This document shows, in pieces, positions 1 through 64,000 of a DNA stretch of 64,000 bases. The translations under genes and the position numbers were made by a program. This DNA is from Polynucleobacter sp. 86C-FISCH. Its GTDB lineage: Bacteria; Pseudomonadota; Gammaproteobacteria; Burkholderiales; Burkholderiaceae. The notes under the pieces are model-generated. The model saw only the letters and a list, made by a program, of their open reading frames with translations, was not told the DNA's origin and did not search any database. Location: positions 1,217,531-1,281,530 of the forward strand of contig NZ_JACVOL010000001.1 of the NCBI RefSeq assembly GCF_018882415.1, written 5' to 3'. How positions within the stretch are numbered: the first letter of the stretch is position 1; every line of letters starts with the position of its first letter.

Positions 1-668
1 CAAGTGATGGATATGCGTGGGTTACCTATACAGGCTCTGACACTGTTTCTAAATTACGTTATAGCAACGGAGGGATTACAAAGCTCTTCACGGTCCCGCT
101 TCCGAGCGGTAGCAATCCTAAGGGCGTTGCAGTAGATTCCTTGGGTAATGCTTGGGTGGCAGCCGGTAAAACTTCGACTGTGTACGCGATCAACTCGACT
201 GGCACGATCGTAGGAACTTACACAGGACAAGGAATTAATGGACCTTGGGGCATTTCATTGGATGCCAAAGGAAATGTTTGGGTTGCTAATTTTGGAGTTG
301 ACCTACCAAGCTTGCGCTACAGCATCGTTCAACTCTGTGGCGCCACTTCGAACTGCCCTACCGGTATAGCAATGGGCACGGCAATCACTCCAAGCACGGG
401 CTACACCTTGCCATCCGCAGGTAGTCAAGTACTGCTTAACTCTGGTCAACCTCTTTATGGAGCAGGAGCGCCACCATCATATTTGCCGCTCATGCGTCTG
501 ACATCCGTTAATGCAGATATGGCTGGAAATATTTGGGCGGCGAATAACTGGAAGCCTTCGGGTTTGAATGACTTACTCTTAAATCCAGGTGGCGATGGAA
601 TGGTCATCTTCATTGGAGTTGCAGCACCTACAAAAGCACCAAGCTTAGGACCTGTTCAAGCACCTTAA
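1..668 (+). CDS. Beta-propeller (NHL / virginiamycin B lyase-like) protein, 5' truncated
   Basis: The reading frame is open from base 3 of the window, so the start lies upstream and only the C-terminal 221 or so residues are here. It holds imperfect repeats of about 40-50 residues built around a GxxWVA-type strand: AWVTYTG, NAWVAAGK, NVWVANFG, NIWAANNW, each after a V-D-x-x-G-N turn. This is the look of NHL/SMP-30-like or Vgb-like six-bladed propellers, which are usually secreted or periplasmic. A Cys pair (CGATSNC) sits in a loop between blades. The protein ends at TAA with no clear terminator, 45 bases from the convergent murB. The substrate cannot be told; an enzymatic lyase role is not supported by what is visible. 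Confidence 0.6.
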   Translation, partial: SDGYAWVTYTGSDTVSKLRYSNGGITKLFTVPLPSGSNPKGVAVDSLGNAWVAAGKTSTVYAINSTGTIVGTYTGQGINGPWGISLDAKGNVWVANFGVDLPSLRYSIVQLCGATSNCPTGIAMGTAITPSTGYTLPSAGSQVLLNSGQPLYGAGAPPSYLPLMRLTSVNADMAGNIWAANNWKPSGLNDLLLNPGGDGMVIFIGVAAPTKAPSLGPVQAP

Positions 669-712
669 TTAAATCTTTACATTAATAAAGCGAGTGCAAA
701 CCTATATTGAGT

Positions 713-1750
713 TTAGAGAATATTCGGCTCTATCTGTAAGCTCACACCAAACTCGGCACGCACTTTATCTTGAATGCATTTGGCAAGACCCAGGATATCT
801 TTAGATGTGCCGTCACCATGATTAACGAGCACTAAGGCTTGGTTCTCGTAGACGCCTACAGAGCCCATACGTTGACCTTTGAAGCCACACTGATCAATGA
901 GCCAGCCGGCAGCAAGCTTACGCTTGCCTTGTGCATCAGGATAAGAAACCAAATTAGGATGGGCTTTTAGCAGTGTCTCGAATTTCTCATTAGGCACTAT
1001 GGGGTTCTGAAAGAAGCTTCCTGCATTGCCAATCAGCTTGGGGTCAGGGAGTTTGCGGGTACGAATCTTACATACCGCCAAGAAGATATCCTCTGGACTC
1101 GGAGTAGACCCCTCCGAAAATTGTTTTGCTAGGTCGGCGTAATGAATGCGAGCCTGCCAAGCTTTGGGGAGTTTAAAAACGACCTTTGTCACAATAAAGC
1201 GTTGGGGATTTTGCTTGAAGTAGCTATCGCGATACGCAAAGCAGCATGCCTCATTTGTCAGAGTGACAAAGGCTTGGTCTTTGACGTCAAAGGCTTCGAT
1301 GCTGTCAATGTAATCTGCGACTTCAACGCCATAGGCACCAATATTTTGAATTGGTGCTGCTCCAACCGTTCCCGGAATGAGGGCTAAGTTTTCTAAACCG
1401 GGCAAGTCGTTTTCTAAAGTCCAAGAAACAAGGTCATGCCAATTGACGCCACCACCAACTGCTAAAAAAGTTGCCTCACTATTTGAAGAAATGATTTCTT
1501 GTCCGGAGATGTTCATCAGGAGGGTGGCTCCTGGAAGATTATCTGGAAGAATCACATTGCTTCCGCCACCCAAAACCCGCCATGCCAGTTTTTGCCTGGC
1601 AATCTCAGAGATTAATTCTGGAATTTGCTCGGGCGCGGTAATTTCATAGGCTAGCTCTGCTTTGGCGTCAAAGCCAAAAGTGTTGCGGTCCTTCAATCCC
1701 AGATTAGGGATCAATTTTGCTGGGGGCGGCGCATTTTGAGCACGGTTCAT
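713..1750 (-). CDS. murB: UDP-N-acetylenolpyruvoylglucosamine reductase
   Basis: MurB is the FAD enzyme that reduces UDP-GlcNAc-enolpyruvate to UDP-MurNAc with NADPH, the second committed step of cytoplasmic peptidoglycan precursor synthesis. The 345-residue length matches the long E. coli type. Visible are the FAD-binding GGGSN loop (61-65), the ALIPGTVGAAPIQNIGAYG segment (123-141), the YRDS motif with Arg174, the proton-donor Ser in GNAGSFFQNP (Ser245) and the C-terminal catalytic Glu in LQIEPNIL (Glu341). All key residues are present. It is transcribed away from yajQ, with a 135-base divergent spacer. Confidence 0.96.
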   Translation of the reverse strand: MNRAQNAPPPAKLIPNLGLKDRNTFGFDAKAELAYEITAPEQIPELISEIARQKLAWRVLGGGSNVILPDNLPGATLLMNISGQEIISSNSEATFLAVGGGVNWHDLVSWTLENDLPGLENLALIPGTVGAAPIQNIGAYGVEVADYIDSIEAFDVKDQAFVTLTNEACCFAYRDSYFKQNPQRFIVTKVVFKLPKAWQARIHYADLAKQFSEGSTPSPEDIFLAVCKIRTRKLPDPKLIGNAGSFFQNPIVPNEKFETLLKAHPNLVSYPDAQGKRKLAAGWLIDQCGFKGQRMGSVGVYENQALVLVNHGDGTSKDILGLAKCIQDKVRAEFGVSLQIEPNIL

Positions 1751-1885
1751 GCCACAATCTTATTCGTAAAAGAATCTAGAGCATATTTTTTGGCGGTATT
1801 GCTAGTAAGAAGCCCAAAAGAGGCGCTAAAAGATCTAGGAAATGTAATGATTACGAGAATATCAATAGGTAAATAGGGAGTAAAA

Positions 1886-2371
1886 ATGCCAACATTTGAC
1901 GTTGTATGTGAGCCGGACATGGTTGAACTCAAAAATGCGATTGAGCAATCCAATAAAGAAATTTCCAATCGATTTGACTTTAAGGGCTCAGATAGCCGTG
2001 TGGAGCAAAAAGACGAAGCACTCATTTTGTTTGGTGACGATGACTTTAAATTAGGTCAAGTACGCGATGTACTAATTAACAAAATGGCTAAACGAAATGT
2101 GGATGTGCGTTATCTGAAGGATGACAAAACAGAAACGATTGGCGGCGATAAGCGCAAGCAGACCATGAAAATCCAAAAAGGCATTACTTCTGATTTGGCA
2201 AAAAAGGTTGTGCGCATTATTAAAGACAGCAAACTCAAAGTACAAGCCAGTATTCAGGGTGATGCAGTGCGTGTCACTGGTGCTAAGCGTGATGACTTGC
2301 AAGAAACAATGGCACTTCTTAAAAAAGAGGTAACAGAAGCGCCATTAGGCTTTAATAACTTCCGTGACTAG
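1886..2371 (+). CDS. yajQ: YajQ family nucleotide-binding protein
   Basis: A 161-residue protein of the YajQ/UPF0234 family (duplicated ferredoxin-like fold). The N-terminus [19 protein letters not shown], the FDFKGSDS motif near residue 33 and the C-terminal LGFNNFRD are family hallmarks. Members bind nucleotides, and cyclic di-GMP binding linked to transcriptional control was shown for a Xanthomonas homologue; a role here is inferred only from the family. The start has a GGGAG ribosome-binding site about 7 bases upstream. It stands alone, divergent from murB. Confidence 0.93.
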
Positions 2372-2410
2372 ATATGAAAAGCTTGGTTTGATACCCATTT
2401 GCTTTATAAG

Positions 2411-2439
2411 TGCATGTATATTATGATAATATACATGCA
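2411..2439. promoter_or_regulatory. Perfect palindrome, probable BrnTA operator/promoter
   Basis: Arms of 14 bases (TGCATGTATATTAT and its exact complement) flank a single central G. The last base of the palindrome is the first base of the brnT ATG. A -10-like TATGAT (2422-2427) lies inside it with a weak TTTGCT (2398-2403) 18 bases upstream. BrnA-type antitoxins usually repress their own promoter, so this is the expected operator site. There is no purine-rich ribosome-binding site before the ATG, so the brnT message may be leaderless or nearly so. Confidence 0.7.
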
Positions 2440-2738
2440 TGATTGATTTTCATCGAATTATTGGGTTTCAGTGGGATGCTGGGAACGCCATTAAGAATCA
2501 AGTTAAACATGGCGTAACTCAGGCAGAGTCTGAAGAAATCTTTTTTAATCAGCCTCTGTTGGTATCGATAGATGCTAAGCATAGCGATCGGGAAAGTCGC
2601 TATCTTGCACTTGGAGTCACATCTCCCGGCAACCTTCTTTCGGTGGTGTTTACCTTGAGGAATAATTCAACTCTCATTAGAGTGGTTTCAGCAAGACCTA
2701 TGAGTAAAAGAGAAAGGGCATTTTATGAAAAAGCCTAG
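2439..2738 (+). CDS. brnT: BrnT-type toxin (ribonuclease)
   Basis: The 99-residue product has the BrnT layout: an aromatic FQWDAGNAIKNQVKHGV opening (residues 10-26) followed by EEIFFN, the SDRESRYLALG strand and the C-terminal VVSARPMSKRERAFYE stretch. BrnT toxins have a RelE-like fold and cut mRNA. The conserved His-Gly-Val, Arg and C-terminal R-x-M-S-x-R-E-R-x-x-Y set is intact, so the toxin looks functional. The ATG lies at the end of a palindrome with no Shine-Dalgarno, and an in-frame TAA at 2427-2429 rules out a longer start. It overlaps brnA by 14 bases, which fits translational coupling. Confidence 0.88.
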   Translation: MIDFHRIIGFQWDAGNAIKNQVKHGVTQAESEEIFFNQPLLVSIDAKHSDRESRYLALGVTSPGNLLSVVFTLRNNSTLIRVVSARPMSKRERAFYEKA

Positions 2739-2997
2739 CAAACAAATTCCCGTATTTAAGTCTGAAAAAGAAGAGCGTGCTTTTTGGGAAAAGAATGACG
2801 CATCCGACTATTTTGATTTATCAAAAGCAGTACGAGTCACCATGCCCAATCTGAAGCCAAGTACCGCCTCCATTTCACTTCGACTTTCTCAAAGCTTTTT
2901 GGAAGGCATCAAATTGCAAGCTAATAAACTCGATGTTCCATATCAATCTTTAATGAAAATCTGGCTTGCTGAAAAATTGGAAGAGGCGACCAAGTAA
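2725..2997 (+). CDS. brnA: BrnA-type antitoxin (CopG/ribbon-helix-helix)
   Basis: A 90-residue partner overlapping the end of brnT by 14 bases. The N-terminal half (KSEKEERAFWEKNDASDYFD) is the toxin-neutralising segment seen in BrnA/CopG-like antitoxins. The C-terminal part (ASISLRLSQSFLEGIKLQANKLDVPYQSLMKIWL, residues about 49-83) is a ribbon-helix-helix DNA-binding domain. Family members bind the toxin and repress the shared promoter; the 29-base palindrome at 2411-2439 is the likely site. No terminator is evident before xerD, which begins 31 bases later. Confidence 0.85.
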   Translation: MKKPSKQIPVFKSEKEERAFWEKNDASDYFDLSKAVRVTMPNLKPSTASISLRLSQSFLEGIKLQANKLDVPYQSLMKIWLAEKLEEATK

Positions 2998-3028
2998 TTT
3001 CAATTTTTTTAACTTTTACAATTAGATA

Positions 3029-3952
3029 ATGCCAACTCACAAAACAGGCATTTCTCCAATAAGCCAAGAGGCGATTGAACGCTTTTGTGATGCTTGCTGG
3101 CTCGAGGATGGACTAGCTCAAAACAGCCTATCAGCATACCGCAGAGACTTGTTGCTGCTGGCTCAGTGGCTTTATCAAGAGAGCGGAGGTGATCTTTACG
3201 GCGTTACTGAAAAAGATCTCACCGCCTACATAGCGCATCGACGTGCAGATAAGGCAACCACCGCCAATCGACGTTTAACCGTGTTTAAGCGTTTCTACCG
3301 GCATGCACTTCGGATGAATTTAGTGAAGAATGATCCTTGTATGGGCTTGCGTGCCGCTAAGCAAGCGCTGCGTTTTCCAAAGACGCTGAGCGAAGATCAA
3401 GTCACTTCATTGCTCAATGCGCCGGATCTCAAAACTCCATTGGGTTTGCGAGATCGCACGATGCTGGAGTTGATGTATGCCAGTGGTTTACGCGTATCCG
3501 AAATTGTTTCATTAAAAACTGTCGCGCTTGGTTTAAATGAGGGAGTGGTGCGCGTAGTCAATGGCAAGGGTGGTAAAGAGCGCTTAGTACCTTTTGGTGG
3601 AGAGGCGGGGCAATGGCTTAGGCGTTACTTGGCTGAGGCTCGCACGCCTCTGTTAGAAGGCAAAACAACGGATGCTGTTTTTGTGGGGCGTCACACCGGC
3701 ACTGGTTTAACTCGTCAAGCATTTTGGGCTTTGATTAAGCGATATGCCACAGTCGCTAATATTGCTGTCGCCCTATCCCCACACACATTACGCCATGCTT
3801 TTGCTACCCATTTGCTCAACCATGGGGCGGATTTGAGGGTGGTTCAGTTGCTTTTAGGGCATGCAGATATCTCTACTACCCAGATCTATACCCACGTGGC
3901 AAGGGAGCGGCTGAAATCAATACACCAGCAACATCACCCACGTGGCTCCTAA
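3029..3952 (+). CDS. xerD: Site-specific tyrosine recombinase XerD
   Basis: The 307-residue protein has an N-terminal SAM-like core-binding domain (about 15-100) and a C-terminal catalytic domain. The full tyrosine-recombinase set is visible: Arg155 in SGLRVSE, Lys180 in NGKGGKER, His252 and Arg255 in PHTLRHAFATHLL, His278 in LLGHADISTTQIYTH and nucleophile Tyr287. XerD acts with XerC at dif to resolve chromosome dimers. XerD rather than XerC is chosen on overall sequence feel and solo placement, with plsY downstream; this is a family-level judgement. No phage or integron signs surround it, so it looks like the housekeeping enzyme. Confidence 0.88.
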   Translation: MPTHKTGISPISQEAIERFCDACWLEDGLAQNSLSAYRRDLLLLAQWLYQESGGDLYGVTEKDLTAYIAHRRADKATTANRRLTVFKRFYRHALRMNLVKNDPCMGLRAAKQALRFPKTLSEDQVTSLLNAPDLKTPLGLRDRTMLELMYASGLRVSEIVSLKTVALGLNEGVVRVVNGKGGKERLVPFGGEAGQWLRRYLAEARTPLLEGKTTDAVFVGRHTGTGLTRQAFWALIKRYATVANIAVALSPHTLRHAFATHLLNHGADLRVVQLLLGHADISTTQIYTHVARERLKSIHQQHHPRGS

Positions 3953-3992
3953 GACAGGCTCAGGGGAGTCTATAAGTGTTTAAGATAGCGGT

Positions 3993-4619
3993 ATGGCCCT
4001 TACATTAGATTTATTACTTATCCCGATTGCCTATTTAATTGGCTCAGTTTCCTTTGCGGTAGTGGTGAGCAAATGCATGCGCTTACCGGACCCTCATTCT
4101 TATGGCTCAGGCAATCCTGGTGCAACGAATGTCTTGCGTACTGGCAATAAATTAGCGGCGGTATTGACGCTCATTGGCGATGCTTTAAAGGGTTACTTTG
4201 CCGTCATGTTGGCGCGACTACTGCTAGGCGATGAATCATTAACCTCAACCTTAAATTCTTGGTTGCTATGTGGCGTGGTGCTAGCGGTTTTTTTAGGCCA
4301 CCTCTTTCCGGTCTTTCATGGCTTTAAGGGCGGCAAGGGTGTAGCTACTGCTTGTGGCATTTTGTTTGGCATTAATTGGATTCTAGGATTAGCCACACTC
4401 AGTACTTGGATTATTGTGGCCATGTTCATGCGTTACTCCTCATTAGCTGCCTTAGCTGCTGCAATCTTTGGCCCAATTTATTTTGTCTTTTTATTTGGTT
4501 TTCAGCCTATGGGTATTTCGCTGCTAATCATTTGCTTCTTACTCATTTGGCGCCATCGTAGCAATATTCAAAACTTGCTGAATGGCAAAGAGAGCCGCAT
4601 TGGTAGCAAGAAGAAGTAG
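3993..4619 (+). CDS. plsY: Glycerol-3-phosphate acyltransferase PlsY
   Basis: PlsY is an inner-membrane enzyme that moves the acyl group from acyl-phosphate to glycerol-3-phosphate, making lysophosphatidic acid at the start of phospholipid synthesis. The 208-residue product shows about five membrane spans and the three loop motifs of the family: [14 protein letters not shown] (around 38-51), [18 protein letters not shown] (around 106-123) and a final [14 protein letters not shown]. Length is normal. It starts 40 bases after xerD and probably shares its transcript. Confidence 0.94.
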
Positions 4620-4686
4620 AAAACGCAAAAATCATTTCACGTTCGTTTCCCGCATATTTAATTAACCCACTTTAATCAAGACCATC

Positions 4687-5058
4687 ATGACTATTGCCTA
4701 CGCTTGTATTCTCCTTATGGGCTTGCTGCCGTATGTAGCTGCAGGCATAGCTAAAAAGGGCTTTGAGGGCTATGACAATGCCATGCCAAGACAGTGGTTG
4801 GCTACGCAAACGGGTTTTAGGGCAAGAGCAAACGCTGCTCAAGCTAACTTGTTTGAGTCTTTACCTTTGTTCTTTGCTGCGGTGATCATTGCGCACGTTG
4901 CCAATGCCCCACAAGACAGAATTGATTTGCTTGCTATCGGATTTGTACTTGCCCGCATTGCTTACCTGATTTGCTACATAGCTAACTGGCCAACCACTCG
5001 TTCAATTGTTTGGCTGTTTGGCATGATTTGCGTAGTGGCATTATTTTTTCAGATTTAA
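4687..5058 (+). CDS. MAPEG family inner-membrane protein
   Basis: A 123-residue, four-span membrane protein. The AxRARANAAQANLFESLPLF segment (around 45-64) is the conserved cytosolic motif of MAPEG proteins, which in other organisms include glutathione transferases and leukotriene synthases. A later ARIAYLICYIANWPTTRSIVW stretch is the matching fourth-helix motif. Bacterial members of this size are uncharacterised; glutathione-linked detoxification is a guess from the family. It sits alone between plsY and folE with short spacers. Confidence 0.85.
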   Translation: MTIAYACILLMGLLPYVAAGIAKKGFEGYDNAMPRQWLATQTGFRARANAAQANLFESLPLFFAAVIIAHVANAPQDRIDLLAIGFVLARIAYLICYIANWPTTRSIVWLFGMICVVALFFQI

Positions 5059-5097
5059 ATAAAAATACATTACTAAAATACTCGAGACAAAATTTAT

Positions 5098-5892
5098 ATG
5101 CCCACAAAAAAATTACCAAGCAAAAAAACAGTTAGCAGCTCAGTTGCTAAAAATGCTGGCAGTAAGAAGGCTTCTACTAAGGTGGTCGCAAAAAGGGCGA
5201 GCAGTAAAGATGATGGCGGCATCCCTTTATCGGTAGTGATTCGTAAGCGCATTGAGGCTCAAAAAGCGCGCTTTCATGCCAATGACAATATTTCTGCTTT
5301 TATTAAACCTGGTGAGCTAGAGGGTCTAGTGGATGAGGTTGCTGAAAAGATGCAGGCAGTATTAGAGAGTCTGGTGATTGATACTGAAAACGATCACAAC
5401 ACTCAAAATACGAGTCGTCGTGTAGCCAAGATGTATGTCCAGGAAGTATTTAATGGACGCTATGTAGATCAACCTACGCTAACCAAGTTTCCAAACGTGA
5501 GTCGCCTAAATGAGCTGATGATTATTGGCCCGATTACTGTACGCAGCGCATGCTCTCACCATCTATGCCCCATCATGGGCCGTATTTGGATTGGGGTATT
5601 GCCTAGCAAGGAGTCTGCCTTGATTGGACTCTCTAAATACTCACGTTTGACTGAATGGGTAATGTGCAGGCCACAGATTCAGGAAGAGGCGGTAGTTGAG
5701 TTGGCAGACATGCTCGAGAAAAAGATTAAGCCAATTGGCGTTGCGGTTGTGATGGATGCCGATCACTTCTGTATGCAATGGCGTGGTGTGAAAGACCGTG
5801 ACTCCAAGATGATTAATAGCGTGATGCGTGGGGCATTCTTAAAAGACTCCAATTTACGTCGTGAGTTCTTGGCCTTGATTGACCGAAAATAA
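5098..5892 (+). CDS. folE: GTP cyclohydrolase I with Lys/Ser-rich N-terminal tail
   Basis: FolE converts GTP to 7,8-dihydroneopterin triphosphate, the first step of folate synthesis, as a cytosolic toroidal multimer. The zinc site is visible as Cys152 and His155 in SACSHHLCP and Cys225 in DADHFCMQWRG, and NTQNTSRRVAKMYVQE (101-116) is the family substrate-site stretch. At 264 residues it is longer than the usual 190-225 because residues 1-38 form a basic, low-complexity Lys/Ser/Ala tail with no predicted fold. The catalytic core starts near residue 70. Confidence 0.93.
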   Translation: MPTKKLPSKKTVSSSVAKNAGSKKASTKVVAKRASSKDDGGIPLSVVIRKRIEAQKARFHANDNISAFIKPGELEGLVDEVAEKMQAVLESLVIDTENDHNTQNTSRRVAKMYVQEVFNGRYVDQPTLTKFPNVSRLNELMIIGPITVRSACSHHLCPIMGRIWIGVLPSKESALIGLSKYSRLTEWVMCRPQIQEEAVVELADMLEKKIKPIGVAVVMDADHFCMQWRGVKDRDSKMINSVMRGAFLKDSNLRREFLALIDRK

Positions 5893-5896
5893 GTAC

Positions 5897-6835
5897 ATGA
5901 AAAAACTGCTTCTTCTTGTCGTATTGTTTGCTGTGGGCTGTACTACTGGCCCTAGGCGACTGGATTATCAATCCGTCATAAGCGAAGAAGTGGAATCCCC
6001 TTTTTTTAAAATCCCACCTTTGAACGAAAAGGACTATCAGAGTCGTTCATGGATTCTGTTGGCTGAGTCTAAAAATAAAAACTGGTTCTATGATCCCTAT
6101 ACATTGCGTGAGGATCAAGAAAGTGTGATCAGTTTTGATGCATTTTTTTCTCCTAGAGAGAAAAATAACTTAGCTCAATTTAATGCCACGATAGTTGGCC
6201 CTTATCGTCAAAAGATTGATTGCTTTAGTAATCACCATTGGTCTGAGACTTTATATACCCAAAACTTGGTTGCAACAGCACCCTTGGTTGGTGAAACCAA
6301 GCCAGTCAATGGATCTGGCTGGGTGAAGATTACCCCTCGTACAGCAATAGCCTATGTGCGCTCACGCCTGTGCGGTAGGAAATTTATTGATGATCAAAAT
6401 GTGAATTTCTTTTTATTCCAGGATGGTTTCTTAGATGCACCAGTGGCCAAGAAAGCGCCTGTTGAAGTATTTGATGAAAAAGCAAACAAGCAAATGCCTT
6501 TGCCTAAAGAAGAAGAGGTGAAGATTTCTGCTTCGGAGAAAACACCCGTTTTTTATGAAGTCATCAATAATGAAATCGCCATCATTGATCAGAAGAAAAA
6601 TATTCGACAGCTCAAAGTAAGCTCTTATCTCCTCGATAAGAATTTTGCCAAACAGGGCGATTACGTTCTAATGGCCGATTGTCAAAATCAACAGATCAGT
6701 TTCGGACCACAAGGCTCACCGCAGAAATGGGTTGCAGTACCCGAAGAAAAGAATTCCTTTGGTGCGGTAGGATTTAATCGAGCTTGTGGAGATCATGGCT
6801 CCTATATGAAATTGCAAACGAAGGGAGTTCAATAA
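5897..6835 (+). CDS. Lipoprotein with adhesin-E/CNP1-like region
   Basis: An ATG at 5897 gives a clean lipoprotein signal (MKKLLLLVVLFAVGC, lipobox AVGC at 12-15); a longer TTG start at 5879 would overlap folE and bury the signal, so the ATG is preferred. The mature protein is 298 residues. Residues about 45-160 carry W-x-L-L, a Tyr-Asp strand, a DC pair and a final W-x-x-I-x-P-x-T segment ending in Cys, a pattern like surface-adhesin E or CNP1-like domains of beta-proteobacteria; this match is by eye and tentative. The C-terminal half is unrecognised. It probably forms an operon with the small lipoprotein two bases downstream. Confidence 0.7.
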   Translation: MKKLLLLVVLFAVGCTTGPRRLDYQSVISEEVESPFFKIPPLNEKDYQSRSWILLAESKNKNWFYDPYTLREDQESVISFDAFFSPREKNNLAQFNATIVGPYRQKIDCFSNHHWSETLYTQNLVATAPLVGETKPVNGSGWVKITPRTAIAYVRSRLCGRKFIDDQNVNFFLFQDGFLDAPVAKKAPVEVFDEKANKQMPLPKEEEVKISASEKTPVFYEVINNEIAIIDQKKNIRQLKVSSYLLDKNFAKQGDYVLMADCQNQQISFGPQGSPQKWVAVPEEKNSFGAVGFNRACGDHGSYMKLQTKGVQ

Positions 6836-6837
6836 GC

Positions 6838-7047
6838 ATGAGCTATCGCTATTTCACGCTGCTCCCCCTCGTCCTAACTCTTATGTCTTGCGTGAGTATT
6901 CCCTCTGAAAACCCAGATCCGGCGAAAAACAATAAAGCTACTTATAACAAGGAGCTGCGAGAGTGCCAGGAGGATTACCCGGAAGCGGGTTCGGGGGTTC
7001 ATATTAGGCAATGGGCTAATTGCATGAAGCTGAAGGGTTGGCGCTAA
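6838..7047 (+). CDS. Small lipoprotein, hypothetical
   Basis: This 69-residue product starts at ATG 6838, two bases after the previous stop, with GGGAG (6822-6826) as ribosome-binding site. The signal ends in LTLMSC (lipobox), giving a mature chain of about 53 residues with a single Cys pair (LRECQEDYP and WANCMKLKGWR). No family is recognised; the C-x(n)-W-x-x-C-M-x-x-K-G-W ending occurs in several small beta-proteobacterial lipoproteins. Lipidation and co-transcription with the larger lipoprotein upstream are well supported; function is unknown. Confidence 0.7.
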   Translation: MSYRYFTLLPLVLTLMSCVSIPSENPDPAKNNKATYNKELRECQEDYPEAGSGVHIRQWANCMKLKGWR

Positions 7048-7240
7048 TAGGCCTCTAAAGCATCCAATCGTTGTCGCGGCGCAACATTAAACCCGTATAG
7101 AGCTTAATTACCCCTTAAAAATAGTACTTCTCTGCAAATTAATACCAAATTTTATATACTTCTTTCTATGCATTCTTGTGGGTTCCCAGATTTGGCGGGA
7201 AATAGCTTAAGTTTGTATCTATCAATAAAAAAGGTAAAAA

Positions 7241-7993
7241 ATGAAATCAGCAAAATTATTAGTGGCTTTGGCAGCAACTGGCTTAGTTGCAACATCAGCA
7301 TTTGCGCAAAAGAGTGCATTTGAAGGTTTCTATGGACAACTCGCAACTGGCTATGAAAATAATTCAACATCAAATGGAAACGTAGTTACTTCTGATATCG
7401 GAAGTGGCAACCCACCAGCAACATGGACCTCATCAAATCAAAGTTTTGGCGGTGCACCACTCGTAATTGGTGCGGGCTATAACTTTTCTGTAGCCCCAAA
7501 ATGGGTTGTTGGACTCGGTGCAGATTATTCATTCTTGCCGCAAACCAGCTCTACTTACAGTGCTAGCAACCCTGCTGCTGGTAGCAATAATGCAGGCGGT
7601 ACAATTGCTGGGGCAACATACAAAACTTCTAATCGCTACAACATCTTCATTACTCCTGGTTACGAGATTGACAAAGATAAGTTAGTTTATTTCAAGGCGG
7701 GTTACAGCTCTGTATCTCTAACTTCTAATAGCGCAACCAGCTATATCGATAATGGCGATGCAATGAATAACAACACTATTAGAGCTGGTAGCCAGTCCAA
7801 AACTCTCAATGGTTATGTTTTAGGTCTTGGCTATAAGCAGTTCATCACCGGTGGCATTTATGGTTTTGCTGAAGGTAACTACATGAGTTACAGCAAGGCT
7901 AACTTCGCGACTGTAGCCAATGAAACAAGTTTTTCCTCTAACCCAGGTTTATCTTCATACCAACTGTTAGTGGGTGTTGGTTACAAGTTCTAA
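7241..7993 (+). CDS. Outer-membrane beta-barrel protein
   Basis: A signal peptide (residues 1-22, MKSAKLLVALAATG...SAFA) precedes an alternating Gly/aromatic-rich sequence that ends in LLVGVGYKF, the C-terminal aromatic signature read by the Bam complex. Length (250) suits an eight-stranded OmpA-like or OmpW-like barrel. Ser/Asn/Thr-rich stretches at about 95-115 and 160-185 would be exposed loops. There is an AAAAGGT ribosome-binding site and a strong terminator follows. Ligand or role cannot be told. Confidence 0.8.
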   Translation: MKSAKLLVALAATGLVATSAFAQKSAFEGFYGQLATGYENNSTSNGNVVTSDIGSGNPPATWTSSNQSFGGAPLVIGAGYNFSVAPKWVVGLGADYSFLPQTSSTYSASNPAAGSNNAGGTIAGATYKTSNRYNIFITPGYEIDKDKLVYFKAGYSSVSLTSNSATSYIDNGDAMNNNTIRAGSQSKTLNGYVLGLGYKQFITGGIYGFAEGNYMSYSKANFATVANETSFSSNPGLSSYQLLVGVGYKF

Positions 7994-8018
7994 TCATTTC
8001 TTAGAATTAGCTTCAATC

Positions 8019-8047
8019 AAAAGCCATCCTTCGGGGTGGCTTTTTTA
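8019..8047 (+). terminator. Rho-independent terminator after the barrel gene
   Basis: A GCCATCC/GGGTGGC stem (one G-T wobble) capped by a TTCG tetraloop and followed by a run of six T's, 25 bases past the stop codon of the barrel gene. Classic intrinsic terminator. Confidence 0.9.
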
Positions 8048-8250
8048 TTTCCCCCGTACCATTGAGATAGCTATTTGTTGCTGGTATAGCGCTCCACATT
8101 AGTTGCGAATAATTCTCAACTATATTTCTATATAAATCATTGAGTTACATGCTGGGTAGCCTCTCTAGATCTTCTCCACTATGATCACGATTAGTTTTTA
8201 AAGCTTCACACCGATTGCATTTATTTAGCTGTTTTATTTTTGGAGAATCC

Positions 8251-8559
8251 ATGAAAAATAGTCGTCGCCAATTTATGATTTTGTCTGCTGCTGGTGCTTG
8301 CACCCTGGCTTTGAACGGTAAAGTTCAAGCTCAAGCAATGGTTGCTGAAACCGATCCACAAGCTGCTGCATTGGGTTACAAAGCGGATGCTTCTAAAGTA
8401 GATAAAGCAAAGTATCCTAAGTACGCTGCTGGTCAAAAGTGTGACAACTGCGCCCTCTACCAAGGTAAAGCAGGTTCTGCTGCTGGTGGTTGCTCATTGT
8501 TTGCAGGTAAGCAAGTGGCTGGCCCAGGTTGGTGCTCTGCTTACGCTAAAAAGGCTTAA
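8251..8559 (+). CDS. High-potential iron-sulfur protein (HiPIP), Tat-exported
   Basis: The ATG at 8251 is preceded by GGAG (8242-8245) and starts a twin-arginine signal (NSRRQFMILSAAGA), so a longer upstream start is rejected. The mature domain has the four HiPIP cysteines in the C-x2-C-x13-C-x13-C spacing (KCDNCALYQ, GGCSLF, GWCSAY) that bind one [4Fe-4S] cluster. HiPIPs are periplasmic electron carriers, folded before Tat export. It is a single-gene unit with its own terminator. Confidence 0.94.
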   Translation: MKNSRRQFMILSAAGACTLALNGKVQAQAMVAETDPQAAALGYKADASKVDKAKYPKYAAGQKCDNCALYQGKAGSAAGGCSLFAGKQVAGPGWCSAYAKKA

Positions 8560-8607
8560 GTAGGATTTAGTATTTTACGATCGCGTCCTTGTAAAAGGAT
8601 GAGGAAT

Positions 8608-8636
8608 AAAAAAGCCACCGATTGGTGGCTTTTTTA
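8608..8636 (+). terminator. Rho-independent terminator after HiPIP
   Basis: Perfect stem AAAAAAGCCACC / GGTGGCTTTTTT around a GATT loop, about 50 bases after the HiPIP stop. Because both flanks are A/T runs it could work in both directions. Confidence 0.9.
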
Positions 8637-8900
8637 TTGGGTAAGTTTTATTAAATCTCCTCCAATTGAGGTTTGATATAAAGGTAACCAGCTGCTCTGA
8701 CTTTGGGTTGCAATATGCCTTGATTTGGAGTGTTGAGTTACTTCCGGACCAATGGTTCTCGGCAAGTGATTTTTGACTCAATCCGTAGTGAAGTTCTGTA
8801 TGCAAACATTGCTCAAACATCCAAGCAATTTCAAAGTATTGCTGAATCATGAAAATTTTTAGACAGATACTTTCCTAAGCGTCTAAGATTCAGTTTAGCC
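8637..8900. other. Intergenic stretch with no recognised gene
   Basis: Between the HiPIP terminator and the HPP gene nothing convincing was found. An open frame on the minus strand reads into the terminator hairpin and lacks a ribosome-binding site, so it is not called. The last 40 bases should hold the promoter of the HPP gene, but no good -35/-10 pair stands out. Confidence 0.5.
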
Positions 8901-9440
8901 ATGAAACATGCATTTCGACACCTAATAAAGCACTATTCTTTTTATCTCGGGGGTGACCAGCCTTTGGTAACCTGGGTGGAGCGTTTGCGCTCAGTTTTTG
9001 GGGCTTTTATTGGGCTTATGTTAGTGTTTACTATGGCTAAGTTCCTTGGTGATCTTAGTGGGGTGGATGAATGGTTGATGGCATCCCTAGGCGCTAGTGC
9101 TCTTTTGGTATTCGCTTTGCCTCAAAGCCCAATGGCCCAGCCTTGGGCGGTCATTGCTGGAAATACGCTCTCGGCCGTAGTCGGAATTACCTGCTTTCAT
9201 CTGCTGAGCGAGCCTTTGTTGGCCCTGCCAGCTGCCGTAGCCTTATCAATATTGGGTATGTTTATCTTGCGCTGCCTGCACCCGCCAGCAGCTGCGGTAG
9301 CCCTCATTACTGTTTTGGGTCATATTGCCCACTACCGCTATGCCTTTTTCCCTGTAATGGTCGATTCAATCCTATTAATCCTGGCCGGGGCGATTTACAG
9401 CAACTTGACGGGTAAGCGCTATCCCAATCGACCAAGTTAA
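8901..9440 (+). CDS. HPP family integral membrane protein
   Basis: A 179-residue protein with about five hydrophobic spans. The LHPPAAAVALITVLG stretch (around 125-139) carries the His-Pro-Pro motif that names the family, and the middle GASALLVFALPQSPMAQPWAVIAGN segment (around 64-88) is also typical. Some plant and cyanobacterial HPP proteins transport nitrite, but most bacterial members are uncharacterised, so no substrate is assigned. It ends 33 bases before a bidirectional terminator. Confidence 0.88.
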   Translation: MKHAFRHLIKHYSFYLGGDQPLVTWVERLRSVFGAFIGLMLVFTMAKFLGDLSGVDEWLMASLGASALLVFALPQSPMAQPWAVIAGNTLSAVVGITCFHLLSEPLLALPAAVALSILGMFILRCLHPPAAAVALITVLGHIAHYRYAFFPVMVDSILLILAGAIYSNLTGKRYPNRPS

Positions 9441-9473
9441 TCAAAATAGGTAAGAAATTAGCAAAATATGATG

Positions 9474-9500
9474 AAAAAGGGGCTAAAAAGCTCCCTTTTT
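9474..9500. terminator. Bidirectional terminator between HPP gene and small minus-strand gene
   Basis: AAAAAGGGGCT / AGCTCCCTTTTT stem with one bulged base and an A-rich loop. It sits between two convergent genes, and each strand has a T-run after the stem. Confidence 0.75.
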
Positions 9501-9523
9501 GATAACTTATGGCAAAAATTAGA

Positions 9524-9670
9524 TTATTTGATCTTGCTTGCCGCAATTGAAGCGATGCAGTCTTTGATCGCGTAGTTCTGAAATTTCCCCGCATTTTCCT
9601 TCCGAACGGACTGAGAGCACTCGGTTACTGAGTTGCGAAGATTGATTTTGGGGATATTGCCTGATGCCAT
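9524..9670 (-). CDS. 48-residue hypothetical protein
   Basis: An ATG at 9668-9670 (minus strand) has a textbook AAGGAG ribosome-binding site (9676-9681) at five bases spacing and an uninterrupted 48-codon frame that stops just before a bidirectional terminator. The product begins MASGNIPKINLRNSVTECSQ and ends with IASIAASKIK; it is hydrophilic, has two cysteines 20 residues apart, and no signal or membrane segment. No family is recognised. The strong start signal and the fitted terminator are the evidence that it is real. Confidence 0.7.
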   Translation of the reverse strand: MASGNIPKINLRNSVTECSQSVRKENAGKFQNYAIKDCIASIAASKIK

Positions 9671-9808
9671 TTTGACTCCTTATTGATTGTTATGAAAAAC
9701 CAGCGCTATGGTGCGCTTTAGACAATTCTATTCAAAAACCCGTAAATATAGGAATCTCATTAGAAACCCTTTAAAATCAATGGCTAAACAAAGGGGCGTT
9801 TGCACTAA

Positions 9809-10447
9809 ATGGATGCAAAAGGACAAAATCAGGCGGTAATAGCAGGGGGCTTTAGCAAAACCCTGCAGCGCTATGGTTTTTTGGGTTCTCTGCGCCTAAT
9901 TCGTGATGTTTTGTTATCTAAGTGCATTTCATCAAATGTGCGCTTAGTACGCTACCCCTACTATTTTCGTGGCCAATCATTTATTGAGTTTGGCAATGGG
10001 TTTACCTCTGGCGTAGGTTTGAGAATAGATGCTTTTGGTTCAAAGCCCAAGCAGGTTATTTTTGGCAAAAATGTTGAGCTTGGTGATTACGTTCATATTG
10101 GCGCACTTGAATCTGTAACCATTGGAGACAATGTTCTGATGGCTAGCAAGATCTACATTTCAGATCATGATCACGGAATTTATACAGGTCAGAATACTTC
10201 CCCTGCAGGACAAATTCAGTCAGAGAAGCCGCTACAAATTTCGCCTGTAGTGATTGGTAACAATGTTTGGCTTGGTGAAAATGTCTGCGTGCTGAAGGGC
10301 GTGCAGATTGGAGAAAACTCCATCATTGGTGCCTCTTCTGTAGTCACTAAATCTATACCGGCCAACTCAATTGCGGTCGGAACTCCTGCTAAGGTAGTTA
10401 AGCAATACGACTTAAGCCTTAAAGAGTGGGTATCGGTAAATGGATAA
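9809..10447 (+). CDS. Left-handed beta-helix acetyltransferase (WcaF/maltose acetyltransferase type)
   Basis: First gene of the polysaccharide locus. The 212-residue protein has hexapeptide repeats ([IV]-G-x-N-V type) from about residue 85 to 195: VTIGDNVLMASK, ISDHDHGIYTG, VVIGNNVWLGENVCVLKGV, IGENSIIGASSVV, AVGTPAKVVK. The DHDH pair supplies the catalytic His of the MAT/NodL-like group. It probably O-acetylates a sugar of the glycan from acetyl-CoA. A 60-residue N-terminal extension is atypical for plain MAT and resembles WcaF-like enzymes. It overlaps the next gene by 8 bases. Confidence 0.85.
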   Translation: MDAKGQNQAVIAGGFSKTLQRYGFLGSLRLIRDVLLSKCISSNVRLVRYPYYFRGQSFIEFGNGFTSGVGLRIDAFGSKPKQVIFGKNVELGDYVHIGALESVTIGDNVLMASKIYISDHDHGIYTGQNTSPAGQIQSEKPLQISPVVIGNNVWLGENVCVLKGVQIGENSIIGASSVVTKSIPANSIAVGTPAKVVKQYDLSLKEWVSVNG

Positions 10448-11150
10448 GCTTGGCCTAGACTTATCTGCAGCAATACTGATCGGTATTTTGGTATCGGTAT
10501 TGATCTTTGGTTTTGTGATGGATGCTTATGCAGTCTTTCTAAGGGTGGCTGGCGTTGATGGGCTTGGTGAAGTCTTGGCTATGTCAAATCTGGTGCAATA
10601 CATCGCCAGAATCTCTAACGTGCTCGTTATCTTTATTCTCTCTTTTGCGTTTGAAACGGGACGACTCTCGGCACCGGTTTCCCTGATCTTTTTATTAGCC
10701 TCATTGGTGGGTATTGCAACAGTCTATGCATTAATTAAGTCGCCTAATTTTTGTAAGGTAGTGCGCTTTGCTTTGCTTCCTGTTTTATATCCATCATTCA
10801 AGCATGTAGCAAAAATTGATGTGTGGCGTGATACAGGACATTTCAAAAAAGCATCACTGAAGCTGGCTGCTTACTCGGCAATCACCAATATGCTGATCGT
10901 GATAGCGATGTTTATTCCATTTGGTATTGCTAGTCTTTATCCAGAAATGCGCATGACCTCTGTGTATGTTGGTCAACTCATGAATTTTTTTGCGACTCTT
11001 TTAGTGTTTGGAATTCAGGATCCTATTTCCATGCGGATGGTGGATGCAGGCAGTCTGAAAGAGGCGGGAACGGCATTACTCTACGGCAGAGTATTTTCTT
11101 ATTTAATGGCAGCCACCTTCTTCGGGACGCTACTATTTATTTTGCAATAA
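10440..11150 (+). CDS. Amj-like (DUF2837) lipid II flippase-family membrane protein
   Basis: A 236-residue polytopic protein with about six spans. The order of motifs matches the Amj/YdaH family: an early R-V-A-G-V-x-G-x-G stretch (around 35-43) leading to a MSNLVQYIARISN segment (48-60), and a C-terminal FGIQDPISMRMVDAG followed by a small-residue helix. Bacillus Amj is an alternate lipid II flippase not related to MurJ. The match is by remembered pattern, so it stays tentative. The gene overlaps the acetyltransferase and precedes an EpsG-like polymerase, which suggests a job in moving a lipid-linked glycan. Confidence 0.6.
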   Translation: MDKLGLDLSAAILIGILVSVLIFGFVMDAYAVFLRVAGVDGLGEVLAMSNLVQYIARISNVLVIFILSFAFETGRLSAPVSLIFLLASLVGIATVYALIKSPNFCKVVRFALLPVLYPSFKHVAKIDVWRDTGHFKKASLKLAAYSAITNMLIVIAMFIPFGIASLYPEMRMTSVYVGQLMNFFATLLVFGIQDPISMRMVDAGSLKEAGTALLYGRVFSYLMAATFFGTLLFILQ

Positions 11151-11168
11151 AAAGAAGTTGAATTGAAT

Positions 11169-12200
11169 ATGAAATCAACATTCAAAAATATAATGCGCTG
11201 GCAGTATGTGCTTGGGTTTCTGTTGGTATGGGCAACGCTGACAGCGGTAAATTTGCATTGGTTGATTGATGATTGGTATAAATTTTCATTCAACTTGGTT
11301 AAATCGTACGATCTTTTTAATCGGCTCATCAACATAGATTATGCGAAGGATCCGAGCTATTTTTTAGTGCAGGCTGGCTTATCTGGCTGGCTAAATTTTG
11401 AGCTGTTTTTTGGCTTATTGATTCTTGCATGCTTATCTTTGAAATTTGCCGCTTTATTGCAGGTTACGCCAAGGCCGGGAGTGCTTGATGTTGCTCCATA
11501 TTTACTGGTATTGGGGTTTTTGCATGAAGGTATTCAGATTCGGATTGCTATTGCACTCTCAATTGCAATCTGGGCGATTACCTTTTTTTCAAAAAATCAG
11601 CGGATGCTCGCGTTTTTTATTTTGCTTTTGGCCTGCACCTTTCACCTAAGTGCATCCGCATTCTTCTTGGTTTTTCTTCTTTTCATTTTGTATGAGCGCT
11701 TTGGGTTGGCTGTGCCGGCTCTTGGTATATTTTCTTCCGGAATGTTGGCCTATACCACTCTGGTGCCAGATTTACTTATTAGAGTAGGTGTTGCAACTAA
11801 TGCACGCTTTTTGGCTTACTCACAAGGGATCGCATTTGAAAATCAAAATAGCACAGGGTTGTTCCATTATTTTGTTTTATTTGTCATTTTCTTAACTGGA
11901 TTTGTTTGGCGTTACTACAAACCTATTTCGAGTGTATGGAGCAATTTGTATCGTATAGCACTTACATCCGGTTTTTTAGCTATTGCCATTCTCCAGATTT
12001 TTCGATTTAACGTAGTGGTTTCTTCGCGCTTAGCCGATTTATTGTTGTTGCCAGTTTTATTAGTATTGGGTGCAACATTAACGCAGTTAAGAAGTGAGAA
12101 AAAATACCTCCCTCTTTGGATTATGTGCCTTGCGCTAATCTTTTATTGTGCTGCTAGAGCATTTATCAGTTTTAATCCAGTTTTGTTTAGAACGTTTTAA
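11169..12200 (+). CDS. EpsG-like polysaccharide polymerase (Wzy candidate)
   Basis: A 343-residue membrane protein with about ten spans. The central block HEGIQIRIAIALSIAIWAI (around 117-135) and a later TFHLSASAFFLVF (around 157-169) are the EpsG-family signatures (a conserved Arg in the QIR helix and a His before the next span). EpsG/Wzy proteins join repeat units on undecaprenyl diphosphate at the periplasmic side. The ATG at 11169 is taken; a TTG two codons upstream is equally possible. Flanked by the Amj-like gene and a glycosyltransferase. Confidence 0.75.
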   Translation: MKSTFKNIMRWQYVLGFLLVWATLTAVNLHWLIDDWYKFSFNLVKSYDLFNRLINIDYAKDPSYFLVQAGLSGWLNFELFFGLLILACLSLKFAALLQVTPRPGVLDVAPYLLVLGFLHEGIQIRIAIALSIAIWAITFFSKNQRMLAFFILLLACTFHLSASAFFLVFLLFILYERFGLAVPALGIFSSGMLAYTTLVPDLLIRVGVATNARFLAYSQGIAFENQNSTGLFHYFVLFVIFLTGFVWRYYKPISSVWSNLYRIALTSGFLAIAILQIFRFNVVVSSRLADLLLLPVLLVLGATLTQLRSEKKYLPLWIMCLALIFYCAARAFISFNPVLFRTF

Positions 12201-12206
12201 TATATT

Positions 12207-13160
12207 TTGACCGCTCTACAGCCCACTCAAGAGAATCCACATCGGCCCAAGATTGCCGTACTTCTTGCCGTATTTAACGGTGTTCAATATCTTCAGGTAC
12301 AGCTCGATTCCATTTTTGAGCAAGAGGGTGTTGACGTAGAAATTTATATCAGCGTGGATGCATCTACAGATGGATCTGAGGGGTGGATCGATCGCCAAGC
12401 GCTTGTTGATACTCGCATTCATGTCTTGCCACATGGTCAAATATTTGGCGGCGCTGCCCCTAATTTTTTCCGCCTAATAAGGGATGTTTCATTTAACGAT
12501 TTTGACTATGTCTGCTTCGCTGATCAAGATGATATTTGGTTGCCTCAAAAGCTAGCAAGAGCTGTTCAAATATTGGGGCAAAATGAATCCTTGGTTAAGG
12601 CCTACTCAAGCAACGCAATAGCTTTCTGGGCTGATGGTAAAACGGCTTTTATTAACAAATCTCAACCCCAAACAAAGTGGGATTATTTATTTGAAGCTGC
12701 CGGACCTGGGTGCACTTATGTTTTAAGCAATGTGTTAGCTAAAGAGATTCAGGGGTTGGTAATTCGTTACAAATCCAACATTAATTTAATTGGTTTGCAT
12801 GACTGGTTCATTTATGCCTATGCTCGCTCTAAAGGGTATCCTTGGGTTATTGATAATCAGGCCTTGATTCGGTATCGACAGCACTCGAATAATCAGGTTG
12901 GCATGAATTCTGGCTTCAAAGCATTCATGCATCGCGCTCGCAAAGTTTCTAGCGGCTGGGCATTGGGTCAATCTGCATTGATCGCCAGAATTATCGGCAT
13001 GGAGAATGTGCCTTTTGTCAAAAGATGGATTTCTGGAAGGCCATGGGGAGTGCTTTGCCTTTCTTGCTCATTTTGGGCTTGCAGAAGACGAGTCAGGGAT
13101 AAATTCCTCTTCTTGTTTACTTGTTTATTTCTTGCACTAAAGGGCGGTGGTTATGAGTAA
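12207..13160 (+). CDS. Family 2 glycosyltransferase
   Basis: A GT-A fold enzyme of 317 residues. The nucleotide-binding start AVLLAVFNGVQYLQVQLDSI, the SVDASTDGS loop and the metal-binding DQDDIWLPQKL (around 107-117) are intact. The acceptor side has HDWF and IRYRQHSNNQVG, seen in rhamnosyl- and related transferases acting on O-antigen. It is the only glycosyltransferase in the first third of the locus. The start is a TTG with a weak ribosome-binding site; no alternative in-frame ATG precedes the catalytic domain. It overlaps the next gene by 8 bases. Confidence 0.85.
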   Translation: MTALQPTQENPHRPKIAVLLAVFNGVQYLQVQLDSIFEQEGVDVEIYISVDASTDGSEGWIDRQALVDTRIHVLPHGQIFGGAAPNFFRLIRDVSFNDFDYVCFADQDDIWLPQKLARAVQILGQNESLVKAYSSNAIAFWADGKTAFINKSQPQTKWDYLFEAAGPGCTYVLSNVLAKEIQGLVIRYKSNINLIGLHDWFIYAYARSKGYPWVIDNQALIRYRQHSNNQVGMNSGFKAFMHRARKVSSGWALGQSALIARIIGMENVPFVKRWISGRPWGVLCLSCSFWACRRRVRDKFLFLFTCLFLALKGGGYE

Positions 13161-14109
13161 ACAAGTCATGCTGGTTACCGGAGCGAGTGGGTTTGTTGGA
13201 AAGGCTCTTTGCAATTACGCAGCAGGTTATGACTTTCAGGTAAGCGCTGTTACGCGCACCCCAAATGAATTTGGTAACAATATTCAAAATATCGTTTGCG
13301 ATGACTTCAGTGCAGCAGGATCTCTTCTGGAAGGTATGAGGGGGGTTGATGTTGTAGTTCATTTGGCTGCTCGCGTTCATGTCATGCAGGAAAGCTCGGA
13401 TGATGCGCTTGCGGCCTATCGTGCGGTAAATGTTGATCTCACGCTAAATTTAGCTAAGCAAGCAGCCGCAGCCGGCGTTAAAAGATTTATCTACATGAGC
13501 TCAATCAAAGTAAATGGTGAGAAAACTCCTGTGGGGCGTGCTTTTAGCGCTGACGATATTCCAGCGCCAGAAGATCCATATGGAGTTTCTAAGATGGAGG
13601 CAGAACAAGCGCTCTTTGAATTATCAAAGTCGACGGGCATGGAAATTGTCGTGATTCGCCCCCCGTTGATTTACGGCCCAGAAGTGGGCGCTAATTTCAT
13701 GGCGATGATGCGCTGGCTAGCTCGAAGAGTTCCTTTGCCTTTGGGCGCTATTGATAATCGTCGTAGCATGGTTGCATTAGATAATTTACTAAACCTTATT
13801 CTTGCTTGCACTTCACACCCCAAGGCCTCCGGACAAGTATTTTTAGTTTCTGATGATCAAGATGTATCAGTTACCCAGCTTTTAATGAGGCTAGCTCATG
13901 CCATGAAAGTACCGGCGATATTGCTACCAGTTCCGTCCGTGATTATTAAGTTTGCCGCTGTGATGCTGAATAAGGCTTCAGTTGCTCAGCGTTTATGCGA
14001 TAACTTGCAAGTAGACATTGCAAAAACAAAAGAGATGTTGAATTGGACCCCCCCTCTAAGTTTGGATGAGGGCTTGCAAGTAACGGCCGATTGGTATTTA
14101 TCCAAATGA
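13153..14109 (+). CDS. UDP-4-keto-6-deoxy-HexNAc reductase (WreQ/WbpV-like SDR)
   Basis: An extended short-chain dehydrogenase of 318 residues: NAD(P)-binding GASGFVG (10-16), catalytic Tyr143 and Lys147 in PYGVSKMEAE, and the subfamily stretches HLAARVHVMQE, SSIKVNGEKT, IRPPLIYGPEVGANF and NRRSMVALDNL. These are shared with WbpV and WreQ, which reduce the 4-keto product of a WbpM-type dehydratase to UDP-D-QuiNAc or UDP-D-FucNAc. The dehydratase lies two genes downstream, and the gene between is the initiating transferase, the same trio seen in Pseudomonas and Rhizobium O-antigen loci. The stereochemistry at C4 cannot be told from sequence. Confidence 0.82.
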   Translation: MSKQVMLVTGASGFVGKALCNYAAGYDFQVSAVTRTPNEFGNNIQNIVCDDFSAAGSLLEGMRGVDVVVHLAARVHVMQESSDDALAAYRAVNVDLTLNLAKQAAAAGVKRFIYMSSIKVNGEKTPVGRAFSADDIPAPEDPYGVSKMEAEQALFELSKSTGMEIVVIRPPLIYGPEVGANFMAMMRWLARRVPLPLGAIDNRRSMVALDNLLNLILACTSHPKASGQVFLVSDDQDVSVTQLLMRLAHAMKVPAILLPVPSVIIKFAAVMLNKASVAQRLCDNLQVDIAKTKEMLNWTPPLSLDEGLQVTADWYLSK

Positions 14110-14666
14110 AACGCCTATTTGATATTTTTCTTGCTGCTGCGGTTGGCTTAGTTTTTTTGCTTCCTTTATGTATTTTGGTGGTCTTGGTAAGGCTAAGCTC
14201 TAAAGGTCCAGCCATCTATTGGTCGGATCGCGTAGGTAGGGACAATCGCATCTTTAAGATGGCTAAGTTAAGAACGATGAAGGTGGATGCACCTGTTGTA
14301 GCAACACATTTGTTGGCTGACCCTAAGTCTCAGCTCACCCCCATTGGCGGCTTTTTAAGAAAGTCTAGTCTGGATGAGATCCCTCAGTTATGGAATATTT
14401 TACGGGGCGATATGAGCTTTGTGGGTCCTAGACCAGCCCTTTTCAATCAAGATGACCTCATTGCCTCGCGCACTCAATATGGGGTAGAGAAGCTCACTCC
14501 TGGCTTAACTGGCTGGGCTCAGCTAAACGGCAGGGATGAGCTATCTATCGATGAGAAGGTAAAATTTGATTATGAATATTTGCAAAATCAAAGCTTTCTC
14601 TTTGATCTAAAAATCTTATGGCTTACAGGTCTGCAGGTAATTCGAGCCAAAGGTGTATCGCATTAG
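14106..14666 (+). CDS. Initiating phosphoglycosyl transferase (PglC/WreU-like, monotopic)
   Basis: A compact 186-residue sugar-phosphate transferase with one N-terminal re-entrant membrane helix (DIFLAAAVGLVFLLPLCILV), the catalytic Asp-Glu pair in SSLDEIPQLWN (around 91-101), GDMSFVGPRPAL and the C-terminal LTPGLTGWAQLNGRD. It moves a sugar-1-phosphate from UDP-sugar to undecaprenyl phosphate. Size and context point to a diNAcBac/QuiNAc/FucNAc-type donor, made by the flanking reductase and dehydratase. The start overlaps the reductase stop (ATGA). One of three initiating transferases in the locus. Confidence 0.88.
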   Translation: MKRLFDIFLAAAVGLVFLLPLCILVVLVRLSSKGPAIYWSDRVGRDNRIFKMAKLRTMKVDAPVVATHLLADPKSQLTPIGGFLRKSSLDEIPQLWNILRGDMSFVGPRPALFNQDDLIASRTQYGVEKLTPGLTGWAQLNGRDELSIDEKVKFDYEYLQNQSFLFDLKILWLTGLQVIRAKGVSH

Positions 14667-14682
14667 GCGAATTTACTAATTT

Positions 14683-16614
14683 ATGAAATCTTTATCATCT
14701 AATCGATTTGCACAAATCCTTTTAGGGTTATCTCGCCCTGTAAAGCGCTTGATTGCTCTCGCGATAGATGTCATATTGATTGGGTTTACTGTCTGGCTCT
14801 CATTTTATTTGCGGTTAGGTGAGTGGGTGAGTCCACTTGCCATCGAGTGGCAGCCTCTATCTGCATTTTGGGCCTCCTTATTGATTGCGGTGCCAATTTT
14901 TATTATTACTGGTCTTTATAGAAATATCTTTCGTTTTTCTGGATTGCCGGTGCTGATGGCCTTGTTAAGGGCGATTGGTATTTACGGATTCTTTTACGCA
15001 ATCTTGATTACAGTAGTGGGGTTGGTAGGGGTGCCTCGCACTATAGGTTTAATACAACCTGTTTTACTGTTTTTAACAGTAGCCGCTTCTCGTGTGTTTG
15101 TAGCATTCTGGTTGGGTGGTGGCTATCGAGCCAAATTAAAGCGCACCAATTTACCCAGAGTGTTAATTTATGGTGCTGGTACTACTGGCCGTCAGCTAGC
15201 TAGCGCCTTAAGGCAGGGCCATCAGATGAATGTCTTAGGATTTTTGGATGATGATTCTAGGTTAGTTGGTAATGCATTAAATGGTCACCCCATTTTTTCA
15301 GCATCAGCATTAGAGGAATTAATTCAGAGGCTGAATATTACCGACGTACTTTTAGCATTGCCGTCGGTTAATCGAAAACGCCGCAATGACATCATTTCAT
15401 ACGTGCGCTCTTGTAAAGTTCACGTCAGAACATTGCCAAGCATGACGGATTTGGCAAAAGGAAATATTTCGGTTTCTGATATTCGAGAGTTAGATATTGA
15501 AGATTTGTTGGGTAGAGATCCTGTTGAGCCTAATGCAGCCCTACTCCAAAAAAATATTACAAATAAGGTAGTTTTGGTTACCGGTGCGGGCGGCTCTATT
15601 GGTAGTGAGCTATGCCGACAAATACTCATGGAGGGGCCAGCCAAATTAGTACTATTTGAGCAGGGTGAATTCAACTTATATCGTTTGCATCAAGAGTTGC
15701 TGGCTTTGAATGAAAAGCTCAATCTTAATATTCCCCTAATTCCTGTATTGGGATCGGTGCGGGACGAGGGGCGCTTGAGAGAAGTCTTCTCCAAAGAAAA
15801 TCCGCAAACTATCTACCATGCCGCTGCTTACAAGCATGTTCCTTTGGTTGAAGAGAACCCAGTAGAAGGAATATTGAATAATGTTTTTGGAACGCTTGCT
15901 GTAGCGCGGGTTGCCGCAGAATCTGGAGTGGAAAGTTTTACATTAATTAGTACAGATAAAGCAGTGCGGCCAACTAATGTAATGGGTGCAAGTAAGCGTT
16001 TAGCCGAAATGGTTTTGCAAGCTTTGGCTGGTGAGATTGTGGCGAAAACGAACAGCTCTAAAACTATATTCTCAATGGTGCGCTTCGGTAATGTATTAGA
16101 TTCTTCAGGATCTGTTGTACCGAGATTTAAGCAGCAGATCGCTCAAGGTGGTCCAGTTACCCTGACGCATCCGGAGGTAACACGTTATTTCATGACAATT
16201 CCAGAGGCGGCGCAACTGGTGATTCAAGCTTCTGCTATGGCTACTGGTGGAGATGTTTTCCTTTTGGATATGGGCGAGCCAGTCAAAATAATGGAGCTAG
16301 CAAGACGGATTATTGAGCTATCTGGCTTAACAGTTAGCGATGGTGAGAATCCAAATGGAGATATTGAGATTGAGATTATTGGCTTACGACCCGGTGAAAA
16401 GCTCTACGAAGAGTTGTTAATTTCTGATAATCCTCTGGCAACCGATAATGAGCGCATCATGAAAGCGCATGAAGATTATTTGCCGTGGCCTGTTTTTTGT
16501 GAAAAGCTCAGCAGCTTAGAAAAATACTGCTCCCTTAATGATCGACAAAAAATTGAAGCTGTTTTAAAGGAGCTGGTTTCTGGCTACATTCCTGATGCGA
16601 AAGGCGTCCTATGA
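14683..16614 (+). CDS. wbpM: WbpM/CapD-type UDP-GlcNAc 4,6-dehydratase, membrane-anchored
   Basis: The 643-residue protein has four N-terminal spans (about 15-150), a CoA-binding-like Rossmann domain (about 160-265, GAGTTGRQLA) and a C-terminal SDR domain from about 300 (GAGGSIGSELCRQ). The catalytic site is the Met-x3-Lys form (NVMGASKRLAE) after STDKAVRPT, typical of WbpM. It converts UDP-GlcNAc to UDP-2-acetamido-2,6-dideoxy-xylo-4-hexulose at the inner membrane. With the upstream reductase it should supply UDP-D-QuiNAc or UDP-D-FucNAc. It overlaps manC by 4 bases. Confidence 0.92.
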   Translation: MKSLSSNRFAQILLGLSRPVKRLIALAIDVILIGFTVWLSFYLRLGEWVSPLAIEWQPLSAFWASLLIAVPIFIITGLYRNIFRFSGLPVLMALLRAIGIYGFFYAILITVVGLVGVPRTIGLIQPVLLFLTVAASRVFVAFWLGGGYRAKLKRTNLPRVLIYGAGTTGRQLASALRQGHQMNVLGFLDDDSRLVGNALNGHPIFSASALEELIQRLNITDVLLALPSVNRKRRNDIISYVRSCKVHVRTLPSMTDLAKGNISVSDIRELDIEDLLGRDPVEPNAALLQKNITNKVVLVTGAGGSIGSELCRQILMEGPAKLVLFEQGEFNLYRLHQELLALNEKLNLNIPLIPVLGSVRDEGRLREVFSKENPQTIYHAAAYKHVPLVEENPVEGILNNVFGTLAVARVAAESGVESFTLISTDKAVRPTNVMGASKRLAEMVLQALAGEIVAKTNSSKTIFSMVRFGNVLDSSGSVVPRFKQQIAQGGPVTLTHPEVTRYFMTIPEAAQLVIQASAMATGGDVFLLDMGEPVKIMELARRIIELSGLTVSDGENPNGDIEIEIIGLRPGEKLYEELLISDNPLATDNERIMKAHEDYLPWPVFCEKLSSLEKYCSLNDRQKIEAVLKELVSGYIPDAKGVL

Positions 16615-18098
16615 CAACAGTAGTTCCAGTAATCCTCTGTGGCGGCTCCGGAACGAGGCTTTGGCCCCTCTCACGTGCTGGCTTTCCAAAGCAGTTTTTG
16701 GTTTTGTCTGGCAATGATTCTGGGAAAAGCCTATTTCAAGAGGCGGTTGAGCGTTTAAATCAACTTCCTGACATTGAGCTTGGTAGTACGCTCATTGTCA
16801 CAAATGAAGAGCATCGTTTTTTAGTACTAGATCAACTAAGAGAAATGCCCGGCATTAAAGCCAGTCTTTTGTTGGAGTCTGAGGGGCGCAATACCGCGCC
16901 TGCTTTAACCTTGGCAGCTTTGCAGGCGAGCGAGATAAGCAGTCAAAGTGCTGGCCCCATTGATCCTATCCTGGTAATTACACCCGCGGATCAAACCATT
17001 CAAGATGCTTCGGCATTTACTAAAGCGTTGCAAGATTGCATCAGAGTTATTCGGGCTGACCAAGAAAATCAAACTATAGCTATTTTAGGTATCACCCCAA
17101 CATCGCCTGAAACTGGTTATGGGTATATTAAAAAGACTGGCGAGCAAGGCGCTTTTGGTGAATTCTCTGTGGAGCAATTTGTTGAGAAGCCCAACGCAGT
17201 AACTGCTCAAAGTTATTTAGATGATGGTAATTATTTTTGGAATGGCGGCATGTTTGTTCTCAGAGCAAGCACTTGGATTTCTGCTTTAAAAGAATTTCGC
17301 CCGGATATTTTTGGCGCTACTGAAACTGCTTGGGTTGCCCGTACTGCCGATAGCACGGGTGATGCTGAGTTTATTAGGCCCGATAAAGCTATTTTTAAGA
17401 CTATACCCAGTGAATCAATTGACTATGCGGTGATTGAAAAATGCCCAGGCAGTAGATTCAAGGTGAAAATGGTGGAGTTAAACGCTGGATGGAATGACTT
17501 GGGTGCTTGGGATGCCGTTTGGAAAGTGGGTAAGCAGGATCAGGATGGCAACGTCACTAATGGGGATGTCTTGCTAACTAATTCTAAAAACTCTTTAGTG
17601 CATGCAAGTAGTCGTCTAGTGAGTGCTGTAGGAGTTGAAAATCTTGTAATTATTGAGACTGCCGATGCTGTTTTGGTGGCGGATAAGAAAAATAGCCAAG
17701 ATGTAAAAAGTATTGTGGCTAAGCTTGAGTTACAAGTACGTGACGAAAAAAATCTGCATCGTAAGGTATCTAGGCCTTGGGGTTGGTACGATAGCGTTGA
17801 TGAGGGCGAGCGATTTAAAGTAAAGCGTATTCAGGTGAACCCTGGGGCAAGCTTATCACTGCAAATGCATCATCATCGCGCTGAGCACTGGATTGTTGTT
17901 AAAGGTATAGCTGAAATTACTAATGGCGACGAGGTCATTACCCTTACTGAAAATCAAAGTACCTACATTCCCCAGGGTCAAACCCACCGATTAGCAAATC
18001 CTGGAAAAACACCGCTTGAAATAATTGAGGTTCAATCGGGGGGTTATTTGGGTGAAGATGATATTGTTAGGATTGAAGATACGTATGGGCGTAATTAG
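16611..18098 (+). CDS. manC: Mannose-1-phosphate guanylyltransferase / mannose-6-phosphate isomerase
   Basis: A bifunctional 495-residue enzyme. The N-terminal pyrophosphorylase has CGGSGTRLWPLSR (10-22) and FVEKPN; the C-terminal type II isomerase domain (about 370-490) has the cupin histidines in LQMHHHRAEHWIVVKG and the ending RIEDTYGR. It makes GDP-mannose, the precursor used by Gmd and Fcl downstream and possibly by mannosyltransferases. ATGA overlap with wbpM points to one operon. Confidence 0.94.
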   Translation: MTTVVPVILCGGSGTRLWPLSRAGFPKQFLVLSGNDSGKSLFQEAVERLNQLPDIELGSTLIVTNEEHRFLVLDQLREMPGIKASLLLESEGRNTAPALTLAALQASEISSQSAGPIDPILVITPADQTIQDASAFTKALQDCIRVIRADQENQTIAILGITPTSPETGYGYIKKTGEQGAFGEFSVEQFVEKPNAVTAQSYLDDGNYFWNGGMFVLRASTWISALKEFRPDIFGATETAWVARTADSTGDAEFIRPDKAIFKTIPSESIDYAVIEKCPGSRFKVKMVELNAGWNDLGAWDAVWKVGKQDQDGNVTNGDVLLTNSKNSLVHASSRLVSAVGVENLVIIETADAVLVADKKNSQDVKSIVAKLELQVRDEKNLHRKVSRPWGWYDSVDEGERFKVKRIQVNPGASLSLQMHHHRAEHWIVVKGIAEITNGDEVITLTENQSTYIPQGQTHRLANPGKTPLEIIEVQSGGYLGEDDIVRIEDTYGRN

Positions 18099-18165
18099 TA
18101 TCGATATAAAATCTACAAGTAAAGTTATGTTTTTAAGTTAATGAGCTGAATAAAGCGAGAAGAGT

Positions 18166-19296
18166 ATGGGTGTAGCACAAAAGGTAGCTCTAATTACCGG
18201 CATTACAGGTCAAGATGGTTCTTATCTTGCAGAATTTTTATTGGAAAAAGGTTACATTGTTCACGGCATCAAACGTCGCGCCTCTTCTTTTAATACTGAG
18301 CGGATTGATCATCTATATCAAGATCCCCATGTTAATCATCCTGATCTCATTTTGCATTATGGTGATTTGACTGATACTAGCAATTTGGTGCGCATCATAC
18401 AGCAAACGCAGCCCGATGAAATCTATAATTTAGGTGCCCAGTCTCATGTAGCTGTTTCTTTTGAGTCTCCTGAATATACTGCTGACGTAGATGCAATTGG
18501 CCCATTGAGAATGCTGGAGGCTATTCGTATTTTGGGTCTAGAAAAGAAGACTCGCTTTTACCAAGCCTCTACTTCTGAGTTATACGGTTTGGTGCAAGAA
18601 ATTCCTCAAAAAGAAACCACTCCATTTTACCCGCGCAGTCCTTATGCTGTAGCAAAGCTCTATGCCTATTGGATTACGGTAAATTATCGTGAAGCTTATG
18701 GAATGTACGCCTGTAATGGAATCTTGTTTAACCACGAATCTAAGCGTCGCGGGGAAACCTTTGTTACTCGTAAGGTCACTCGTGGCTTTGCCAATATTGC
18801 TCAAGGTCTTGAGAAGTGTCTCTATATGGGTAATATCGATGCTTTACGTGACTGGGGTCATGCAAAAGATTATGTACGTATGCAGTGGTTAATGCTTCAG
18901 CAGGACAAGCCAGAGGACTTTGTAATTGCTACTGGCGTGCAATATACCGTTCGTGAATTTATTATCCGCAGTGCCAAGCAGCTCGGTATTACTTTGAAGT
19001 TTGAAGGACAAGCGGAGGATGAAAAAGCCATTGTTAGCGCCATTGAGGGCGATAAAGCTCCGGCACTCAAAGTGGGTGATGTGATTGTGCGGATTGATCC
19101 ACGCTATTACCGCCCTACAGAAGTAGAAACTCTTCTGGGCGATCCGGCGAAGGCTAAAGCAAAGTTGGGTTGGGTGCCAGAAATTACTCTCGATCAAATG
19201 ATCGTAGAGATGGTTGCTAATGATTTAGATTATGCAAAACAACATGCTTTGCTGCATAAGTATGGTTATGCCGTACCCGTCGGAAAAGAAAATTAA
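18166..19296 (+). CDS. gmd: GDP-mannose 4,6-dehydratase
   Basis: Gmd removes water from GDP-D-mannose to give GDP-4-keto-6-deoxy-mannose. The 376-residue SDR shows the [12 protein letters not shown] cofactor loop (about 11-22), HYGDLTD, the catalytic STSELYG with Tyr-x3-Lys in [11 protein letters not shown], and [15 protein letters not shown], all conserved in Gmd. It is followed by fcl, so the product flows to GDP-L-fucose. A perfect 13-base inverted repeat spans its stop codon. Confidence 0.96.
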
Positions 19297-19310
19297 TTTT
19301 TCCGACGGGT
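19275..19310. repeat. 13-base perfect inverted repeat spanning the gmd stop codon
   Basis: ACCCGTCGGAAAA (19275-19287) and its exact complement (19298-19310) bracket a 10-base A/T loop that contains the TAA of gmd. The RNA hairpin would be stable but is followed by TAAATTATTATT rather than a T-run, so it is a weak terminator at best and may instead attenuate or protect the 3' end of the upstream message. Confidence 0.6.
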
Positions 19311-19338
19311 AAATTATTATTGGAAATAACAATTAGAA

Positions 19339-20316
19339 ATGATTGATTTAAGTCAGAAAATTTATGTTGCTGGCCATAGAGGTATGGTTGGCTCTGCTAT
19401 TGTCAGAATTCTTCAGGAACAAGGCTATAAAAATATTATTACTCGAACACATGCAGAGCTAGATTTAACAAATCAAGCCGAAGTTAAATCTTTTTTTGAG
19501 CTGGAAAAACCTGGCCAAGTTTATTTAGCTGCAGCAAAAGTGGGTGGTATTCATGCAAATAATACCTTTCCCGCGGAATTTATTTATCAAAACCTGATGA
19601 TAGAAGCAAATGTCATCCATCAAGCATTTGTCAGTGGAGTTAAAAAGCTCCTATTTTTAGGCTCAAGCTGTATATACCCTAGGTTGGCTAATCAACCAAT
19701 GTCTGAGGATTCGCTATTGACCGGCGTTCTTGAGCCGACAAATGAGCCTTATGCGGTTGCCAAGATCGCAGGTATCAAGCTTTGTGAGAGTTATAACCGG
19801 CAGTATGGCAAATCAAATGGTGTGGACTATCGCTCAGTAATGCCTACCAACTTGTATGGCCCAGGCGATAACTACCACCCTGAAAATAGTCATGTTATTC
19901 CAGCGTTAATTAGAAGATTTCATGAGGCAAAGGCTTCTAAAACGCCAGAAGTTGTAATTTGGGGTACAGGCACCCCAAGGCGCGAATTTCTTTATGTGGA
20001 TGACATGGCGGCGGCATCGATATTTATTATGAATCTTAGTAAAGTAATTTATGACCAGCAGACTACTCCGATGCAAAGTCACATTAATGTGGGATTTGGG
20101 AGTGATGTTGCCATTAGGGAGTTAGCGCTTTTAGTGTCTGAAGCCACTAATTTTAATGGAAGGATTGTATTTGATGCCACAAAGCTTGATGGGGCGCCTC
20201 GTAAATTGATGAGTTCTAAGCTTTTGAGGGAGTTTGGGTGGACCCCAAAAATTACCCTAAAAGAGGGCTTAGAAAAGGCATACCATGATTTTATTGTAAG
20301 GTTTTATGGTTCCTAA
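19339..20316 (+). CDS. fcl: GDP-L-fucose synthase
   Basis: Fcl (WcaG) carries out the 3,5-epimerisation and 4-reduction that turn the Gmd product into GDP-L-fucose. The 325-residue protein has [11 protein letters not shown] (11-21), the [10 protein letters not shown] serine motif, catalytic Tyr-x3-Lys in PYAVAKIAG, and [31 protein letters not shown]. It is complete and of normal length. The obvious user of the product is the GT11 fucosyltransferase 7 kb downstream. Confidence 0.95.
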
Positions 20317-20405
20317 CAGCTCTGCGTAAAGGGTAATTATTGAAGTTTTAATATGGGATAATTGCGGAATAATATAACTTGTGATGAATGTGTTTGCAGA
20401 TAAAG

Positions 20406-21281
20406 ATGAATAAAAGTCAAGCATTGGTGGGGCATAAAAAAGTTACTACGAGCGAAAACGGCGTTGACTTATTTGTAAATATTGCCCGCCTTTTACTTAA
20501 TTCTTGGAAAACTCTTGCAGCATTTACTTTTTTTGGGGTTTTGTTATCGGCGATTATCGCCTATATATCTCCCAAGCAATACGAGGCTGTCGCGCAAATT
20601 CGCTTGGCGCAGATCAGTCAAATTAATCCCGCCAACCCTTTTGGTACGCCCGTTGAAGAGACTGCATCATTAATATCGCGCATGCAGTTTCCAACTAACT
20701 ATTCGGACGCTGTCATTGGTGCGTGTGCAGGCGCATCCTCGTACGAATCTTCTGTTCCTCTAGCAAAGAGATTGAAATTTACCATTGTTAAAGGGGTTCC
20801 TAATACTATTGAGTTGGTTTATAGATCCTCAAGTCCCGAGAGTGGTTTTGCGTGCTTACAGTCAGTTTTCGAACAAATTGTAATCCTGCAGGAGCAGGTT
20901 TCCAGCCCGTTTGTTGAGGAGGCCAAAATAAAATTGGCGTCTGATAATGAGCGAATCGATGCCGCTAGAAAATTGATCCTTAAGGCGGATCAATCCGGCA
21001 GTGCAATGTCGGCGGCCTACCTTTCAGCGCGTGATGAGTTAGCTTACTTCATGACTGATCGTGAAAAAATGACCGACTTAATTAACTCAGTAAAAAATCG
21101 GGGGACAAAGTTGGCCTCCCCCATATATGTGTCAAACCAACCTGTCGCGCCAAAAAAATTGACATATTGCTTTATTGGGTTGATTGTTGGTTTTTTGTTA
21201 GGTTTTTTGGTTGTATTCTTGCGTCGGTGGCGCTTTCCGGGTGTGGGTTTAGATAGGGGTGCTGGCAATTCAAAATTTTGA
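20406..21281 (+). CDS. Wzz-like chain-length determinant protein
   Basis: Two membrane spans, one near the N-terminus (about residues 34-53, LAAFTFFGVLLSAIIAYI) and one near the C-terminus (YCFIGLIVGFLLGFLVVF), enclose a periplasmic helical domain; this is the Wzz/PCP topology. PKQYEAVAQIRLAQI after the first span and the Pro-rich PVAPKKLTY before the second are typical. There is no kinase domain, so it fits a PCP-1 O-antigen length regulator rather than Wzc. The ATG at 20406 is taken; one six codons upstream is possible. Confidence 0.8.
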   Translation: MNKSQALVGHKKVTTSENGVDLFVNIARLLLNSWKTLAAFTFFGVLLSAIIAYISPKQYEAVAQIRLAQISQINPANPFGTPVEETASLISRMQFPTNYSDAVIGACAGASSYESSVPLAKRLKFTIVKGVPNTIELVYRSSSPESGFACLQSVFEQIVILQEQVSSPFVEEAKIKLASDNERIDAARKLILKADQSGSAMSAAYLSARDELAYFMTDREKMTDLINSVKNRGTKLASPIYVSNQPVAPKKLTYCFIGLIVGFLLGFLVVFLRRWRFPGVGLDRGAGNSKF

Positions 21282-21373
21282 TGTTATTAAAGTTTATGGT
21301 AATTGGCTTTATTTATAAAAAGTTTTAGGCTTTTTGCAGCAAGCTAAAAAATTATGAAAAATAATTCAAATCA

Positions 21374-22144
21374 ATGGAATTTAGAGTGTTGAATATTATT
21401 GTGCCTATGGCTGGGGCTGGGAGTCGATTTTCTAAGGCTGGCTATAGAGATCCTAAGCCTCTGATTTCGATTCATGGAACCCCAATGATTCAGGTCGTTA
21501 TTCAAAATCTTATGCCTGAAATGCCTCATCGGTTTATCTTTGTTTGCCAAAAAGAACATGTTAATACATATGGGTTAAGGGAAAAGCTTGAGAAGTGGGC
21601 TCCTGGGAGTGCAATCATTGAATTAGAGGGAATTACGGAAGGGGCTGCATGTACTGTGCTTGAAGCCCAATCGCTGTTTGATAATGATGAACCTTTGATG
21701 ATTGCTAATAGCGATCAATATATTGATCTAAATATTAATCATTATTTGGACAAATTATCTATCCATGGTTTGGATGGCCTGATTATGACTATGAAGGCAA
21801 GTGATCCAAAGTGGTCTTACGCTGGGATTGATTCTGATGGCATGGTAAGTCGAGTCGTTGAAAAAGAGGTCATCTCTGATGAGGCAACAGTTGGGATTTA
21901 TAACTTCAAAAGAGGTTGTGATTTTGTTGCTGGCGCGAAAGAAATGATCGCAAATGATGAAAGGGTAAACGGTGAATTTTATGTGGCACCTGTTTATAAC
22001 AATCTAATATCGAACGGTAAAAAAATTGGGATCTTTAATGTGGGGTCGGAGGGAAAGGGTATGTATGGCCTTGGAATACCAAGTGATCTCAATTATTTCC
22101 TTCGGCAGCCTATTTCACTTCGGACTCCTTCATCATGCGGTTAA
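21374..22144 (+). CDS. Sugar/polyol nucleotidyltransferase-like protein (cassette gene 1)
   Basis: A 256-residue GT-A-type nucleotidyltransferase. The pyrophosphorylase loop is intact (PMAGAGSRFSKAG, about 11-23) followed by DPKPLISIHGTPMI, and a SDQY metal motif stands near residue 116. Its paralogue lies three genes downstream. The activated molecule is unknown; similar enzymes act in capsule decoration pathways of other Gram-negatives. It overlaps the next gene by 10 bases, first of a chain of overlaps through the cupin gene. Confidence 0.72.
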   Translation: MEFRVLNIIVPMAGAGSRFSKAGYRDPKPLISIHGTPMIQVVIQNLMPEMPHRFIFVCQKEHVNTYGLREKLEKWAPGSAIIELEGITEGAACTVLEAQSLFDNDEPLMIANSDQYIDLNINHYLDKLSIHGLDGLIMTMKASDPKWSYAGIDSDGMVSRVVEKEVISDEATVGIYNFKRGCDFVAGAKEMIANDERVNGEFYVAPVYNNLISNGKKIGIFNVGSEGKGMYGLGIPSDLNYFLRQPISLRTPSSCG

Positions 22145-22764
22145 TAGCCCATAGAGGATTTTGGTTGAATCCTTCTGAAAAAAATACTTCAATTGCCTTT
22201 GCTCGCGCTTTTGAATGTGGTTTTGGTATTGAAACTGATTTTCGCGACTTGAATGGTAGGCTGGTTGTTTCTCATGACGTGCCCGGAAGTGATGCATTAT
22301 CTATTGAAGATTTTATAACTCTATACAAGGCTACCACTAACCCTGGACTAATGGCGCTTAACATAAAAGCAGATGGCCTACAGTGGCTGGTTAAGGAAAT
22401 GGTTAAAGCATCTGGAATGAAGGATTATTTTGTATTCGATATGTCCGTTCCTGATATGAGGGAGTATTTCTCGAATGGAATTCCTGTTTTTACCCGCCTA
22501 AGTGAATATGAAACCCCGCCTGCATTTCTTAATGCTAGCGCTGGAGTATGGTTGGATGCTTTTGAAAATGAATGGTATGACATTCAGGTGCTAAATGACT
22601 TGCTAAAGAAAAAAAAGTTAGTTGCAATTGTTTCGCCTGAATTACATGGACGTGACCATAACTATCTTTGGGAATTTTTGAAGAGTAACCAGCTCTTCAA
22701 AAACCCACTAATTTCACTTTGCACAGATTTTCCTATGGAAGCCAAGGAGTATTTTCATGTCTAA
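22135..22764 (+). CDS. Glycerophosphodiester phosphodiesterase-like protein (cassette gene 2)
   Basis: A short (209-residue) TIM-barrel phosphodiesterase. The metal/catalytic residues of GDPD enzymes are present: His6-Arg7 in AHRGFW, EKNT in place of PENT (15-18), Glu33 and Asp35 in GIETDFRD, and His47-Asp48 in VVSHDVP. It has no signal peptide, so it should act in the cytosol, unlike scavenging GlpQ. Overlap with both neighbours (10 and 8 bases) ties it to nucleotide-sugar-like metabolism rather than lipid turnover. Substrate unknown. Confidence 0.72.
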   Translation: MRLIAHRGFWLNPSEKNTSIAFARAFECGFGIETDFRDLNGRLVVSHDVPGSDALSIEDFITLYKATTNPGLMALNIKADGLQWLVKEMVKASGMKDYFVFDMSVPDMREYFSNGIPVFTRLSEYETPPAFLNASAGVWLDAFENEWYDIQVLNDLLKKKKLVAIVSPELHGRDHNYLWEFLKSNQLFKNPLISLCTDFPMEAKEYFHV

Positions 22765-23389
22765 AATCAAGGCCGTATTATTCGACATGGATGGTGTGTT
22801 AATAGATGCAAAAGACTGGCATTATGAGGCCCTAAATCAAGCCCTTTCCTTGTTTGGCATGGCAATTAGCCGCTATGATCATTTGGTTACATACGACGGT
22901 TTGCCAACTAAAAAAAAATTAGAAATGCTTACATTGGAGCGCGGCTTGCCGAGAGCTTTGCATCAGTTTATTAATGACATTAAGCAGGAGTTCACCTTTC
23001 AGTTGGGGTATGCAAAATGTAAGCCAACATTCAACCATCAATACGCACTTTCAAATTTAAAGGCTCGCGGCTATAGGCTAGCCGCTTGTTCGAATTCGAT
23101 TCGAAAGACTATGGATGTTTTGTTTGAGCGAGCTGCCATTACCCAATATTTTGACTTTTATATCTCCAATGAAGATGTGAGAGATTCAAAACCACATCCT
23201 GAAATGTATCTAACTGCTATAAAAAGACTTGGTTTAAAACCATCCGAGTGCTTGATTCTTGAGGACAATGACAATGGAATTAGGGCTGCGAAAGCTTCGG
23301 GGGCTCATTTATTGGTAATCAATGATGTTGATGATGTTAATTTAGAGTGCATCACTAACCGCATTAAAGAAATTGAGGTCAATCAATGA
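22757..23389 (+). CDS. HAD-IA phosphatase (cassette gene 3)
   Basis: A 210-residue haloacid dehalogenase-type hydrolase: motif I FDMDGVLIDA (9-18), motif II CSNS near residue 112, the Lys of motif III (DSKPHPEMY) and motif IV LILEDNDNGIRAAKAS. The cap is the alpha-helical C1 type. It resembles beta-phosphoglucomutase/GPP-like enzymes and should remove (or move) a phosphate from a small sugar or polyol phosphate made or used by the neighbouring nucleotidyltransferases. Confidence 0.8.
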   Translation: MSKIKAVLFDMDGVLIDAKDWHYEALNQALSLFGMAISRYDHLVTYDGLPTKKKLEMLTLERGLPRALHQFINDIKQEFTFQLGYAKCKPTFNHQYALSNLKARGYRLAACSNSIRKTMDVLFERAAITQYFDFYISNEDVRDSKPHPEMYLTAIKRLGLKPSECLILEDNDNGIRAAKASGAHLLVINDVDDVNLECITNRIKEIEVNQ

Positions 23390-24123
23390 ATCTTGTTATC
23401 CCTATTGCCTCGAATTCTAAATTTTTTAGTATTGAAGAGTATGGGTATCCAAAGCCTCTTGTTGAGATTTCCGGTAAGCCTATGATTGAGCATGTTATTA
23501 ATAACTTGACTCAAGGTATAAATTTTAAAAAAATAATCTTTATTGTTAGGCAAGATGAGTGTGATAAATTTCACCTTGATAAGACTTTAAATTTAGTGAG
23601 CCCTATAAGGCCTGAAATTATTAAACTGAGAACTGACACGCTTGGGGCGGTATGCAGTGTTTTGCTGGCTGTAGAGCACATCGACCAACATGAGCCATTA
23701 ATTATTTCTAATGCTGACCAGTTATTTGATGATGGAATTATTAATTCATTAGAGCAATTTATGGAAAGTGATCTGGATGCCGCATGTATAACATTCAATT
23801 CGGTGCACCCTCGCTGGTCATATGTAAGGATTGATGAGAAAAATTTAGTAATTGAAACAGCAGAAAAGAGGCCTATTAGTAAGCAAGCAATTGCTGGGTT
23901 ATATATGTATAAGTCTGGATCGGACTTTATCAAATACAGCATGGATTCAATTAGGCATGGCGCCAGTAACGAGGGAAAATATTACATAGCACCTGTCTTT
24001 AATGAGTATGTTCTGGCAAATAGAAAAGTGGGGGCTTTCCCGATCTTAAACAATAGTTACCATACCTTTTATAGTCCTCAGAAGATTAAAGAGTATGAAT
24101 TAATGATTACTCAAGGCGATTAA
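23386..24123 (+). CDS. Second nucleotidyltransferase-like protein with altered nucleotide loop (cassette gene 4)
   Basis: A 245-residue paralogue of cassette gene 1: both have PKPL-[VI]-x-I-x-G-x-PMI after the loop, a [SN]-[AS]-DQ metal motif, and the W-S-Y-[AV] and EGKYYIAPV / GEFYVAPV strands. Yet where gene 1 reads AGAGSRFSKAG, this one reads ASNSKFFSIEE, so the loop glycines and the catalytic Arg are gone. It may be a non-catalytic subunit or use a different donor. It begins with an ATGA overlap on the HAD gene. Confidence 0.65.
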   Translation: MNLVIPIASNSKFFSIEEYGYPKPLVEISGKPMIEHVINNLTQGINFKKIIFIVRQDECDKFHLDKTLNLVSPIRPEIIKLRTDTLGAVCSVLLAVEHIDQHEPLIISNADQLFDDGIINSLEQFMESDLDAACITFNSVHPRWSYVRIDEKNLVIETAEKRPISKQAIAGLYMYKSGSDFIKYSMDSIRHGASNEGKYYIAPVFNEYVLANRKVGAFPILNNSYHTFYSPQKIKEYELMITQGD

Positions 24124-24443
24124 TGAAGGTGTTTAAATTACGAGATATGGTTAAAGGGTGGTTTGTGGGAGACTTTTCGCCATCTGTATTAAGTACAAAA
24201 GAGGTTGAGGTGGCGGTTAAATTTTATAAAGCAGGTGATTACGAGCCGTCACATTATCACAAGATCTCTAAGGAGATTACGGTCATTAATTCTGGACAAG
24301 TTAGAATGAACGGTAAGGAATATCATGCGGGTGATATTGTAGTTATAGAGCCAAACGAAGTTACTGACTTCCTAGCCTTGTTGGATACCAGCACTACCGT
24401 TGTTAAATTACCAAGTGTAAATGGCGATAAATACTTGGATTAA
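24123..24443 (+). CDS. Single-domain cupin protein (cassette gene 5)
   Basis: A 106-residue beta-barrel protein with cupin motif 1 (SHYHKISKEITVINSG, about 40-55) and motif 2 (AGDIVVIEPNEVTDF). His, His and Glu metal ligands are present in motif 1; the motif 2 His is replaced by the EPNE stretch. Small cupins in polysaccharide loci are often isomerases, epimerases or amine-sugar modifiers, but nothing fixes its reaction. It begins with a TAATG overlap on gene 4, closing the coupled cassette. Confidence 0.72.
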   Translation: MKVFKLRDMVKGWFVGDFSPSVLSTKEVEVAVKFYKAGDYEPSHYHKISKEITVINSGQVRMNGKEYHAGDIVVIEPNEVTDFLALLDTSTTVVKLPSVNGDKYLD

Positions 24444-24612
24444 ATGGCTATATTAAATCTCAGCTATTTTATTAGTCGAATAAGCATGGGCCTGAATGAT
24501 AATCAGTTATATATAGCAAAATTATTCCACATCTAATCATTTTCTATCTTTGCTCTGCATTTATGAAAATGTATTAATTAACATTTTCAAGGAAGTGGGA
24601 TCCCTAAATATC

Positions 24613-25437
24613 ATGAAAAGAAATCTAAGTAAAGTTGTGTCAGTTGCCTCGCTGGGGGATATTGATGTTTGGTCATATGGCGCTTCTTATGTTAAGAGAT
24701 TTATAAGTGCTGATGAGTATAGGATAATTGTCCCGGGAAAATATAAAGAAGATTTCGAGAGAAAAAATTTTGCAAACTATAGCGTAATTTCGGAAGAGGA
24801 AATCATAGATGTTGAAATAATTGATAGACTAAAGGATCAGTTTTCCAATCTAGAGCATACAAACACATTTGGGTGGTACTTGCAGCAATTTATTAAGATA
24901 GAAGAGCTTAGAAAAAACAAAAAAGAGTATGGATTAATCTGGGATGCCGATACTATTCCTCTAAAAAAAATTCCATTCTTGTTAAAAAATGGTAGTTGTA
25001 GAGCATATATGGCAACTGAAAATCATGGGCCATATTTTCAAACTTTAGAAAAGCTTTTGGGAATACAAAAGCAACTAGACTATTCTTTTGTATCCCAATG
25101 TTTGTGTGCAAAGATGTCAGATGTTTATAGAATGTGTTCTGAAATAGAAGGGAGACATGGAAAAAACTGGATAAGTGCCATATTAGATTTGATTGAAGCG
25201 AGACATGGAGAGTTTTCCGAATACGAAACTATCGGCAATTTTTGTTTAAACAGTACAAAAAATTACTATTCTTTTAAGTCACCTAAAAAATGGAATAGGC
25301 ACGGATATAGACTGATGGGATCATTTAAATGGTTAAAGTTAACTAGGATATTTCTTGCGCTCAAGTGGGACTACGTTTCATTTGAGAAGTGGGATAAAAA
25401 TTGGGGTTTAAAGAAGTATATTTTTGGGAAAAAATAA
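24613..25437 (+). CDS. DUF6492-type glycosyltransferase-like protein
   Basis: The 274-residue product has the DUF6492 layout: an SVASLGDIDVW-like start, the acceptor-side FGWYLQQFIKIEEL block (about 80-93) and a D-x-D in LIWDADTIPLKK (about 104-115). The family is thought to be GT-A glycosyltransferases of surface glycans. An upstream TTG at 24550 was rejected because the added residues are hydrophobic and unlike the family. This gene opens the very AT-rich part of the locus. Confidence 0.65.
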   Translation: MKRNLSKVVSVASLGDIDVWSYGASYVKRFISADEYRIIVPGKYKEDFERKNFANYSVISEEEIIDVEIIDRLKDQFSNLEHTNTFGWYLQQFIKIEELRKNKKEYGLIWDADTIPLKKIPFLLKNGSCRAYMATENHGPYFQTLEKLLGIQKQLDYSFVSQCLCAKMSDVYRMCSEIEGRHGKNWISAILDLIEARHGEFSEYETIGNFCLNSTKNYYSFKSPKKWNRHGYRLMGSFKWLKLTRIFLALKWDYVSFEKWDKNWGLKKYIFGKK

Positions 25438-25440
25438 TTC

Positions 25441-26334
25441 ATGAATTTATTCTCCATATTTGAAAAATTAATTCATAAAGTCAATAAATATTCAGCAGAA
25501 AAAATACTTCTAGATTGCGTGGATTTCAAAATCTTAGCAATGCCATTGGATAAAAACTTTACAATATTAGTTCAAGGGCCTATTTTTAGAAATAATTTCA
25601 AATTTTTTAGTGGGATAATTTGCGAATACCTAAAAGTTGTAGGCGAAAAAAGAATTATTGTCTCAGCTACTTCAATGACACCCCAGTGCATTGATTTTCT
25701 TAAGGAAAAAAATATAAGATTTGTCGTAAAAAAACCTAAATCATCGGGTCCACACAATATTTTCTATCAAGCAAGTAGTGTGCTAAGTGGATTGAATTTC
25801 TGTACGGATGAAGAATGCATTGTGAAGGTTAGAAATGATCAATTCATTCAGAGATGGGATTTTATTGATGCCTATAAAGCGCAAGTTGAAGACGGTAAGG
25901 TATTTGCTGTTGGGTTTAGTTTTATAGACCCTGCATATCATATTGGAGATATGGTGCATTGGTGCAAAAAAGAGCTAATGGAAAAAATATGGAATAACGT
26001 AGCAGATCGCAAAAATATTGAACATATGCACTCCATTTACCAGGGCGCTTTTCCAGCAACCTGTAATACTTGGGCTAAAAATGATTTGCCACCCGAGATT
26101 TATATAGGGATATCATTATCAGAAACTTTCATGAGTTTGGATTTAAGTCTGGATAATTACTATCGGCTTATTAGAGAAAAATTAATATTGTGTAGCAATT
26201 ATGACGTGGGATTGCAGTGGGCAAAACATAATGCAGTTTTAGATTTTCACAGGGTCTGGACGAGTGGGTATAGACCAACAATTAATCATATAAAGTGGTT
26301 GCAGATTAGTAGATCCAATAAATATGAAAAATAG
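25441..26334 (+). CDS. WavE-like lipopolysaccharide glycosyltransferase
   Basis: A 297-residue protein with the WavE features: the FTILVQGPI start (about 41-49), an ATS[MW] strand, then VRNDQF in place of KxRxD (about 140-145), FIDPAYHIGDMVHW and a closing W-x-x-[GS]-Y-R-P stretch. WavE proteins are found in Vibrio core-oligosaccharide and many O-antigen loci and are viewed as glycosyltransferases; the sugar is unknown. It starts 3 bases after the DUF6492 gene and overlaps the flippase by 11 bases. AT-rich. Confidence 0.68.
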   Translation: MNLFSIFEKLIHKVNKYSAEKILLDCVDFKILAMPLDKNFTILVQGPIFRNNFKFFSGIICEYLKVVGEKRIIVSATSMTPQCIDFLKEKNIRFVVKKPKSSGPHNIFYQASSVLSGLNFCTDEECIVKVRNDQFIQRWDFIDAYKAQVEDGKVFAVGFSFIDPAYHIGDMVHWCKKELMEKIWNNVADRKNIEHMHSIYQGAFPATCNTWAKNDLPPEIYIGISLSETFMSLDLSLDNYYRLIREKLILCSNYDVGLQWAKHNAVLDFHRVWTSGYRPTINHIKWLQISRSNKYEK

Positions 26335-27610
26335 CAATATATTAGAGATTAGGTGGAATATAGTATCAAGTTTTATTACTAAATTAATTTCAGCATTTAT
26401 AGGAATTCCAACATTCTACGTAGTAAGTAAGCATCTCCCCGAATCTGAAGCAGGAAATTTTTTTTTAATATTGTCTATTACACCAATTTTTTTGCTTATT
26501 GAAACATCATTAGGCGGGAAATTAATTAATGATTTGTCTAGTTATAAACATGAAAGTCAAGCCGAGAAGCTAAAGAAAATAGTTGGCGCGATTAAATTAT
26601 GTTTAAAGATAAGCTTCTTTTTGATATTTTTATTATGTTTAATATTAATTGCATATAAATTATTCTTTTCCAGTGTTGATGTTTTATATGAATGCATAAT
26701 TTATAGCTTTATATTATTTTCTTGCCTCTCATTTCTACAGTTATTTGATAGGGTGCAAATAGTTAACGGAAAAATTTATAGAGTACAGATAGCAGATCTC
26801 TCAACTAGTATTATTTACTTGCTAGTTGTGTATTATCTAATTATGCTTAAGGCAGATTTTATAATAATAATAATTACTTATCCAATATTATATTTTTTAG
26901 TGAAAATAATTAATTATTCTTTTGATTATAACTTAAGGAATTTAATCCAAAAAATTATTTATAGTAAAATTATTCTTTATAAATCAAATGAGAAATTAGA
27001 TAAAGATAATTTATATTTTCTTCTTATTACCTTGTTTTCTATGTTGGGAACATCATTTGATCTTGTATATTTAAAGCAGTTTGCAGAAAATAATGAAGCA
27101 ATAATAATTGAAATGGCATTCTTTCAAAGAATATACCTAATATTTAATTTATTAGCTTCGATTGCAATTCCATTTTGGCCCATATTTAGCAAGCTTATTG
27201 CATCCCATGATTTTAAAAGAGCAATAAGAATCTCTAATTACTTAATTTTATTCTATATTTTATCTGGTCTAATTGTCACATTACTAATTTTGTTATTAAC
27301 CCCTGTATTTAATTCAATATTATTATCTGGGGTTATTATTTTATCTTATCAAAGTATATTAATTGGAGTATTACCTCGTTATTTGTGTTTAATTGGAGAG
27401 GGAATTTCGCCTATAATGAATGTCCCTTTATTGGTGAAATATTCATTCCAAATTCAATTTCTATTATCTTTATTGTCTATTATATTAAAACCTCTAGTAA
27501 TTAAATACTACTCTCTACCTGGTCTATTTATTGTTAATGGATTTATTTACGGTGTCCTATACTTTTTTCTATGCAGCCTATCAAGTAGAAAAATTTTATT
27601 TAATAAATGA
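26324..27610 (+). CDS. wzx: Oligosaccharide flippase Wzx
   Basis: A 428-residue inner-membrane protein with about twelve spans, MOP/PST superfamily: an N-terminal NIVSSFITKLISAFIGIPTFYVVSKHLPES typical of Wzx, and a mid Arg/Lys-rich loop between spans 6 and 7. Wzx moves undecaprenyl-linked repeat units across the inner membrane. Of the locus's two flippase candidates this is the conventional one. The gene is extremely AT-rich (9 G/C in the 60 bases 26881-26940), which suggests recent acquisition. Confidence 0.88.
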   Translation: MKNSNILEIRWNIVSSFITKLISAFIGIPTFYVVSKHLPESEAGNFFLILSITPIFLLIETSLGGKLINDLSSYKHESQAEKLKKIVGAIKLCLKISFFLIFLLCLILIAYKLFFSSVDVLYECIIYSFILFSCLSFLQLFDRVQIVNGKIYRVQIADLSTSIIYLLVVYYLIMLKADFIIIIITYPILYFLVKIINYSFDYNLRNLIQKIIYSKIILYKSNEKLDKDNLYFLLITLFSMLGTSFDLVYLKQFAENNEAIIIEMAFFQRIYLIFNLLASIAIPFWPIFSKLIASHDFKRAIRISNYLILFYILSGLIVTLLILLLTPVFNSILLSGVIILSYQSILIGVLPRYLCLIGEGISPIMNVPLLVKYSFQIQFLLSLLSIILKPLVIKYYSLPGLFIVNGFIYGVLYFFLCSLSSRKILFNK

Positions 27611-27634
27611 CAAAATAAGAAGAGATAAATATTC

Positions 27635-28531
27635 ATGGTGAATAAGAAAAAATTAGTAGCAAGAATTAAAGGCGGCCTTGGGAATCAATTATTTTGTTAT
27701 GCTGCGGCAAGAAGGCTTGCTATTGTAAATAATGCAACCCTTGTTTTGGATGATGTTTCTGGATTTTTACGTGATTTTAAATATCAAAGAAAATATTCTC
27801 TTGATAAATTTTACATTCCTATTGGAGTAGCATCATCAAACGAAAGATTAGGGCCTTTCCCGCGAATTTTAAGACGAATTTTAAGAATGCTATCTCGCTT
27901 TAATTTATGTGATCGATTTAATTATATTTATCAAGAATATGAGGATTTTGATTCTCGGATTCTTGACATTAAAATAATTAAATATGCATATATTGATGGC
28001 CTATGGCAAAGCGAGGATTATTTTAAGGATGTTGAAGATGTAATACGACAAGATTTAAGAATAAAGCAGCCTATAGATATAGAAAATCTATCAATGGCCG
28101 CTAAGATTGAGAATTGTAATAGTGTAGCTTTGCATGTTAGATGGTTTAATAATGGATATGAAGATTTAGACTCATCAAACCTTTCTATGGAATACTACAA
28201 TTCTGCAATAGAAAAGATAAATACACTAATAAATAACCCACATTTTTTTATATTTTCTGATAAACCATTTGATGCATCCCTAATGCTAAATCTAAGTCAT
28301 GATAAATTTACACTGGTTACGCATAATTCCCAGGAATCAATGGCTTATGCTGATCTATGGTTAATGAGCCTCTGTAAATATTTTATTATTGCAAATAGTA
28401 CATTTAGTTGGTGGGGGGCATGGCTTGGAAATTTTAAAAGTAAAATCGTAATTGCTCCCTCTTTAAATATAACCGGGGTTGGTTCCTGGGGTTTTAAAGG
28501 CCTAATTCCTAAAGATTGGATCAAAGTATGA
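27635..28531 (+). CDS. Alpha-1,2-fucosyltransferase (GT11)
   Basis: A 298-residue GT11 enzyme. The N-terminal KGGLGNQLFCYAAARRLA (about 12-29) and the C-terminal ANSTFSWWGAWLG and IIAPS-like VIAPSLN are diagnostic. The donor motif HxRR is here HVRW (His167, Arg169, Trp170), a variant known from other bacterial members. It should add L-fucose from GDP-fucose, made by the manC-gmd-fcl genes upstream. The ribosome-binding site is AGAAGAGA. It lies in the AT-rich block. Confidence 0.88.
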   Translation: MVNKKKLVARIKGGLGNQLFCYAAARRLAIVNNATLVLDDVSGFLRDFKYQRKYSLDKFYIPIGVASSNERLGPFPRILRRILRMLSRFNLCDRFNYIYQEYEDFDSRILDIKIIKYAYIDGLWQSEDYFKDVEDVIRQDLRIKQPIDIENLSMAAKIENCNSVALHVRWFNNGYEDLDSSNLSMEYYNSAIEKINTLINNPHFFIFSDKPFDASLMLNLSHDKFTLVTHNSQESMAYADLWLMSLCKYFIIANSTFSWWGAWLGNFKSKIVIAPSLNITGVGSWGFKGLIPKDWIKV

Positions 28532-28616
28532 TCTTAATTGATTTATAATTAATCCTCACTATTTAATTTCAATCTTTAATTAAAATTTACCTTATCTAAT
28601 TGCTAAAAATAATATT

Positions 28617-29336
28617 ATGAAATTTATCAAAAATCTCTCATTTTTAAATAAATATAAAGTTAAATTAAATAATCAACATGAACGAGATATCTTTGTAGTA
28701 GATCAGATAAAAAAGATTCCAAATGACAGTCTTTTATTGGACGCTGGCTGTGGTGGTCAGTATTATAGAAAGTATTGTTCGCATCTAAATTACAAGTCTC
28801 AAGATTTTGGAAAGTACACAATAGATACGAAGCAAATTATTGGAACCATAGGTCTAGGTGGGGTAGATGGATATAGGTATGGTCGGCTTGACTATACTGG
28901 AGATATTTGGAATATAGATGAAAAGGATCAGACATTTGATGCGATTTTATGCACAGAGGTTTTTGAGCATATACCATTTCCAATTGAATCATTAAGGGAG
29001 TTTAGCAGGCTATTGAAAAGTGGAGGCGTTCTTATTCTTACTGCGCCTAGCAATTGTTTAAGACATATGGACCCCTTTTTTTTCTATACAGGATTTAGTG
29101 ATAGATGGTTTGAAAAGTTTATAGCCGAGATGGGTATGGAAATTAAGTATATTTCTCCTGTTGGAGATTACTTTAGTTGGCTATCAGTTGAAATATTTAG
29201 GACTATGCGATCTGGTAATTTCTTTACCAAAATTATTCTGATTCCAGCTTTTTTATATTATTTTTATAAAAAGAAGGATCAAGTTTCTATTGACACCCTA
29301 TGCATGGGTTACCATGTTGTTGCGGTTAAGAAGTGA
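28617..29336 (+). CDS. SAM-dependent methyltransferase, class I
   Basis: A 239-residue enzyme with the Methyltransf_11/25 fold: motif I SLLLDAGCGGQYYRKY (about 38-53), post-II IWNIDEKDQTFDAILCTEVFEHIPFP and motif III RLLKSGGVLILTAPSN. A C-terminal hydrophobic stretch (FFTKIILIPAFLYYFY) may touch the membrane. It could O-methylate a sugar of the glycan or a chain end; nothing shows which. It is separated by about 85 bases from the fucosyltransferase and by 145 from the next gene. Confidence 0.8.
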   Translation: MKFIKNLSFLNKYKVKLNNQHERDIFVVDQIKKIPNDSLLLDAGCGGQYYRKYCSHLNYKSQDFGKYTIDTKQIIGTIGLGGVDGYRYGRLDYTGDIWNIDEKDQTFDAILCTEVFEHIPFPIESLREFSRLLKSGGVLILTAPSNCLRHMDPFFFYTGFSDRWFEKFIAEMGMEIKYISPVGDYFSWLSVEIFRTMRSGNFFTKIILIPAFLYYFYKKKDQVSIDTLCMGYHVVAVKK

Positions 29337-29481
29337 TATTTTTTATAGCAAGCATTAAGGCCTAAAATTCTGACAACATGATTGCATTGCGACTTTTTGT
29401 TCACCATTATCAATTTTACATTTATAGTACTTATTGAAGTCTTTAGATGAAAATTATTGATTTTTTTTTATTGCGTAGAAT

Positions 29482-30447
29482 ATGAGTGTTTTAATAACTG
29501 GTGTGGCTGGCTTTGTTGGCTCAAACCTGGCTAAGAAATTTATTGCGGATGGAATTAAAGTCGTCGGTCTAGATAATTTATGCAGGGGGGATAAAAAAAA
29601 TATCTCCGAATTAATTGGTCATCCATTATTTTCATTTCATATTACCAATCTATGTGATTTAGATACGTATGCTGAAATTATTGAACAGTCGCATGTTGAC
29701 GAGGTAATAAAAGAAGTTTGGCATATGGCCGCTAACTCAGATATACCCGCCGGTATAACTGATGCAAATATCGACCTTTGCGATACGTTTATGACTACCT
29801 TTAATACTCTCGAATTGATGAGGCGATTCGGTATTAAAATCATTTCTTTTGCATCTAGTTCTGCTGTTTATGGCGACCTAGGGGATCTAAATATAGATGA
29901 AACAACAGGGCCCCTGTTTCCCATCTCAAATTATGGTGCAATGAAGTTAGCATCTGAAGCTATTATAAGTGCCGCGGTCGAAAGTTTTTTAGATGGCGCT
30001 TTTATATTTCGTTTTCCAAATGTAATAGGGTTACCTGCAACACATGGGGTAATTCTTGATTTTATTAGAAGACTTAATTCATCCAAAAAGTTGCTTGAAG
30101 TTTTGGGTGATGGTAACCAGCAAAAAAGTTATCTCCATGTGGAAGAGCTTGTGGATGCAATGTTTTTTATACGCAAGAATTCTAGCAAAAAGTGCAATTA
30201 CTTTAATATTGGGCCTGGCGATGATGGGGTCACTGTTAGATTCATAGCAGAAAAAGTACGAGATGTTGTGGCGCCCAATGCTTTAATTGTTTACGGTAAA
30301 ACCAATAAGGGCTGGGTGGGAGATGTGCCAAAATTTTATTACTCAATTGAAAAACTGAGAAATCTTGGCTGGAGCCCTACTTTAAGTTCAGAGCAGGCTA
30401 TTTTGAGGGCCGTGCAAGAAATTTATGAGCAAGAGACAGGGTTTTGA
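29482..30447 (+). CDS. NAD-dependent nucleotide-sugar epimerase/dehydratase
   Basis: A 321-residue extended SDR: GVAGFVGSNLAKKF (7-20), a D-N-L-C-R-G loop, HMAANSD, SFASSSAVYG and catalytic Tyr-x3-Lys in SNYGAMKLASE, then FRFPNVIG and the C-terminal LGWSPT. It overlaps the heptose fusion gene by 4 bases, so it likely acts on the GDP-heptose made there, as DmhA-type enzymes do, or supplies a UDP-hexose. The sequence alone does not decide between epimerase and dehydratase. Confidence 0.78.
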   Translation: MSVLITGVAGFVGSNLAKKFIADGIKVVGLDNLCRGDKKNISELIGHPLFSFHITNLCDLDTYAEIIEQSHVDEVIKEVWHMAANSDIPAGITDANIDLCDTFMTTFNTLELMRRFGIKIISFASSSAVYGDLGDLNIDETTGPLFPISNYGAMKLASEAIISAAVESFLDGAFIFRFPNVIGLPATHGVILDFIRRLNSSKKLLEVLGDGNQQKSYLHVEELVDAMFFIRKNSSKKCNYFNIGPGDDGVTVRFIAEKVRDVVAPNALIVYGKTNKGWVGDVPKFYYSIEKLRNLGWSPTLSSEQAILRAVQEIYEQETGF

Positions 30448-32363
30448 AGAAGCAAGCGATCATTTTAGCCGGTGGTAAAGGCACTAGACTGAGCGAGAGA
30501 CTTGGGGGTTTGCCTAAACCTTTGATTGATATTTGTGGAAAGCCACTGCTAGAGAGGCAGATTGAGCTTTTATTGCATCACCACTTTACAGATATATTGA
30601 TATTGGTTAATCATCGTGCTCAAGACATTATAGATTTTTGTAATAGTCGAAATAATTGGGGGATTTCTCTTAAGTGCGTTAATGATGGAGAGCCGCTTGG
30701 GACTGCGGGAGCTGTTCTAGCAATACAGAATTTGCTAGAGGATGATTTTCTCGTAATGTATGGTGATACTATGCTTGATGTTGATCTGACGCGCTTTGGA
30801 AATTTTCATAGGGCGAACAACCATACTTCAGGCACATTATTTTTGCATCCCAATGATCATCCGCATGACTCGGATTTGGTTGAAATAGATGGTAATGGAT
30901 TCATTACAGATTTCCACCCCTATCCTCATGATCAAAGTGTTTATTATCAAAATTTAGTAAACGCCGCCCTTTATTATTTAAGACGCGAAGCGCTCAGTAG
31001 CTTTTCAAGCTCTGTGATAAAAGCAGATTTTGGCAGGGATTTTTTCCCTTATATGCTTGATAATGGGCATACTTTTTTAGGGTATAACAGTTTCGAATAT
31101 ATTAAAGATGCCGGAACTCCTAAAAGGCTGGATAAGGTTTGCCAAGATTTTCTCAGTGGGCGTGTAAAGCGAGCACGATTAGATGAAGGTCAGGCCGCAG
31201 TCTTTTTGGATAGAGACGGAACAATAAATCGAGAAGTTAATCATCTGTCAACTAGTGAGCAATTTGAGTTATTGCCTGGTGTAGGTCAGGCAATAAATGC
31301 CCTTAATAACGCTGACTATAGAGCGGTAGTTATTACAAATCAGCCCGTATTGGCTCGTGGTGATTGTAGCTATGATGAGCTAAAGGTCATCCATAATAAA
31401 ATGGAGACCTTGCTTGGAAAAGAAGGTGCTTTTCTAGATCGCATTTATTATTGCCCTCATCATCCCGAATGTGGTTTTGAAGGAGAAGTTAAGGAATTAA
31501 AAATTAAATGCGTTTGCAGAAAGCCAGGGCGGGGTATGGTAGATCAGGCGGTAATTGATTTAAATATAGATATAAAAAAATCATGGCTTGTAGGCGATAC
31601 CACGGGTGATATTTTGTTGGCGAATAATTGTGGATTACGTTCTGTGTTGGTGGAGACTGGTTATGCTGGTTTGGATGAACGATACATGGCAATTCCCAGT
31701 TATACGGTGCCAGATTTATCTGCGGCAGCGGATCTCATTTTAAAGATCCATCCTTACTATTTAGATATATGCACAAAATTCGGATCCGAAATAAAGTCTG
31801 GCGATTTTGTATTTATTGGAGGTTTATCGCGATCCGGAAAGACTAATTTCTCGAGCACCTTAAAAGACTATCTCTGGTCCAATGGAATAAATGCTGTGGT
31901 AATTTCTGTAGACCGATGGTTGCGTAATCACGAAGAGCGAGAGCTAGGTGTACTTGGAAGATATGAATTAGAAGAATTAAAATTATTCATCAATGAGTTA
32001 TCGGGTCAAAATAAGCGTGCTGAAGTCACACTCTCTTCTTATCAAAAACTAACGCGCAAGAGGATTCAAAATTCAAATTCGATGGTTATTGATCCATCGG
32101 ATGTAGTGATAATTGAAGGCACCATTGCCTTAAATTTCGTGAGCGATATTTCTCTGCGTCGCACCCATGGATTCTTTCTCGAAATTGATGAGGTTGAGCG
32201 CAGGGATCGGGTAATAAATGAGTATCGCTTGCGGGGGTTGGATAATAACGAAGCAGAGGCTCTTTATCTGCTTAGAGAAGTTGATGAGGCGCCCATTATT
32301 AGAATGACATCAAAAAATGCTACGAATGTGATTCATATCAATACATTGGGGAATATAAATTGA
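30444..32363 (+). CDS. Three-domain fusion: nucleotidyltransferase, GmhB-like HAD phosphatase, P-loop kinase
   Basis: A 639-residue fusion. Residues 1-240 are an HddC/RmlA-like nucleotidyltransferase (LAGGKGTRLSERLGGLPKPL, GDT metal motif). Residues about 250-425 are a HAD-IIIA domain like D-glycero-D-manno-heptose-1,7-bisphosphate phosphatase (FLDRDGTIN, the zinc loop CPHHPEC...KCVCRKP, VGDTTGDI). Residues about 455-639 are a uridine-kinase-like P-loop domain (IGGLSRSGKTNFS, SVDRWLR, IIEGTIAL). With the GHMP kinase and SIS isomerase that follow, the first two activities complete an NDP-heptose route. What the third phosphorylates is unclear. Confidence 0.85.
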   Translation: MKKQAIILAGGKGTRLSERLGGLPKPLIDICGKPLLERQIELLLHHHFTDILILVNHRAQDIIDFCNSRNNWGISLKCVNDGEPLGTAGAVLAIQNLLEDDFLVMYGDTMLDVDLTRFGNFHRANNHTSGTLFLHPNDHPHDSDLVEIDGNGFITDFHPYPHDQSVYYQNLVNAALYYLRREALSSFSSSVIKADFGRDFFPYMLDNGHTFLGYNSFEYIKDAGTPKRLDKVCQDFLSGRVKRARLDEGQAAVFLDRDGTINREVNHLSTSEQFELLPGVGQAINALNNADYRAVVITNQPVLARGDCSYDELKVIHNKMETLLGKEGAFLDRIYYCPHHPECGFEGEVKELKIKCVCRKPGRGMVDQAVIDLNIDIKKSWLVGDTTGDILLANNCGLRSVLVETGYAGLDERYMAIPSYTVPDLSAAADLILKIHPYYLDICTKFGSEIKSGDFVFIGGLSRSGKTNFSSTLKDYLWSNGINAVVISVDRWLRNHEERELGVLGRYELEELKLFINELSGQNKRAEVTLSSYQKLTRKRIQNSNSMVIDPSDVVIIEGTIALNFVSDISLRRTHGFFLEIDEVERRDRVINEYRLRGLDNNEAEALYLLREVDEAPIIRMTSKNATNVIHINTLGNIN

Positions 32364-33343
32364 TAATAAGTAGAACCCCATTGCGAATGAGTTTTGCTGG
32401 TGGTGGCAGCGATATAGCTTCCTACTTTCATAATTTTGGAGGTGCCGTCATTAGCACGGCCATAAATAAGTATGTCTATGTTAATGTCAACCAAAAATTT
32501 GATAATGGAATTAGGGTGGGATACTCAATAAATGAAGAGGTATCAAATGTCGATGATATTGAGCATCATATTGTTAAGGAAGCTCTGAAGCACCTCGACA
32601 TCAAGGGCGGTATTGAAATAACAACAATTGCAGATATCCCATCAAAGGGAACGGGCCTGGGCTCTTCAAGCACATTTACTGTTGGGCTGCTGAATGCATT
32701 AAATGCGTTTAAGAGTAAACATATCTCCTGCGATAAGTTGGCTCAGGATTCTTGTTATATTGAAATTGAAAAATGCGGTGCACCTATTGGAAAGCAGGAT
32801 CAATATGCAGCAGCATATGGAGGGTTTAACTTAATTGAATTTAACCCAGATAACTCTGTAGTGGTGAACCCAATTATTTGCGATAAAAAGACCATCCAAA
32901 CTTTGGAGTCCAGCATATTGGTTTTTTATACCGGGATAACAAGAAGCGCATCCAACCTACTTTTAGCGCAGTCAGAAATTATATCCTCCAGCAAAGACAA
33001 GCAAGATGTCATGCACAAAATGGTATCACTTGCTCGAACACTTGCGAAGGAAGTTCAAAATAATAACCCCGACGTTTTTGGTGAAGTGCTCCACGAGGGG
33101 TGGTTATTAAAAAAAAGCATCTCAGATGAAATTAGTAATGCTGAAATTGATGAATGGTATCAGATAGCTAGAAAAGCGGGAGCAAGGGGAGGGCGCATAC
33201 TTGGTGCTGGTGCCGGCGGATTTCTAATGTTATCGGCCCCTCTCGAGTTGCATGAGCATATTAAATCCAAGCTTCATATGTTGAGGTATACACCCATTCA
33301 GTTTGAGCGACTGGGAAGTCGAATTTTATTCTACGAAGATTGA
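32360..33343 (+). CDS. hddA: GHMP kinase, HddA-like (heptose-7-phosphate kinase)
   Basis: A 327-residue GHMP kinase: N-terminal RTPLRMSFAGGGSDI (5-19), the ATP motif SKGTGLGSSSTFTVGLLNA (about 93-111) and the C-terminal KAGARGGRILGAGAGGFLM. HddA puts the phosphate on C1 of D-glycero-D-manno-heptose 7-phosphate. The ISRTPLRMSFAGGGSDI opening is the usual signature of HddA and its L-fucose/heptose kinase relatives. It overlaps the fusion gene by 4 bases. Confidence 0.88.
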   Translation: MIISRTPLRMSFAGGGSDIASYFHNFGGAVISTAINKYVYVNVNQKFDNGIRVGYSINEEVSNVDDIEHHIVKEALKHLDIKGGIEITTIADIPSKGTGLGSSSTFTVGLLNALNAFKSKHISCDKLAQDSCYIEIEKCGAPIGKQDQYAAAYGGFNLIEFNPDNSVVVNPIICDKKTIQTLESSILVFYTGITRSASNLLLAQSEIISSSKDKQDVMHKMVSLARTLAKEVQNNNPDVFGEVLHEGWLLKKSISDEISNAEIDEWYQIARKAGARGGRILGAGAGGFLMLSAPLELHEHIKSKLHMLRYTPIQFERLGSRILFYED

Positions 33344-33378
33344 ATATAAAATCTTAAATTTAACGTGCAGGGAAAAAC

Positions 33379-33933
33379 ATGATTTCGAACAATAGCGCAA
33401 GGTATGTTGGCAAATTAACAAAAATTTTAGGTGAGCTCAACTTTGAAGACTTAGATGCTGCTTTAAAGCTCATAGAAGAAGCATGGAGAAATGGAAGGCA
33501 GATCATAACCTTGGGTAATGGGGGAAGTTCTCTTACGGCCCTGCATTTTATAAATGATTGGAACAAAAGCATATATATGAGTACTGGCGTTTCTTTTAAA
33601 GGACGTAGTCTTGTAGATAATATTGGCTTAATAATGTCATATGGAAATGATATTTCTTTTGAGGATGTATTTCTAGAGCAGTTAAAAAATATATTGACCC
33701 CTGGGGATCTGGTGATTGCAATATCAGGAAGCGGTAATTCTGAGAATGTTATACGTGCGGTAAATTATGCCAATGAAAATGGTGCTAAGACCTTGGGGTT
33801 ATGTGGGTTTTCTGGTGGACGCTTAAAAACCATAGCTCAACAGAAGGTGTGGGTTAATGTTGACGATATGCAATTGGTAGAAGATGTGCATGCCATCTTT
33901 GGCCATATTGTCATGCAAACTTTATGTGGATAG
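33379..33933 (+). CDS. gmhA: SIS-domain phosphoheptose isomerase, GmhA-like
   Basis: A 184-residue sugar isomerase: TLGNGGSSLTALHFINDW (about 43-60), GNDISFEDVFLEQL, and ISGSGNSENVIRAVNYA (about 114-130). GmhA makes D-glycero-D-manno-heptose 7-phosphate from sedoheptulose 7-phosphate. In most GmhA the first motif is GNGGSA-x-D-A-x-H; here the Asp is a Thr, close to the GmhA2-like copies of capsule loci. Last gene of the heptose set, 35 bases after hddA. Confidence 0.82.
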   Translation: MISNNSARYVGKLTKILGELNFEDLDAALKLIEEAWRNGRQIITLGNGGSSLTALHFINDWNKSIYMSTGVSFKGRSLVDNIGLIMSYGNDISFEDVFLEQLKNILTPGDLVIAISGSGNSENVIRAVNYANENGAKTLGLCGFSGGRLKTIAQQKVWVNVDDMQLVEDVHAIFGHIVMQTLCG

Positions 33934-33970
33934 ATAATTGGTCTCAGGCAACTTTCCTTAAGGAAATAAT

Positions 33971-34870
33971 ATGGGGCCGGTGATTTCGGTTGTTTTACCT
34001 ATTTACAAGCCCAATTTAATTCAATTAGATGAGGCTTTAAAAAGTATTGCAACTCAGACTTTTGAGAATTATGAATGCCTTTGTATCTGCGATTCTCCTG
34101 ATGAAGCTACCACTACGCTACTAGCTAAATTTACTAAAAAAGATCCTAGATTTAGGATAATTTTAGGCCACGATGCTGGGCTTATAGATGCACTTAATTT
34201 GGGACTTAGCGTATCTTCTGGTCAATACATTGCAAGAATGGATGTGGATGATATTAGTCTAAAAGATAGATTCCAACTTCAATATAACCTCCTCGAGAAT
34301 AATGACTATGATATTGTCGGTGGGCATTATTTCATTATTAATAATGAAAGTAAGTATATTTCGGCAAGAGTTGTTCCAGTGGGGGATTATGAAATAAGAC
34401 TTACATTGGCTTCAACTGTTCCATTTGCGCATTCATCAGTAATGATTAGGTCCAGCTATCTTAAAAAAGAAAAGCTAGGATATGGACTTGGTAAAAATCT
34501 AGTAGCAGAGGATTACCAGTTGTGGGTTCAAATGATGAATCGGGGTGCGCGTTTTGGAAATGTAGATGAGTGGCTATTGGCTTATCGGTGGAGTGATGAC
34601 TCGCTATCGCAAAGGGTAAAAAGTAGTAATAAAAGAGATACTTTAAAAATACGAGAAGAATATTTTTTAACTAATATTGATAAGCTTAATGAAGCCATTG
34701 CTTACATGGCGGGGACTCAGGTAAGTGATGAGTTAGAAGAGACCATGGTTTTTGTCGCTTGTAAGTTGGCCTTAAAAAAGTTATCTCTTAAGCCAATTTT
34801 TACGGTCAGTAAAATATCCCGTAGATTTTTAGCTCAGGGCATCCTTAAGTTCTTTTTTGAAAAAATATGA
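33971..34870 (+). CDS. Family 2 glycosyltransferase
   Basis: A 299-residue GT-A enzyme: SVVLPIYKPNLIQLDEALKS (about 5-24), a CICDSPDEA loop and the metal-binding ARMDVDDISLKDRF (about 91-104). The mid VPFAHSSVMIR and EDYQLWVQM stretches are the catalytic-base region. It starts after a GGAAATAAT ribosome-binding site 37 bases past gmhA and overlaps the next gene by 4 bases. The donor may be the heptose made just upstream, by position only. Confidence 0.86.
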   Translation: MGPVISVVLPIYKPNLIQLDEALKSIATQTFENYECLCICDSPDEATTTLLAKFTKKDPRFRIILGHDAGLIDALNLGLSVSSGQYIARMDVDDISLKDRFQLQYNLLENNDYDIVGGHYFIINNESKYISARVVPVGDYEIRLTLASTVPFAHSSVMIRSSYLKKEKLGYGLGKNLVAEDYQLWVQMMNRGARFGNVDEWLLAYRWSDDSLSQRVKSSNKRDTLKIREEYFLTNIDKLNEAIAYMAGTQVSDELEETMVFVACKLALKKLSLKPIFTVSKISRRFLAQGILKFFFEKI

Positions 34871-35910
34871 ACTTAAGGATAGATAAAATTTTGATATTAA
34901 TATTTGTTTTCGCGCTAAATCTTTTGGCGACATACCTCTATTGCGATCTCTACATGGGAAGTCTTAATGCATCCGAATTGTGGGAGACAGCAAGAATCGA
35001 TGGATTTAGTTCAGATTACTTTCTTATTGATGTTTTGCAATATCAGCTAAGTGCAAATTTCACTAATCTAACGGATGCCTTAAATTTACTATCAAGCGGA
35101 TCTACAAATATTCATGCCTCTTTCTTTACAATGTTGTTTGGGGGCGGAGATGGATTGGAAGGCAGCATTATTGTTAACTCTATGATTGTTGCAATTTTGA
35201 TAATGATTGCAGGCAACACGTTTACTAGATCAATAGTTTTATATATTCTCTTAAGCCCATATTTTATTTTTTATAGCATTGGATGGACGAAAGAAATATT
35301 GCTCACATTATCTTTGGTAATTTTAATTTTTAATTTAAACCTAAGGAGCAAAGCCAAGCTTATCACAGCATTTTTCTTTGCATTTATTTCTCGACCTCAG
35401 TTCTTACCAATTTTAATAATTTCAGTTTTTTTCGCAAAGATTAAAGATAAATATGTTTACTCTTTCATCTTGATATTTCTTGCCACATCCCCCTTTTGGT
35501 TATCAATTATCCCAGACGTTTACTATGCTGCAGCTTCTTTATACAATGAAAATAATGGTGGCCAAGGATACTCCATCTACGCTGATTATTTAAAATACAA
35601 TATCCCTGTTTTTTCAATACTTGGTTATATTTTTCAAATAATAAAAATATATTTTGAGCCAGTAATGTCAGTGATTGCGAATGCTAGTTTTTATGCAATA
35701 AACGAAATATTTCTTGAGGTATTATTTTTTGCTTTTCTGATCCGTACAAAATTTTGTATATTTAAAGATAAAGTTGTTAAATATTTATTTATAACCATAA
35801 ATGTTTTTATTGCTGCTCTGCCATTTACGCATTTTAGATATTTAATGCCACTGCTGGCGGCCCTGGTTCTTTTCAACTCAACCCGTGGATTTAATGATGG
35901 CCGAAGTTAG
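34867..35910 (+). CDS. Polytopic membrane protein, Wzy polymerase candidate
   Basis: A 347-residue protein with about nine or ten spans and a larger periplasmic stretch near residues 215-245 (PDVYYAAASLYNENNGGQGY). Sequence is not strongly conserved, as usual for Wzy. An SPYFIFYSIGWTKEILLTLSL segment (about 135-155), with Lys-Glu at a span start, recalls other O-antigen polymerases. It lies between glycosyltransferases (4-base overlap before, 17-base overlap after), the usual place of wzy. A flippase is less likely given the span count. Confidence 0.6.
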   Translation: MNLRIDKILILIFVFALNLLATYLYCDLYMGSLNASELWETARIDGFSSDYFLIDVLQYQLSANFTNLTDALNLLSSGSTNIHASFFTMLFGGGDGLEGSIIVNSMIVAILIMIAGNTFTRSIVLYILLSPYFIFYSIGWTKEILLTLSLVILIFNLNLRSKAKLITAFFFAFISRPQFLPILIISVFFAKIKDKYVYSFILIFLATSPFWLSIIPDVYYAAASLYNENNGGQGYSIYADYLKYNIPVFSILGYIFQIIKIYFEPVMSVIANASFYAINEIFLEVLFFAFLIRTKFCIFKDKVVKYLFITINVFIAALPFTHFRYLMPLLAALVLFNSTRGFNDGRS

Positions 35911-37042
35911 GGTTCTGCATGTTGTACCTGATCTTTGCGTTGAAGGCGGTGGACAGTCAAGCGCCTGCTTTAATTTAGCCCTATCTTTAGTTGGTGTTTG
36001 CGAAGAAGTTTCTATTTTTTTTAAGAAAGCACGCGGAGTAACATGGCTTGAGGGTGCTGGTCCTATCACTGGGTTGAATATTTTTCCATATACGGGAAAA
36101 ATTTTCCGTATTCCATACGCTATTTATGGAATTATAAGGTCGCAGAATATAAATATTATTCATCTTCATGGCCTGTGGTTACCAATTTTCCTTTGCGCAT
36201 TCATAGCAGCTAAGATTGCCGGTATAAAAATTGTTATTTCTCCCCATGGGATGCTATTGCCATGGGATTTGAGGCGTAAAAAAATAAAAAAATGGCTGGC
36301 CATGATGGTTTATCAAGGCTGGATATTGCGAAATGTTGATGGATTTATAGCTTCATCTGAGGCAGAGCATGATTCCATTGATTCATTAGGGTTAAAGACT
36401 CCAATTGCAATTATTCCAATTGCTATCTTGGATTCGCCACAATATCCAGAGCTTGATCTTAGGCCTCCAGGATTTAAAACAGCTCTTTTTGTAGGGAGAA
36501 TTAATCATGGAAAGGGCCTTCATCTACTAATTGAAGCTTGGGCACAAATTCGTGTAAATGTTGGGGATCGATTGCTTATAGCAGGTAAGGCGACTACAGA
36601 AGAGGAATTAAGTTATTTTGATAGACTAACTACTGCCGTAAAGAAGCATCGACTTGAAAGCTCAATTTTATTTGTGGGGTTGGTAGAGGGGCGTCAGAAA
36701 GAGGAGTTATTTAAAAGCGCCTCTTTCTTGGTTTTGCCAACATTTTCAGAAAATTTTGGCATGGTAATTGCAGAGGCAATGTCTTTTGGTTTGCCGGTTA
36801 TTACAACCCATGGCGCCCCATGGAGAGATATTGAGGTAAATCAATGTGGGTGGTGGGTGCCTATAGGCGTGAAATATCTAACTGATGCTCTAGCGGATGC
36901 TCTATCAAAAAGCTCTAGAGAGTTAAGTGAAATGGGTGCTAGAGGTAGAGAATTGTTCGATAGAAAATATGAATCATCTAGCGTAGCTAGGGAAACAAAT
37001 TTTGCCTATAGCACGTATATTGAGTTGCCAAAAAATAAATGA
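35894..37042 (+). CDS. Family 4 glycosyltransferase
   Basis: A GT-B enzyme of about 382 residues: N-terminal VLHVVPDLCVEGGGQSSACFNL, ISPHGMLLPWDL (acceptor side), FVGRINHGKGLHLLIEAW at the linker and the donor motif FSENFGMVIAEAMSFGLPVITT, an E-x7-E pair. The ATG at 35894 is taken; a GTG three codons upstream is possible. It overlaps the polymerase candidate by 17 bases and the next GT4 by 4. Confidence 0.88.
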   Translation: MMAEVRVLHVVPDLCVEGGGQSSACFNLALSLVGVCEEVSIFFKKARGVTWLEGAGPITGLNIFPYTGKIFRIPYAIYGIIRSQNINIIHLHGLWLPIFLCAFIAAKIAGIKIVISPHGMLLPWDLRRKKIKKWLAMMVYQGWILRNVDGFIASSEAEHDSIDSLGLKTPIAIIPIAILDSPQYPELDLRPPGFKTALFVGRINHGKGLHLLIEAWAQIRVNVGDRLLIAGKATTEEELSYFDRLTTAVKKHRLESSILFVGLVEGRQKEELFKSASFLVLPTFSENFGMVIAEAMSFGLPVITTHGAPWRDIEVNQCGWWVPIGVKYLTDALADALSKSSRELSEMGARGRELFDRKYESSSVARETNFAYSTYIELPKNK

Positions 37043-38289
37043 CCAATACTCAAATGAAAATCTTAATATGGAGCCAACATTTTTGGCCTGAATCATTTCG
37101 CATAAATGAAATTGCACAAGAACTACAAGAAAATGGCCATGAAATTTCAGTCCTTACTGGAAAACCAAATTATCCACTTGGAAAAATTTTTTCAGGCTAT
37201 AAGGCTGCAGGACTGCAATCAGAACGTTACGGTCAAATAAGTATTAATAGAGTGCCGCTTTATCCCAGGGGTAAGGGTGGCGCACTAAACATGGTTTTAA
37301 ATTACCTATCATTTATTTTTTCAGCTTTAATATTTGCCCCATTTATATATAGAGGTAAAAAATTTGACATTATATTTATCTATGGAACATCCCCGCTTAT
37401 TCAGGGTCTTTCTGCAATTCCGCTAAAGTTTTTTACGGGCGCAAAAATTGTCACGTGGGTCCAGGATTTATGGCCTGAGGATTTGGAGTCAACAGGGTAC
37501 ATAAAGAATAAATATGTGTTGAAGATAAATGAATGGCCCGCAAAATTCCTCTATTTTTTTTCCGATAGGATTTTGATTCAATCGAAGGGGTTTTATGACC
37601 CAGTTTTGCGGTTGGCCGCTGGAAGAGAGCTTTTTTATTTGCCAAATCCTGCAGAAAAGGCGGTTTTTTTGAGGGGGGCAAATGGGCCGCTCCCTGAGAT
37701 GTTTGAATATATGAGCCAAGGTTTTCATATTGTTTTTGCAGGAAACATTGGCAATAATCAGTCAATTGAAACAATTGTTGAGGCTGCATGTATTCTGATA
37801 AATAGACCTGATATTACTTTTACAATAGTTGGGGATGGAAGTAGACTTGATTTCTTAAGAGAGAAAGTTTCTGCCCATAAGTTAAAAAATATAAAAATAC
37901 TTGGAAGGCATCCCGTAGCGCTAATGCCAGCAATTTATGAAAGAGCTGATGCATTATTGGTCACCTTGGGGAGTACTAATAATTTAAGTTTGACAATACC
38001 CTCTAAAATTCCGGCATACATGGCGTCAGCCAAGCCGATATTAGCAGCAATTAACGGATTTGGCGCAGAAGTTATCAAAGAAGCGGATTGTGGTTTTACT
38101 TGCTCAGCATGTAATTCAAGGGGTTTGGCTGACATTATTGAAAAACTCTATCTAATACCCGCCAATGAAAGGCTGGAGATGGGTAATAGGGGTAGGATTT
38201 ATGCTGAATGCAACTATCAGCCCAACATAATTATTAAGGATATAGTGAAGCATTTTAGGGAAACCCTTGATCAGGATGAGCGTAAATGA
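37039..38289 (+). CDS. wbuB: WbuB-like family 4 glycosyltransferase
   Basis: A 416-residue GT-B enzyme of the WbuB group: SQHFWPESFRINEIAQEL (about 12-29), VLTGKPNYPLGKIFSGY, WVQDLWPEDLESTGYI and FAGNIGNNQSIETIVEAA. WbuB proteins transfer L-FucNAc or L-QuiNAc from UDP-sugar onto the lipid-linked chain. The three genes that follow make just such a UDP-6-deoxy-L-HexNAc, which supports the call. Overlaps by 4 bases on both sides. Confidence 0.82.
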   Translation: MTNTQMKILIWSQHFWPESFRINEIAQELQENGHEISVLTGKPNYPLGKIFSGYKAAGLQSERYGQISINRVPLYPRGKGGALNMVLNYLSFIFSALIFAPFIYRGKKFDIIFIYGTSPLIQGLSAIPLKFFTGAKIVTWVQDLWPEDLESTGYIKNKYVLKINEWPAKFLYFFSDRILIQSKGFYDPVLRLAAGRELFYLPNPAEKAVFLRGANGPLPEMFEYMSQGFHIVFAGNIGNNQSIETIVEAACILINRPDITFTIVGDGSRLDFLREKVSAHKLKNIKILGRHPVALMPAIYERADALLVTLGSTNNLSLTIPSKIPAYMASAKPILAAINGFGAEVIKEADCGFTCSACNSRGLADIIEKLYLIPANERLEMGNRGRIYAECNYQPNIIIKDIVKHFRETLDQDERK

Positions 38290-39164
38290 AGATATTGGTG
38301 CTTGGAGCAAGTGGGATGTTGGGCCATACCTTGTTTCATCAATTGGGTATTTCTAATAGCAATTGGAAAATATATGGAACAATTAGATCGGAATCTTCTT
38401 GTAAAGATTTTGATAAAGCCGTCCGTAAAAATTTAATTTCTGGAGTAAACGTAGAGAATATAGATTCACTAATTCATGTTTTTAATTTAGTGAAACCAGA
38501 AGTTGTTATTAATTGTGTTGGCCTAGTTAAGCAACTATCAGAGGCGAGCGATCCACTGCAAGCATTGCCAATAAATTCGCTTTTACCTCATAGGCTTGCT
38601 AATCTCTGTAATTTAATCGGCAGTAAGTTGATTCACATTAGTACTGATTGTGTTTTTTCTGGCGAGAAGGGAAATTATTTAGAGACGGATTTTTCCGATG
38701 CCAAAGATTTATATGGAAAATCAAAATTTCTCGGCGAGTTATCCTATCCTCATACTGTTACATTAAGGACTTCAATAATAGGGCATGAGCTTCGTTCAGC
38801 CAACGGCTTGGTTGACTGGTTTCTGATGCAAAAAAAGGTTTGTCACGGCTTTACTAGGGCCATCTTTTCGGGGGTGCCTACAATAGTTTTGGCGGAGATC
38901 ATTGCTAATGTAGTAATTCCAAACATTCATCTATTAAGCGGACTGTATCAAATTGCCTCAAAGCCAATTTCTAAATATGATTTGCTGTGCTTAATTGCTG
39001 AGGTTTACCAAATGGAGATACAAGTTATTCCAGATGATAGGTTAATAATTGATAGATCGTTATGTTCGAAACGATTTACAGAGGCAACTGGTTATGTTGC
39101 TCCTGAATGGGTTGATATGGTTGAAAAAATGCATGCTTTTAGGATTGCCAATAAAAATGTTTAA
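38286..39164 (+). CDS. RmlD-like SDR reductase of UDP-6-deoxy-4-keto-L-HexNAc pathway
   Basis: A 292-residue RmlD-type reductase: LGASGMLGHTLFHQLG (6-21), NCVGLVKQ, HISTDCVFSGEKG and catalytic Tyr-x3-Lys in LYGKSKFLGE. It lacks the roughly 80-residue C-terminal cupin domain of FnlB/WbjC/CapF. Single-domain reductases in this gene order are the WbvR/QnlB type, which lead to UDP-L-RhaNAc and, after 2-epimerisation, UDP-L-QuiNAc. It overlaps the dehydratase gene by 8 bases. Confidence 0.78.
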   Translation: MKILVLGASGMLGHTLFHQLGISNSNWKIYGTIRSESSCKDFDKAVRKNLISGVNVENIDSLIHVFNLVKPEVVINCVGLVKQLSEASDPLQALPINSLLPHRLANLCNLIGSKLIHISTDCVFSGEKGNYLETDFSDAKDLYGKSKFLGELSYPHTVTLRTSIIGHELRSANGLVDWFLMQKKVCHGFTRAIFSGVPTIVLAEIIANVVIPNIHLLSGLYQIASKPISKYDLLCLIAEVYQMEIQVIPDDRLIIDRSLCSKRFTEATGYVAPEWVDMVEKMHAFRIANKNV

Positions 39165-40167
39165 AGATAAAGTGCTATTAATTACGGGTGGAACAGGTTC
39201 TTTTGGAAATACTGTTTTAAAACGTTTTTTAAAAACGGGCGTGAGTGAAATTCGAATTTTTAGTCGCGACGAAAAAAAACAAGAAGATATGCGCCTTATG
39301 CTTAAGAGCGACATCTTAAAGTTTTATATAGGAGATGTAAGAAATTACGATAGTATTTATGAGGCTATGAAGGGTGTGGACTATGTATTCCATGCGGCAG
39401 CGCTTAAGCAAGTCCCTTCATGCGAGTTCTATCCCATGGAGGCGGTTAGAACAAACGTATTCGGAACAGAAAACGTCTTAAATGCTGCTACAGCAAATGG
39501 GGTGAAGCGTGTAGTGGTATTGAGTACAGATAAGGCGGTTTATCCAATTAATGCCATGGGCATTTCAAAGGCTATGGCTGAAAAGCTGGTCATTGCCAAA
39601 TCTAGAAATCAGCTTCCTGGGCAAACAGTTTTTTGTGCCACTCGATATGGAAATGTAATGGCTTCCCGTGGTTCGGTCATTCCATTATTTGTTTCGCAGA
39701 TAAAGAGTGGCAAAGCAATAACCCTTACAGATCCCAATATGACACGTTTTTTAATGTCGCTTGAGGATTCGGTCGATTTGGTTTTGTATGCATATGAACA
39801 TGCAGAACAGGGTGATATTTTTGTTCAAAAAGCGCCATCATCCACCGTGAAGGACTTGGGAAAAGCCATTAATGAATTATTTGGTGGCAATAACGAGGTG
39901 AGCATCATCGGAACGCGGCATGGAGAGAAATTATATGAATCACTTATTTCTCGAGAAGAGATGGCTCACGCAAAAGATATGGGTGGGTATTATCGTATTC
40001 CGGCAGATAACCGAGACCTAAATTATGCCAAGTATTTCAATGAAGGTGATGAAGCTCTATCAGAGCTAGTGGACTACACTTCTCATAATACAACGCGTTT
40101 GAATGTCGATCAAATTAAAGACTTGTTGTTAAAACTTGATTACATAAGAGAAGAAATGCATGTATAA
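39157..40167 (+). CDS. UDP-GlcNAc 4,6-dehydratase/5-epimerase (FnlA/WbjB/QnlA type)
   Basis: The ATG at 39157 (336 residues) is chosen; longer frames would overlap the reductase by 116 bases without support. It has TGGTGSFGNTVLKRFL (9-24), FHAAALKQVPSCEF, STDKAVYPINAMGISKAMAE with the Met-x3-Lys active site, and a final RHGEKLYESL. This soluble dehydratase makes the 4-keto-6-deoxy-L-sugar of the beta-L pathway, distinct from the membrane WbpM in the first third of the locus. Confidence 0.9.
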   Translation: MFKDKVLLITGGTGSFGNTVLKRFLKTGVSEIRIFSRDEKKQEDMRLMLKSDILKFYIGDVRNYDSIYEAMKGVDYVFHAAALKQVPSCEFYPMEAVRTNVFGTENVLNAATANGVKRVVVLSTDKAVYPINAMGISKAMAEKLVIAKSRNQLPGQTVFCATRYGNVMASRGSVIPLFVSQIKSGKAITLTDPNMTRFLMSLEDSVDLVLYAYEHAEQGDIFVQKAPSSTVKDLGKAINELFGGNNEVSIIGTRHGEKLYESLISREEMAHAKDMGGYYRIPADNRDLNYAKYFNEGDEALSELVDYTSHNTTRLNVDQIKDLLLKLDYIREEMHV

Positions 40168-41287
40168 AATAATGACAATAGTTGGAACTCGTCCTGAACT
40201 TATTAAAATGAGCAGGGTAATTTCAGAGTTTGATAGTCATACAAATCATGTGCTAGTTCATACTGGTCAAAATTATGATTATGAGTTGAACCAGGTTTTT
40301 TTTGACGAGTTAGGTATTCGTAAGCCTGATCATTTTTTAAATGTAGCTGCAGCTAATGCCGCAAAGACAATAGCTCAGATAATTGAAAAATCTGACGAGA
40401 TCTTTGAGTTGGAAAAGCCTGACGCAGTGCTTTTTTATGGTGATACAAATTCTTGTTTAGCCGTCATTTCAGCTAAACGTCGAAAAATCCCTGTTTTTCA
40501 TATGGAGGCCGGGAATCGCTGCTTTGATCAACGCGTTCCAGAGGAGTTAAATAGAAAAGTTCTTGATCATTTGAGTGATATTAACTTAGTACTTACTGAG
40601 CATGCTCGTAGATACCTGATTTCGGAGGGTATTGCTCCTGAAACTATCATTAAAACTGGTTCACATATGCATGAGGTTTTAGATTGCTATATGGACAGGA
40701 TTGAGAAGTCCTCAATTCTTGATTCCTTGAATCTAAAATCTCAAAAATATTTTCTTGTGAGCGTTCATCGCGAAGAAAATGTTGATTCTTTGGAGAATAT
40801 GGTTGATTTGATGTCGACACTGAATTCCTTGGCTGAAAATTTTGATATTCCTGTGATCGTATCAACTCATCCACGCACTCAAAAGCGATTGAATGCATTG
40901 GATTTAGGTGAGCTAAATCCTCGCATACGCTTCCTTAAGCCATTTGGCTTTTTTGACTATATAAAGTTGCAAATTGAGGCGCTTTGTATTCTCTCGGATA
41001 GCGGAACGATTACTGAAGAAGCTTCTCTATTAAATTTACCTGCCATAACAATTAGGAATGCACACGAGAGACCGGAAGGAATGGATGTAGGTACATTAAT
41101 TATGTCTGGACTAAAATCTGATCGTGTATTGGATGCCGTGAGGGTGGTTATCTCTGGACATAATCATGAATCAAGGTTAATGCGTATTCCTGAAGACTAT
41201 GATGGTGGTTTAGTTTCAAAAAAGGTGTTGCGAATTGTGCTTAGCTACATTGATTACGTCAATCGTACGGTTTGGTTCAAGCATTGA
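40160..41287 (+). CDS. UDP-N-acetyl-L-sugar 2-epimerase (FnlC/WbjD/CapG type)
   Basis: A 375-residue GT-B-fold 2-epimerase: GTRPELIKMSRVI (9-21), HTGQNYDYELNQVFFDELGI, HMEAGNRCFDQRVPEE (the catalytic acidic pair region) and LSDSGTITEEASLL. The WbjD/FnlC group acts on 6-deoxy-L-HexNAc nucleotides rather than UDP-GlcNAc; the MEAGNRCFD stretch favours this group over WecB, which reads VEAGLRT. It completes the pathway for the WbuB transferase. Overlaps the dehydratase gene by 8 bases. Confidence 0.88.
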   Translation: MYKIMTIVGTRPELIKMSRVISEFDSHTNHVLVHTGQNYDYELNQVFFDELGIRKPDHFLNVAAANAAKTIAQIIEKSDEIFELEKPDAVLFYGDTNSCLAVISAKRRKIPVFHMEAGNRCFDQRVPEELNRKVLDHLSDINLVLTEHARRYLISEGIAPETIIKTGSHMHEVLDCYMDRIEKSSILDSLNLKSQKYFLVSVHREENVDSLENMVDLMSTLNSLAENFDIPVIVSTHPRTQKRLNALDLGELNPRIRFLKPFGFFDYIKLQIEALCILSDSGTITEEASLLNLPAITIRNAHERPEGMDVGTLIMSGLKSDRVLDAVRVVISGHNHESRLMRIPEDYDGGLVSKKVLRIVLSYIDYVNRTVWFKH

Positions 41288-41328
41288 TAGCCGCAACAAT
41301 TAATTAAATATTAGTCAAGATATTTCAA

Positions 41329-42051
41329 ATGAATTCAGTTTTAGAACCTAAAGAAGCATTTCCCTATACCCCCCCAACTAAAGAAATTCTTAAAAGTTAT
41401 CCGCATATATTTGAGTTAACCGAAGCTTTGCCGCCTAGATTTTTTAAGGTTGTTTTTGATAAGTTGGTCGCTCTCTTTTTTTTACTGCTTTCAGCCCCTA
41501 TTCTTCTATTGCTAAAAGTGGCTTTCGTAATTGAGGGCATGATTATTCCTGAAAATAGAGGCCCGATGTTCTTCTACTATAACGGAGTAAGCGCTGGAAA
41601 AATTATTCCAAAGTATAAGATTCGACTCATAAAGACAAAGTATATTGAACCAGAGGGGGCAAAACGTCACGATTGGATCGCTTACTCTGCTGAGTGGACG
41701 CCCGAGAGTCGGACATATATGGGGCAATTTGTTAAAAAGTTTTATTTAGATGAGCTGCCACAGTTTTTAAGTGTATTAAAGGGGGATATGAGTATCGTGG
41801 GCCCTCGACCTTTGTCGGTGCTACATTATGAGCGTGATAGAGCACAAGGAAATGTCACTAGATTTTTACTGCGCGGAGGCTTATTGGGGTTGGGCCATAT
41901 TAATAAAGGTACATCCGAAATGGGCAATCCAGTATATGAATACGAATATGTTGATCAATATTTAAAAAGATCTTCTTTAGGGCTTCTTGGTTTGGATTTG
42001 TGGATTATCTGGAGGGGGATTTTAGTTATTGTTAAGGGCGGTGGCCACTAA
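41329..42051 (+). CDS. Second monotopic sugar-phosphate (initiating) transferase
   Basis: A 240-residue enzyme: one hydrophobic helix (LVALFFLLLSAPILLLL, about 46-62) then FYYNGVSAGKIIPKYKIRLIKT and the catalytic DELPQFLSVLKGDMSIVGPRPLS (about 142-164). Unlike the first transferase it has an N-terminal 40-residue soluble lead and a closing RGGLLGLGHINKG instead of LTPGLTGWAQ. The donor sugar is unknown. It sits last on the plus strand of the locus, facing the convergent WecA-like gene. Confidence 0.82.
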   Translation: MNSVLEPKEAFPYTPPTKEILKSYPHIFELTEALPPRFFKVVFDKLVALFFLLLSAPILLLLKVAFVIEGMIIPENRGPMFFYYNGVSAGKIIPKYKIRLIKTKYIEPEGAKRHDWIAYSAEWTPESRTYMGQFVKKFYLDELPQFLSVLKGDMSIVGPRPLSVLHYERDRAQGNVTRFLLRGGLLGLGHINKGTSEMGNPVYEYEYVDQYLKRSSLGLLGLDLWIIWRGILVIVKGGGH

Positions 42052-42076
42052 ACTCAAAAACTGTTAATGATCTTAT

Positions 42077-43159
42077 TTAGTAAGGGTGCAGCCATCTCGG
42101 CGTTTTAAAAGTCACAATTCTTTTATAGAGCCACACGTATGTGATGGTAAACAAGATTGCGCTAGCGATTAATGCAACACTGGAGTCCCACCATAGAATC
42201 GCCGGAGTAATTGCCATTGCTGCTAATAACCAGAGGTACGGTGATGTTTTGGCATTGGCGGTAAACCAGTCATCTTTTTTGCCTGCGTATATTGGATTAA
42301 GAATTCTTCTAAAGATAAGTGTGTGGAAATGTATTCCATCTGGCAATCCCGGGCTTTTTCCTTGATGTATCTTGCGCCTGTAGATGGTGAATAGGGTTTC
42401 CAAAATAGGGTATGCATTAATCATGAGTGCAAACCAAGGAGAAACATTGGGGTGTCTGGCCGCTAATAAAACACTGATTGTTGCTACCCAAAATCCAATC
42501 AGATAGGCCCCACCATCCCCCAGAAATATTAAGCCTCTTGGGTAGTTCCAAACAAAGAATCCTAGAATTGACCCGGCCATGACAAGACTTAAATACATTA
42601 GTAGAGGATCTCCAACAACAAAGCTCACATAGGCCAACCCCATTAAGGTGATGATACCAATCATGCTTGATAGGCCATTAAAGCCATCAATAATGTTGTA
42701 AGCGTTAGACAATCCAGTTATCGCAAATACTGTGAAGGTGATTGCAACCCCTCGAATCATCATCACATGGTCAATGCCAGGAATGTCCAGTTTGGTTATT
42801 TGTGCGCCTAAATAATGCGCAGCTAAAGCTGCAGCAATAGCGGTAAAAATGAGTCGTGTTTTTACGCCTATTTTTTTTGTTAGGTCCTCAGTTAAACCGA
42901 TGCCGAATACTGGGACGGCACATATTAATAGGGTAATTTCAAAGATGCTGGTTGGGGTTGTTTGAAGGCGCAATAGGGTTGCAGCAAGAATACCCACCGC
43001 AATGCTCACCCCACCAATTCGTGGCACTGAGGCAGTATGGAATTTTTGTGGGCCGGATAAATCCGAATCACCCGAAAACCGACTATGCAAATGCTCAAAT
43101 CGAATAATGAGCAATGTGGCGATAAAAGAGGAGAAGAAGGCTGCAAGTAATCCAGACAT
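42077..43159 (-). CDS. WecA/WbpL-like polytopic phosphoglycosyl transferase (MraY family)
   Basis: A 360-residue integral membrane protein with about ten spans. The conserved sites are visible: PRIGGVSIAVG (around 49-59), LTEDLTKKIG, NAYNIIDGFNGLSSMIG (around 160-176, the catalytic Asp region) and LGDGGAYLIGFW with the Mg-binding Asp. The IYRRKIHQGKSPGLPDGIHFHTLIFRR loop carries the HIHH-like His cluster of this group. It starts a lipid-linked chain with GlcNAc-, FucNAc- or QuiNAc-1-phosphate. It is convergent with the rest of the locus and marks its end. Confidence 0.9.
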   Translation of the reverse strand: MSGLLAAFFSSFIATLLIIRFEHLHSRFSGDSDLSGPQKFHTASVPRIGGVSIAVGILAATLLRLQTTPTSIFEITLLICAVPVFGIGLTEDLTKKIGVKTRLIFTAIAAALAAHYLGAQITKLDIPGIDHVMMIRGVAITFTVFAITGLSNAYNIIDGFNGLSSMIGIITLMGLAYVSFVVGDPLLMYLSLVMAGSILGFFVWNYPRGLIFLGDGGAYLIGFWVATISVLLAARHPNVSPWFALMINAYPILETLFTIYRRKIHQGKSPGLPDGIHFHTLIFRRILNPIYAGKKDDWFTANAKTSPYLWLLAAMAITPAILWWDSSVALIASAILFTITYVWLYKRIVTFKTPRWLHPY

Positions 43160-43264
43160 TCAATCATTATAAATTCCAAAAGTGCTTTCTCAGTAATTTC
43201 TGGGTTTAACGCTTCTTTATGCCGCTCAGCTAAGCACTCACCAGGTATTTATGCTGGTTTCCCA

Positions 43265-43293
43265 ACAAAAAAAGGCCTGCATTGCAGGCCTTT
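43265..43293 (-). terminator. Rho-independent terminator of the large lipoprotein gene
   Basis: Perfect ten-base stem AAAGGCCTGC / GCAGGCCTTT with a three-base loop; read on the minus strand it is followed by a T-run, 20 bases beyond the stop of the gene ending at 43313. Confidence 0.9.
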
Positions 43294-43312
43294 GGGGTTT
43301 GATTACTGGCTT

Positions 43313-45259
43313 TTAAAGCTTCACAATCGCCACCGTCGAGAATTTAGTGGTTGTAATAGGTTTTTGTGAGTATGTGCCGCCCTCAGAGATGGTTCCATAG
43401 ACTTTATCTAATTCAGCACTAGTTAGGTCTCGGGCTACCAAATCAGCCACGTTATCCTTTTGGGTGGTTGTGAATGAGGTAATGGTGAGGTTCTTGGCTG
43501 CATCCACAACCTCGCTAATTGAAGTGATCGTATAGCCGTTTTGTTGCTCACTTGGCTTGAACCGAGAAACAGTCATTCCGCTATTAGATCCTGGCGCATA
43601 ATTTCCAAAATCTTGTTTTATTAGATACAGAAAATCTTTTGATGCTTTGATCTTGGTGTTATTCATTGATCCACCCCAGTAATAGCCATTGTTATTTGAC
43701 TGAGATGGGATCACGTACACCAAGTCATCATTTACGTTATTGGTGGTGGCACCTAAAGCATTTCCGATCACGGAAGTCTTGTTGTCGTAAGAGGATTGCC
43801 AGGCTCCATTTACATATCCATAGCTATAGGTATAGTTAGTTTGGAGCGTAAACCAATTGTCACCAACCTTTTGTGGTGTGTTTATATTGCCACCATATGT
43901 TGCATAGCTGTTGCTATCTGCACACAACAGACTCGGTTTAACAAAGTTCACATCCGGCTTGCCAGCTGTTGAAGATGTTGGGCGTGAAATACGAAAGATG
44001 GCAGAGGTTCTAGTCCAGCGAGATGTTTGAACCATACCGTCAAAACCAGATACCCATGAATCAGAAGGCACGGTCATCAAGATGCCGCCATCGTTTGATG
44101 GGGCATCAAACATGCACGATACATTTAGGTAGGTTAGATCTGTTACCGCGCCACTAGTGCCGCTGCTGGTAGCACCACTAACCAAAGTAGCCGCTGTTGC
44201 ATTGGTGGTATTTGTTGAAAGCGCTCTTCTGGAGTTATTAATTAATACCAAGGCATCCATATCTGAAACCCAAGAGGTTTGGAATTCAGAGCCATCGGTT
44301 GAGAAGTCATAGAAGTACTTTAGGTTACGACGATTAGAGCTTGATGAACCTGGAATCCATACTGACTTATTGGATACTGTTAATACATCACCATTCTTAG
44401 CCAGGCGATAGTTATCTAAGCTGTAGTACTCAAATTCACTAGCAGTGTTGTACGCCTGCCAAGAGCTTTGAAAACCTTCAAGCAGAACTGCAGCCTTTGG
44501 ACCATTCTCTAAATCATTTAAGTCAAAGCGCAATAGCTTTGTTTTAATGCCGCTAATTTGATTGTTGGAGTCAAAGGTAGTGGATTGTGCATTGACAAGT
44601 GCAAATGTAGTTTTGCCATCAGCACTAAGAATGGTTTGTACTTTTTCAGCATTTGAAGTTCCTCCACCAGCTGCTGTTCCAGTGGTTGATGAAGATGCTG
44701 TAGTGATCTGGTAGCGAGATGCTAGATTTTCACCAACGCAGTAGAGGTTTCCGGAGCTCTTTTGCAAGAACACCATATTGCAAGTGAGATCACCCTTATA
44801 GATGCCTTCACCAGTCAATAGGATGTAGCTACCCAAATCAAACATTTCTCTAAAGCCTACATTGCAAGAGTCGGTGCCTTGAGTCACTTTAAGCGCTGTC
44901 AAACTGCCATCTTCGCCTACACCAACTAATTTATAGGCATCTGTTTGGCACTGAGCAGCTGATTGTGCAATTGCAGGCTTAATGAAAAACCCAGCAACCA
45001 TGGATTTCATTCTCTGTAATAGAGAGGCTGTTTTTAATCCGTTAGCTGCAGTAGCAGCAATAGAAACCGAGCGATATCCATCTACTGATACATTCTCTGC
45101 TAGCTCAGTGCTAGTGTTTGCGCCTGCAGAAGCAACAGGAGCTTGAGTGGCGGGTGTTAATGCAGTTGATGAGGAAGAGCCACCGCCACCACCACAGCCA
45201 TAAAGGGCCAATAAAAGAAAAGATGCAGCTAGCGCTAATGCAGAGGATTTGAGTCTCAT
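43313..45259 (-). CDS. Large poly-glycine lipoprotein, hypothetical
   Basis: The ATG at 45259 gives a proper lipoprotein signal (lipobox LYGC) and is preferred to a longer frame that begins 30 codons earlier. The mature 625 or so residues open with a CGGGGG-S4 tether, a form common in surface-exposed lipoproteins. Further on are Ser/Thr-rich linkers and beta-strand-rich sequence with several Cys (CQTDAY, DSCNVG, LTCNMVF). Residues about 150-600 recall propeller-like sequences but no family is recognised. Next to the type II secretion genes, it is a candidate substrate. Confidence 0.7.
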   Translation of the reverse strand: MRLKSSALALAASFLLLALYGCGGGGGSSSSTALTPATQAPVASAGANTSTELAENVSVDGYRSVSIAATAANGLKTASLLQRMKSMVAGFFIKPAIAQSAAQCQTDAYKLVGVGEDGSLTALKVTQGTDSCNVGFREMFDLGSYILLTGEGIYKGDLTCNMVFLQKSSGNLYCVGENLASRYQITTASSSTTGTAAGGGTSNAEKVQTILSADGKTTFALVNAQSTTFDSNNQISGIKTKLLRFDLNDLENGPKAAVLLEGFQSSWQAYNTASEFEYYSLDNYRLAKNGDVLTVSNKSVWIPGSSSSNRRNLKYFYDFSTDGSEFQTSWVSDMDALVLINNSRRALSTNTTNATAATLVSGATSSGTSGAVTDLTYLNVSCMFDAPSNDGGILMTVPSDSWVSGFDGMVQTSRWTRTSAIFRISRPTSSTAGKPDVNFVKPSLLCADSNSYATYGGNINTPQKVGDNWFTLQTNYTYSYGYVNGAWQSSYDNKTSVIGNALGATTNNVNDDLVYVIPSQSNNNGYYWGGSMNNTKIKASKDFLYLIKQDFGNYAPGSNSGMTVSRFKPSEQQNGYTITSISEVVDAAKNLTITSFTTTQKDNVADLVARDLTSAELDKVYGTISEGGTYSQKPITTTKFSTVAIVKL

Positions 45260-45499
45260 TGGGTATCCGTAAATGGTAGGAATTTCTAAGCCATTCATTC
45301 TAAGTCTTGGAATGAATTTAAGGGGATTTTTTGAAGGGTATTTCCCCATGCCGTCTCATTTAAACCAAAAGACATTTTTTCCTGGTAAACCCTATTTAAA
45401 GGCCTTAAATCACTCTTTTGGTGTCATTATTCGTGCTAAATTTCATAATTAGTCCTAAAATTACAAAAATTAAGATTAATTCTGGGGGCAATAGTAAAT

Positions 45500-45757
45500 A
45501 TGCATATTTTAAATATCAAACTCTTAACGAAATGTCTGGGGGCAGTTGCTATCGCTTTTGCTATAGCTGCTTGTGGTGGAGGCGGGTCTTCAGGCAGTAG
45601 TGCCAGTGCTGCAGCGCCTTCGGCAACAGATTCTAGTGGCGGTAATACGGTCTCCACTGCAATAGACCCTACAACCGGTAGTGTGGCAGCAGCTGACGTT
45701 ACTTGTCAGGGCGCCTGCGTATCTCTTAGTGCAGATGCTGGCACTTCTACGGAATAA
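45500..45757 (+). CDS. Small poly-glycine lipoprotein
   Basis: An 85-residue lipoprotein: signal ending AIAAC (lipobox), then CGGGGSSGSS and a Ser/Ala/Thr-rich tail with a CQGAC pair. The CGGGGSS tether matches the larger lipoprotein on the other strand. Only about 60 mature residues, low complexity, with no fold apparent. It starts 240 bases from the divergent large lipoprotein and precedes the secreted protein by 5 bases, so the two form an operon. Function unknown. Confidence 0.65.
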   Translation: MHILNIKLLTKCLGAVAIAFAIAACGGGGSSGSSASAAAPSATDSSGGNTVSTAIDPTTGSVAAADVTCQGACVSLSADAGTSTE

Positions 45758-45762
45758 TCATC

Positions 45763-46836
45763 ATGAAAAACAATAAATTCATTTCCACTTTAGTTGCATC
45801 TGCTTTGATGTTGACGGGCAACTCGGCTGCTCTTGCAGCTCCAGATCAGCTGATTCTTTCAAAGCTGGTTACTGATGGTACTTTGCCTTTATGTAAAACG
45901 GAGGAAGGTAAGGTAACTGAAAACTCTATGGCCTATACCAGCAATGGTGTTGCTCCTACTTGGAAGTTCTACTCTTGCTATGGTGGCCCAAGATCTTTTA
46001 AGGCTGCTGTCAAGACCATTGTTTTCATTGGTTCTAATGGTCAAAGAATCACAGTTTTTGACTCTGGATCTAATGCTCTCAATTATGTTGATTTGGTAAC
46101 CACTCAATTAGATCTTGTATCAAATGGTCAAATTGCGGAGATCACATCTGCCGGCACTTTTACACTGCAAAGCGTTGAATTGCTAATGGACAATCGTTTT
46201 GAGATGAACGCCAGAGCCACATATAACGATGGCGTTAACGGAGCTCGGAGCTGCGGTACCTCTAGCTCACGCGGCTTTACCTATTCTTCGCCAATGAATA
46301 ACGGCGCTGGTACGATTAACGGGAAGCCCCATGACTTTTGGCACAGCTTAGGAGGTTACTCTTCTAATGTGCAGGGCTCCGTATGGACCAAGATTGAATC
46401 CTTTCCTTTTGTACCCCCTGGTTTCACTTCTACAAATTCTTATTGGACAGACTCCAACGGCAATCGGATTTCATTTGGATACTCAAATGCTATTGAAGGA
46501 GATATTAGCGAAAGTGATTCTAGGTGGGTAAAAAAGGTCAAGATGGAAGTCTTAGATAGTTCTAGTAGCTTGGCTGGCTATGCGTTTGGGGGAAACTCTA
46601 ATGCTCAAGATATTAGGTCAACCATTACCTTAAGAACGCCTTTAACTTTAAAGGCCAGAAATAAATTCAATCTTGATTTGAAGTTAAATTTATCTAAGAT
46701 GCTTGCGTGGTCATTCTTTTACAAGACAAGTAATGAAACACCTCATCATGATTTAAGCATTGGCAATTCTTGCCAAAATTTAATTATTGGCCCTATTTTG
46801 TTAGATATTAAGAAGGTTGCGATCAAAAACGATTAA
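45763..46836 (+). CDS. Secreted protein, hypothetical
   Basis: A 357-residue protein with an Ala-rich signal peptide (1-26, ending NSAALAA). The mature chain is rich in beta-forming, Ser/Asn/Gly sequence with four scattered cysteines (LPLCKTE, YSCYGG, RSCGTS, NSCQNL), enough for two disulfides, which suits a periplasmic or extracellular protein. It has no aromatic C-terminal barrel signature. No family is recognised. The gene ends 38 bases before a strong terminator and may be delivered by the adjacent type II system (inferred from location only). Confidence 0.65.
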   Translation: MKNNKFISTLVASALMLTGNSAALAAPDQLILSKLVTDGTLPLCKTEEGKVTENSMAYTSNGVAPTWKFYSCYGGPRSFKAAVKTIVFIGSNGQRITVFDSGSNALNYVDLVTTQLDLVSNGQIAEITSAGTFTLQSVELLMDNRFEMNARATYNDGVNGARSCGTSSSRGFTYSSPMNNGAGTINGKPHDFWHSLGGYSSNVQGSVWTKIESFPFVPPGFTSTNSYWTDSNGNRISFGYSNAIEGDISESDSRWVKKVKMEVLDSSSSLAGYAFGGNSNAQDIRSTITLRTPLTLKARNKFNLDLKLNLSKMLAWSFFYKTSNETPHHDLSIGNSCQNLIIGPILLDIKKVAIKND

Positions 46837-46874
46837 CCCCTTCTTGGTGTGATGTGGCGTGAAAGTGCCTAATA

Positions 46875-46904
46875 AATAAAGCCCTCAATGAGGGCTTTAT
46901 TTTT
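46875..46904. terminator. Bidirectional terminator overlapping a stop codon
   Basis: A 12-base perfect stem (AATAAAGCCCTC and its complement) with an AAT loop. On the plus strand five T's follow. It lies between convergent genes, and the stop codon of the minus-strand gene is inside the right arm. Confidence 0.88.
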
Positions 46905-47436
46905 GCTCATTGCGCTCAAAAACCTTCAATTTCAACTGCAGCGAAATTGCACCATGAACTCGGTCCCCAATGGTCGGAATCACAAAAACATTGGCACCCA
47001 CCCAGTCACCCTCCCAGGTAAGGGCAGGCAGGGCAGCTGCAAACCAGCCTCCGTTATTAGTCGTGGGGTAGCCATTAAAGCCACCAAAGACAGCGCCTAA
47101 TTTAATAGGGCCAATCGCAACTGGCTGATAGTAGATGCCGGCGTAATTTGAGTAAGCGCGATCGCTGTTGTAAAAGCGTCCTGCAGTGGCTGAGGCAACT
47201 GTATTGAAGCGGTACTCTAGGCCGCCGCCCCAGTTGCCGTTATTGAAATTCTGATCCCGCTGGAAGTGATAAGACACCATTCCCGGATTAATCCAGAGTT
47301 GACTTTTGGTTTCGGGTTTGATGATGGAAAAAACTTCATCTGACTCTGCTGCCTGACAGGCATTCGAGAGTCCGACGATTGCTGCCGGAAGCAGTGCGCC
47401 AATTACTAAAGCCTTGCGTAAACTGTTTGTTGCCAT
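46897..47436 (-). CDS. Small outer-membrane barrel-like protein
   Basis: A 179-residue protein with a signal peptide (1-29, ending ACQAAE) and alternating aromatic/Gly strands: WINPGMVSYHFQRDQNFNNG, WGGGLEYRF, YAGIYYQPVAIG, LGAVFGG, VGANVFVIPT. The spacing fits an eight-stranded barrel of the PagP/OmpX size. The early N-N-G-N-W-G-G-G-x-E-Y turn and W-x-G-A-x-x-x-x-P-x-I resemble PagP-like lipid A acyltransferases, but the catalytic His/Asp/Ser set cannot be aligned, so no enzyme name is given. Divergent from nothing; gspC lies downstream on the same strand direction. Confidence 0.62.
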   Translation of the reverse strand: MATNSLRKALVIGALLPAAIVGLSNACQAAESDEVFSIIKPETKSQLWINPGMVSYHFQRDQNFNNGNWGGGLEYRFNTVASATAGRFYNSDRAYSNYAGIYYQPVAIGPIKLGAVFGGFNGYPTTNNGGWFAAALPALTWEGDWVGANVFVIPTIGDRVHGAISLQLKLKVFERNEQK

Positions 47437-47486
47437 AGATTTTTTATGATGCGTTTGCTAAGTCACCTATTAGTGAATTTTGATAT

Positions 47487-48086
47487 TTACTTCTTTGCTG
47501 AAGTATTGGATTTATCACTCTTCTCTTTATTGGCTTTATTGAGCTTGAAATTCAGTTTCTGCCCTTCATATAAAAGGGTCGCAGACTCATCACCAATGCT
47601 TTGCAGACTTAGTCCTTTGCCAATGGTCTCGCCAACGCTAATGGCATTCGTTGGCTTGCCATCAATTTCAAAAATGGCAAAACCATCTAAAGAGCCATCA
47701 GGATTTTTGGAAGTGGCTACTACTCCACGTAAATAAATATTTTCCGTGGCCAAGGGTTTACTGCCAAATAAACCATAGGCTGCAGAAGCATCTTGATTGG
47801 AGTAAAGCGTTAAGCCTTTATTAATGCCAGAACTCGGTTGGCTAGGAGTTCCCGGAATCTGCAGCACACTCATGATCCAGAAGCTGACTGAGATAGCGCA
47901 GGCCAGCATCAGTAGGTGGGTCAGAGCCTTACTAAACGAGCTGGGGTTAAGCACATCATGAGGAATAGCGAACCCTTTATGAGCGGCCTTAGGCGAAGCA
48001 TTGGAGACGCCTTGCTGCAGGGCTTGTTTGGAGTCCCGAACAGAGCTCTTGATGCGCTCTTGTAGCCGTTTTATAAATTCGCTCAA
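47487..48086 (-). CDS. gspC: Type II secretion inner-membrane protein GspC
   Basis: GspC links the inner-membrane platform to the GspD secretin. The 199-residue product has a cytoplasmic lead, one span (about 55-75, LMLACAISVSFWIMSVLQI) and a periplasmic homology region (about 100-180) with AYGLFGSKP, YLRGVVATSKNPDG and the IGKGLSLQSIGDESATLLYEG strands. The C-terminal PDZ or coiled coil of longer GspC proteins is absent, as in Xcp-like short forms. It is on the minus strand, 57 bases from gspG, so a shared divergent promoter region lies between. Confidence 0.88.
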   Translation of the reverse strand: MSEFIKRLQERIKSSVRDSKQALQQGVSNASPKAAHKGFAIPHDVLNPSSFSKALTHLLMLACAISVSFWIMSVLQIPGTPSQPSSGINKGLTLYSNQDASAAYGLFGSKPLATENIYLRGVVATSKNPDGSLDGFAIFEIDGKPTNAISVGETIGKGLSLQSIGDESATLLYEGQKLNFKLNKANKEKSDKSNTSAKK

Positions 48087-48143
48087 AGTGTCAAAATACC
48101 TATAAAATTTGAATCAGTTTAAATCATTGAAAGTGCCAAATTT

Positions 48144-48641
48144 ATGTCTTTCTCCATGCTTCTTAGGTTTAGTCATAAATCATCCCAAAACACCCCAGTT
48201 TTGGCTCAGGCGCTCAATCGTAAGAGACGTGATGCTGGATTTACCTTAATTGAGATTATGGTGGTGATCGCCATCATCGGCATTCTGGCTACATTGATTG
48301 TTCCCAAGATCATGGGGCGCCCAGATGAGGCGCGTGCAACCGCTGCAAAACATGACGTTGGCACATTAGTTCAGGCATTTAAGCTTTATCGCTTAGATAT
48401 TGGTCGTTATCCAACAACCGAGCAAGGTGTCAAAGCCCTAGTCGAAAAGCCCACTTCAGAGCCAGTTCCGCAAAACTGGAAAGCAGGCGGTTATCTAGAT
48501 TCCGTTCCAAAAGATCCATGGGGTAATCCTTATCAATACACTAACCCTGGCACTCGTGGTGAGATCGATGTCTATAGTTTTGGTGCGGATGGTAAAGCGG
48601 GCGGAACTGGGAACGACGCGGATATTGGTAATTGGCAATAA
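48144..48641 (+). CDS. gspG: Major pseudopilin GspG
   Basis: The main subunit of the type II pseudopilus. The prepilin peptidase site is G/FTLIE (about 32-36, in [19 protein letters not shown]) after an unusually long basic leader of about 31 residues. The Ca-binding and C-terminal block [15 protein letters not shown] and [11 protein letters not shown] is classic GspG. First of eleven plus-strand gsp genes. Confidence 0.95.
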
Positions 48642-49258
48642 GCAATTTCAGAAAAGATTTTTTATCTCGTTTTGATTCTGACATTTTGTTTATTCGCTCA
48701 ACACCTCTGCGAAGATTTTCTGATGCAGGATTTACCTTAATAGAATTACTTGTAGCTATTGCTATTTTGGCAGTAGTTCTAGGTGTTGCTGTGCTCGCCA
48801 TTCCAAATCATGATGAGCGCTACTGGCGTGACAATTTAGATCAGCTAGTTAGCTCACTCAATCTCGCTCAAGAAGAAAGCGTTTTATCTGGCACGCCGAT
48901 GATGGCGCAAATTGATTCTGCTGGATGGCGCTTTTTGATTCCCGGCTCAAACACCATAGTGACACCATCGACCTCACTCTCTCTGTCTGGATCTTCATCT
49001 CCTGCTAACTCAAGTGTGGGTGGTGCCGGCAGTGCAGTGAGTAATCCTAGTGGGTTGATGCCCGATGTATATAAGCCACAGGCTTGGTATAAGCCTGTAG
49101 AGATGGCGCCAGTGCAATTGACTCTTGGTGGTGAGCAAGTAACACAAGCATTGCAAATTCCGATTACTCAAGTAAGTGGAGGAGTTGGCTCTTCTACAAA
49201 TCGCCAAGCTATCTTGCTGCGCAATCGTAATGGTCGATTTAGTTGGGTGAAGTCATGA
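48632..49258 (+). CDS. gspH: Minor pseudopilin GspH
   Basis: A 208-residue minor pseudopilin with the [16 protein letters not shown] cleavage region (about 31-45). The start is a TTG that overlaps gspG by 10 bases; no ATG precedes the prepilin site in frame, so a TTG start or another alternative start is needed. A Ser/Gly-rich loop (about 115-140) interrupts the globular domain. GspH with GspI, J and K forms the tip of the pseudopilus. Confidence 0.88.
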
Positions 49259-49665
49259 AGTATTTTTCTCGTAACGAAAATGGCTTTGCACTTATCGAGG
49301 TTTTGGTAGGGCTGGCAGTATTAAGCATTGCCATGCTTGCTGGTTTACGAGCCATTGCGAGTGGCGCAGATACACAACTTGCAGTCTCACAAAGAACGAT
49401 GGCTTTATGGAGTGCGGATAACACCCTGATGGATTTACGCATGAGTCGTGCATGGCCTGATTTGGGCACCAGTACTTTTAGCTGTCCGCAGGCTACTTAT
49501 GTTTTTGTCTGTCAGCGCAAAGTATTGAGCACTCCTAACCCCGCATTAAGAAGGGTTGAAGTCACGGTGTATTTATCGAGCCAGAGTAGTGCTGACGTTG
49601 CCAGTGGCCCACGTCTTGCTTGGCTTACCACGGTGGTATCAAATCCTGCTGGCGGGGTGATGTAA
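49255..49665 (+). CDS. gspI: Minor pseudopilin GspI
   Basis: A 136-residue minor pseudopilin; the ATG at 49255 (four bases overlapping gspH) is used rather than the TTG four codons earlier. The site is NENG/FALIEVLVGLAVLS (about 9-22). The QRTMALWSADNTLMDLRMS helix and the CPQATYVFVCQRKV strand pair with two Cys are typical of GspI. Its stop overlaps the gspJ ATG by one base (TAATG). Confidence 0.9.
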   Translation: MKYFSRNENGFALIEVLVGLAVLSIAMLAGLRAIASGADTQLAVSQRTMALWSADNTLMDLRMSRAWPDLGTSTFSCPQATYVFVCQRKVLSTPNPALRRVEVTVYLSSQSSADVASGPRLAWLTTVVSNPAGGVM

Positions 49666-50489
49666 TGGGGTTCTTTAGAAAAGCCAGAGCATCTCAGTCT
49701 GTAGATATGCCTACAGCATCTGCAGTACGGGCCGAAGCCGGCTTTGCTTTATTAGAAATGATCGTGGCTTTAGCAATTATGGCTTTGGTGGGGCTGATGG
49801 CATGGCGCGGTATGGATGCCATGATTCGGGGTCGTGAAGTGATTGATCGCCGCGCCAATCAAGATGCAGATTACTCGCAGCTCGTGCGCCAATTTGAAAA
49901 AGACTGTCAATCTGTTTTAGCTCGTGACGAATTAAACAGCTTAGCTAATTCGGTTTCTGGTGGCGCTGGTGTTTCTAGCGTTGCAGCAGGTGCAAAGAAT
50001 ATTTGGTTTTTACGTCGCTATCGTGCCGACAATTTAGATGCTTGGATGATTGCAGGTTATGGCATGGGTCCGAATGGTTTATTGAGATGGACGAGTCGTC
50101 CGCTAGTTCAGCGTACCGAAGCAGGTGCATTATGGTCTGGCATAGTGCGTGACCCCGATTTAAGTTCAAGTGATTTGTTAGTTAGTCTTGAAGTGCCTAT
50201 GGTGGCGCGCCAAGCCTTTCAAATAAAGACTTCGGTAGTAAGCGGTGCTGGTACTGGTGGTGTGAGTGCTAGCGGTACAGGAAGCCCTAATTTAGCTAAT
50301 GCAGCCACTACGAATAACGCAACGAATGTAAGCAGCACAAACAATGCTGGCAATACTGGCGTTGCAACAACAGCTGGTACAAATATCACCAACGTACTTC
50401 CTGAGCAGCAGGGCATCACCATGCAGTGGTGGATTAAAGATGTTGCATTGCCGATTACCCGCTCTTGTTTAATGGCAGGGGCTTTGTGA
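49665..50489 (+). CDS. gspJ: Minor pseudopilin GspJ
   Basis: A 274-residue minor pseudopilin. The ATG at 49665 overlaps the gspI stop (TAATG), so the longer frame is rejected. Cleavage is at EAG/FALLEMIVALAIM (about 24-37), followed by RGMDAMIRGREVIDRRANQD. A Thr/Asn/Gly-rich insert of about 50 residues (around 195-240) is longer than in most GspJ. TGATG overlap with gspK. Confidence 0.9.
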   Translation: MGFFRKARASQSVDMPTASAVRAEAGFALLEMIVALAIMALVGLMAWRGMDAMIRGREVIDRRANQDADYSQLVRQFEKDCQSVLARDELNSLANSVSGGAGVSSVAAGAKNIWFLRRYRADNLDAWMIAGYGMGPNGLLRWTSRPLVQRTEAGALWSGIVRDPDLSSSDLLVSLEVPMVARQAFQIKTSVVSGAGTGGVSASGTGSPNLANAATTNNATNVSSTNNAGNTGVATTAGTNITNVLPEQQGITMQWWIKDVALPITRSCLMAGAL

Positions 50490-51463
50490 TGAGAAGTCAT
50501 GTCACAAACATCTTTTCTGCAAAAGCTTCTGCTCAGCATGAGCGTGGCTCAGCGACAGTTACAGCATTAATTGTGGTGGGTGTTGCTGCCGTATTGTTAG
50601 CGGGTTTAATGTGGCGACAACAAATACAAGTACGCACTTTAGAAAATGCGCGTGATCGAGTGCAAGCGCAGTGGTTGCAAAGAGCGGCAATTGATTTTGC
50701 CCGCTTGGTTTTAGTAGAAGATCAACGCAATAGCCAAATCGATCATTTGGGTGAAGCATGGGCTCTGCCTTTGGCCGACGGTAAGGTGGCGGACTTTTTA
50801 AAGAATGCAGATGTGCCAGATGAGATTGCTACCGTGACTTTGCAGGGTCGACTGACTGATGCTCAAAGCCAGTTCAATTTGACCAATCTCTGGGATAAAA
50901 GCTTTAAGACAATCAATCCGCCTGGAGTCCAGGAGTATGGCCGGCTTTTAGAGGCTTTAGGTCTAGATAAGGCCTTGGCCCAGCAAACCGCGCAAGGGGT
51001 GCTGCAAACCGATATGCCTATTTATGACCTAGAAGGCTTATTAAGGCTGAATTCCTATAATCAGGGAATATTGGAGCAGATAAGACCTTTTGTCACAGTT
51101 TTACCGATTTTAACGACAGTTAATGTCAATACTGCCTCTGCAGAGGTATTAATGGCAGCTATTCCGGGGCTTTCGAGGTCGGCTGCCGGAGCTTTTGTAC
51201 AGCAGCGAGCCGCAACCCCGCTTAAAAGTGCTGATGAAATCACCACCCTATTAAATAAGATGGGCGCATCCCAAGGGGTGACGATTGATGCCTCATTAGT
51301 GGACGTACGCTCCCAATATTGGCTTGCGAGCTCAGAAATACGGATGGGAAGGGGTATATTTGTGAGTTCTGCGCTAATTCAGCGATCCCAAAACCCATTG
51401 CCGAGTGGAAACTTCACGCAAGTGGTGTGGAGTAAGACTGGAAAAGTGGCTTTAGAGCAGTAA
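50489..51463 (+). CDS. gspK: Pseudopilin tip subunit GspK
   Basis: The large (324-residue) minor pseudopilin that caps the tip. The leader ends ERG/SATVTALIVVGVAAVL, lacking the Glu at +5, as GspK always does. Later come TLQGRLTDAQSQFNLTNL (the alpha-domain entry) and a VNVNTASAEVLMAAIPGLSRSAA helix-hairpin-helix, both diagnostic. Start overlaps the gspJ stop. Confidence 0.93.
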   Translation: MRSHVTNIFSAKASAQHERGSATVTALIVVGVAAVLLAGLMWRQQIQVRTLENARDRVQAQWLQRAAIDFARLVLVEDQRNSQIDHLGEAWALPLADGKVADFLKNADVPDEIATVTLQGRLTDAQSQFNLTNLWDKSFKTINPPGVQEYGRLLEALGLDKALAQQTAQGVLQTDMPIYDLEGLLRLNSYNQGILEQIRPFVTVLPILTTVNVNTASAEVLMAAIPGLSRSAAGAFVQQRAATPLKSADEITTLLNKMGASQGVTIDASLVDVRSQYWLASSEIRMGRGIFVSSALIQRSQNPLPSGNFTQVVWSKTGKVALEQ

Positions 51464-51517
51464 TAAATGTATTAGATTCATATTGAATTAAACGCACCAA
51501 CCAAAGAATTCTGAAAT

Positions 51518-52942
51518 TTGAGCTTATTAATAGTCCGTTGCCCTGTAAAGCCATTCACTGGCAATCACTCTGGTTTACCGAGTGATTCTGCACGCACATT
51601 AGCTCAAGCCATCGAAGAGTCGGGTTGTGCTGAACATTTCGAATGGTGTTTGGTAGATAAAGTAAGTTCAGGCGATGATATTGGTGCTAATAGCGCTAAT
51701 AATATTTTGCTGGAAACGGGTGTCGGCACTACTGAGTCAATGCCTTACGCAGATGAAGTATTGGTTTTATTGCCAACGATTGATGTGCGTTTGATTGAAG
51801 CAAAAGTACCTTTAGCGAATGCTAAAAAGTTACAACAGATTTTGCCAAACCTCATCGAAGAATACGTTTTAACTGGCGCACAATCTTTAGCGGTACAAGC
51901 ATTACCACCGGTACCAGGTAAGCCAGCAATGCAACGTGTGCTTGCATTAATTGATCGCGCTTGGTTGACTTGGATTACAAATCAATTAGAAGCTCTCATT
52001 AGCCATCGTGTACGTTTAATTCCGGATTGTTTGGTGTTGCCTTTACAGACCGAGGACTCCGCTGTCGATGCAGTCACGATTGCCTATCAACGAAGTGCTG
52101 CCAATGTCATTCTCATGCAGCGCACGGGAGAGCAGCTTGGTGTTGCCTGGGTTGAGCGTGCCCCTGCTATGGGTGAGGTGTTGATTCCTCAGACTTTGCA
52201 AGGTGCCACAGTGCTCGAGATGTCCTGGGATTGGTTGGCAAGTAATGCCCAGCAATTTTTACAAGACAACACCTCAAGCAAGGCCGCTAATTTTGCACTG
52301 AATTTATTGCCCAATACTTTTAAGCGTCAAAAGAGTAAGGGGCTCGCACAATTTTCTGCGATGCTCAAGCGTAATCCTAATGATTCAAGCTCAGCCGTTG
52401 ATAGTAAAACAGCTTGGACTAATCCTGCGCTTTGGAGTCAGCCAACTCAGTGGGCAAAATATTTTGTTGCTACTGTTGTAGTTGGGTATGTATTGCATTT
52501 GGGTTGGATGGTTCTGGATAACTGGCGCTGGGGAAATCAAATGGAAGTGTTAGCAGCGCAATCGCTAACTCCTGCATCTATTGCCAAATTGAATCAAGAA
52601 AAAGCACAAGACAAAGCCTTAGATCAGAAAGCCAATTCCAATTCTGTAATGGATGTTTTTATTAAACAAGTGACCCAAGACCAGCGTCGTCAGGGTTTAG
52701 TTGCGGATGCAGACTTTGCGCCTATGGCAGCAAAGTTACAACAACTCAAAATCGTCTTTGGGTCAGAAGTATTGCAAAAAATTGATTACGACGGCTATGG
52801 CATCGATTTTGAATTGAAGCCAGGAAGTCTTAAGCAAACCAATTCGGATGTAGAGCAAAGGGCTAGAGCGCTTGGCCTGATGGTGAAGGCTCTTGGTCCC
52901 AATCGTTATCGCTTGCTGCCTTATGCTGGGGTGGGCTCATGA
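51518..52942 (+). CDS. gspL: Type II secretion inner-membrane protein GspL
   Basis: GspL couples the GspE ATPase to the membrane. The 474-residue product has an actin-like cytoplasmic domain (1 to about 300; VLVLLPTIDVRLIEAKVPL, QQILPNLIEEYVL), one span (about 320-340, YFVATVVVGYVLHLGWMVL) and a ferredoxin-like periplasmic part. The start is TTG at 51518, about 55 bases after gspK; the only ATG options would cut the cytoplasmic domain. ATGA overlap with gspM. Confidence 0.88.
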   Translation: MSLLIVRCPVKPFTGNHSGLPSDSARTLAQAIEESGCAEHFEWCLVDKVSSGDDIGANSANNILLETGVGTTESMPYADEVLVLLPTIDVRLIEAKVPLANAKKLQQILPNLIEEYVLTGAQSLAVQALPPVPGKPAMQRVLALIDRAWLTWITNQLEALISHRVRLIPDCLVLPLQTEDSAVDAVTIAYQRSAANVILMQRTGEQLGVAWVERAPAMGEVLIPQTLQGATVLEMSWDWLASNAQQFLQDNTSSKAANFALNLLPNTFKRQKSKGLAQFSAMLKRNPNDSSSAVDSKTAWTNPALWSQPTQWAKYFVATVVVGYVLHLGWMVLDNWRWGNQMEVLAAQSLTPASIAKLNQEKAQDKALDQKANSNSVMDVFIKQVTQDQRRQGLVADADFAPMAAKLQQLKIVFGSEVLQKIDYDGYGIDFELKPGSLKQTNSDVEQRARALGLMVKALGPNRYRLLPYAGVGS

Positions 52943-53706
52943 GTAATCTAAAGAAGCGCCCAGGAAATTCATTTTCAGAGAAGTGCATTGGCCTTTTAAA
53001 GAAAGCCAAAGAGTTGCTGAGTAAAGATTACTCAATGCAGGATCTGAAAAAACTTAAATCATTACCAACAGAGTTGAAGCAGGCGCTATCTGCTGCGCGA
53101 CTGGCTTCTGCAAAAGCAACATCTGCATTAGAGATTACGCCAAAGTTTGATGCGAAGCAGTTGCCAGCACTTCTTCAGGCCTTTGCACTACGGCATCGTC
53201 AGATGCTTTTTGCGCTTTTGTGTGTTGCGGTACTTTTGGTGATCAATACGTATGTTGTTTCGCCTTTTGCTCAGCGAGTACAAAACCAGTTAGATATGCG
53301 TCCAGCACAATGGTCGCAATTACAAAGCCTGATTAAGCTTGCCAAGTCAGCAGCAGCTAATGCTTCTGGTTCAGCGATGCCATCATCCTATCTCGCTACG
53401 CCATCTACAGTGAGTTCACTAGATGAGATGGAGATGCAAAAGATACGTAGCGTATTGACCTCGCGTGGCATAAAGCCTGGCGTCCTGCGCCTTACTGCTG
53501 ATAATCCTCCGCGGATTGAGATGCAAGCGAGTGACGCTATGTTCTCAGTATTGTTAGATGTATTGGATGAGCTGCGCACTACTTGGCGTTTGTATCCAGA
53601 GCAATTGAATGTCGTTTCTAGTTCGGGCGCGGGCGTTGTCAATATCAGTGGTGTCTTGGTGCAGTATGGCGCGCAGTTTGCCAACCCAACTGCTGGAATG
53701 AGATAG
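52939..53706 (+). CDS. gspM: Type II secretion inner-membrane protein GspM
   Basis: GspM partners GspL. It is 255 residues with a 90-residue basic cytosolic lead, longer than usual, one span (about 92-110, LFALLCVAVLLVINTYVV) and a periplasmic ferredoxin-like domain ending in INISGVLVQYGAQF. The long Lys-rich lead (LKKAKELLSKDYSMQDLKKL) is uncommon; most GspM have fewer than 20 residues before the span. Confidence 0.84.
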   Translation: MSNLKKRPGNSFSEKCIGLLKKAKELLSKDYSMQDLKKLKSLPTELKQALSAARLASAKATSALEITPKFDAKQLPALLQAFALRHRQMLFALLCVAVLLVINTYVVSPFAQRVQNQLDMRPAQWSQLQSLIKLAKSAAANASGSAMPSSYLATPSTVSSLDEMEMQKIRSVLTSRGIKPGVLRLTADNPPRIEMQASDAMFSVLLDVLDELRTTWRLYPEQLNVVSSSGAGVVNISGVLVQYGAQFANPTAGMR

Positions 53707-53714
53707 GCGACTAA

Positions 53715-54545
53715 ATGAAATTAGTTCTCGACTTCACTCATCCAAAGTTGCCAAAAATATTTTGGCTGGTTTTGCTACTCGCATGTTTAACAGTCATCAT
53801 TCGTCAGATGCCGGCTAGCTGGGTGACCGGATCTTTGGCATCACAAACTGCTTGCCGCGTCATGCTGCAACAGCCTATTGGGACCATTTGGCAAGGAAGT
53901 GCTGCTTTGGCATTTTCAGAGCCCAATGCAAGCGAGGGTGGCTGTCGCGAGCCTTTGTCTGTTACCGAACGTTTTCATTGGGCCACTTCTTGTAAGCTGA
54001 CCTCTCTTTCTTGTAGCACTGAGGTTCAATTTGCTGCTTTAGAGCAAGCTCAGCGCATCGATTGGACTTTAAGTAAAACCCAGTTGGCTGCCAATAGCAT
54101 CAAGCTTCCTGCCAATATTTTGGAGGGTTTGGGTAACCCCTGGAGCACTTTGCGCCCTCGGGGTGAATTAGGTGCTCGTTGGACAGATATCAATTTGGCC
54201 AATTCAATGGCTGATTTTACGGGTTTTGGTGTTGGGAATGCGCCATCCTCAGGAGTTATTCGAATTATCATAAGTAACTTAACCAGCCCTATAAGTCCGG
54301 TTAAGCCGCTGGGCGGGTATGAGATTTCGGCCAATATTGCTGACAGCGGCATGAATTGGACACTCTCAACCACGAGTGGCCCTTTGTTGCTAAAAGGACA
54401 GGGTGAATTTAGCAGTAAAGGTGGCAATAAAGGAATGCATTTTTCTGGTGAAGCTAATGCCTCGCCAGAATCAAAAGAATCCTTAATTGGATTGTTGTCC
54501 TTGCTAGGTAAAAGAGAAGGCGATATTTATCGCCTTAAGTTCTAG
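53715..54545 (+). CDS. gspN: Type II secretion protein GspN
   Basis: A 276-residue protein with one N-terminal span (about 13-30, IFWLVLLLACLTVIIRQMP) and a periplasmic domain. ASWVTGSLASQTACRVMLQQPIGTIWQGSAAL (about 35-67) and a later LRPRGELGARWTDI are the T2SSN signatures. GspN is found in a subset of systems, including those of Burkholderia, and is often dispensable. It lies between gspM and gspD with an 8-base gap. Confidence 0.84.
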   Translation: MKLVLDFTHPKLPKIFWLVLLLACLTVIIRQMPASWVTGSLASQTACRVMLQQPIGTIWQGSAALAFSEPNASEGGCREPLSVTERFHWATSCKLTSLSCSTEVQFAALEQAQRIDWTLSKTQLAANSIKLPANILEGLGNPWSTLRPRGELGARWTDINLANSMADFTGFGVGNAPSSGVIRIIISNLTSPISPVKPLGGYEISANIADSGMNWTLSTTSGPLLLKGQGEFSSKGGNKGMHFSGEANASPESKESLIGLLSLLGKREGDIYRLKF

Positions 54546-54582
54546 ACTCGGTTTTAAGAAAGCAGTGCTAAAGAAGATCAGT

Positions 54583-56871
54583 ATGCAAAACGTCAGCAAA
54601 CAAACCGTTACTCCAGTGAGAGTTACTTTCAAAAAGCGACTAGCGCAATTCGTCATGATTTGCTTTGTCGGCGAAAGTCTGTTGATGCCAATTGCGTATG
54701 CGCAAACTAAAGTAAATGCTCCGCAATCCAATATCACCGTGCCTGATGACGGCGCAGTGACACTATCTTTTTCAAATGCTGATATTGAATCCGTTGCTAG
54801 CGTTTTAGCTAAAGCGACTGGCCAAACCATTTTGGTTGACCCTAAAGTGAAGGGCACTATTAACCTCATTAGCAATAGGCCTCTCATTAAGGCTAAAGCA
54901 ATTGATGCCTTCTCTACAGCCTTGCGTACATCAGGCTTTGCGCTGGTAGATGTCAATGGCGTATACCGTGTTGTTGCTGAAGCAGATGCCAAACTCATTA
55001 GTAATTCTGTTACTACAAGTAAAGGCAAGCAAGAAGGCGATCAAATCATTACGCGCGTGTTCAAACTTAATTTTGAATCTGCCAATAATCTATTGCCAGT
55101 ATTGCGCCCATTGGTATCACCAAACAATACGATTAATGCGTATCCTGGTAACAACACGATTGTCATCACTGACTATGCAAGCAATATTCAGCGTATCGGC
55201 CAATTGATTGAGTCGATCGATGCACCAACCTCAAGTGATGTGCAAAGTATTAAATTACATTACGCTATCGCCACTGATATGGCGACAATCTTGAGTAAGG
55301 TATTAGATACTGCCTCTACTGGCGGCGCCGATCCATCACTCAAGACCATGATTTTGGCTGAGCCACGTAGTAACTCTATTTTGATCCGGGGTGCTAGTGC
55401 AGAGCGTATTCGTCAGATTCGAGTATTGGTGGCGCGCTTAGATGTTCCTACTGCAAACAACGGCAATATTTGGGTGGTGCCTCTTAAGAATGCAGAAGCA
55501 ACCAAGTTGGCGGTTACCTTGCGTGCCATTGTGGCGGCTGATGCCAGCTTGTCAGCTCAGGTGGGTGGAACCCCAGGGCAGCCGGGTGCTGTTAACCCAG
55601 CGCTGAACCAGCAGCCAGCTAACCAGCAGGCCAACACAGCTCCTGGGGCCTCTGGATCATCTGCAGCCACTTCTGCGCTTACTAGCAGTAGCAATCCAAC
55701 TACCGGCGGCATTATTCAGGCTGAGCCAGCAACCAACTCCATCATCATTACCGCTAGCGAACCTTTGTATCGCAACTTGCGTCATGTAATTGAGCAATTA
55801 GATCGTCGTCGTACTCAGGTCTATATCGAATCCCTGATTGCAGAGGTAAGTTCCACTAATGCAGAAGAGTTAGGTATTCAATGGCAAGGTTTAGTTGGCT
55901 CAGGCAATCAGAACGTAGGCTTTGGTGGTACTAATTACACTAATGCCGCAGGACAGGCTGGCTCAAACATTATTGGCCTCGGCTCCAATGTGAACAATAT
56001 TCTCAATCCTGGCAATCCATCGGGCGTACCTATTCCACCAGCGCCTGGATTGAACTTAGGTTTACTCACCAAATTTAATGGCACTTATGGAATGTCGGCC
56101 TTGATTACTGCGTTGGCAACAACACAGGGCACCAATATTCTGTCGACACCAAACTTAATTACCTTGGATAACGAAGAGGCCCGTATCGTAGTGGGCCAGA
56201 ACGTACCAATCATCACTGGTTCGTATGCTCAAACCGGTTCCACTAGCACCGTTACACCGTTCCAGACCTATACCCGTCAAGACGTTGGCTTAACCTTGCG
56301 TGTGCGCCCGCAGGTATCCGATAACGGTATTGTGAAGATGCAGATCTATCAAGAAGTGTCATCTATCTACAACCAAAACTTTGCCTCCGGCATTATTTTG
56401 AATAAGCGCAATATCGAATCCAACGTCTTAGTTGATGATGGACAAATTATTGTTCTCGGTGGTTTGATTGAAGATAAATACAATGATGGCTCTAGTGGTG
56501 TGCCATTCTTAAAAGATATTCCGATCATTGGCGCTTTATTCCGATCTGACGCTAAGACCCGCACCAAGACAAACTTACTTGTCTTTATGCGTCCTTATAT
56601 CTTGCGTGATAAAGACCAAAGTGCTGACATTACGAATAACCGTTTGAACTTGGTGCAACAAACCGAGAATCAATTTAAACAGGCGCCAATGCTCTTGCCT
56701 AAAGAGGATCTGACAAAGATGTCAGATATTGAGCCGCCATTAATTCCGCCAGGTAAGCCGATTAATCAGACGCCTAACAATTTGCCGTCTTCAGGCTTAA
56801 CAAAACCTATTCAGGTAAGACCGTCTAATGCGCCGGCTTCTGCTGCGCCTGTGCCCATCACTATTCAATAA
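54583..56871 (+). CDS. gspD: Type II secretion outer-membrane secretin GspD
   Basis: The secretin pore, about 762 residues from ATG 54583 (a GTG six codons earlier is possible; both have purine-rich sites). A signal with a long n-region ends IAYAQ (about 34-38). N0, N1, N2 and N3 ring domains follow, with a Pro/Gln/Ala/Ser linker at about 330-375 within N3, then the secretin core (about 410-680: VPIITGSYAQTGS, TRQDVGLTLRVRPQV, VDDGQIIVLGGLI, IPIIGALFR). A Pro-rich tail closes it. No S-domain pilotin helix is obvious. Confidence 0.95.
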   Translation: MQNVSKQTVTPVRVTFKKRLAQFVMICFVGESLLMPIAYAQTKVNAPQSNITVPDDGAVTLSFSNADIESVASVLAKATGQTILVDPKVKGTINLISNRPLIKAKAIDAFSTALRTSGFALVDVNGVYRVVAEADAKLISNSVTTSKGKQEGDQIITRVFKLNFESANNLLPVLRPLVSPNNTINAYPGNNTIVITDYASNIQRIGQLIESIDAPTSSDVQSIKLHYAIATDMATILSKVLDTASTGGADPSLKTMILAEPRSNSILIRGASAERIRQIRVLVARLDVPTANNGNIWVVPLKNAEATKLAVTLRAIVAADASLSAQVGGTPGQPGAVNPALNQQPANQQANTAPGASGSSAATSALTSSSNPTTGGIIQAEPATNSIIITASEPLYRNLRHVIEQLDRRRTQVYIESLIAEVSSTNAEELGIQWQGLVGSGNQNVGFGGTNYTNAAGQAGSNIIGLGSNVNNILNPGNPSGVPIPPAPGLNLGLLTKFNGTYGMSALITALATTQGTNILSTPNLITLDNEEARIVVGQNVPIITGSYAQTGSTSTVTPFQTYTRQDVGLTLRVRPQVSDNGIVKMQIYQEVSSIYNQNFASGIILNKRNIESNVLVDDGQIIVLGGLIEDKYNDGSSGVPFLKDIPIIGALFRSDAKTRTKTNLLVFMRPYILRDKDQSADITNNRLNLVQQTENQFKQAPMLLPKEDLTKMSDIEPPLIPPGKPINQTPNNLPSSGLTKPIQVRPSNAPASAAPVPITIQ

Positions 56872-56917
56872 GACGATCCAGTAATGAAGTTCATTAGACG
56901 GATCTAGATAAGAGACC

Positions 56918-58360
56918 ATGCAGCATCTTCCCCGCATACCTTTTGGTTACGCCAAAGCAAATCAAATCTTGCTGATTAAGGGAGTTGTTGCGAGCGGCGA
57001 TACACAAGAGGGGTCTGAAGAGACTCTGCCTACATTGATACATAGTCCTGCAACAGACCTTTCAGTATTACAAGAGATCTGTCGCTTGGTGGGGCCTATT
57101 CGTAGAATTGAACAAAGCAGCGAAGAGGTATTGGAGGCGCTCAATGCCGCTTATGCTGAGGGCGATCTCAATGCCTCACAAGTAGTCGATGAGGTAGAGG
57201 AGGCGGTTGACCTATCTCGCCTTTTGCAAGAGATGCCAGTCTCTGAAGATCTTTTGGAGATGAACGACGACGCACCAGTCATCCGGATGATTAACAGCTT
57301 GCTTAAGCAGGCAAGCCGTGATGGTGCATCCGATATTCACCTAGAGGCCTTTGAGCGTAAGTCAGTAGTACGTTTTAGAGTGGACGGCAATTTGCGTGAC
57401 ATCGTCGATATGCGTCGTGACCTCCATGCCGCTTTAGTTTCTCGCATAAAGATCATGGCCTCACTGGATATTGCAGAGAAGCGTATGCCACAAGATGGCC
57501 GCATCTCTTTGCGAGTGGGTGGGCGCGCCATAGATGTGCGTGTCTCCACTTTGCCAACCTCTCACGGCGAGCGGGTGGTATTGCGTTTGCTAGAAAAAAA
57601 TTACGATCGCTTAGATCTGCGTGCCTTAGGTATGGCAGAAGATACGTTTAATCAATTTGATCAACTCATTCATCGTCCGCACGGCATTGTGTTAGTAACT
57701 GGACCGACTGGTAGCGGTAAGACGACTACCTTGTATGGTGCATTGCTTCGTTTGCGCAACAAGATCAATAACATCATGACGGTTGAAGACCCAATCGAGT
57801 ACAACCTCGATGGCATTGGTCAAACTCAGGTGAACTCCCGCATCGATATGAACTTTGCCAGAGCCTTGCGTGCGATCTTGCGTCAAGACCCAGACATTGT
57901 GATGATTGGTGAGATTCGTGACTTGGAGACTGCTCAGATTGCAGTGCAAGCCTCTTTGACGGGTCACTTGGTATTAGCTACTTTACACACCAATGATGCG
58001 CCATCAGCAGTAACTCGCTTGATCGATATGGGTATTGAGCCCTTCTTACTCTCATCCACTTTATTGGGTGTATTGGGTCAGCGATTGATTCGAATGTCTT
58101 GCCCAAGTTGTGGTGGCAAAGGATGCCCTTCTTGCGGCGAGTCAGGCTACAGTGGCCGAGCTGGTATTTATGAGCTCATGACTACCAATGAAAAGATCCG
58201 TGAACTCATTCATCAGCATGCAGCTGAAAGCGATATTCGCAAGCAAGCTTTAGCCGGCGGTATGCGTACCTTGGCTGATGATGGCAAGCGTTGGGTTGCT
58301 GAGGGCAAGACTACTCCAGAAGAAATTTTGCGCGTTACTGGTTCGGTAGAAATTGACTGA
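56918..58360 (+). CDS. gspE: Type II secretion ATPase GspE
   Basis: The 480-residue cytoplasmic hexameric ATPase. Walker A GPTGSGKTTTLYGALL (about 261-276), Asp boxes, Walker B IVMIGEIRD, and His box LATLHTNDAPSAVTRL are intact. The CPSCGGKGCPSCGESGY tetracysteine zinc finger (about 393-409) marks GspE rather than a retraction ATPase. It drives pseudopilus assembly. Placed 46 bases after gspD. Confidence 0.96.
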   Translation: MQHLPRIPFGYAKANQILLIKGVVASGDTQEGSEETLPTLIHSPATDLSVLQEICRLVGPIRRIEQSSEEVLEALNAAYAEGDLNASQVVDEVEEAVDLSRLLQEMPVSEDLLEMNDDAPVIRMINSLLKQASRDGASDIHLEAFERKSVVRFRVDGNLRDIVDMRRDLHAALVSRIKIMASLDIAEKRMPQDGRISLRVGGRAIDVRVSTLPTSHGERVVLRLLEKNYDRLDLRALGMAEDTFNQFDQLIHRPHGIVLVTGPTGSGKTTTLYGALLRLRNKINNIMTVEDPIEYNLDGIGQTQVNSRIDMNFARALRAILRQDPDIVMIGEIRDLETAQIAVQASLTGHLVLATLHTNDAPSAVTRLIDMGIEPFLLSSTLLGVLGQRLIRMSCPSCGGKGCPSCGESGYSGRAGIYELMTTNEKIRELIHQHAAESDIRKQALAGGMRTLADDGKRWVAEGKTTPEEILRVTGSVEID

Positions 58361-58389
58361 GTTAGATTAACTAAGTTAGATGAAAAAAG

Positions 58390-59610
58390 ATGCCACGCTA
58401 CCGTTTTGAAGCCCTTAGTTATGCCGGGAAAAGTGAGCGCGGCAGCGTAGAGGGCGAGAGCGTACGCGCAGTACGTCAAGCTTTAATGGCCAAACAGTTG
58501 GTACCCGTCACTATTGAATTAGAAACCGAGTGGGGTAAGCAACGTTTTTGGAATAAGTGGTTTTCTGAAAACAAACCCCTGAGTCGTGCAGACCTTGCCA
58601 TGATTACCAAGCAGGTCGCAATCTTAGTGAGATCGGGCGTGCAAATTGATGAGGCACTTTCTGTTCTTGCTGAAGAGGCGAGCCAGGCTCATGTCAAAAC
58701 CGTTCTGCAAGCAGTAGTCGCTGAATTGCGTGCAGGCTTACCTTTATCTAAAGCAATTGCTGGGCAGCCAGAGTCCTTTGATTCGCTATACCAAGGCGTG
58801 GTTGGCGCAGCAGAGCAATCTGGCAAGATGGGGCAGGTTCTCACTCAGCTCGCAGAGTTTTTAGAGAAGCGCCAGGCATTAAAGCAAAAAGCCATGGGCG
58901 CCTTGGCTTACCCAGCCATGTTGACTGGTGTGGCTTTCATGATTGTTTTGTTCTTGATGACCTATGTAGTTCCACAAATTGCACGAGTGTTTCAGAGTAC
59001 CAAGCAAGCATTGCCATTTTCAACACGATTTATCTTGGGTTTATCTGAGTTCATTGTGAACTGGGGTTGGTTGGTGGTGGTGTTAGTTGCTGCTGGTATC
59101 TTTTATGGCCGACGTGCACTTGCTAAAGAAGATATTCGTTTAAAGGTAGATCGTGCTTTACTCAATGCACCTTTGCTGGGACCGCTACTCCTAGGATTTG
59201 AGACGGCACGCTTTGCCAATACGATGGCGATGTTGGTTTCGGCTAATGTACCCATCCTGACGGCGTTACATAGCGCCCGTAGCACTTTAGGTAACTCAGT
59301 ATTACGAGCGGCGATTGACTCGACTGAGGTCCGATTGCGTGAGGGCACAAGTCTTTCTAGGGCTCTAGGCAGCCAAGGGGTCTTCTCGCCGATCTTGATT
59401 CACTTGATTCGCTCTGGTGAGGCTTCGGGCAAGCTAGCGGAGATGCTGAAGTACGGTGCTGAGAACGCTGAACTTGAATCTGAGCAAAAAACAAAAATAT
59501 TTACCAGTTTGCTTGAACCTTTATTAATATTGGCTATGGGCTTAATGGTTTTAGGAATCGTAATGGCAGTGATGCAACCAGTCTTGGAAATGAATTCAGG
59601 GGTAAGGTAA
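58390..59610 (+). CDS. gspF: Type II secretion inner-membrane platform protein GspF
   Basis: The 406-residue polytopic platform protein with three membrane spans (about 170-195, 225-245, 375-395) and two repeated helical domains (QVAILVRSGVQIDEAL and MAMLVSANVPILTALHSA). The SGKMGQVLTQLAEFLEKRQALKQK and GEASGKLAEMLKYGAENAELE blocks are typical. Last of the gsp genes; a prepilin peptidase (gspO/pilD) is not in this window. Confidence 0.95.
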   Translation: MPRYRFEALSYAGKSERGSVEGESVRAVRQALMAKQLVPVTIELETEWGKQRFWNKWFSENKPLSRADLAMITKQVAILVRSGVQIDEALSVLAEEASQAHVKTVLQAVVAELRAGLPLSKAIAGQPESFDSLYQGVVGAAEQSGKMGQVLTQLAEFLEKRQALKQKAMGALAYPAMLTGVAFMIVLFLMTYVVPQIARVFQSTKQALPFSTRFILGLSEFIVNWGWLVVVLVAAGIFYGRRALAKEDIRLKVDRALLNAPLLGPLLLGFETARFANTMAMLVSANVPILTALHSARSTLGNSVLRAAIDSTEVRLREGTSLSRALGSQGVFSPILIHLIRSGEASGKLAEMLKYGAENAELESEQKTKIFTSLLEPLLILAMGLMVLGIVMAVMQPVLEMNSGVR

Positions 59611-59615
59611 TAAAA

Positions 59616-60527
59616 ATGCAAATATTAATCATGACTGGACCACACAGCAAAGTAAGAGAGATTTCTCTGACCGCGCGCCATTTGGTATTTGGTAGTGCAC
59701 TCAGCTTAGCTTTGCTGGTAGGTGCAAACGTTGCTATTAATAACGTGACCAATGAGACCAAAGATATCTTGCATGCGATGGAGAAAAAAGAGCTACAAGA
59801 TAAGCGCTTCATTGCCAACTCCGAAGATGACTATGAGACCAAGCTCATGGAGCTCCAGGCAAGGCTGGATGAGGCGCAGCGCAACCTGGCTCAACTCGAT
59901 GACTTAAGAGTTCAGTTATCTAAGAATAATGGTCAGCTCAATCAACTCAATATTGCTAATAACGTAGTAGATCTTGGTAATGCTCAAGGCGGCCCATTAA
60001 AGCCGTCGACTACTGTGATTAATTTAGGTAATCAAGGCGAACAGTACGGCGCACGTTTAGATCGCACCGTGCAAGACTCTATTGCCCTGAGTAATCGCGT
60101 AGAAGAAATGCAAAAGTCGTTAACTCACACTTGGGATGCATCGAATTCCATTCCAACGGCCTCACCTTTACCTCTCATGCCGCAAGCATCTAGTGGACTT
60201 GGCTACCGTATTGACCCCCTTACTCAACAAACGGCTTGGCATGAAGGCACAGACTTCCCTGCAGCTTATGGCACTCCAATCTTGGCTACCGCTGAAGGTG
60301 TGGTCATTCGTGCAGCCTGGGATCAGGAGTATGGATATGTTGTCGATGTTCAGCATAAGAATGCAGTTGTCACTAGATATGCTCACGCACAAGAGCTCTT
60401 GGTAAAGCAGGGTGACTATGTAAGGCAATCCCAAGCCATTGCTAAGGTCGGCTCAACAGGAAGATCAACAGGACCTCATTTGCACTACGAGGTAATAAGG
60501 GATGGCGTTGCTTTAGGTAAGAATTAA
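59616..60527 (+). CDS. M23 (LytM) peptidase
   Basis: A 303-residue envelope protein: one N-terminal membrane span (about 24-42), a coiled coil (about 65-110, EDDYETKLMELQARLDEAQR) and a C-terminal LytM domain (about 195-300) with zinc residues in HEGTDFPAAYGTPI and HLHYEV. It cuts peptidoglycan peptides or activates an amidase. It follows gspF by 5 bases and may open the wall for the secretion apparatus (inferred from position). Confidence 0.9.
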   Translation: MQILIMTGPHSKVREISLTARHLVFGSALSLALLVGANVAINNVTNETKDILHAMEKKELQDKRFIANSEDDYETKLMELQARLDEAQRNLAQLDDLRVQLSKNNGQLNQLNIANNVVDLGNAQGGPLKPSTTVINLGNQGEQYGARLDRTVQDSIALSNRVEEMQKSLTHTWDASNSIPTASPLPLMPQASSGLGYRIDPLTQQTAWHEGTDFPAAYGTPILATAEGVVIRAAWDQEYGYVVDVQHKNAVVTRYAHAQELLVKQGDYVRQSQAIAKVGSTGRSTGPHLHYEVIRDGVALGKN

Positions 60528-60528
60528 T

Positions 60529-61344
60529 ATGAAAGCCACTCAATTTTGTTTGGCAGGTTTGTTGCTTATCGTATCTAATGTCTACGCTCAAGACTCCTCA
60601 GTCATGATCGCCACTCAAACTGGTAATACCCTTGGTCTAACCCTTTCTGGTTATGAATACAAAGAACCAAGCTTAAATGTGGTGATTAGCGCTCCTTTGA
60701 TAGGTGTTGATTACACCGGCACTTATGCATTTGGTAATGATTGGTTTGTAAAGGCTGATGCTCGTTATGCATACGGCTCCGCTAAATATAGTGGCAGCGG
60801 TACGCAAAGTAATATCCCGTACTCCTACTATGATTTGCGCGGTTTAGTTGGTTATGACTTTAACTTTGCTGAGTTGGGCGGCTTTGTTCTCGCGCCATTT
60901 ACCGGAATAGGCTATCGCTACCTCTTTGATAACCAGGGAGGGCAAACCACATCGGGCGCCAACTCCTACAATCGTTCAAGTGCTTATGTATATCTGCCTA
61001 TTGGGGTGACACATCGCATGAAGGTTAATGACACTCATAGGCTGGAAACCGTTGTTGAGTATGACTATTTAATTCAAGGAACTCAGGTTTCTCAGTTATC
61101 TCAGGCGGCGTCTTATCTACCAAACGTCACAAATCAACAGCTCAGTGGTTATGGCCTACGTTTGTCTTCTATGTATCAGTTTGATGCGTGGTCCGTTGGT
61201 CCCTACGTAAGCTATTGGAATATTCAAAACTCCAATACAGTGACCCAGACTATCACTGTGAATAGGGTGAGCTATCGATTGACTGCTTATGAGCCAGCCA
61301 ACAACACTATCGAGGCAGGCATCAAGGTTGCTTATTCGTTCTAG
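60529..61344 (+). CDS. Outer-membrane barrel protein
   Basis: A 271-residue protein with a signal peptide (1-20, ending NVYAQ) and alternating strands rich in Tyr and Gly (GYEYKEPSLNVVISAP, ADARYAYGSAKYSGSG, YYDLRGLVGYDF, APFTGIGYRYLFD), finishing in IKVAYSF, a Bam signal. It fits a 10-12-stranded barrel. It follows the M23 gene by one base, so the two are coupled, and it ends with a 4-base convergent overlap with chaA. Function unknown. Confidence 0.82.
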   Translation: MKATQFCLAGLLLIVSNVYAQDSSVMIATQTGNTLGLTLSGYEYKEPSLNVVISAPLIGVDYTGTYAFGNDWFVKADARYAYGSAKYSGSGTQSNIPYSYYDLRGLVGYDFNFAELGGFVLAPFTGIGYRYLFDNQGGQTTSGANSYNRSSAYVYLPIGVTHRMKVNDTHRLETVVEYDYLIQGTQVSQLSQAASYLPNVTNQQLSGYGLRLSSMYQFDAWSVGPYVSYWNIQNSNTVTQTITVNRVSYRLTAYEPANNTIEAGIKVAYSF

Positions 61345-62360
61345 GGAACGAGACTTAAGAACAAATACTCCAAGAAGATGATGATGTGAACTATCCCCTG
61401 CAAGAGGGTGGTTCTACCAATCGCTAGTGTCAGTGCCCCAATAAAGAATGACAAATACATCAGCGTCATATTGAGATCGCTAATACCCAGGCTGAGCGGA
61501 AGATTAAAGAAGATCGCAATAGCTGCTACCGTAGGAATAGTTAGTCCAATACTGGCTAAGGCAGAGCCTAGGGCTAAGTTCAAACTACTTTGCAGGCGAT
61601 TGGCTTTTGCTGCTCTGACTGCAGCAAAACCTTCAGGCAGCAGCACTAACAATGCGATGGCTATACCTACGATAGTTTTTGGGGCGCCAGCAGCAGCGAC
61701 GCCTCTTTCAATTGCCGGGCTGAGCAATTCTGCGAGACCGACGACAGTAATCAGGGACAAGATCAATAAAACTGCACTAACAGCAGTTTTGAGATTGCTG
61801 GGCTTTAGCGCATGCGCATTGCTATCAGTTTTCTTATCTTCAGTTTTCGGTAAGTAGTAGTCGCGATGGCTTACGGTTTGAAAAAATAGAAACGCGACAT
61901 ACAGTGCAAAGGAAGCAATACCTGCGAAAGCTAGCTGACTTTTTGTAAAGTCTGGACCGGGCGTACTCATAGTTACATTGGGCATTACTAAAATAAAAGT
62001 TGCCAAAGCAGTGAGTACTGCTAGCGCTGAATTAGTGCCTTCATTGCGGAAAGTCATTTCATGATGAGTAAGGCCGCCCATAAAGATACAAAGGCCAATA
62101 ACGCCGTTAATGACAATCATGACAGTTGCAAATACAGCATCTCTCGCAATAAATTCTGCCCCCTCATGACCCGTCAGCATCATCGAGATAATGAGTGATA
62201 CCTCAATGATCGTCACGCTAATGGAGAGTACCAGCGTGCCATAAGGCTCACCAGTTTTGTGAGCGATTACCTCAGCGTGATGAACCGCAGCAAGAACAGC
62301 GCCAATTAAGGTGACACTCATCAGGGCAATAAACCAAGTTTGGCTCAATAAGGCAGTCAT
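61341..62360 (-). CDS. chaA: Calcium/proton antiporter ChaA
   Basis: A 339-residue CaCA-family exchanger with about eleven spans. The alpha-1 motif region HKTGEPYGTLVLSISVTIIEVSLI (about 34-57) and alpha-2 VGIAIALLVLLPEGFAAVRAA carry the two membrane Glu residues of the family, and NLALGSALASIGLTIP closes the second repeat. ChaA expels Ca2+ or Na+ at high pH. It is convergent with the barrel gene, sharing CTAG as both stops. Confidence 0.9.
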   Translation of the reverse strand: MTALLSQTWFIALMSVTLIGAVLAAVHHAEVIAHKTGEPYGTLVLSISVTIIEVSLIISMMLTGHEGAEFIARDAVFATVMIVINGVIGLCIFMGGLTHHEMTFRNEGTNSALAVLTALATFILVMPNVTMSTPGPDFTKSQLAFAGIASFALYVAFLFFQTVSHRDYYLPKTEDKKTDSNAHALKPSNLKTAVSAVLLILSLITVVGLAELLSPAIERGVAAAGAPKTIVGIAIALLVLLPEGFAAVRAAKANRLQSSLNLALGSALASIGLTIPTVAAIAIFFNLPLSLGISDLNMTLMYLSFFIGALTLAIGRTTLLQGIVHIIIFLEYLFLSLVP

Positions 62361-62442
62361 AGATGCAATCTAGAAAATAAGGTTAAGCTAGTGGGTGAGG
62401 ACACCCCAAAAACTATTGATTACTGAGAGTTTAAAGCCATCT

Positions 62443-62805
62443 ATGAAAGCCATTATCTTATTTGGGCACGGAGCAAGAGATAACCGTTGGCGCGAACCAT
62501 TTGATCGCTTGGTAGGATTGTGGCGTGAGCAGAATCCTAATACTCCTGTTGAGCTCGCTTTTTTAGAAATGATGCAGCCTTCACTGGAAGAAGCGGTCGC
62601 CGCTCTAGTCTCTAAAGACGCCAACGAAATTATTGTGGTGCCGGTGTTCTTTGGGCAGGGCGGTCATCTCAGAAATGATTTCCCGGTGCTGCTAGAGTCC
62701 TGCCAAAAGCAGTTCCCTGGGGTCAAATTAAGCGCTACGCCTGCTGTTGGCGAAGACCTGGCAGTCTTGCAAGCTATCGTTGATTTCGGAGCCAGAGCTC
62801 TTTAA
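62443..62805 (+). CDS. cbiX: CbiX/SirB-type sirohydrochlorin chelatase, short form
   Basis: A 120-residue single-domain chelatase: catalytic His in LFGHGARDNRW (His10) and the second His in GQGGHLRNDFPVLL (around 73-86). Short CbiX proteins (CbiXS) work as homodimers and insert Co or Fe into sirohydrochlorin. The ATG at 62443 is used; the upstream frame adds 16 non-conserved residues. It converges on cobA with a 78-base overlap of coding ends, consistent with a siroheme role. Confidence 0.88.
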   Translation: MKAIILFGHGARDNRWREPFDRLVGLWREQNPNTPVELAFLEMMQPSLEEAVAALVSKDANEIIVVPVFFGQGGHLRNDFPVLLESCQKQFPGVKLSATPAVGEDLAVLQAIVDFGARAL

Positions 62806-63597
62806 ATCTTCACTGGTTTGACGTTCATTTCTTAGGGCCTCACCAATCATGATGAGCGCTGGCGAGCTGCTATCAAACCAAGCATCCGCTTTACCTGCCG
62901 CTAATTCTGCTAATGTGCTCGTCCATTGACGCTCACGTGGGGTGCTGACTGCTTCCAGTATTTGAACTGGTGTATCTGAGGTATGTTTGCTGAAGCCCTG
63001 GGTGTTTTGTTCAATCAGTTGCTTAGCAATACGGGCAGCATCTTTACGACCCATGTAGTACACCAAGGTGTCTGCATTTGGATTACTTATTGGAGAAGTT
63101 GAGTTTGCTTCTGGTACATTTTCAGTGCCTTGCGCAAGCGTTACAAAGGCAACACTACGTGATACTCCGCGTAGTGTTAACGATTGCTGAATACTAGCTG
63201 CACCTGCTAATGCTGCGGTAATGCCTGGAACAACGGAAACTTCTATGCCCGCAGCCTTGAGGGTCTGAATTTCTTCATCGGCACGACCAAAGAGCATTGG
63301 ATCGCCACCTTTAAGGCGCACAATCACCTGATGCTTATGTGCGGCATCTACTAGGCGCTTATTAATAAATTGCTGTGCTGAAGAAAGCTTGCCACAACGT
63401 TTACCAACAGCCACCTGAATTGCTTGTGGGCAGAGATCTAACATGGCTGGATCAACTAAGGCATCGTAGAAGACGACATCGGCTTGTTCCAGCAGCTTGG
63501 CACCGCGCACGGTAATGAGATCAACCGCCCCAGGGCCGGCGCCAACTAAATAGACCTTTCCTGGTGTATTTAGTTGTTTCTTGATTGGCTGAGTCAT
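62728..63597 (-). CDS. cobA: Uroporphyrinogen-III C-methyltransferase (SUMT)
   Basis: CobA methylates uroporphyrinogen III twice to precorrin-2, the branch point for siroheme. The 289-residue protein has VYLVGAGPGAVDLITVRGAKLL (about 15-36), VRLKGGDPMLFGRADEE (about 94-110) and VVPGITAALAGAA. The C-terminal 25 residues beyond the conserved fold lie in the overlap with cbiX. It belongs with the DUF934 gene upstream on the same strand in a sulfite-reduction group. Confidence 0.93.
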   Translation of the reverse strand: MTQPIKKQLNTPGKVYLVGAGPGAVDLITVRGAKLLEQADVVFYDALVDPAMLDLCPQAIQVAVGKRCGKLSSAQQFINKRLVDAAHKHQVIVRLKGGDPMLFGRADEEIQTLKAAGIEVSVVPGITAALAGAASIQQSLTLRGVSRSVAFVTLAQGTENVPEANSTSPISNPNADTLVYYMGRKDAARIAKQLIEQNTQGFSKHTSDTPVQILEAVSTPRERQWTSTLAELAAGKADAWFDSSSPALIMIGEALRNERQTSEDLKSSGSEINDSLQDCQVFANSRRSA

Positions 63598-63629
63598 GAT
63601 GTTTTCTGGCAGAGTTGTAGTGTGGATAC

Positions 63630-64000
63630 TTAAATACTGAGAGTCGCACGCTTATCGCGCCAGCTATTTTGAGTAGTCACGCTATATAAATCAAACTGCT
63701 TTAGAGCGACATCCAGATTTTGATCTGGGCGCAAAGCAAAACTATCAAAGCCTACGCGTGCACCCTGTAGTAGTTGATCGATAAGTACGTCGCCAATCGC
63801 ACGAATCTCACCCGACCAAGCAAAGCGTCCGCGTAATAGCGCTGCAGTACTAAAGCTTCTGCCATCTCTAAAAATCGGAAAGTGCGCAGCCACCAAAGGC
63901 CAGACAGTTTTACCTGCTTCGATGACATCCGCATGCTTCAGAATGTCATCATCAGCTGCAAACCAAACGCCGATCTGACCATTTGCTGCTTTAGTAATCA
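63630..64000 (-). CDS. DUF934 family protein (sulfite reduction), 5' truncated
   Basis: The frame is open to the window edge, so the start is outside; about 122 C-terminal residues are here. KTVWPLVAAHFPIFRDGRSF, the TAALLRGR...GEIRAIGDVLIDQL block and RVGFDSFALRPDQ are the DUF934 hallmarks. These small proteins are found next to sulfite reductase (cysI) and assist sulfite reduction; the cobA gene 32 bases downstream fits this. Confidence 0.88.
   Translation of the reverse strand, partial: ITKAANGQIGVWFAADDDILKHADVIEAGKTVWPLVAAHFPIFRDGRSFSTAALLRGRFAWSGEIRAIGDVLIDQLLQGARVGFDSFALRPDQNLDVALKQFDLYSVTTQNSWRDKRATLSI

Follow-up and report, generated by a model that had tools for sequence, protein, structure and literature searches.

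Five overlapping genes at positions 21374-24443 of the window (the whole 64,000-nucleotide stretch of Polynucleobacter sp. 86C-FISCH DNA that was analysed) form a cassette whose grouping is not due to chance, the same genes being found together across many phyla. The reading that we favour, while falling just short of even confidence in it, is that the cassette encodes a dedicated pathway, dispersed by horizontal transfer, in which an NDP-sugar is made and installed via a phosphate bond in a surface polysaccharide. Tightly kept cassettes, such as the rhamnose and GDP-heptose sets, usually correspond to one defined activated sugar, and naming the product of this one would identify a component of surface glycans in many phyla.

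Organization and spread of the cassette

The five ORFs lie on the + strand and encode the nucleotidyltransferase NT1 (21374-22144), a GDPD-fold protein (22135-22764), a HAD enzyme (22757-23389), the nucleotidyltransferase-fold protein NT2 (23386-24123) and a small cupin (24123-24443). Rechecking them returned the same overlaps of 10, 8, 4 and 1 bases that an earlier note on this DNA had given for five coupled genes. Pfam assigned NTP_transferase to genes 1 and 4 (6.4e-13 for NT1) and HAD_2/Hydrolase to gene 3 (HAD_2, 1.8e-33), and the Cupin_2 match of gene 5 (4.6e-4) was below the cut-off. When inspected by eye, none of the five proteins has a hydrophobic N-terminal stretch, in agreement with the claim that they lack signal peptides, and all of them are probably cytosolic. 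The cassette is adjoined by a gene for a DUF6492 protein (24550-25437, + strand, start codon uncertain; Pfam DUF6492, 4.4e-13), a probable glycosyltransferase, and then by a gene for a WavE-like protein (25441-26334, + strand), a probable transferase recognized by an iterated WavE-like profile (E 3.5e-51) and without a Pfam match. The associated neighbourhood thus extends past the five genes and includes this WavE-like gene.

A genome scan with the single sequence of the GDPD-like protein gave no matches, and an alignment-based scan was needed; this alignment-profile search of contigs from GTDB species genomes retrieved 377 relatives. All five parts were found together at 71 of 80 loci, a fraction that may be too high for the whole family because the 80 loci are the best of the 377, i.e. 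those closest to the query. The possibility, raised in the earlier note, that the co-occurrence is not conserved elsewhere is contradicted by this result, and the record titles of the carriers name Proteobacteria, Bacteroidota, Actinomycetota, Bacillota, Cyanobacteria, Planctomycetota and others, with plant-associated Pseudomonas among them. The HAD gene lies directly 3' of the GDPD-like gene and on the same strand at 71 of the 80 loci, and the pairwise-distance matrices of the GDPD-like, HAD, NT2 and NT1 proteins correlate at 0.55-0.69 over 86 loci, as compared with a permutation maximum of 0.12. GDPD-like and nucleotidyltransferase genes are paired again in another, distantly related type of cassette, at nine of its ten loci, the tenth (L113) giving no nucleotidyltransferase match. 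Three loci (L070, L072 and L099) carry a GDPD-like gene without a nearby cassette partner; L016 lacks NT2, and the NT2 match at L017 is very weak.

The earlier note had proposed a cassette for an NDP-linked decoration of a surface glycan, and this proposal gains partial support, on the one hand from the conservation of the genes as one nucleotide-sugar-type unit at those 71 loci and on the other hand from glycan-linked neighbours, namely WavE-like genes (48/80 cassette loci), ABC-2 permease-like genes (18/97 loci) and sugar-SDR-like genes (28/97 loci). The WavE-like genes were counted with our own iterated profile, which was used in place of a Pfam WavE background search that returned no matches even in controls. 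The Kosakonia copy of the cassette did not match E. coli O-antigen or capsule loci of known structure, which is a weak test because a search at the DNA level sees only identities of about 65-70% or higher. The ery-like genes beside the cassette of Rhizobium K1/93 presumably belong to an unrelated neighbour operon. No published description or product of the five-gene cassette was found in a literature search that covered subscription journals thinly, which is weak evidence that the cassette is undescribed so far.

Nucleotidyltransferase paralogues, cupin and HAD enzyme

NT1, whose nearest solved structure is 4evw (E 1.1e-22), keeps a catalytic triad throughout its family, with R18 and K28 each present in 90 of 91 copies (one gap each) and D114 in all 91. 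NT1 is thus the putative catalytic subunit and, as far as its residues indicate, the only intact nucleotidyltransferase of the cassette. According to the accessible part of the published account, the same R/K/D triad is critical in inositol-phosphate cytidylyltransferase (PMC12275187).

The expectation of two working nucleotidyltransferases did not hold for gene 4. NT2 retains the fold, its model (pLDDT 96.8) superimposing on 4evw with a Z score of 29.1 and 2.0 Å over 230 aligned residues, but the G-x-[GS]-x-R catalytic loop is lost in 89 of 89 copies. The Arg column holds an arginine in one copy and a gap in 23, the Lys is found in 62 and the Asp in 68 of the 89, and NT2 forms a clade of its own beside that of NT1. 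These residues suggest that NT2 is a pseudo-enzyme, for which the name nucleotidyltransferase fits the origin and not the likely activity. NT2 and NT1 are fused in one ORF at five of the first eight plasmid loci, and the fusion occurs in several alphaproteobacteria. Active and inactive nucleotidyltransferase paralogues are also paired in the GMPPA/GMPPB complexes of GDP-mannose pyrophosphorylase, and a putative NT1:NT2 complex would resemble them in keeping both kinds of paralogue together, although NT1 and NT2 belong to another sequence group, are bacterial and travel in a mobile cassette. Knowing what the cassette does would also account for the retention of an inactive nucleotidyltransferase.

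A third nucleotidyltransferase-like protein, NT3, also lacks the catalytic loop. A cupin gene is present at 61 and an NT3 gene at 11 of the 80 loci, with no locus carrying both, so that the cupin is exchangeable for NT3. In the cupin, H44, H46 and E51 are conserved in 72 of 72 copies.

The HAD enzyme belongs to the beta-phosphoglucomutase-like group and may be a phosphatase or a mutase; it scored 118 bits against TIGR02009 (beta-phosphoglucomutase), under the cut-off of 153.35, and its nearest solved chains are beta-phosphoglucomutase-like enzymes and sugar phosphatases. D10, D12, H22, K76, K145, E169 and D170, which comprise the HAD catalytic residues and the cap His and Lys, are each present in at least 97% of 93 copies. 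The cap Arg of beta-phosphoglucomutase (R49) binds the second phosphate, and a tentative register set by eye would place T51, a Thr in 93 of 93 copies, at its position; the nearby K54 is invariant.

Fold, active site and possible reaction of the GDPD-like protein

The GDPD-like protein belongs to no Pfam or NCBIfam family and has no Pfam match even at E 10, and its Butyrivibrio homologue scored 17.7 against PF03009 (GDPD), below the cut-off of 23.6. The name given to it in the earlier note is nevertheless borne out by structure prediction. The model (pLDDT 96.8) has Z scores of 18-20 with its top matches, and the nearest solved folds among the matches listed (VIA-align) are almost all GDPDs, 2o55 (Z 20.2), 3no3 (Z 20.0) and 2pz0 (Z 19.9) being superimposed with rmsd values of 2.3-2.6 over 192-200 aligned residues. 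A GDPD-type catalytic site is present, with H6 in 54 of 55 sequences (one gap) and E33, D35 and H47 in all 55. The third acidic metal ligand of GDPDs appears to be the Glu of the xIExK strand, and the column aligned to it holds Asn76 in 55 of 55 sequences, a register that comes from a weak second HMMER segment against 1o1z (2.4 bits) and not from inspection of the model.

This changed ligand column, together with the catalytic loops lost in NT2 and NT3 and the swap between cupin and NT3, would fit a pathway made up of only NT1 and the HAD enzyme, in which the GDPD-like protein, NT2 and the cupin have a structural or regulatory role within a large complex and no catalytic one. H6, E33, D35 and H47 are, however, invariant or nearly so across both cassette types, as is the case in enzymes, and we regard this reading as the least probable of those considered here.

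Synthesis of a phosphodiester by the GDPD-like protein would, by analogy, be at least as plausible as hydrolysis, because a published GDPD-derived enzyme, AvrBs2, uses UDP-galactose to form a sugar phosphodiester, with release of UMP, as described in the part of the report available to us (PMC12807533). The clade of AvrBs2 and agrocinopine synthase, as likened to the cassette protein through that published description, has the GDPD-type His/Glu/Asp/His residues in common with it, and it carries in addition an Arg/Asp motif of its own in the catalytic centre. Unlike the bacterial cassette, AvrBs2 works inside plant cells on host UDP-galactose (PMC12807533), and for the cassette an agrocinopine-type link would serve as a precedent only.

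The pathway that we propose is inferred in each of its reactions, in its nucleotide and sugar, in the pairing of NT1 with NT2 and in the direction of the GDPD-fold step. In it, the HAD enzyme would supply a sugar-1-phosphate, acting either as a phosphomutase or on a bisphosphate as a phosphatase, and NT1, complexed with its inactive paralogue NT2, would join it to an NTP to yield an NDP-sugar. The cupin may be an accessory subunit or an isomerase, as may NT3 where it replaces the cupin. The phosphodiester on which the GDPD-fold enzyme acts would then be the NDP-sugar; the enzyme would release NMP and transfer the sugar-1-phosphate to a hydroxyl group, either on the glycan or on a second sugar, or might alternatively hydrolyse the NDP-sugar. 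The WavE-like protein or another transferase would finish the glycan. A free phosphodiester made by the GDPD-like enzyme would need one more activation step to enter a glycan.

A more general proposal, which we regard as possible but rather doubtful, is that such proteins represent a widespread class of soluble bacterial GDPD-fold phosphoglycosyl transferases of hydrolase ancestry, which transfer sugar-1-phosphate from an NDP-sugar onto a glycan or a second sugar. The NDP-sugar would come from the cassette, through a nucleotidyltransferase accompanied by its inactive paralogue, and the system would have been partly borrowed by cyanophages. If true, this would mean that surface polysaccharides in many phyla carry an as yet unassigned phosphodiester decoration, and solving the cassette would test whether GDPD-fold enzymes transfer phosphosugars in bacteria generally.

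Phage relatives and comparison with known pathways

PHROG families match all five cassette proteins, and the INPHARED phage genomes gave no match to the cassette GDPD-like protein itself. In three cyanophages examined, HAD and NT1 form a single ORF with a divergent short GDPD-like gene nearby; the HAD match directly adjoins that of NT1 in 11 phage records, among which one phage is represented more than once, and a nucleotidyltransferase gene accompanies the short GDPD-like gene in all 16 phage records that have the latter. The complete cassette occurs on a single IMG/VR contig (L117), which resembles bacterial polysaccharide DNA more than a virus and was therefore not counted as viral.

The fusion of HAD to NT1 is easier to reconcile with a productive step than with waste disposal, which argues against the proofreading idea of the earlier note. 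In that reading of a classical NDP-polyol or NDP-sugar pathway, NT1 would make the activated compound, the GDPD-like protein would hydrolyse a phosphodiester intermediate or NDP compounds that are wrong or in excess, and the HAD enzyme would dephosphorylate the waste. Such a clean-up role would be consistent with the GDPD fold and its H/E/D/H site, which are typical of hydrolases, and with the existence of phosphatases within the group of the HAD enzyme. However, the third metal-ligand column is altered in every sequence, and house-cleaning enzymes are rarely kept at one pathway as strictly as here (71 of 80 loci), so that we consider this role unlikely.

In phage Bellamy, NT1 is fused to an RpiB/LacAB sugar-phosphate isomerase, with a cupin alongside, and therefore the substrate is probably a sugar phosphate; in some other phages NT1 occurs with a kinase and an isomerase and without a cassette-type HAD. 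The Bellamy fusion argues against a further alternative, in which the GDPD-like protein cuts a glycerophosphodiester to glycerol phosphate (or a phospho-X) from which NT1 makes CDP-glycerol-like donors with no need of a kinase. The cassette indeed has no kinase, two LicD-like genes (the first with Pfam LicD at 1e-30) lie 3' of the Butyrivibrio cassette, and the R/K/D triad of NT1 is that of a group that uses CTP with phosphocholine, phosphoglutamine or phosphoglycerate, as far as the accessible text states (PMC12275187). Nevertheless, a phmmer search with the two Butyrivibrio proteins as queries over the ORFs of 110 stretches (the window segment and L008-L116), which a very distant LicD could escape, found LicD at that locus only, and the altered ligand column and the lack of a canonical GDPD score argue against an ordinary GDPD. 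We judge this alternative to be quite improbable.

Returning to the NDP-sugar pathway that we favour, the inositol-1-phosphate cytidylyltransferase/CpgD/LicC group (COG1213) has the critical Arg, Lys and Asp in common with NT1, according to the same partial source (PMC12275187). Its logic is also like that proposed for the cassette, in that a small phosphate is activated for the formation of a phosphodiester. In the GDP-heptose set hddA-gmhA-gmhB-hddC, a HAD enzyme feeds a nucleotidyltransferase within a surface-glycan locus, as is proposed here, but the cassette has neither a kinase nor an SIS isomerase and instead contains the GDPD-like protein, NT2 and the cupin. The pathways of the inositol-1-phosphate cytidylyltransferase/CpgD/LicC group are not known to include a GDPD-like protein, a paralogous pseudo-enzyme or a cupin. 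A separate set of the hddA-gmhA-gmhB-hddC type for the GDP-heptose pathway seems to lie at 30444-33933 of the window.

Conservation of the five-gene cassette

Reading of the ORFs in the window confirmed the positions of the five overlapping genes claimed in the earlier note, which encode on the + strand a nucleotidyltransferase (NT1, 21374..22144), a GDPD-fold protein (22135..22764), a HAD enzyme (22757..23389), a second NT-fold protein (NT2, 23386..24123), and a cupin (24123..24443), and which overlap by 10, 8, 4, and 1 bases in gene order. The genome comprises 1.99 Mb in three contigs, and the G+C content is 0.386 in the cassette versus 0.417 in the window.

A profile scan of GTDB contigs returned 377 relatives of the GDPD-like protein, and the loci of the 80 most similar ones, a choice that may bias the cassette fractions upwards, were studied. 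Among these best 80 of 377, the partners found near the GDPD-like gene were HAD (76 loci), NT2 (75), NT1 (74), the cupin (61), and NT3 (11), a third NT-like protein that takes the place of the cupin. All five parts, with either cupin or NT3, were present in 71 loci, and HAD lay directly downstream of the GDPD-like gene on the same strand in 71 loci. The commonest order was GDPD-HAD-NT2-CUP-NT1 (34 of the 80), followed by the window's own, NT1-GDPD-HAD-NT2-CUP (21 of the 80). The nine incomplete loci include four on shorter stretches (L057, L065, L083, and L091), one that misses only cupin/NT3 (L077), one that is split and in which no NT2 was found (L098), and three whose neighborhoods hold the GDPD-like gene without any cassette partner (L070, L072, and L099). 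According to the names in the records, the 80 loci come from Proteobacteria, Bacteroidota, Actinomycetota (L037), Bacillota (L070 and L087), Cyanobacteria (L083 and L088), Planctomycetota (L066), Myxococcales (L061), Leptospiraceae (L065), and others. Thus, the five parts are joined beyond their own genome in 71 of 80 loci of several phyla, and this conserved co-occurrence bears out the earlier view of a coherent cassette that matches no named pathway. Moreover, the pairwise distances of the GDPD, HAD, NT2, and NT1 proteins correlate at 0.55-0.69 across 86 loci (permutation maximum 0.12), as expected if the four proteins travel together.

Among 101 genomes (own and relatives), the GDPD-like protein was matched in six, i.e. 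the own genome, four more with a cassette like that of the window (close type), and one with a divergent GDPD-like protein (distant type). The close type was restricted to the own genome and G116 among 369 class genomes (8 matched in all), and to the own genome and G788 among 398 phylum genomes (66 matched in all); distant-type matches were found in class genomes G235, G103, and G120 and in phylum genomes G531, G513, G469, G478, and G475. The other class and phylum matches were weak, confined to at most the first ~100 positions, and are probably ordinary GDPDs. The close type was thus present in six other genomes (G001, G023, G059, G100, G116, and G788), with all five parts in five of them; the G788 cassette lacks NT2.

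Plasmids also carry the cassette. The GDPD-like protein was matched by 27 plasmid records, 24 of 26 plasmid HAD matches were close (at least 49% identity), and the genera were nearly the same for both proteins when tallies, rather than individual records, were compared. The first eight plasmid regions opened all contained GDPD-HAD-NT2 together with NT1 and cupin or NT3. Two opened later were imperfect, since L016 lacks NT2, and in L017 NT2 matched only very weakly and the cupin was not found. L016 and L108 (G788) are the same DNA, and this record is counted twice in the per-family locus counts.

Nucleotidyltransferase-like proteins and the cupin

Arg, Lys, and Asp residues are listed as critical for inositol-1-phosphate cytidylyltransferase in a 2025 paper (PMC12275187), and they are present in 90, 90, and 91, respectively, of 91 NT1 copies. 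By these residues, NT1 is an intact nucleotidyltransferase. NT2 has the same fold as NT1 (4evw, Z 29.1, rmsd 2.0, 230 aligned in a structure comparison), but the G-x-[GS]-x-R loop found in 90 of 91 NT1 copies is absent from all 89 NT2 copies, so that the earlier proposal of two working nucleotidyltransferases had to be abandoned. In the NT2 alignment, R occupies the Arg column in one of 89 copies, 23 copies have a gap there, and Lys and Asp are gone in 27 and 21, respectively. A tree of 212 domains placed NT1, NT2, and NT3 in one clade each (support 0.986, 0.982, and 1.0) and united NT1 and NT2 in one clade with support 1.0; it had few outgroups and an assumed rooting. The loss of the loop and these clades suggest that NT2 is an inactive twin of early origin that nearly all cassettes have retained. 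Fusion of NT2 to NT1 is seen in several alphaproteobacteria.

None of the 17 NT3 copies has the loop or the Arg, and the Asp is kept in all of them. The cupin and NT3 were mutually exclusive (61 versus 11 of the 80 loci, both in none); because the naive count for this exclusion, 7e-9, ignores kinship among loci, the pattern may rest on few events. A small protein, NTF2/SnoaL-like as judged from sequence, is encoded in six loci (L080 9010-9345, L032, L033, L045, L052, and L073), in five of them between NT2 and the cupin.

GDPD-fold and HAD proteins and their predicted substrate

The window GDPD-like protein matched no Pfam or NCBIfam family. Its model (pLDDT 96.8) has almost exclusively GDPDs as nearest solved folds, and His6, Glu33, Asp35, and His47 show little or no variation. 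The Glu that precedes Ile-Lys in GDPDs has a metal role; at this position, in a register set by a weak HMMER segment that matched 1o1z, Asn was found in 55 of 55 proteins of both cassette types. The HAD is nearest to beta-phosphoglucomutase and sugar phosphatases. A mutase would fit because the cassette has no kinase, but the score stays under the curated beta-phosphoglucomutase cut-off, which makes a phosphatase equally possible.

In the best reading, the HAD would provide a sugar-1-phosphate, which NT1, together with NT2, would activate to an NDP-sugar on which the GDPD-fold enzyme would act by transfer or hydrolysis. Such use of an NDP-sugar has a precedent in AvrBs2, a GDPD-derived enzyme that converts UDP-galactose to a cyclic sugar phosphodiester, releasing UMP as a by-product, and that is placed by its authors near agrocinopine synthase (PMC12807533). 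We file the cassette as a variant among nucleotide-activated sugar cassettes, outside the GDPD, beta-phosphoglucomutase, and Lic families.

Phage relatives point to the substrate. In Synechococcus phages S-CAM9, S-PRM1, and B23, HAD and NT1 are one protein, and phage Bellamy encodes a fusion of NT1 with an RpiB/LacAB isomerase whose gene neighbors are a cupin, a PfkB-like kinase, and a further HAD. The cyanophage ORFs with these fusions (L118 5995-7380, L122 5995-7380, L120 5983-7356, and L119 4835-5992) lie within clusters of glycan genes, and short, divergent genes of the GDPD-like kind are found close by. NT1 was matched in 19 phage records, which include all 16 that have the short gene; several records are duplicates of one phage. 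By joining HAD, NT1, and sugar-phosphate metabolism, the fusions argue for a sugar phosphate as the cassette substrate.

The distant GDPD-like protein was found in ten loci (L021, L106, and L109-L116), nine of which, all except L113, have NT-like genes. The five read closely (L021 and L106, with identities from Pfam, NCBIfam, or annotation, and L109, L112, and L116, by eye) encode a tandem nucleotidyltransferase together with a class II aldolase and a membrane protein that bears a phosphoribulokinase-like domain. Their HAD resembles ribulose-1,5-bisphosphate 5-phosphatase, and GtrA and GT2 genes are often present too. With the aldolase, HAD, and phosphoribulokinase-like domain, L021 and L106 resemble the haloarchaeal pentose-bisphosphate route. 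The L106 cassette (3397-10809), with its RuBP-5-phosphatase-like HAD, belongs to genome G058 of the same genus as the window.

Links to surface glycans

The cassette sits inside what is predicted to be one large surface-polysaccharide locus, flanked 5' by genes that we take, beyond their Pfam matches, to be of ManC-type and GDP-sugar function, and 3' by presumed transferases, a flippase, a GDP-heptose-type set, and UDP-sugar genes. WavE-like genes occur in 48 of 80 locus stretches and in none of the other 32, and the probable transferase gene at window 25441-26334 matches an iterated WavE-like profile with E 3.5e-51. A 12-row WavE-like profile, drawn mostly from cassette loci, matched one of 171 genomes, all of a single class, namely the own one; given this choice of profile and genomes, the contrast between cassette loci and class genomes is indicative. 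Genes presumed to encode ABC-2 permeases and sugar SDRs were found in 18 and 28, respectively, of 97 loci, a total in which one record appears twice. The product is likely destined for a surface glycan. A wider ATPase cluster (25 loci) was set aside as evidence, since it includes unrelated transporters.

A protein of ~590 aa is encoded in 15 of 97 loci, including 10 from Pseudomonas (L016/L108 being one record); its L101 copy (9309-11084) matched no Pfam family at E 0.01, and the L010 copy gave only a GT2-like match below threshold. In Butyrivibrio hungatei (L087 10038-13473), two LicD-like genes (Pfam LicD 1e-30 for the first one) lie directly 3' of the cassette; they alone hint at a phospho-X transferase as its partner. 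In the window, a single 639-aa ORF (30444-32363) combines nucleotidyltransferase and HAD domains with a C-terminal stretch bearing, by eye, a P-loop-like kinase motif, and is followed 3' by genes that look, by eye, GHMP-kinase-like and SIS-isomerase-like; ORF and genes together seem to form a fused GDP-heptose-type set.
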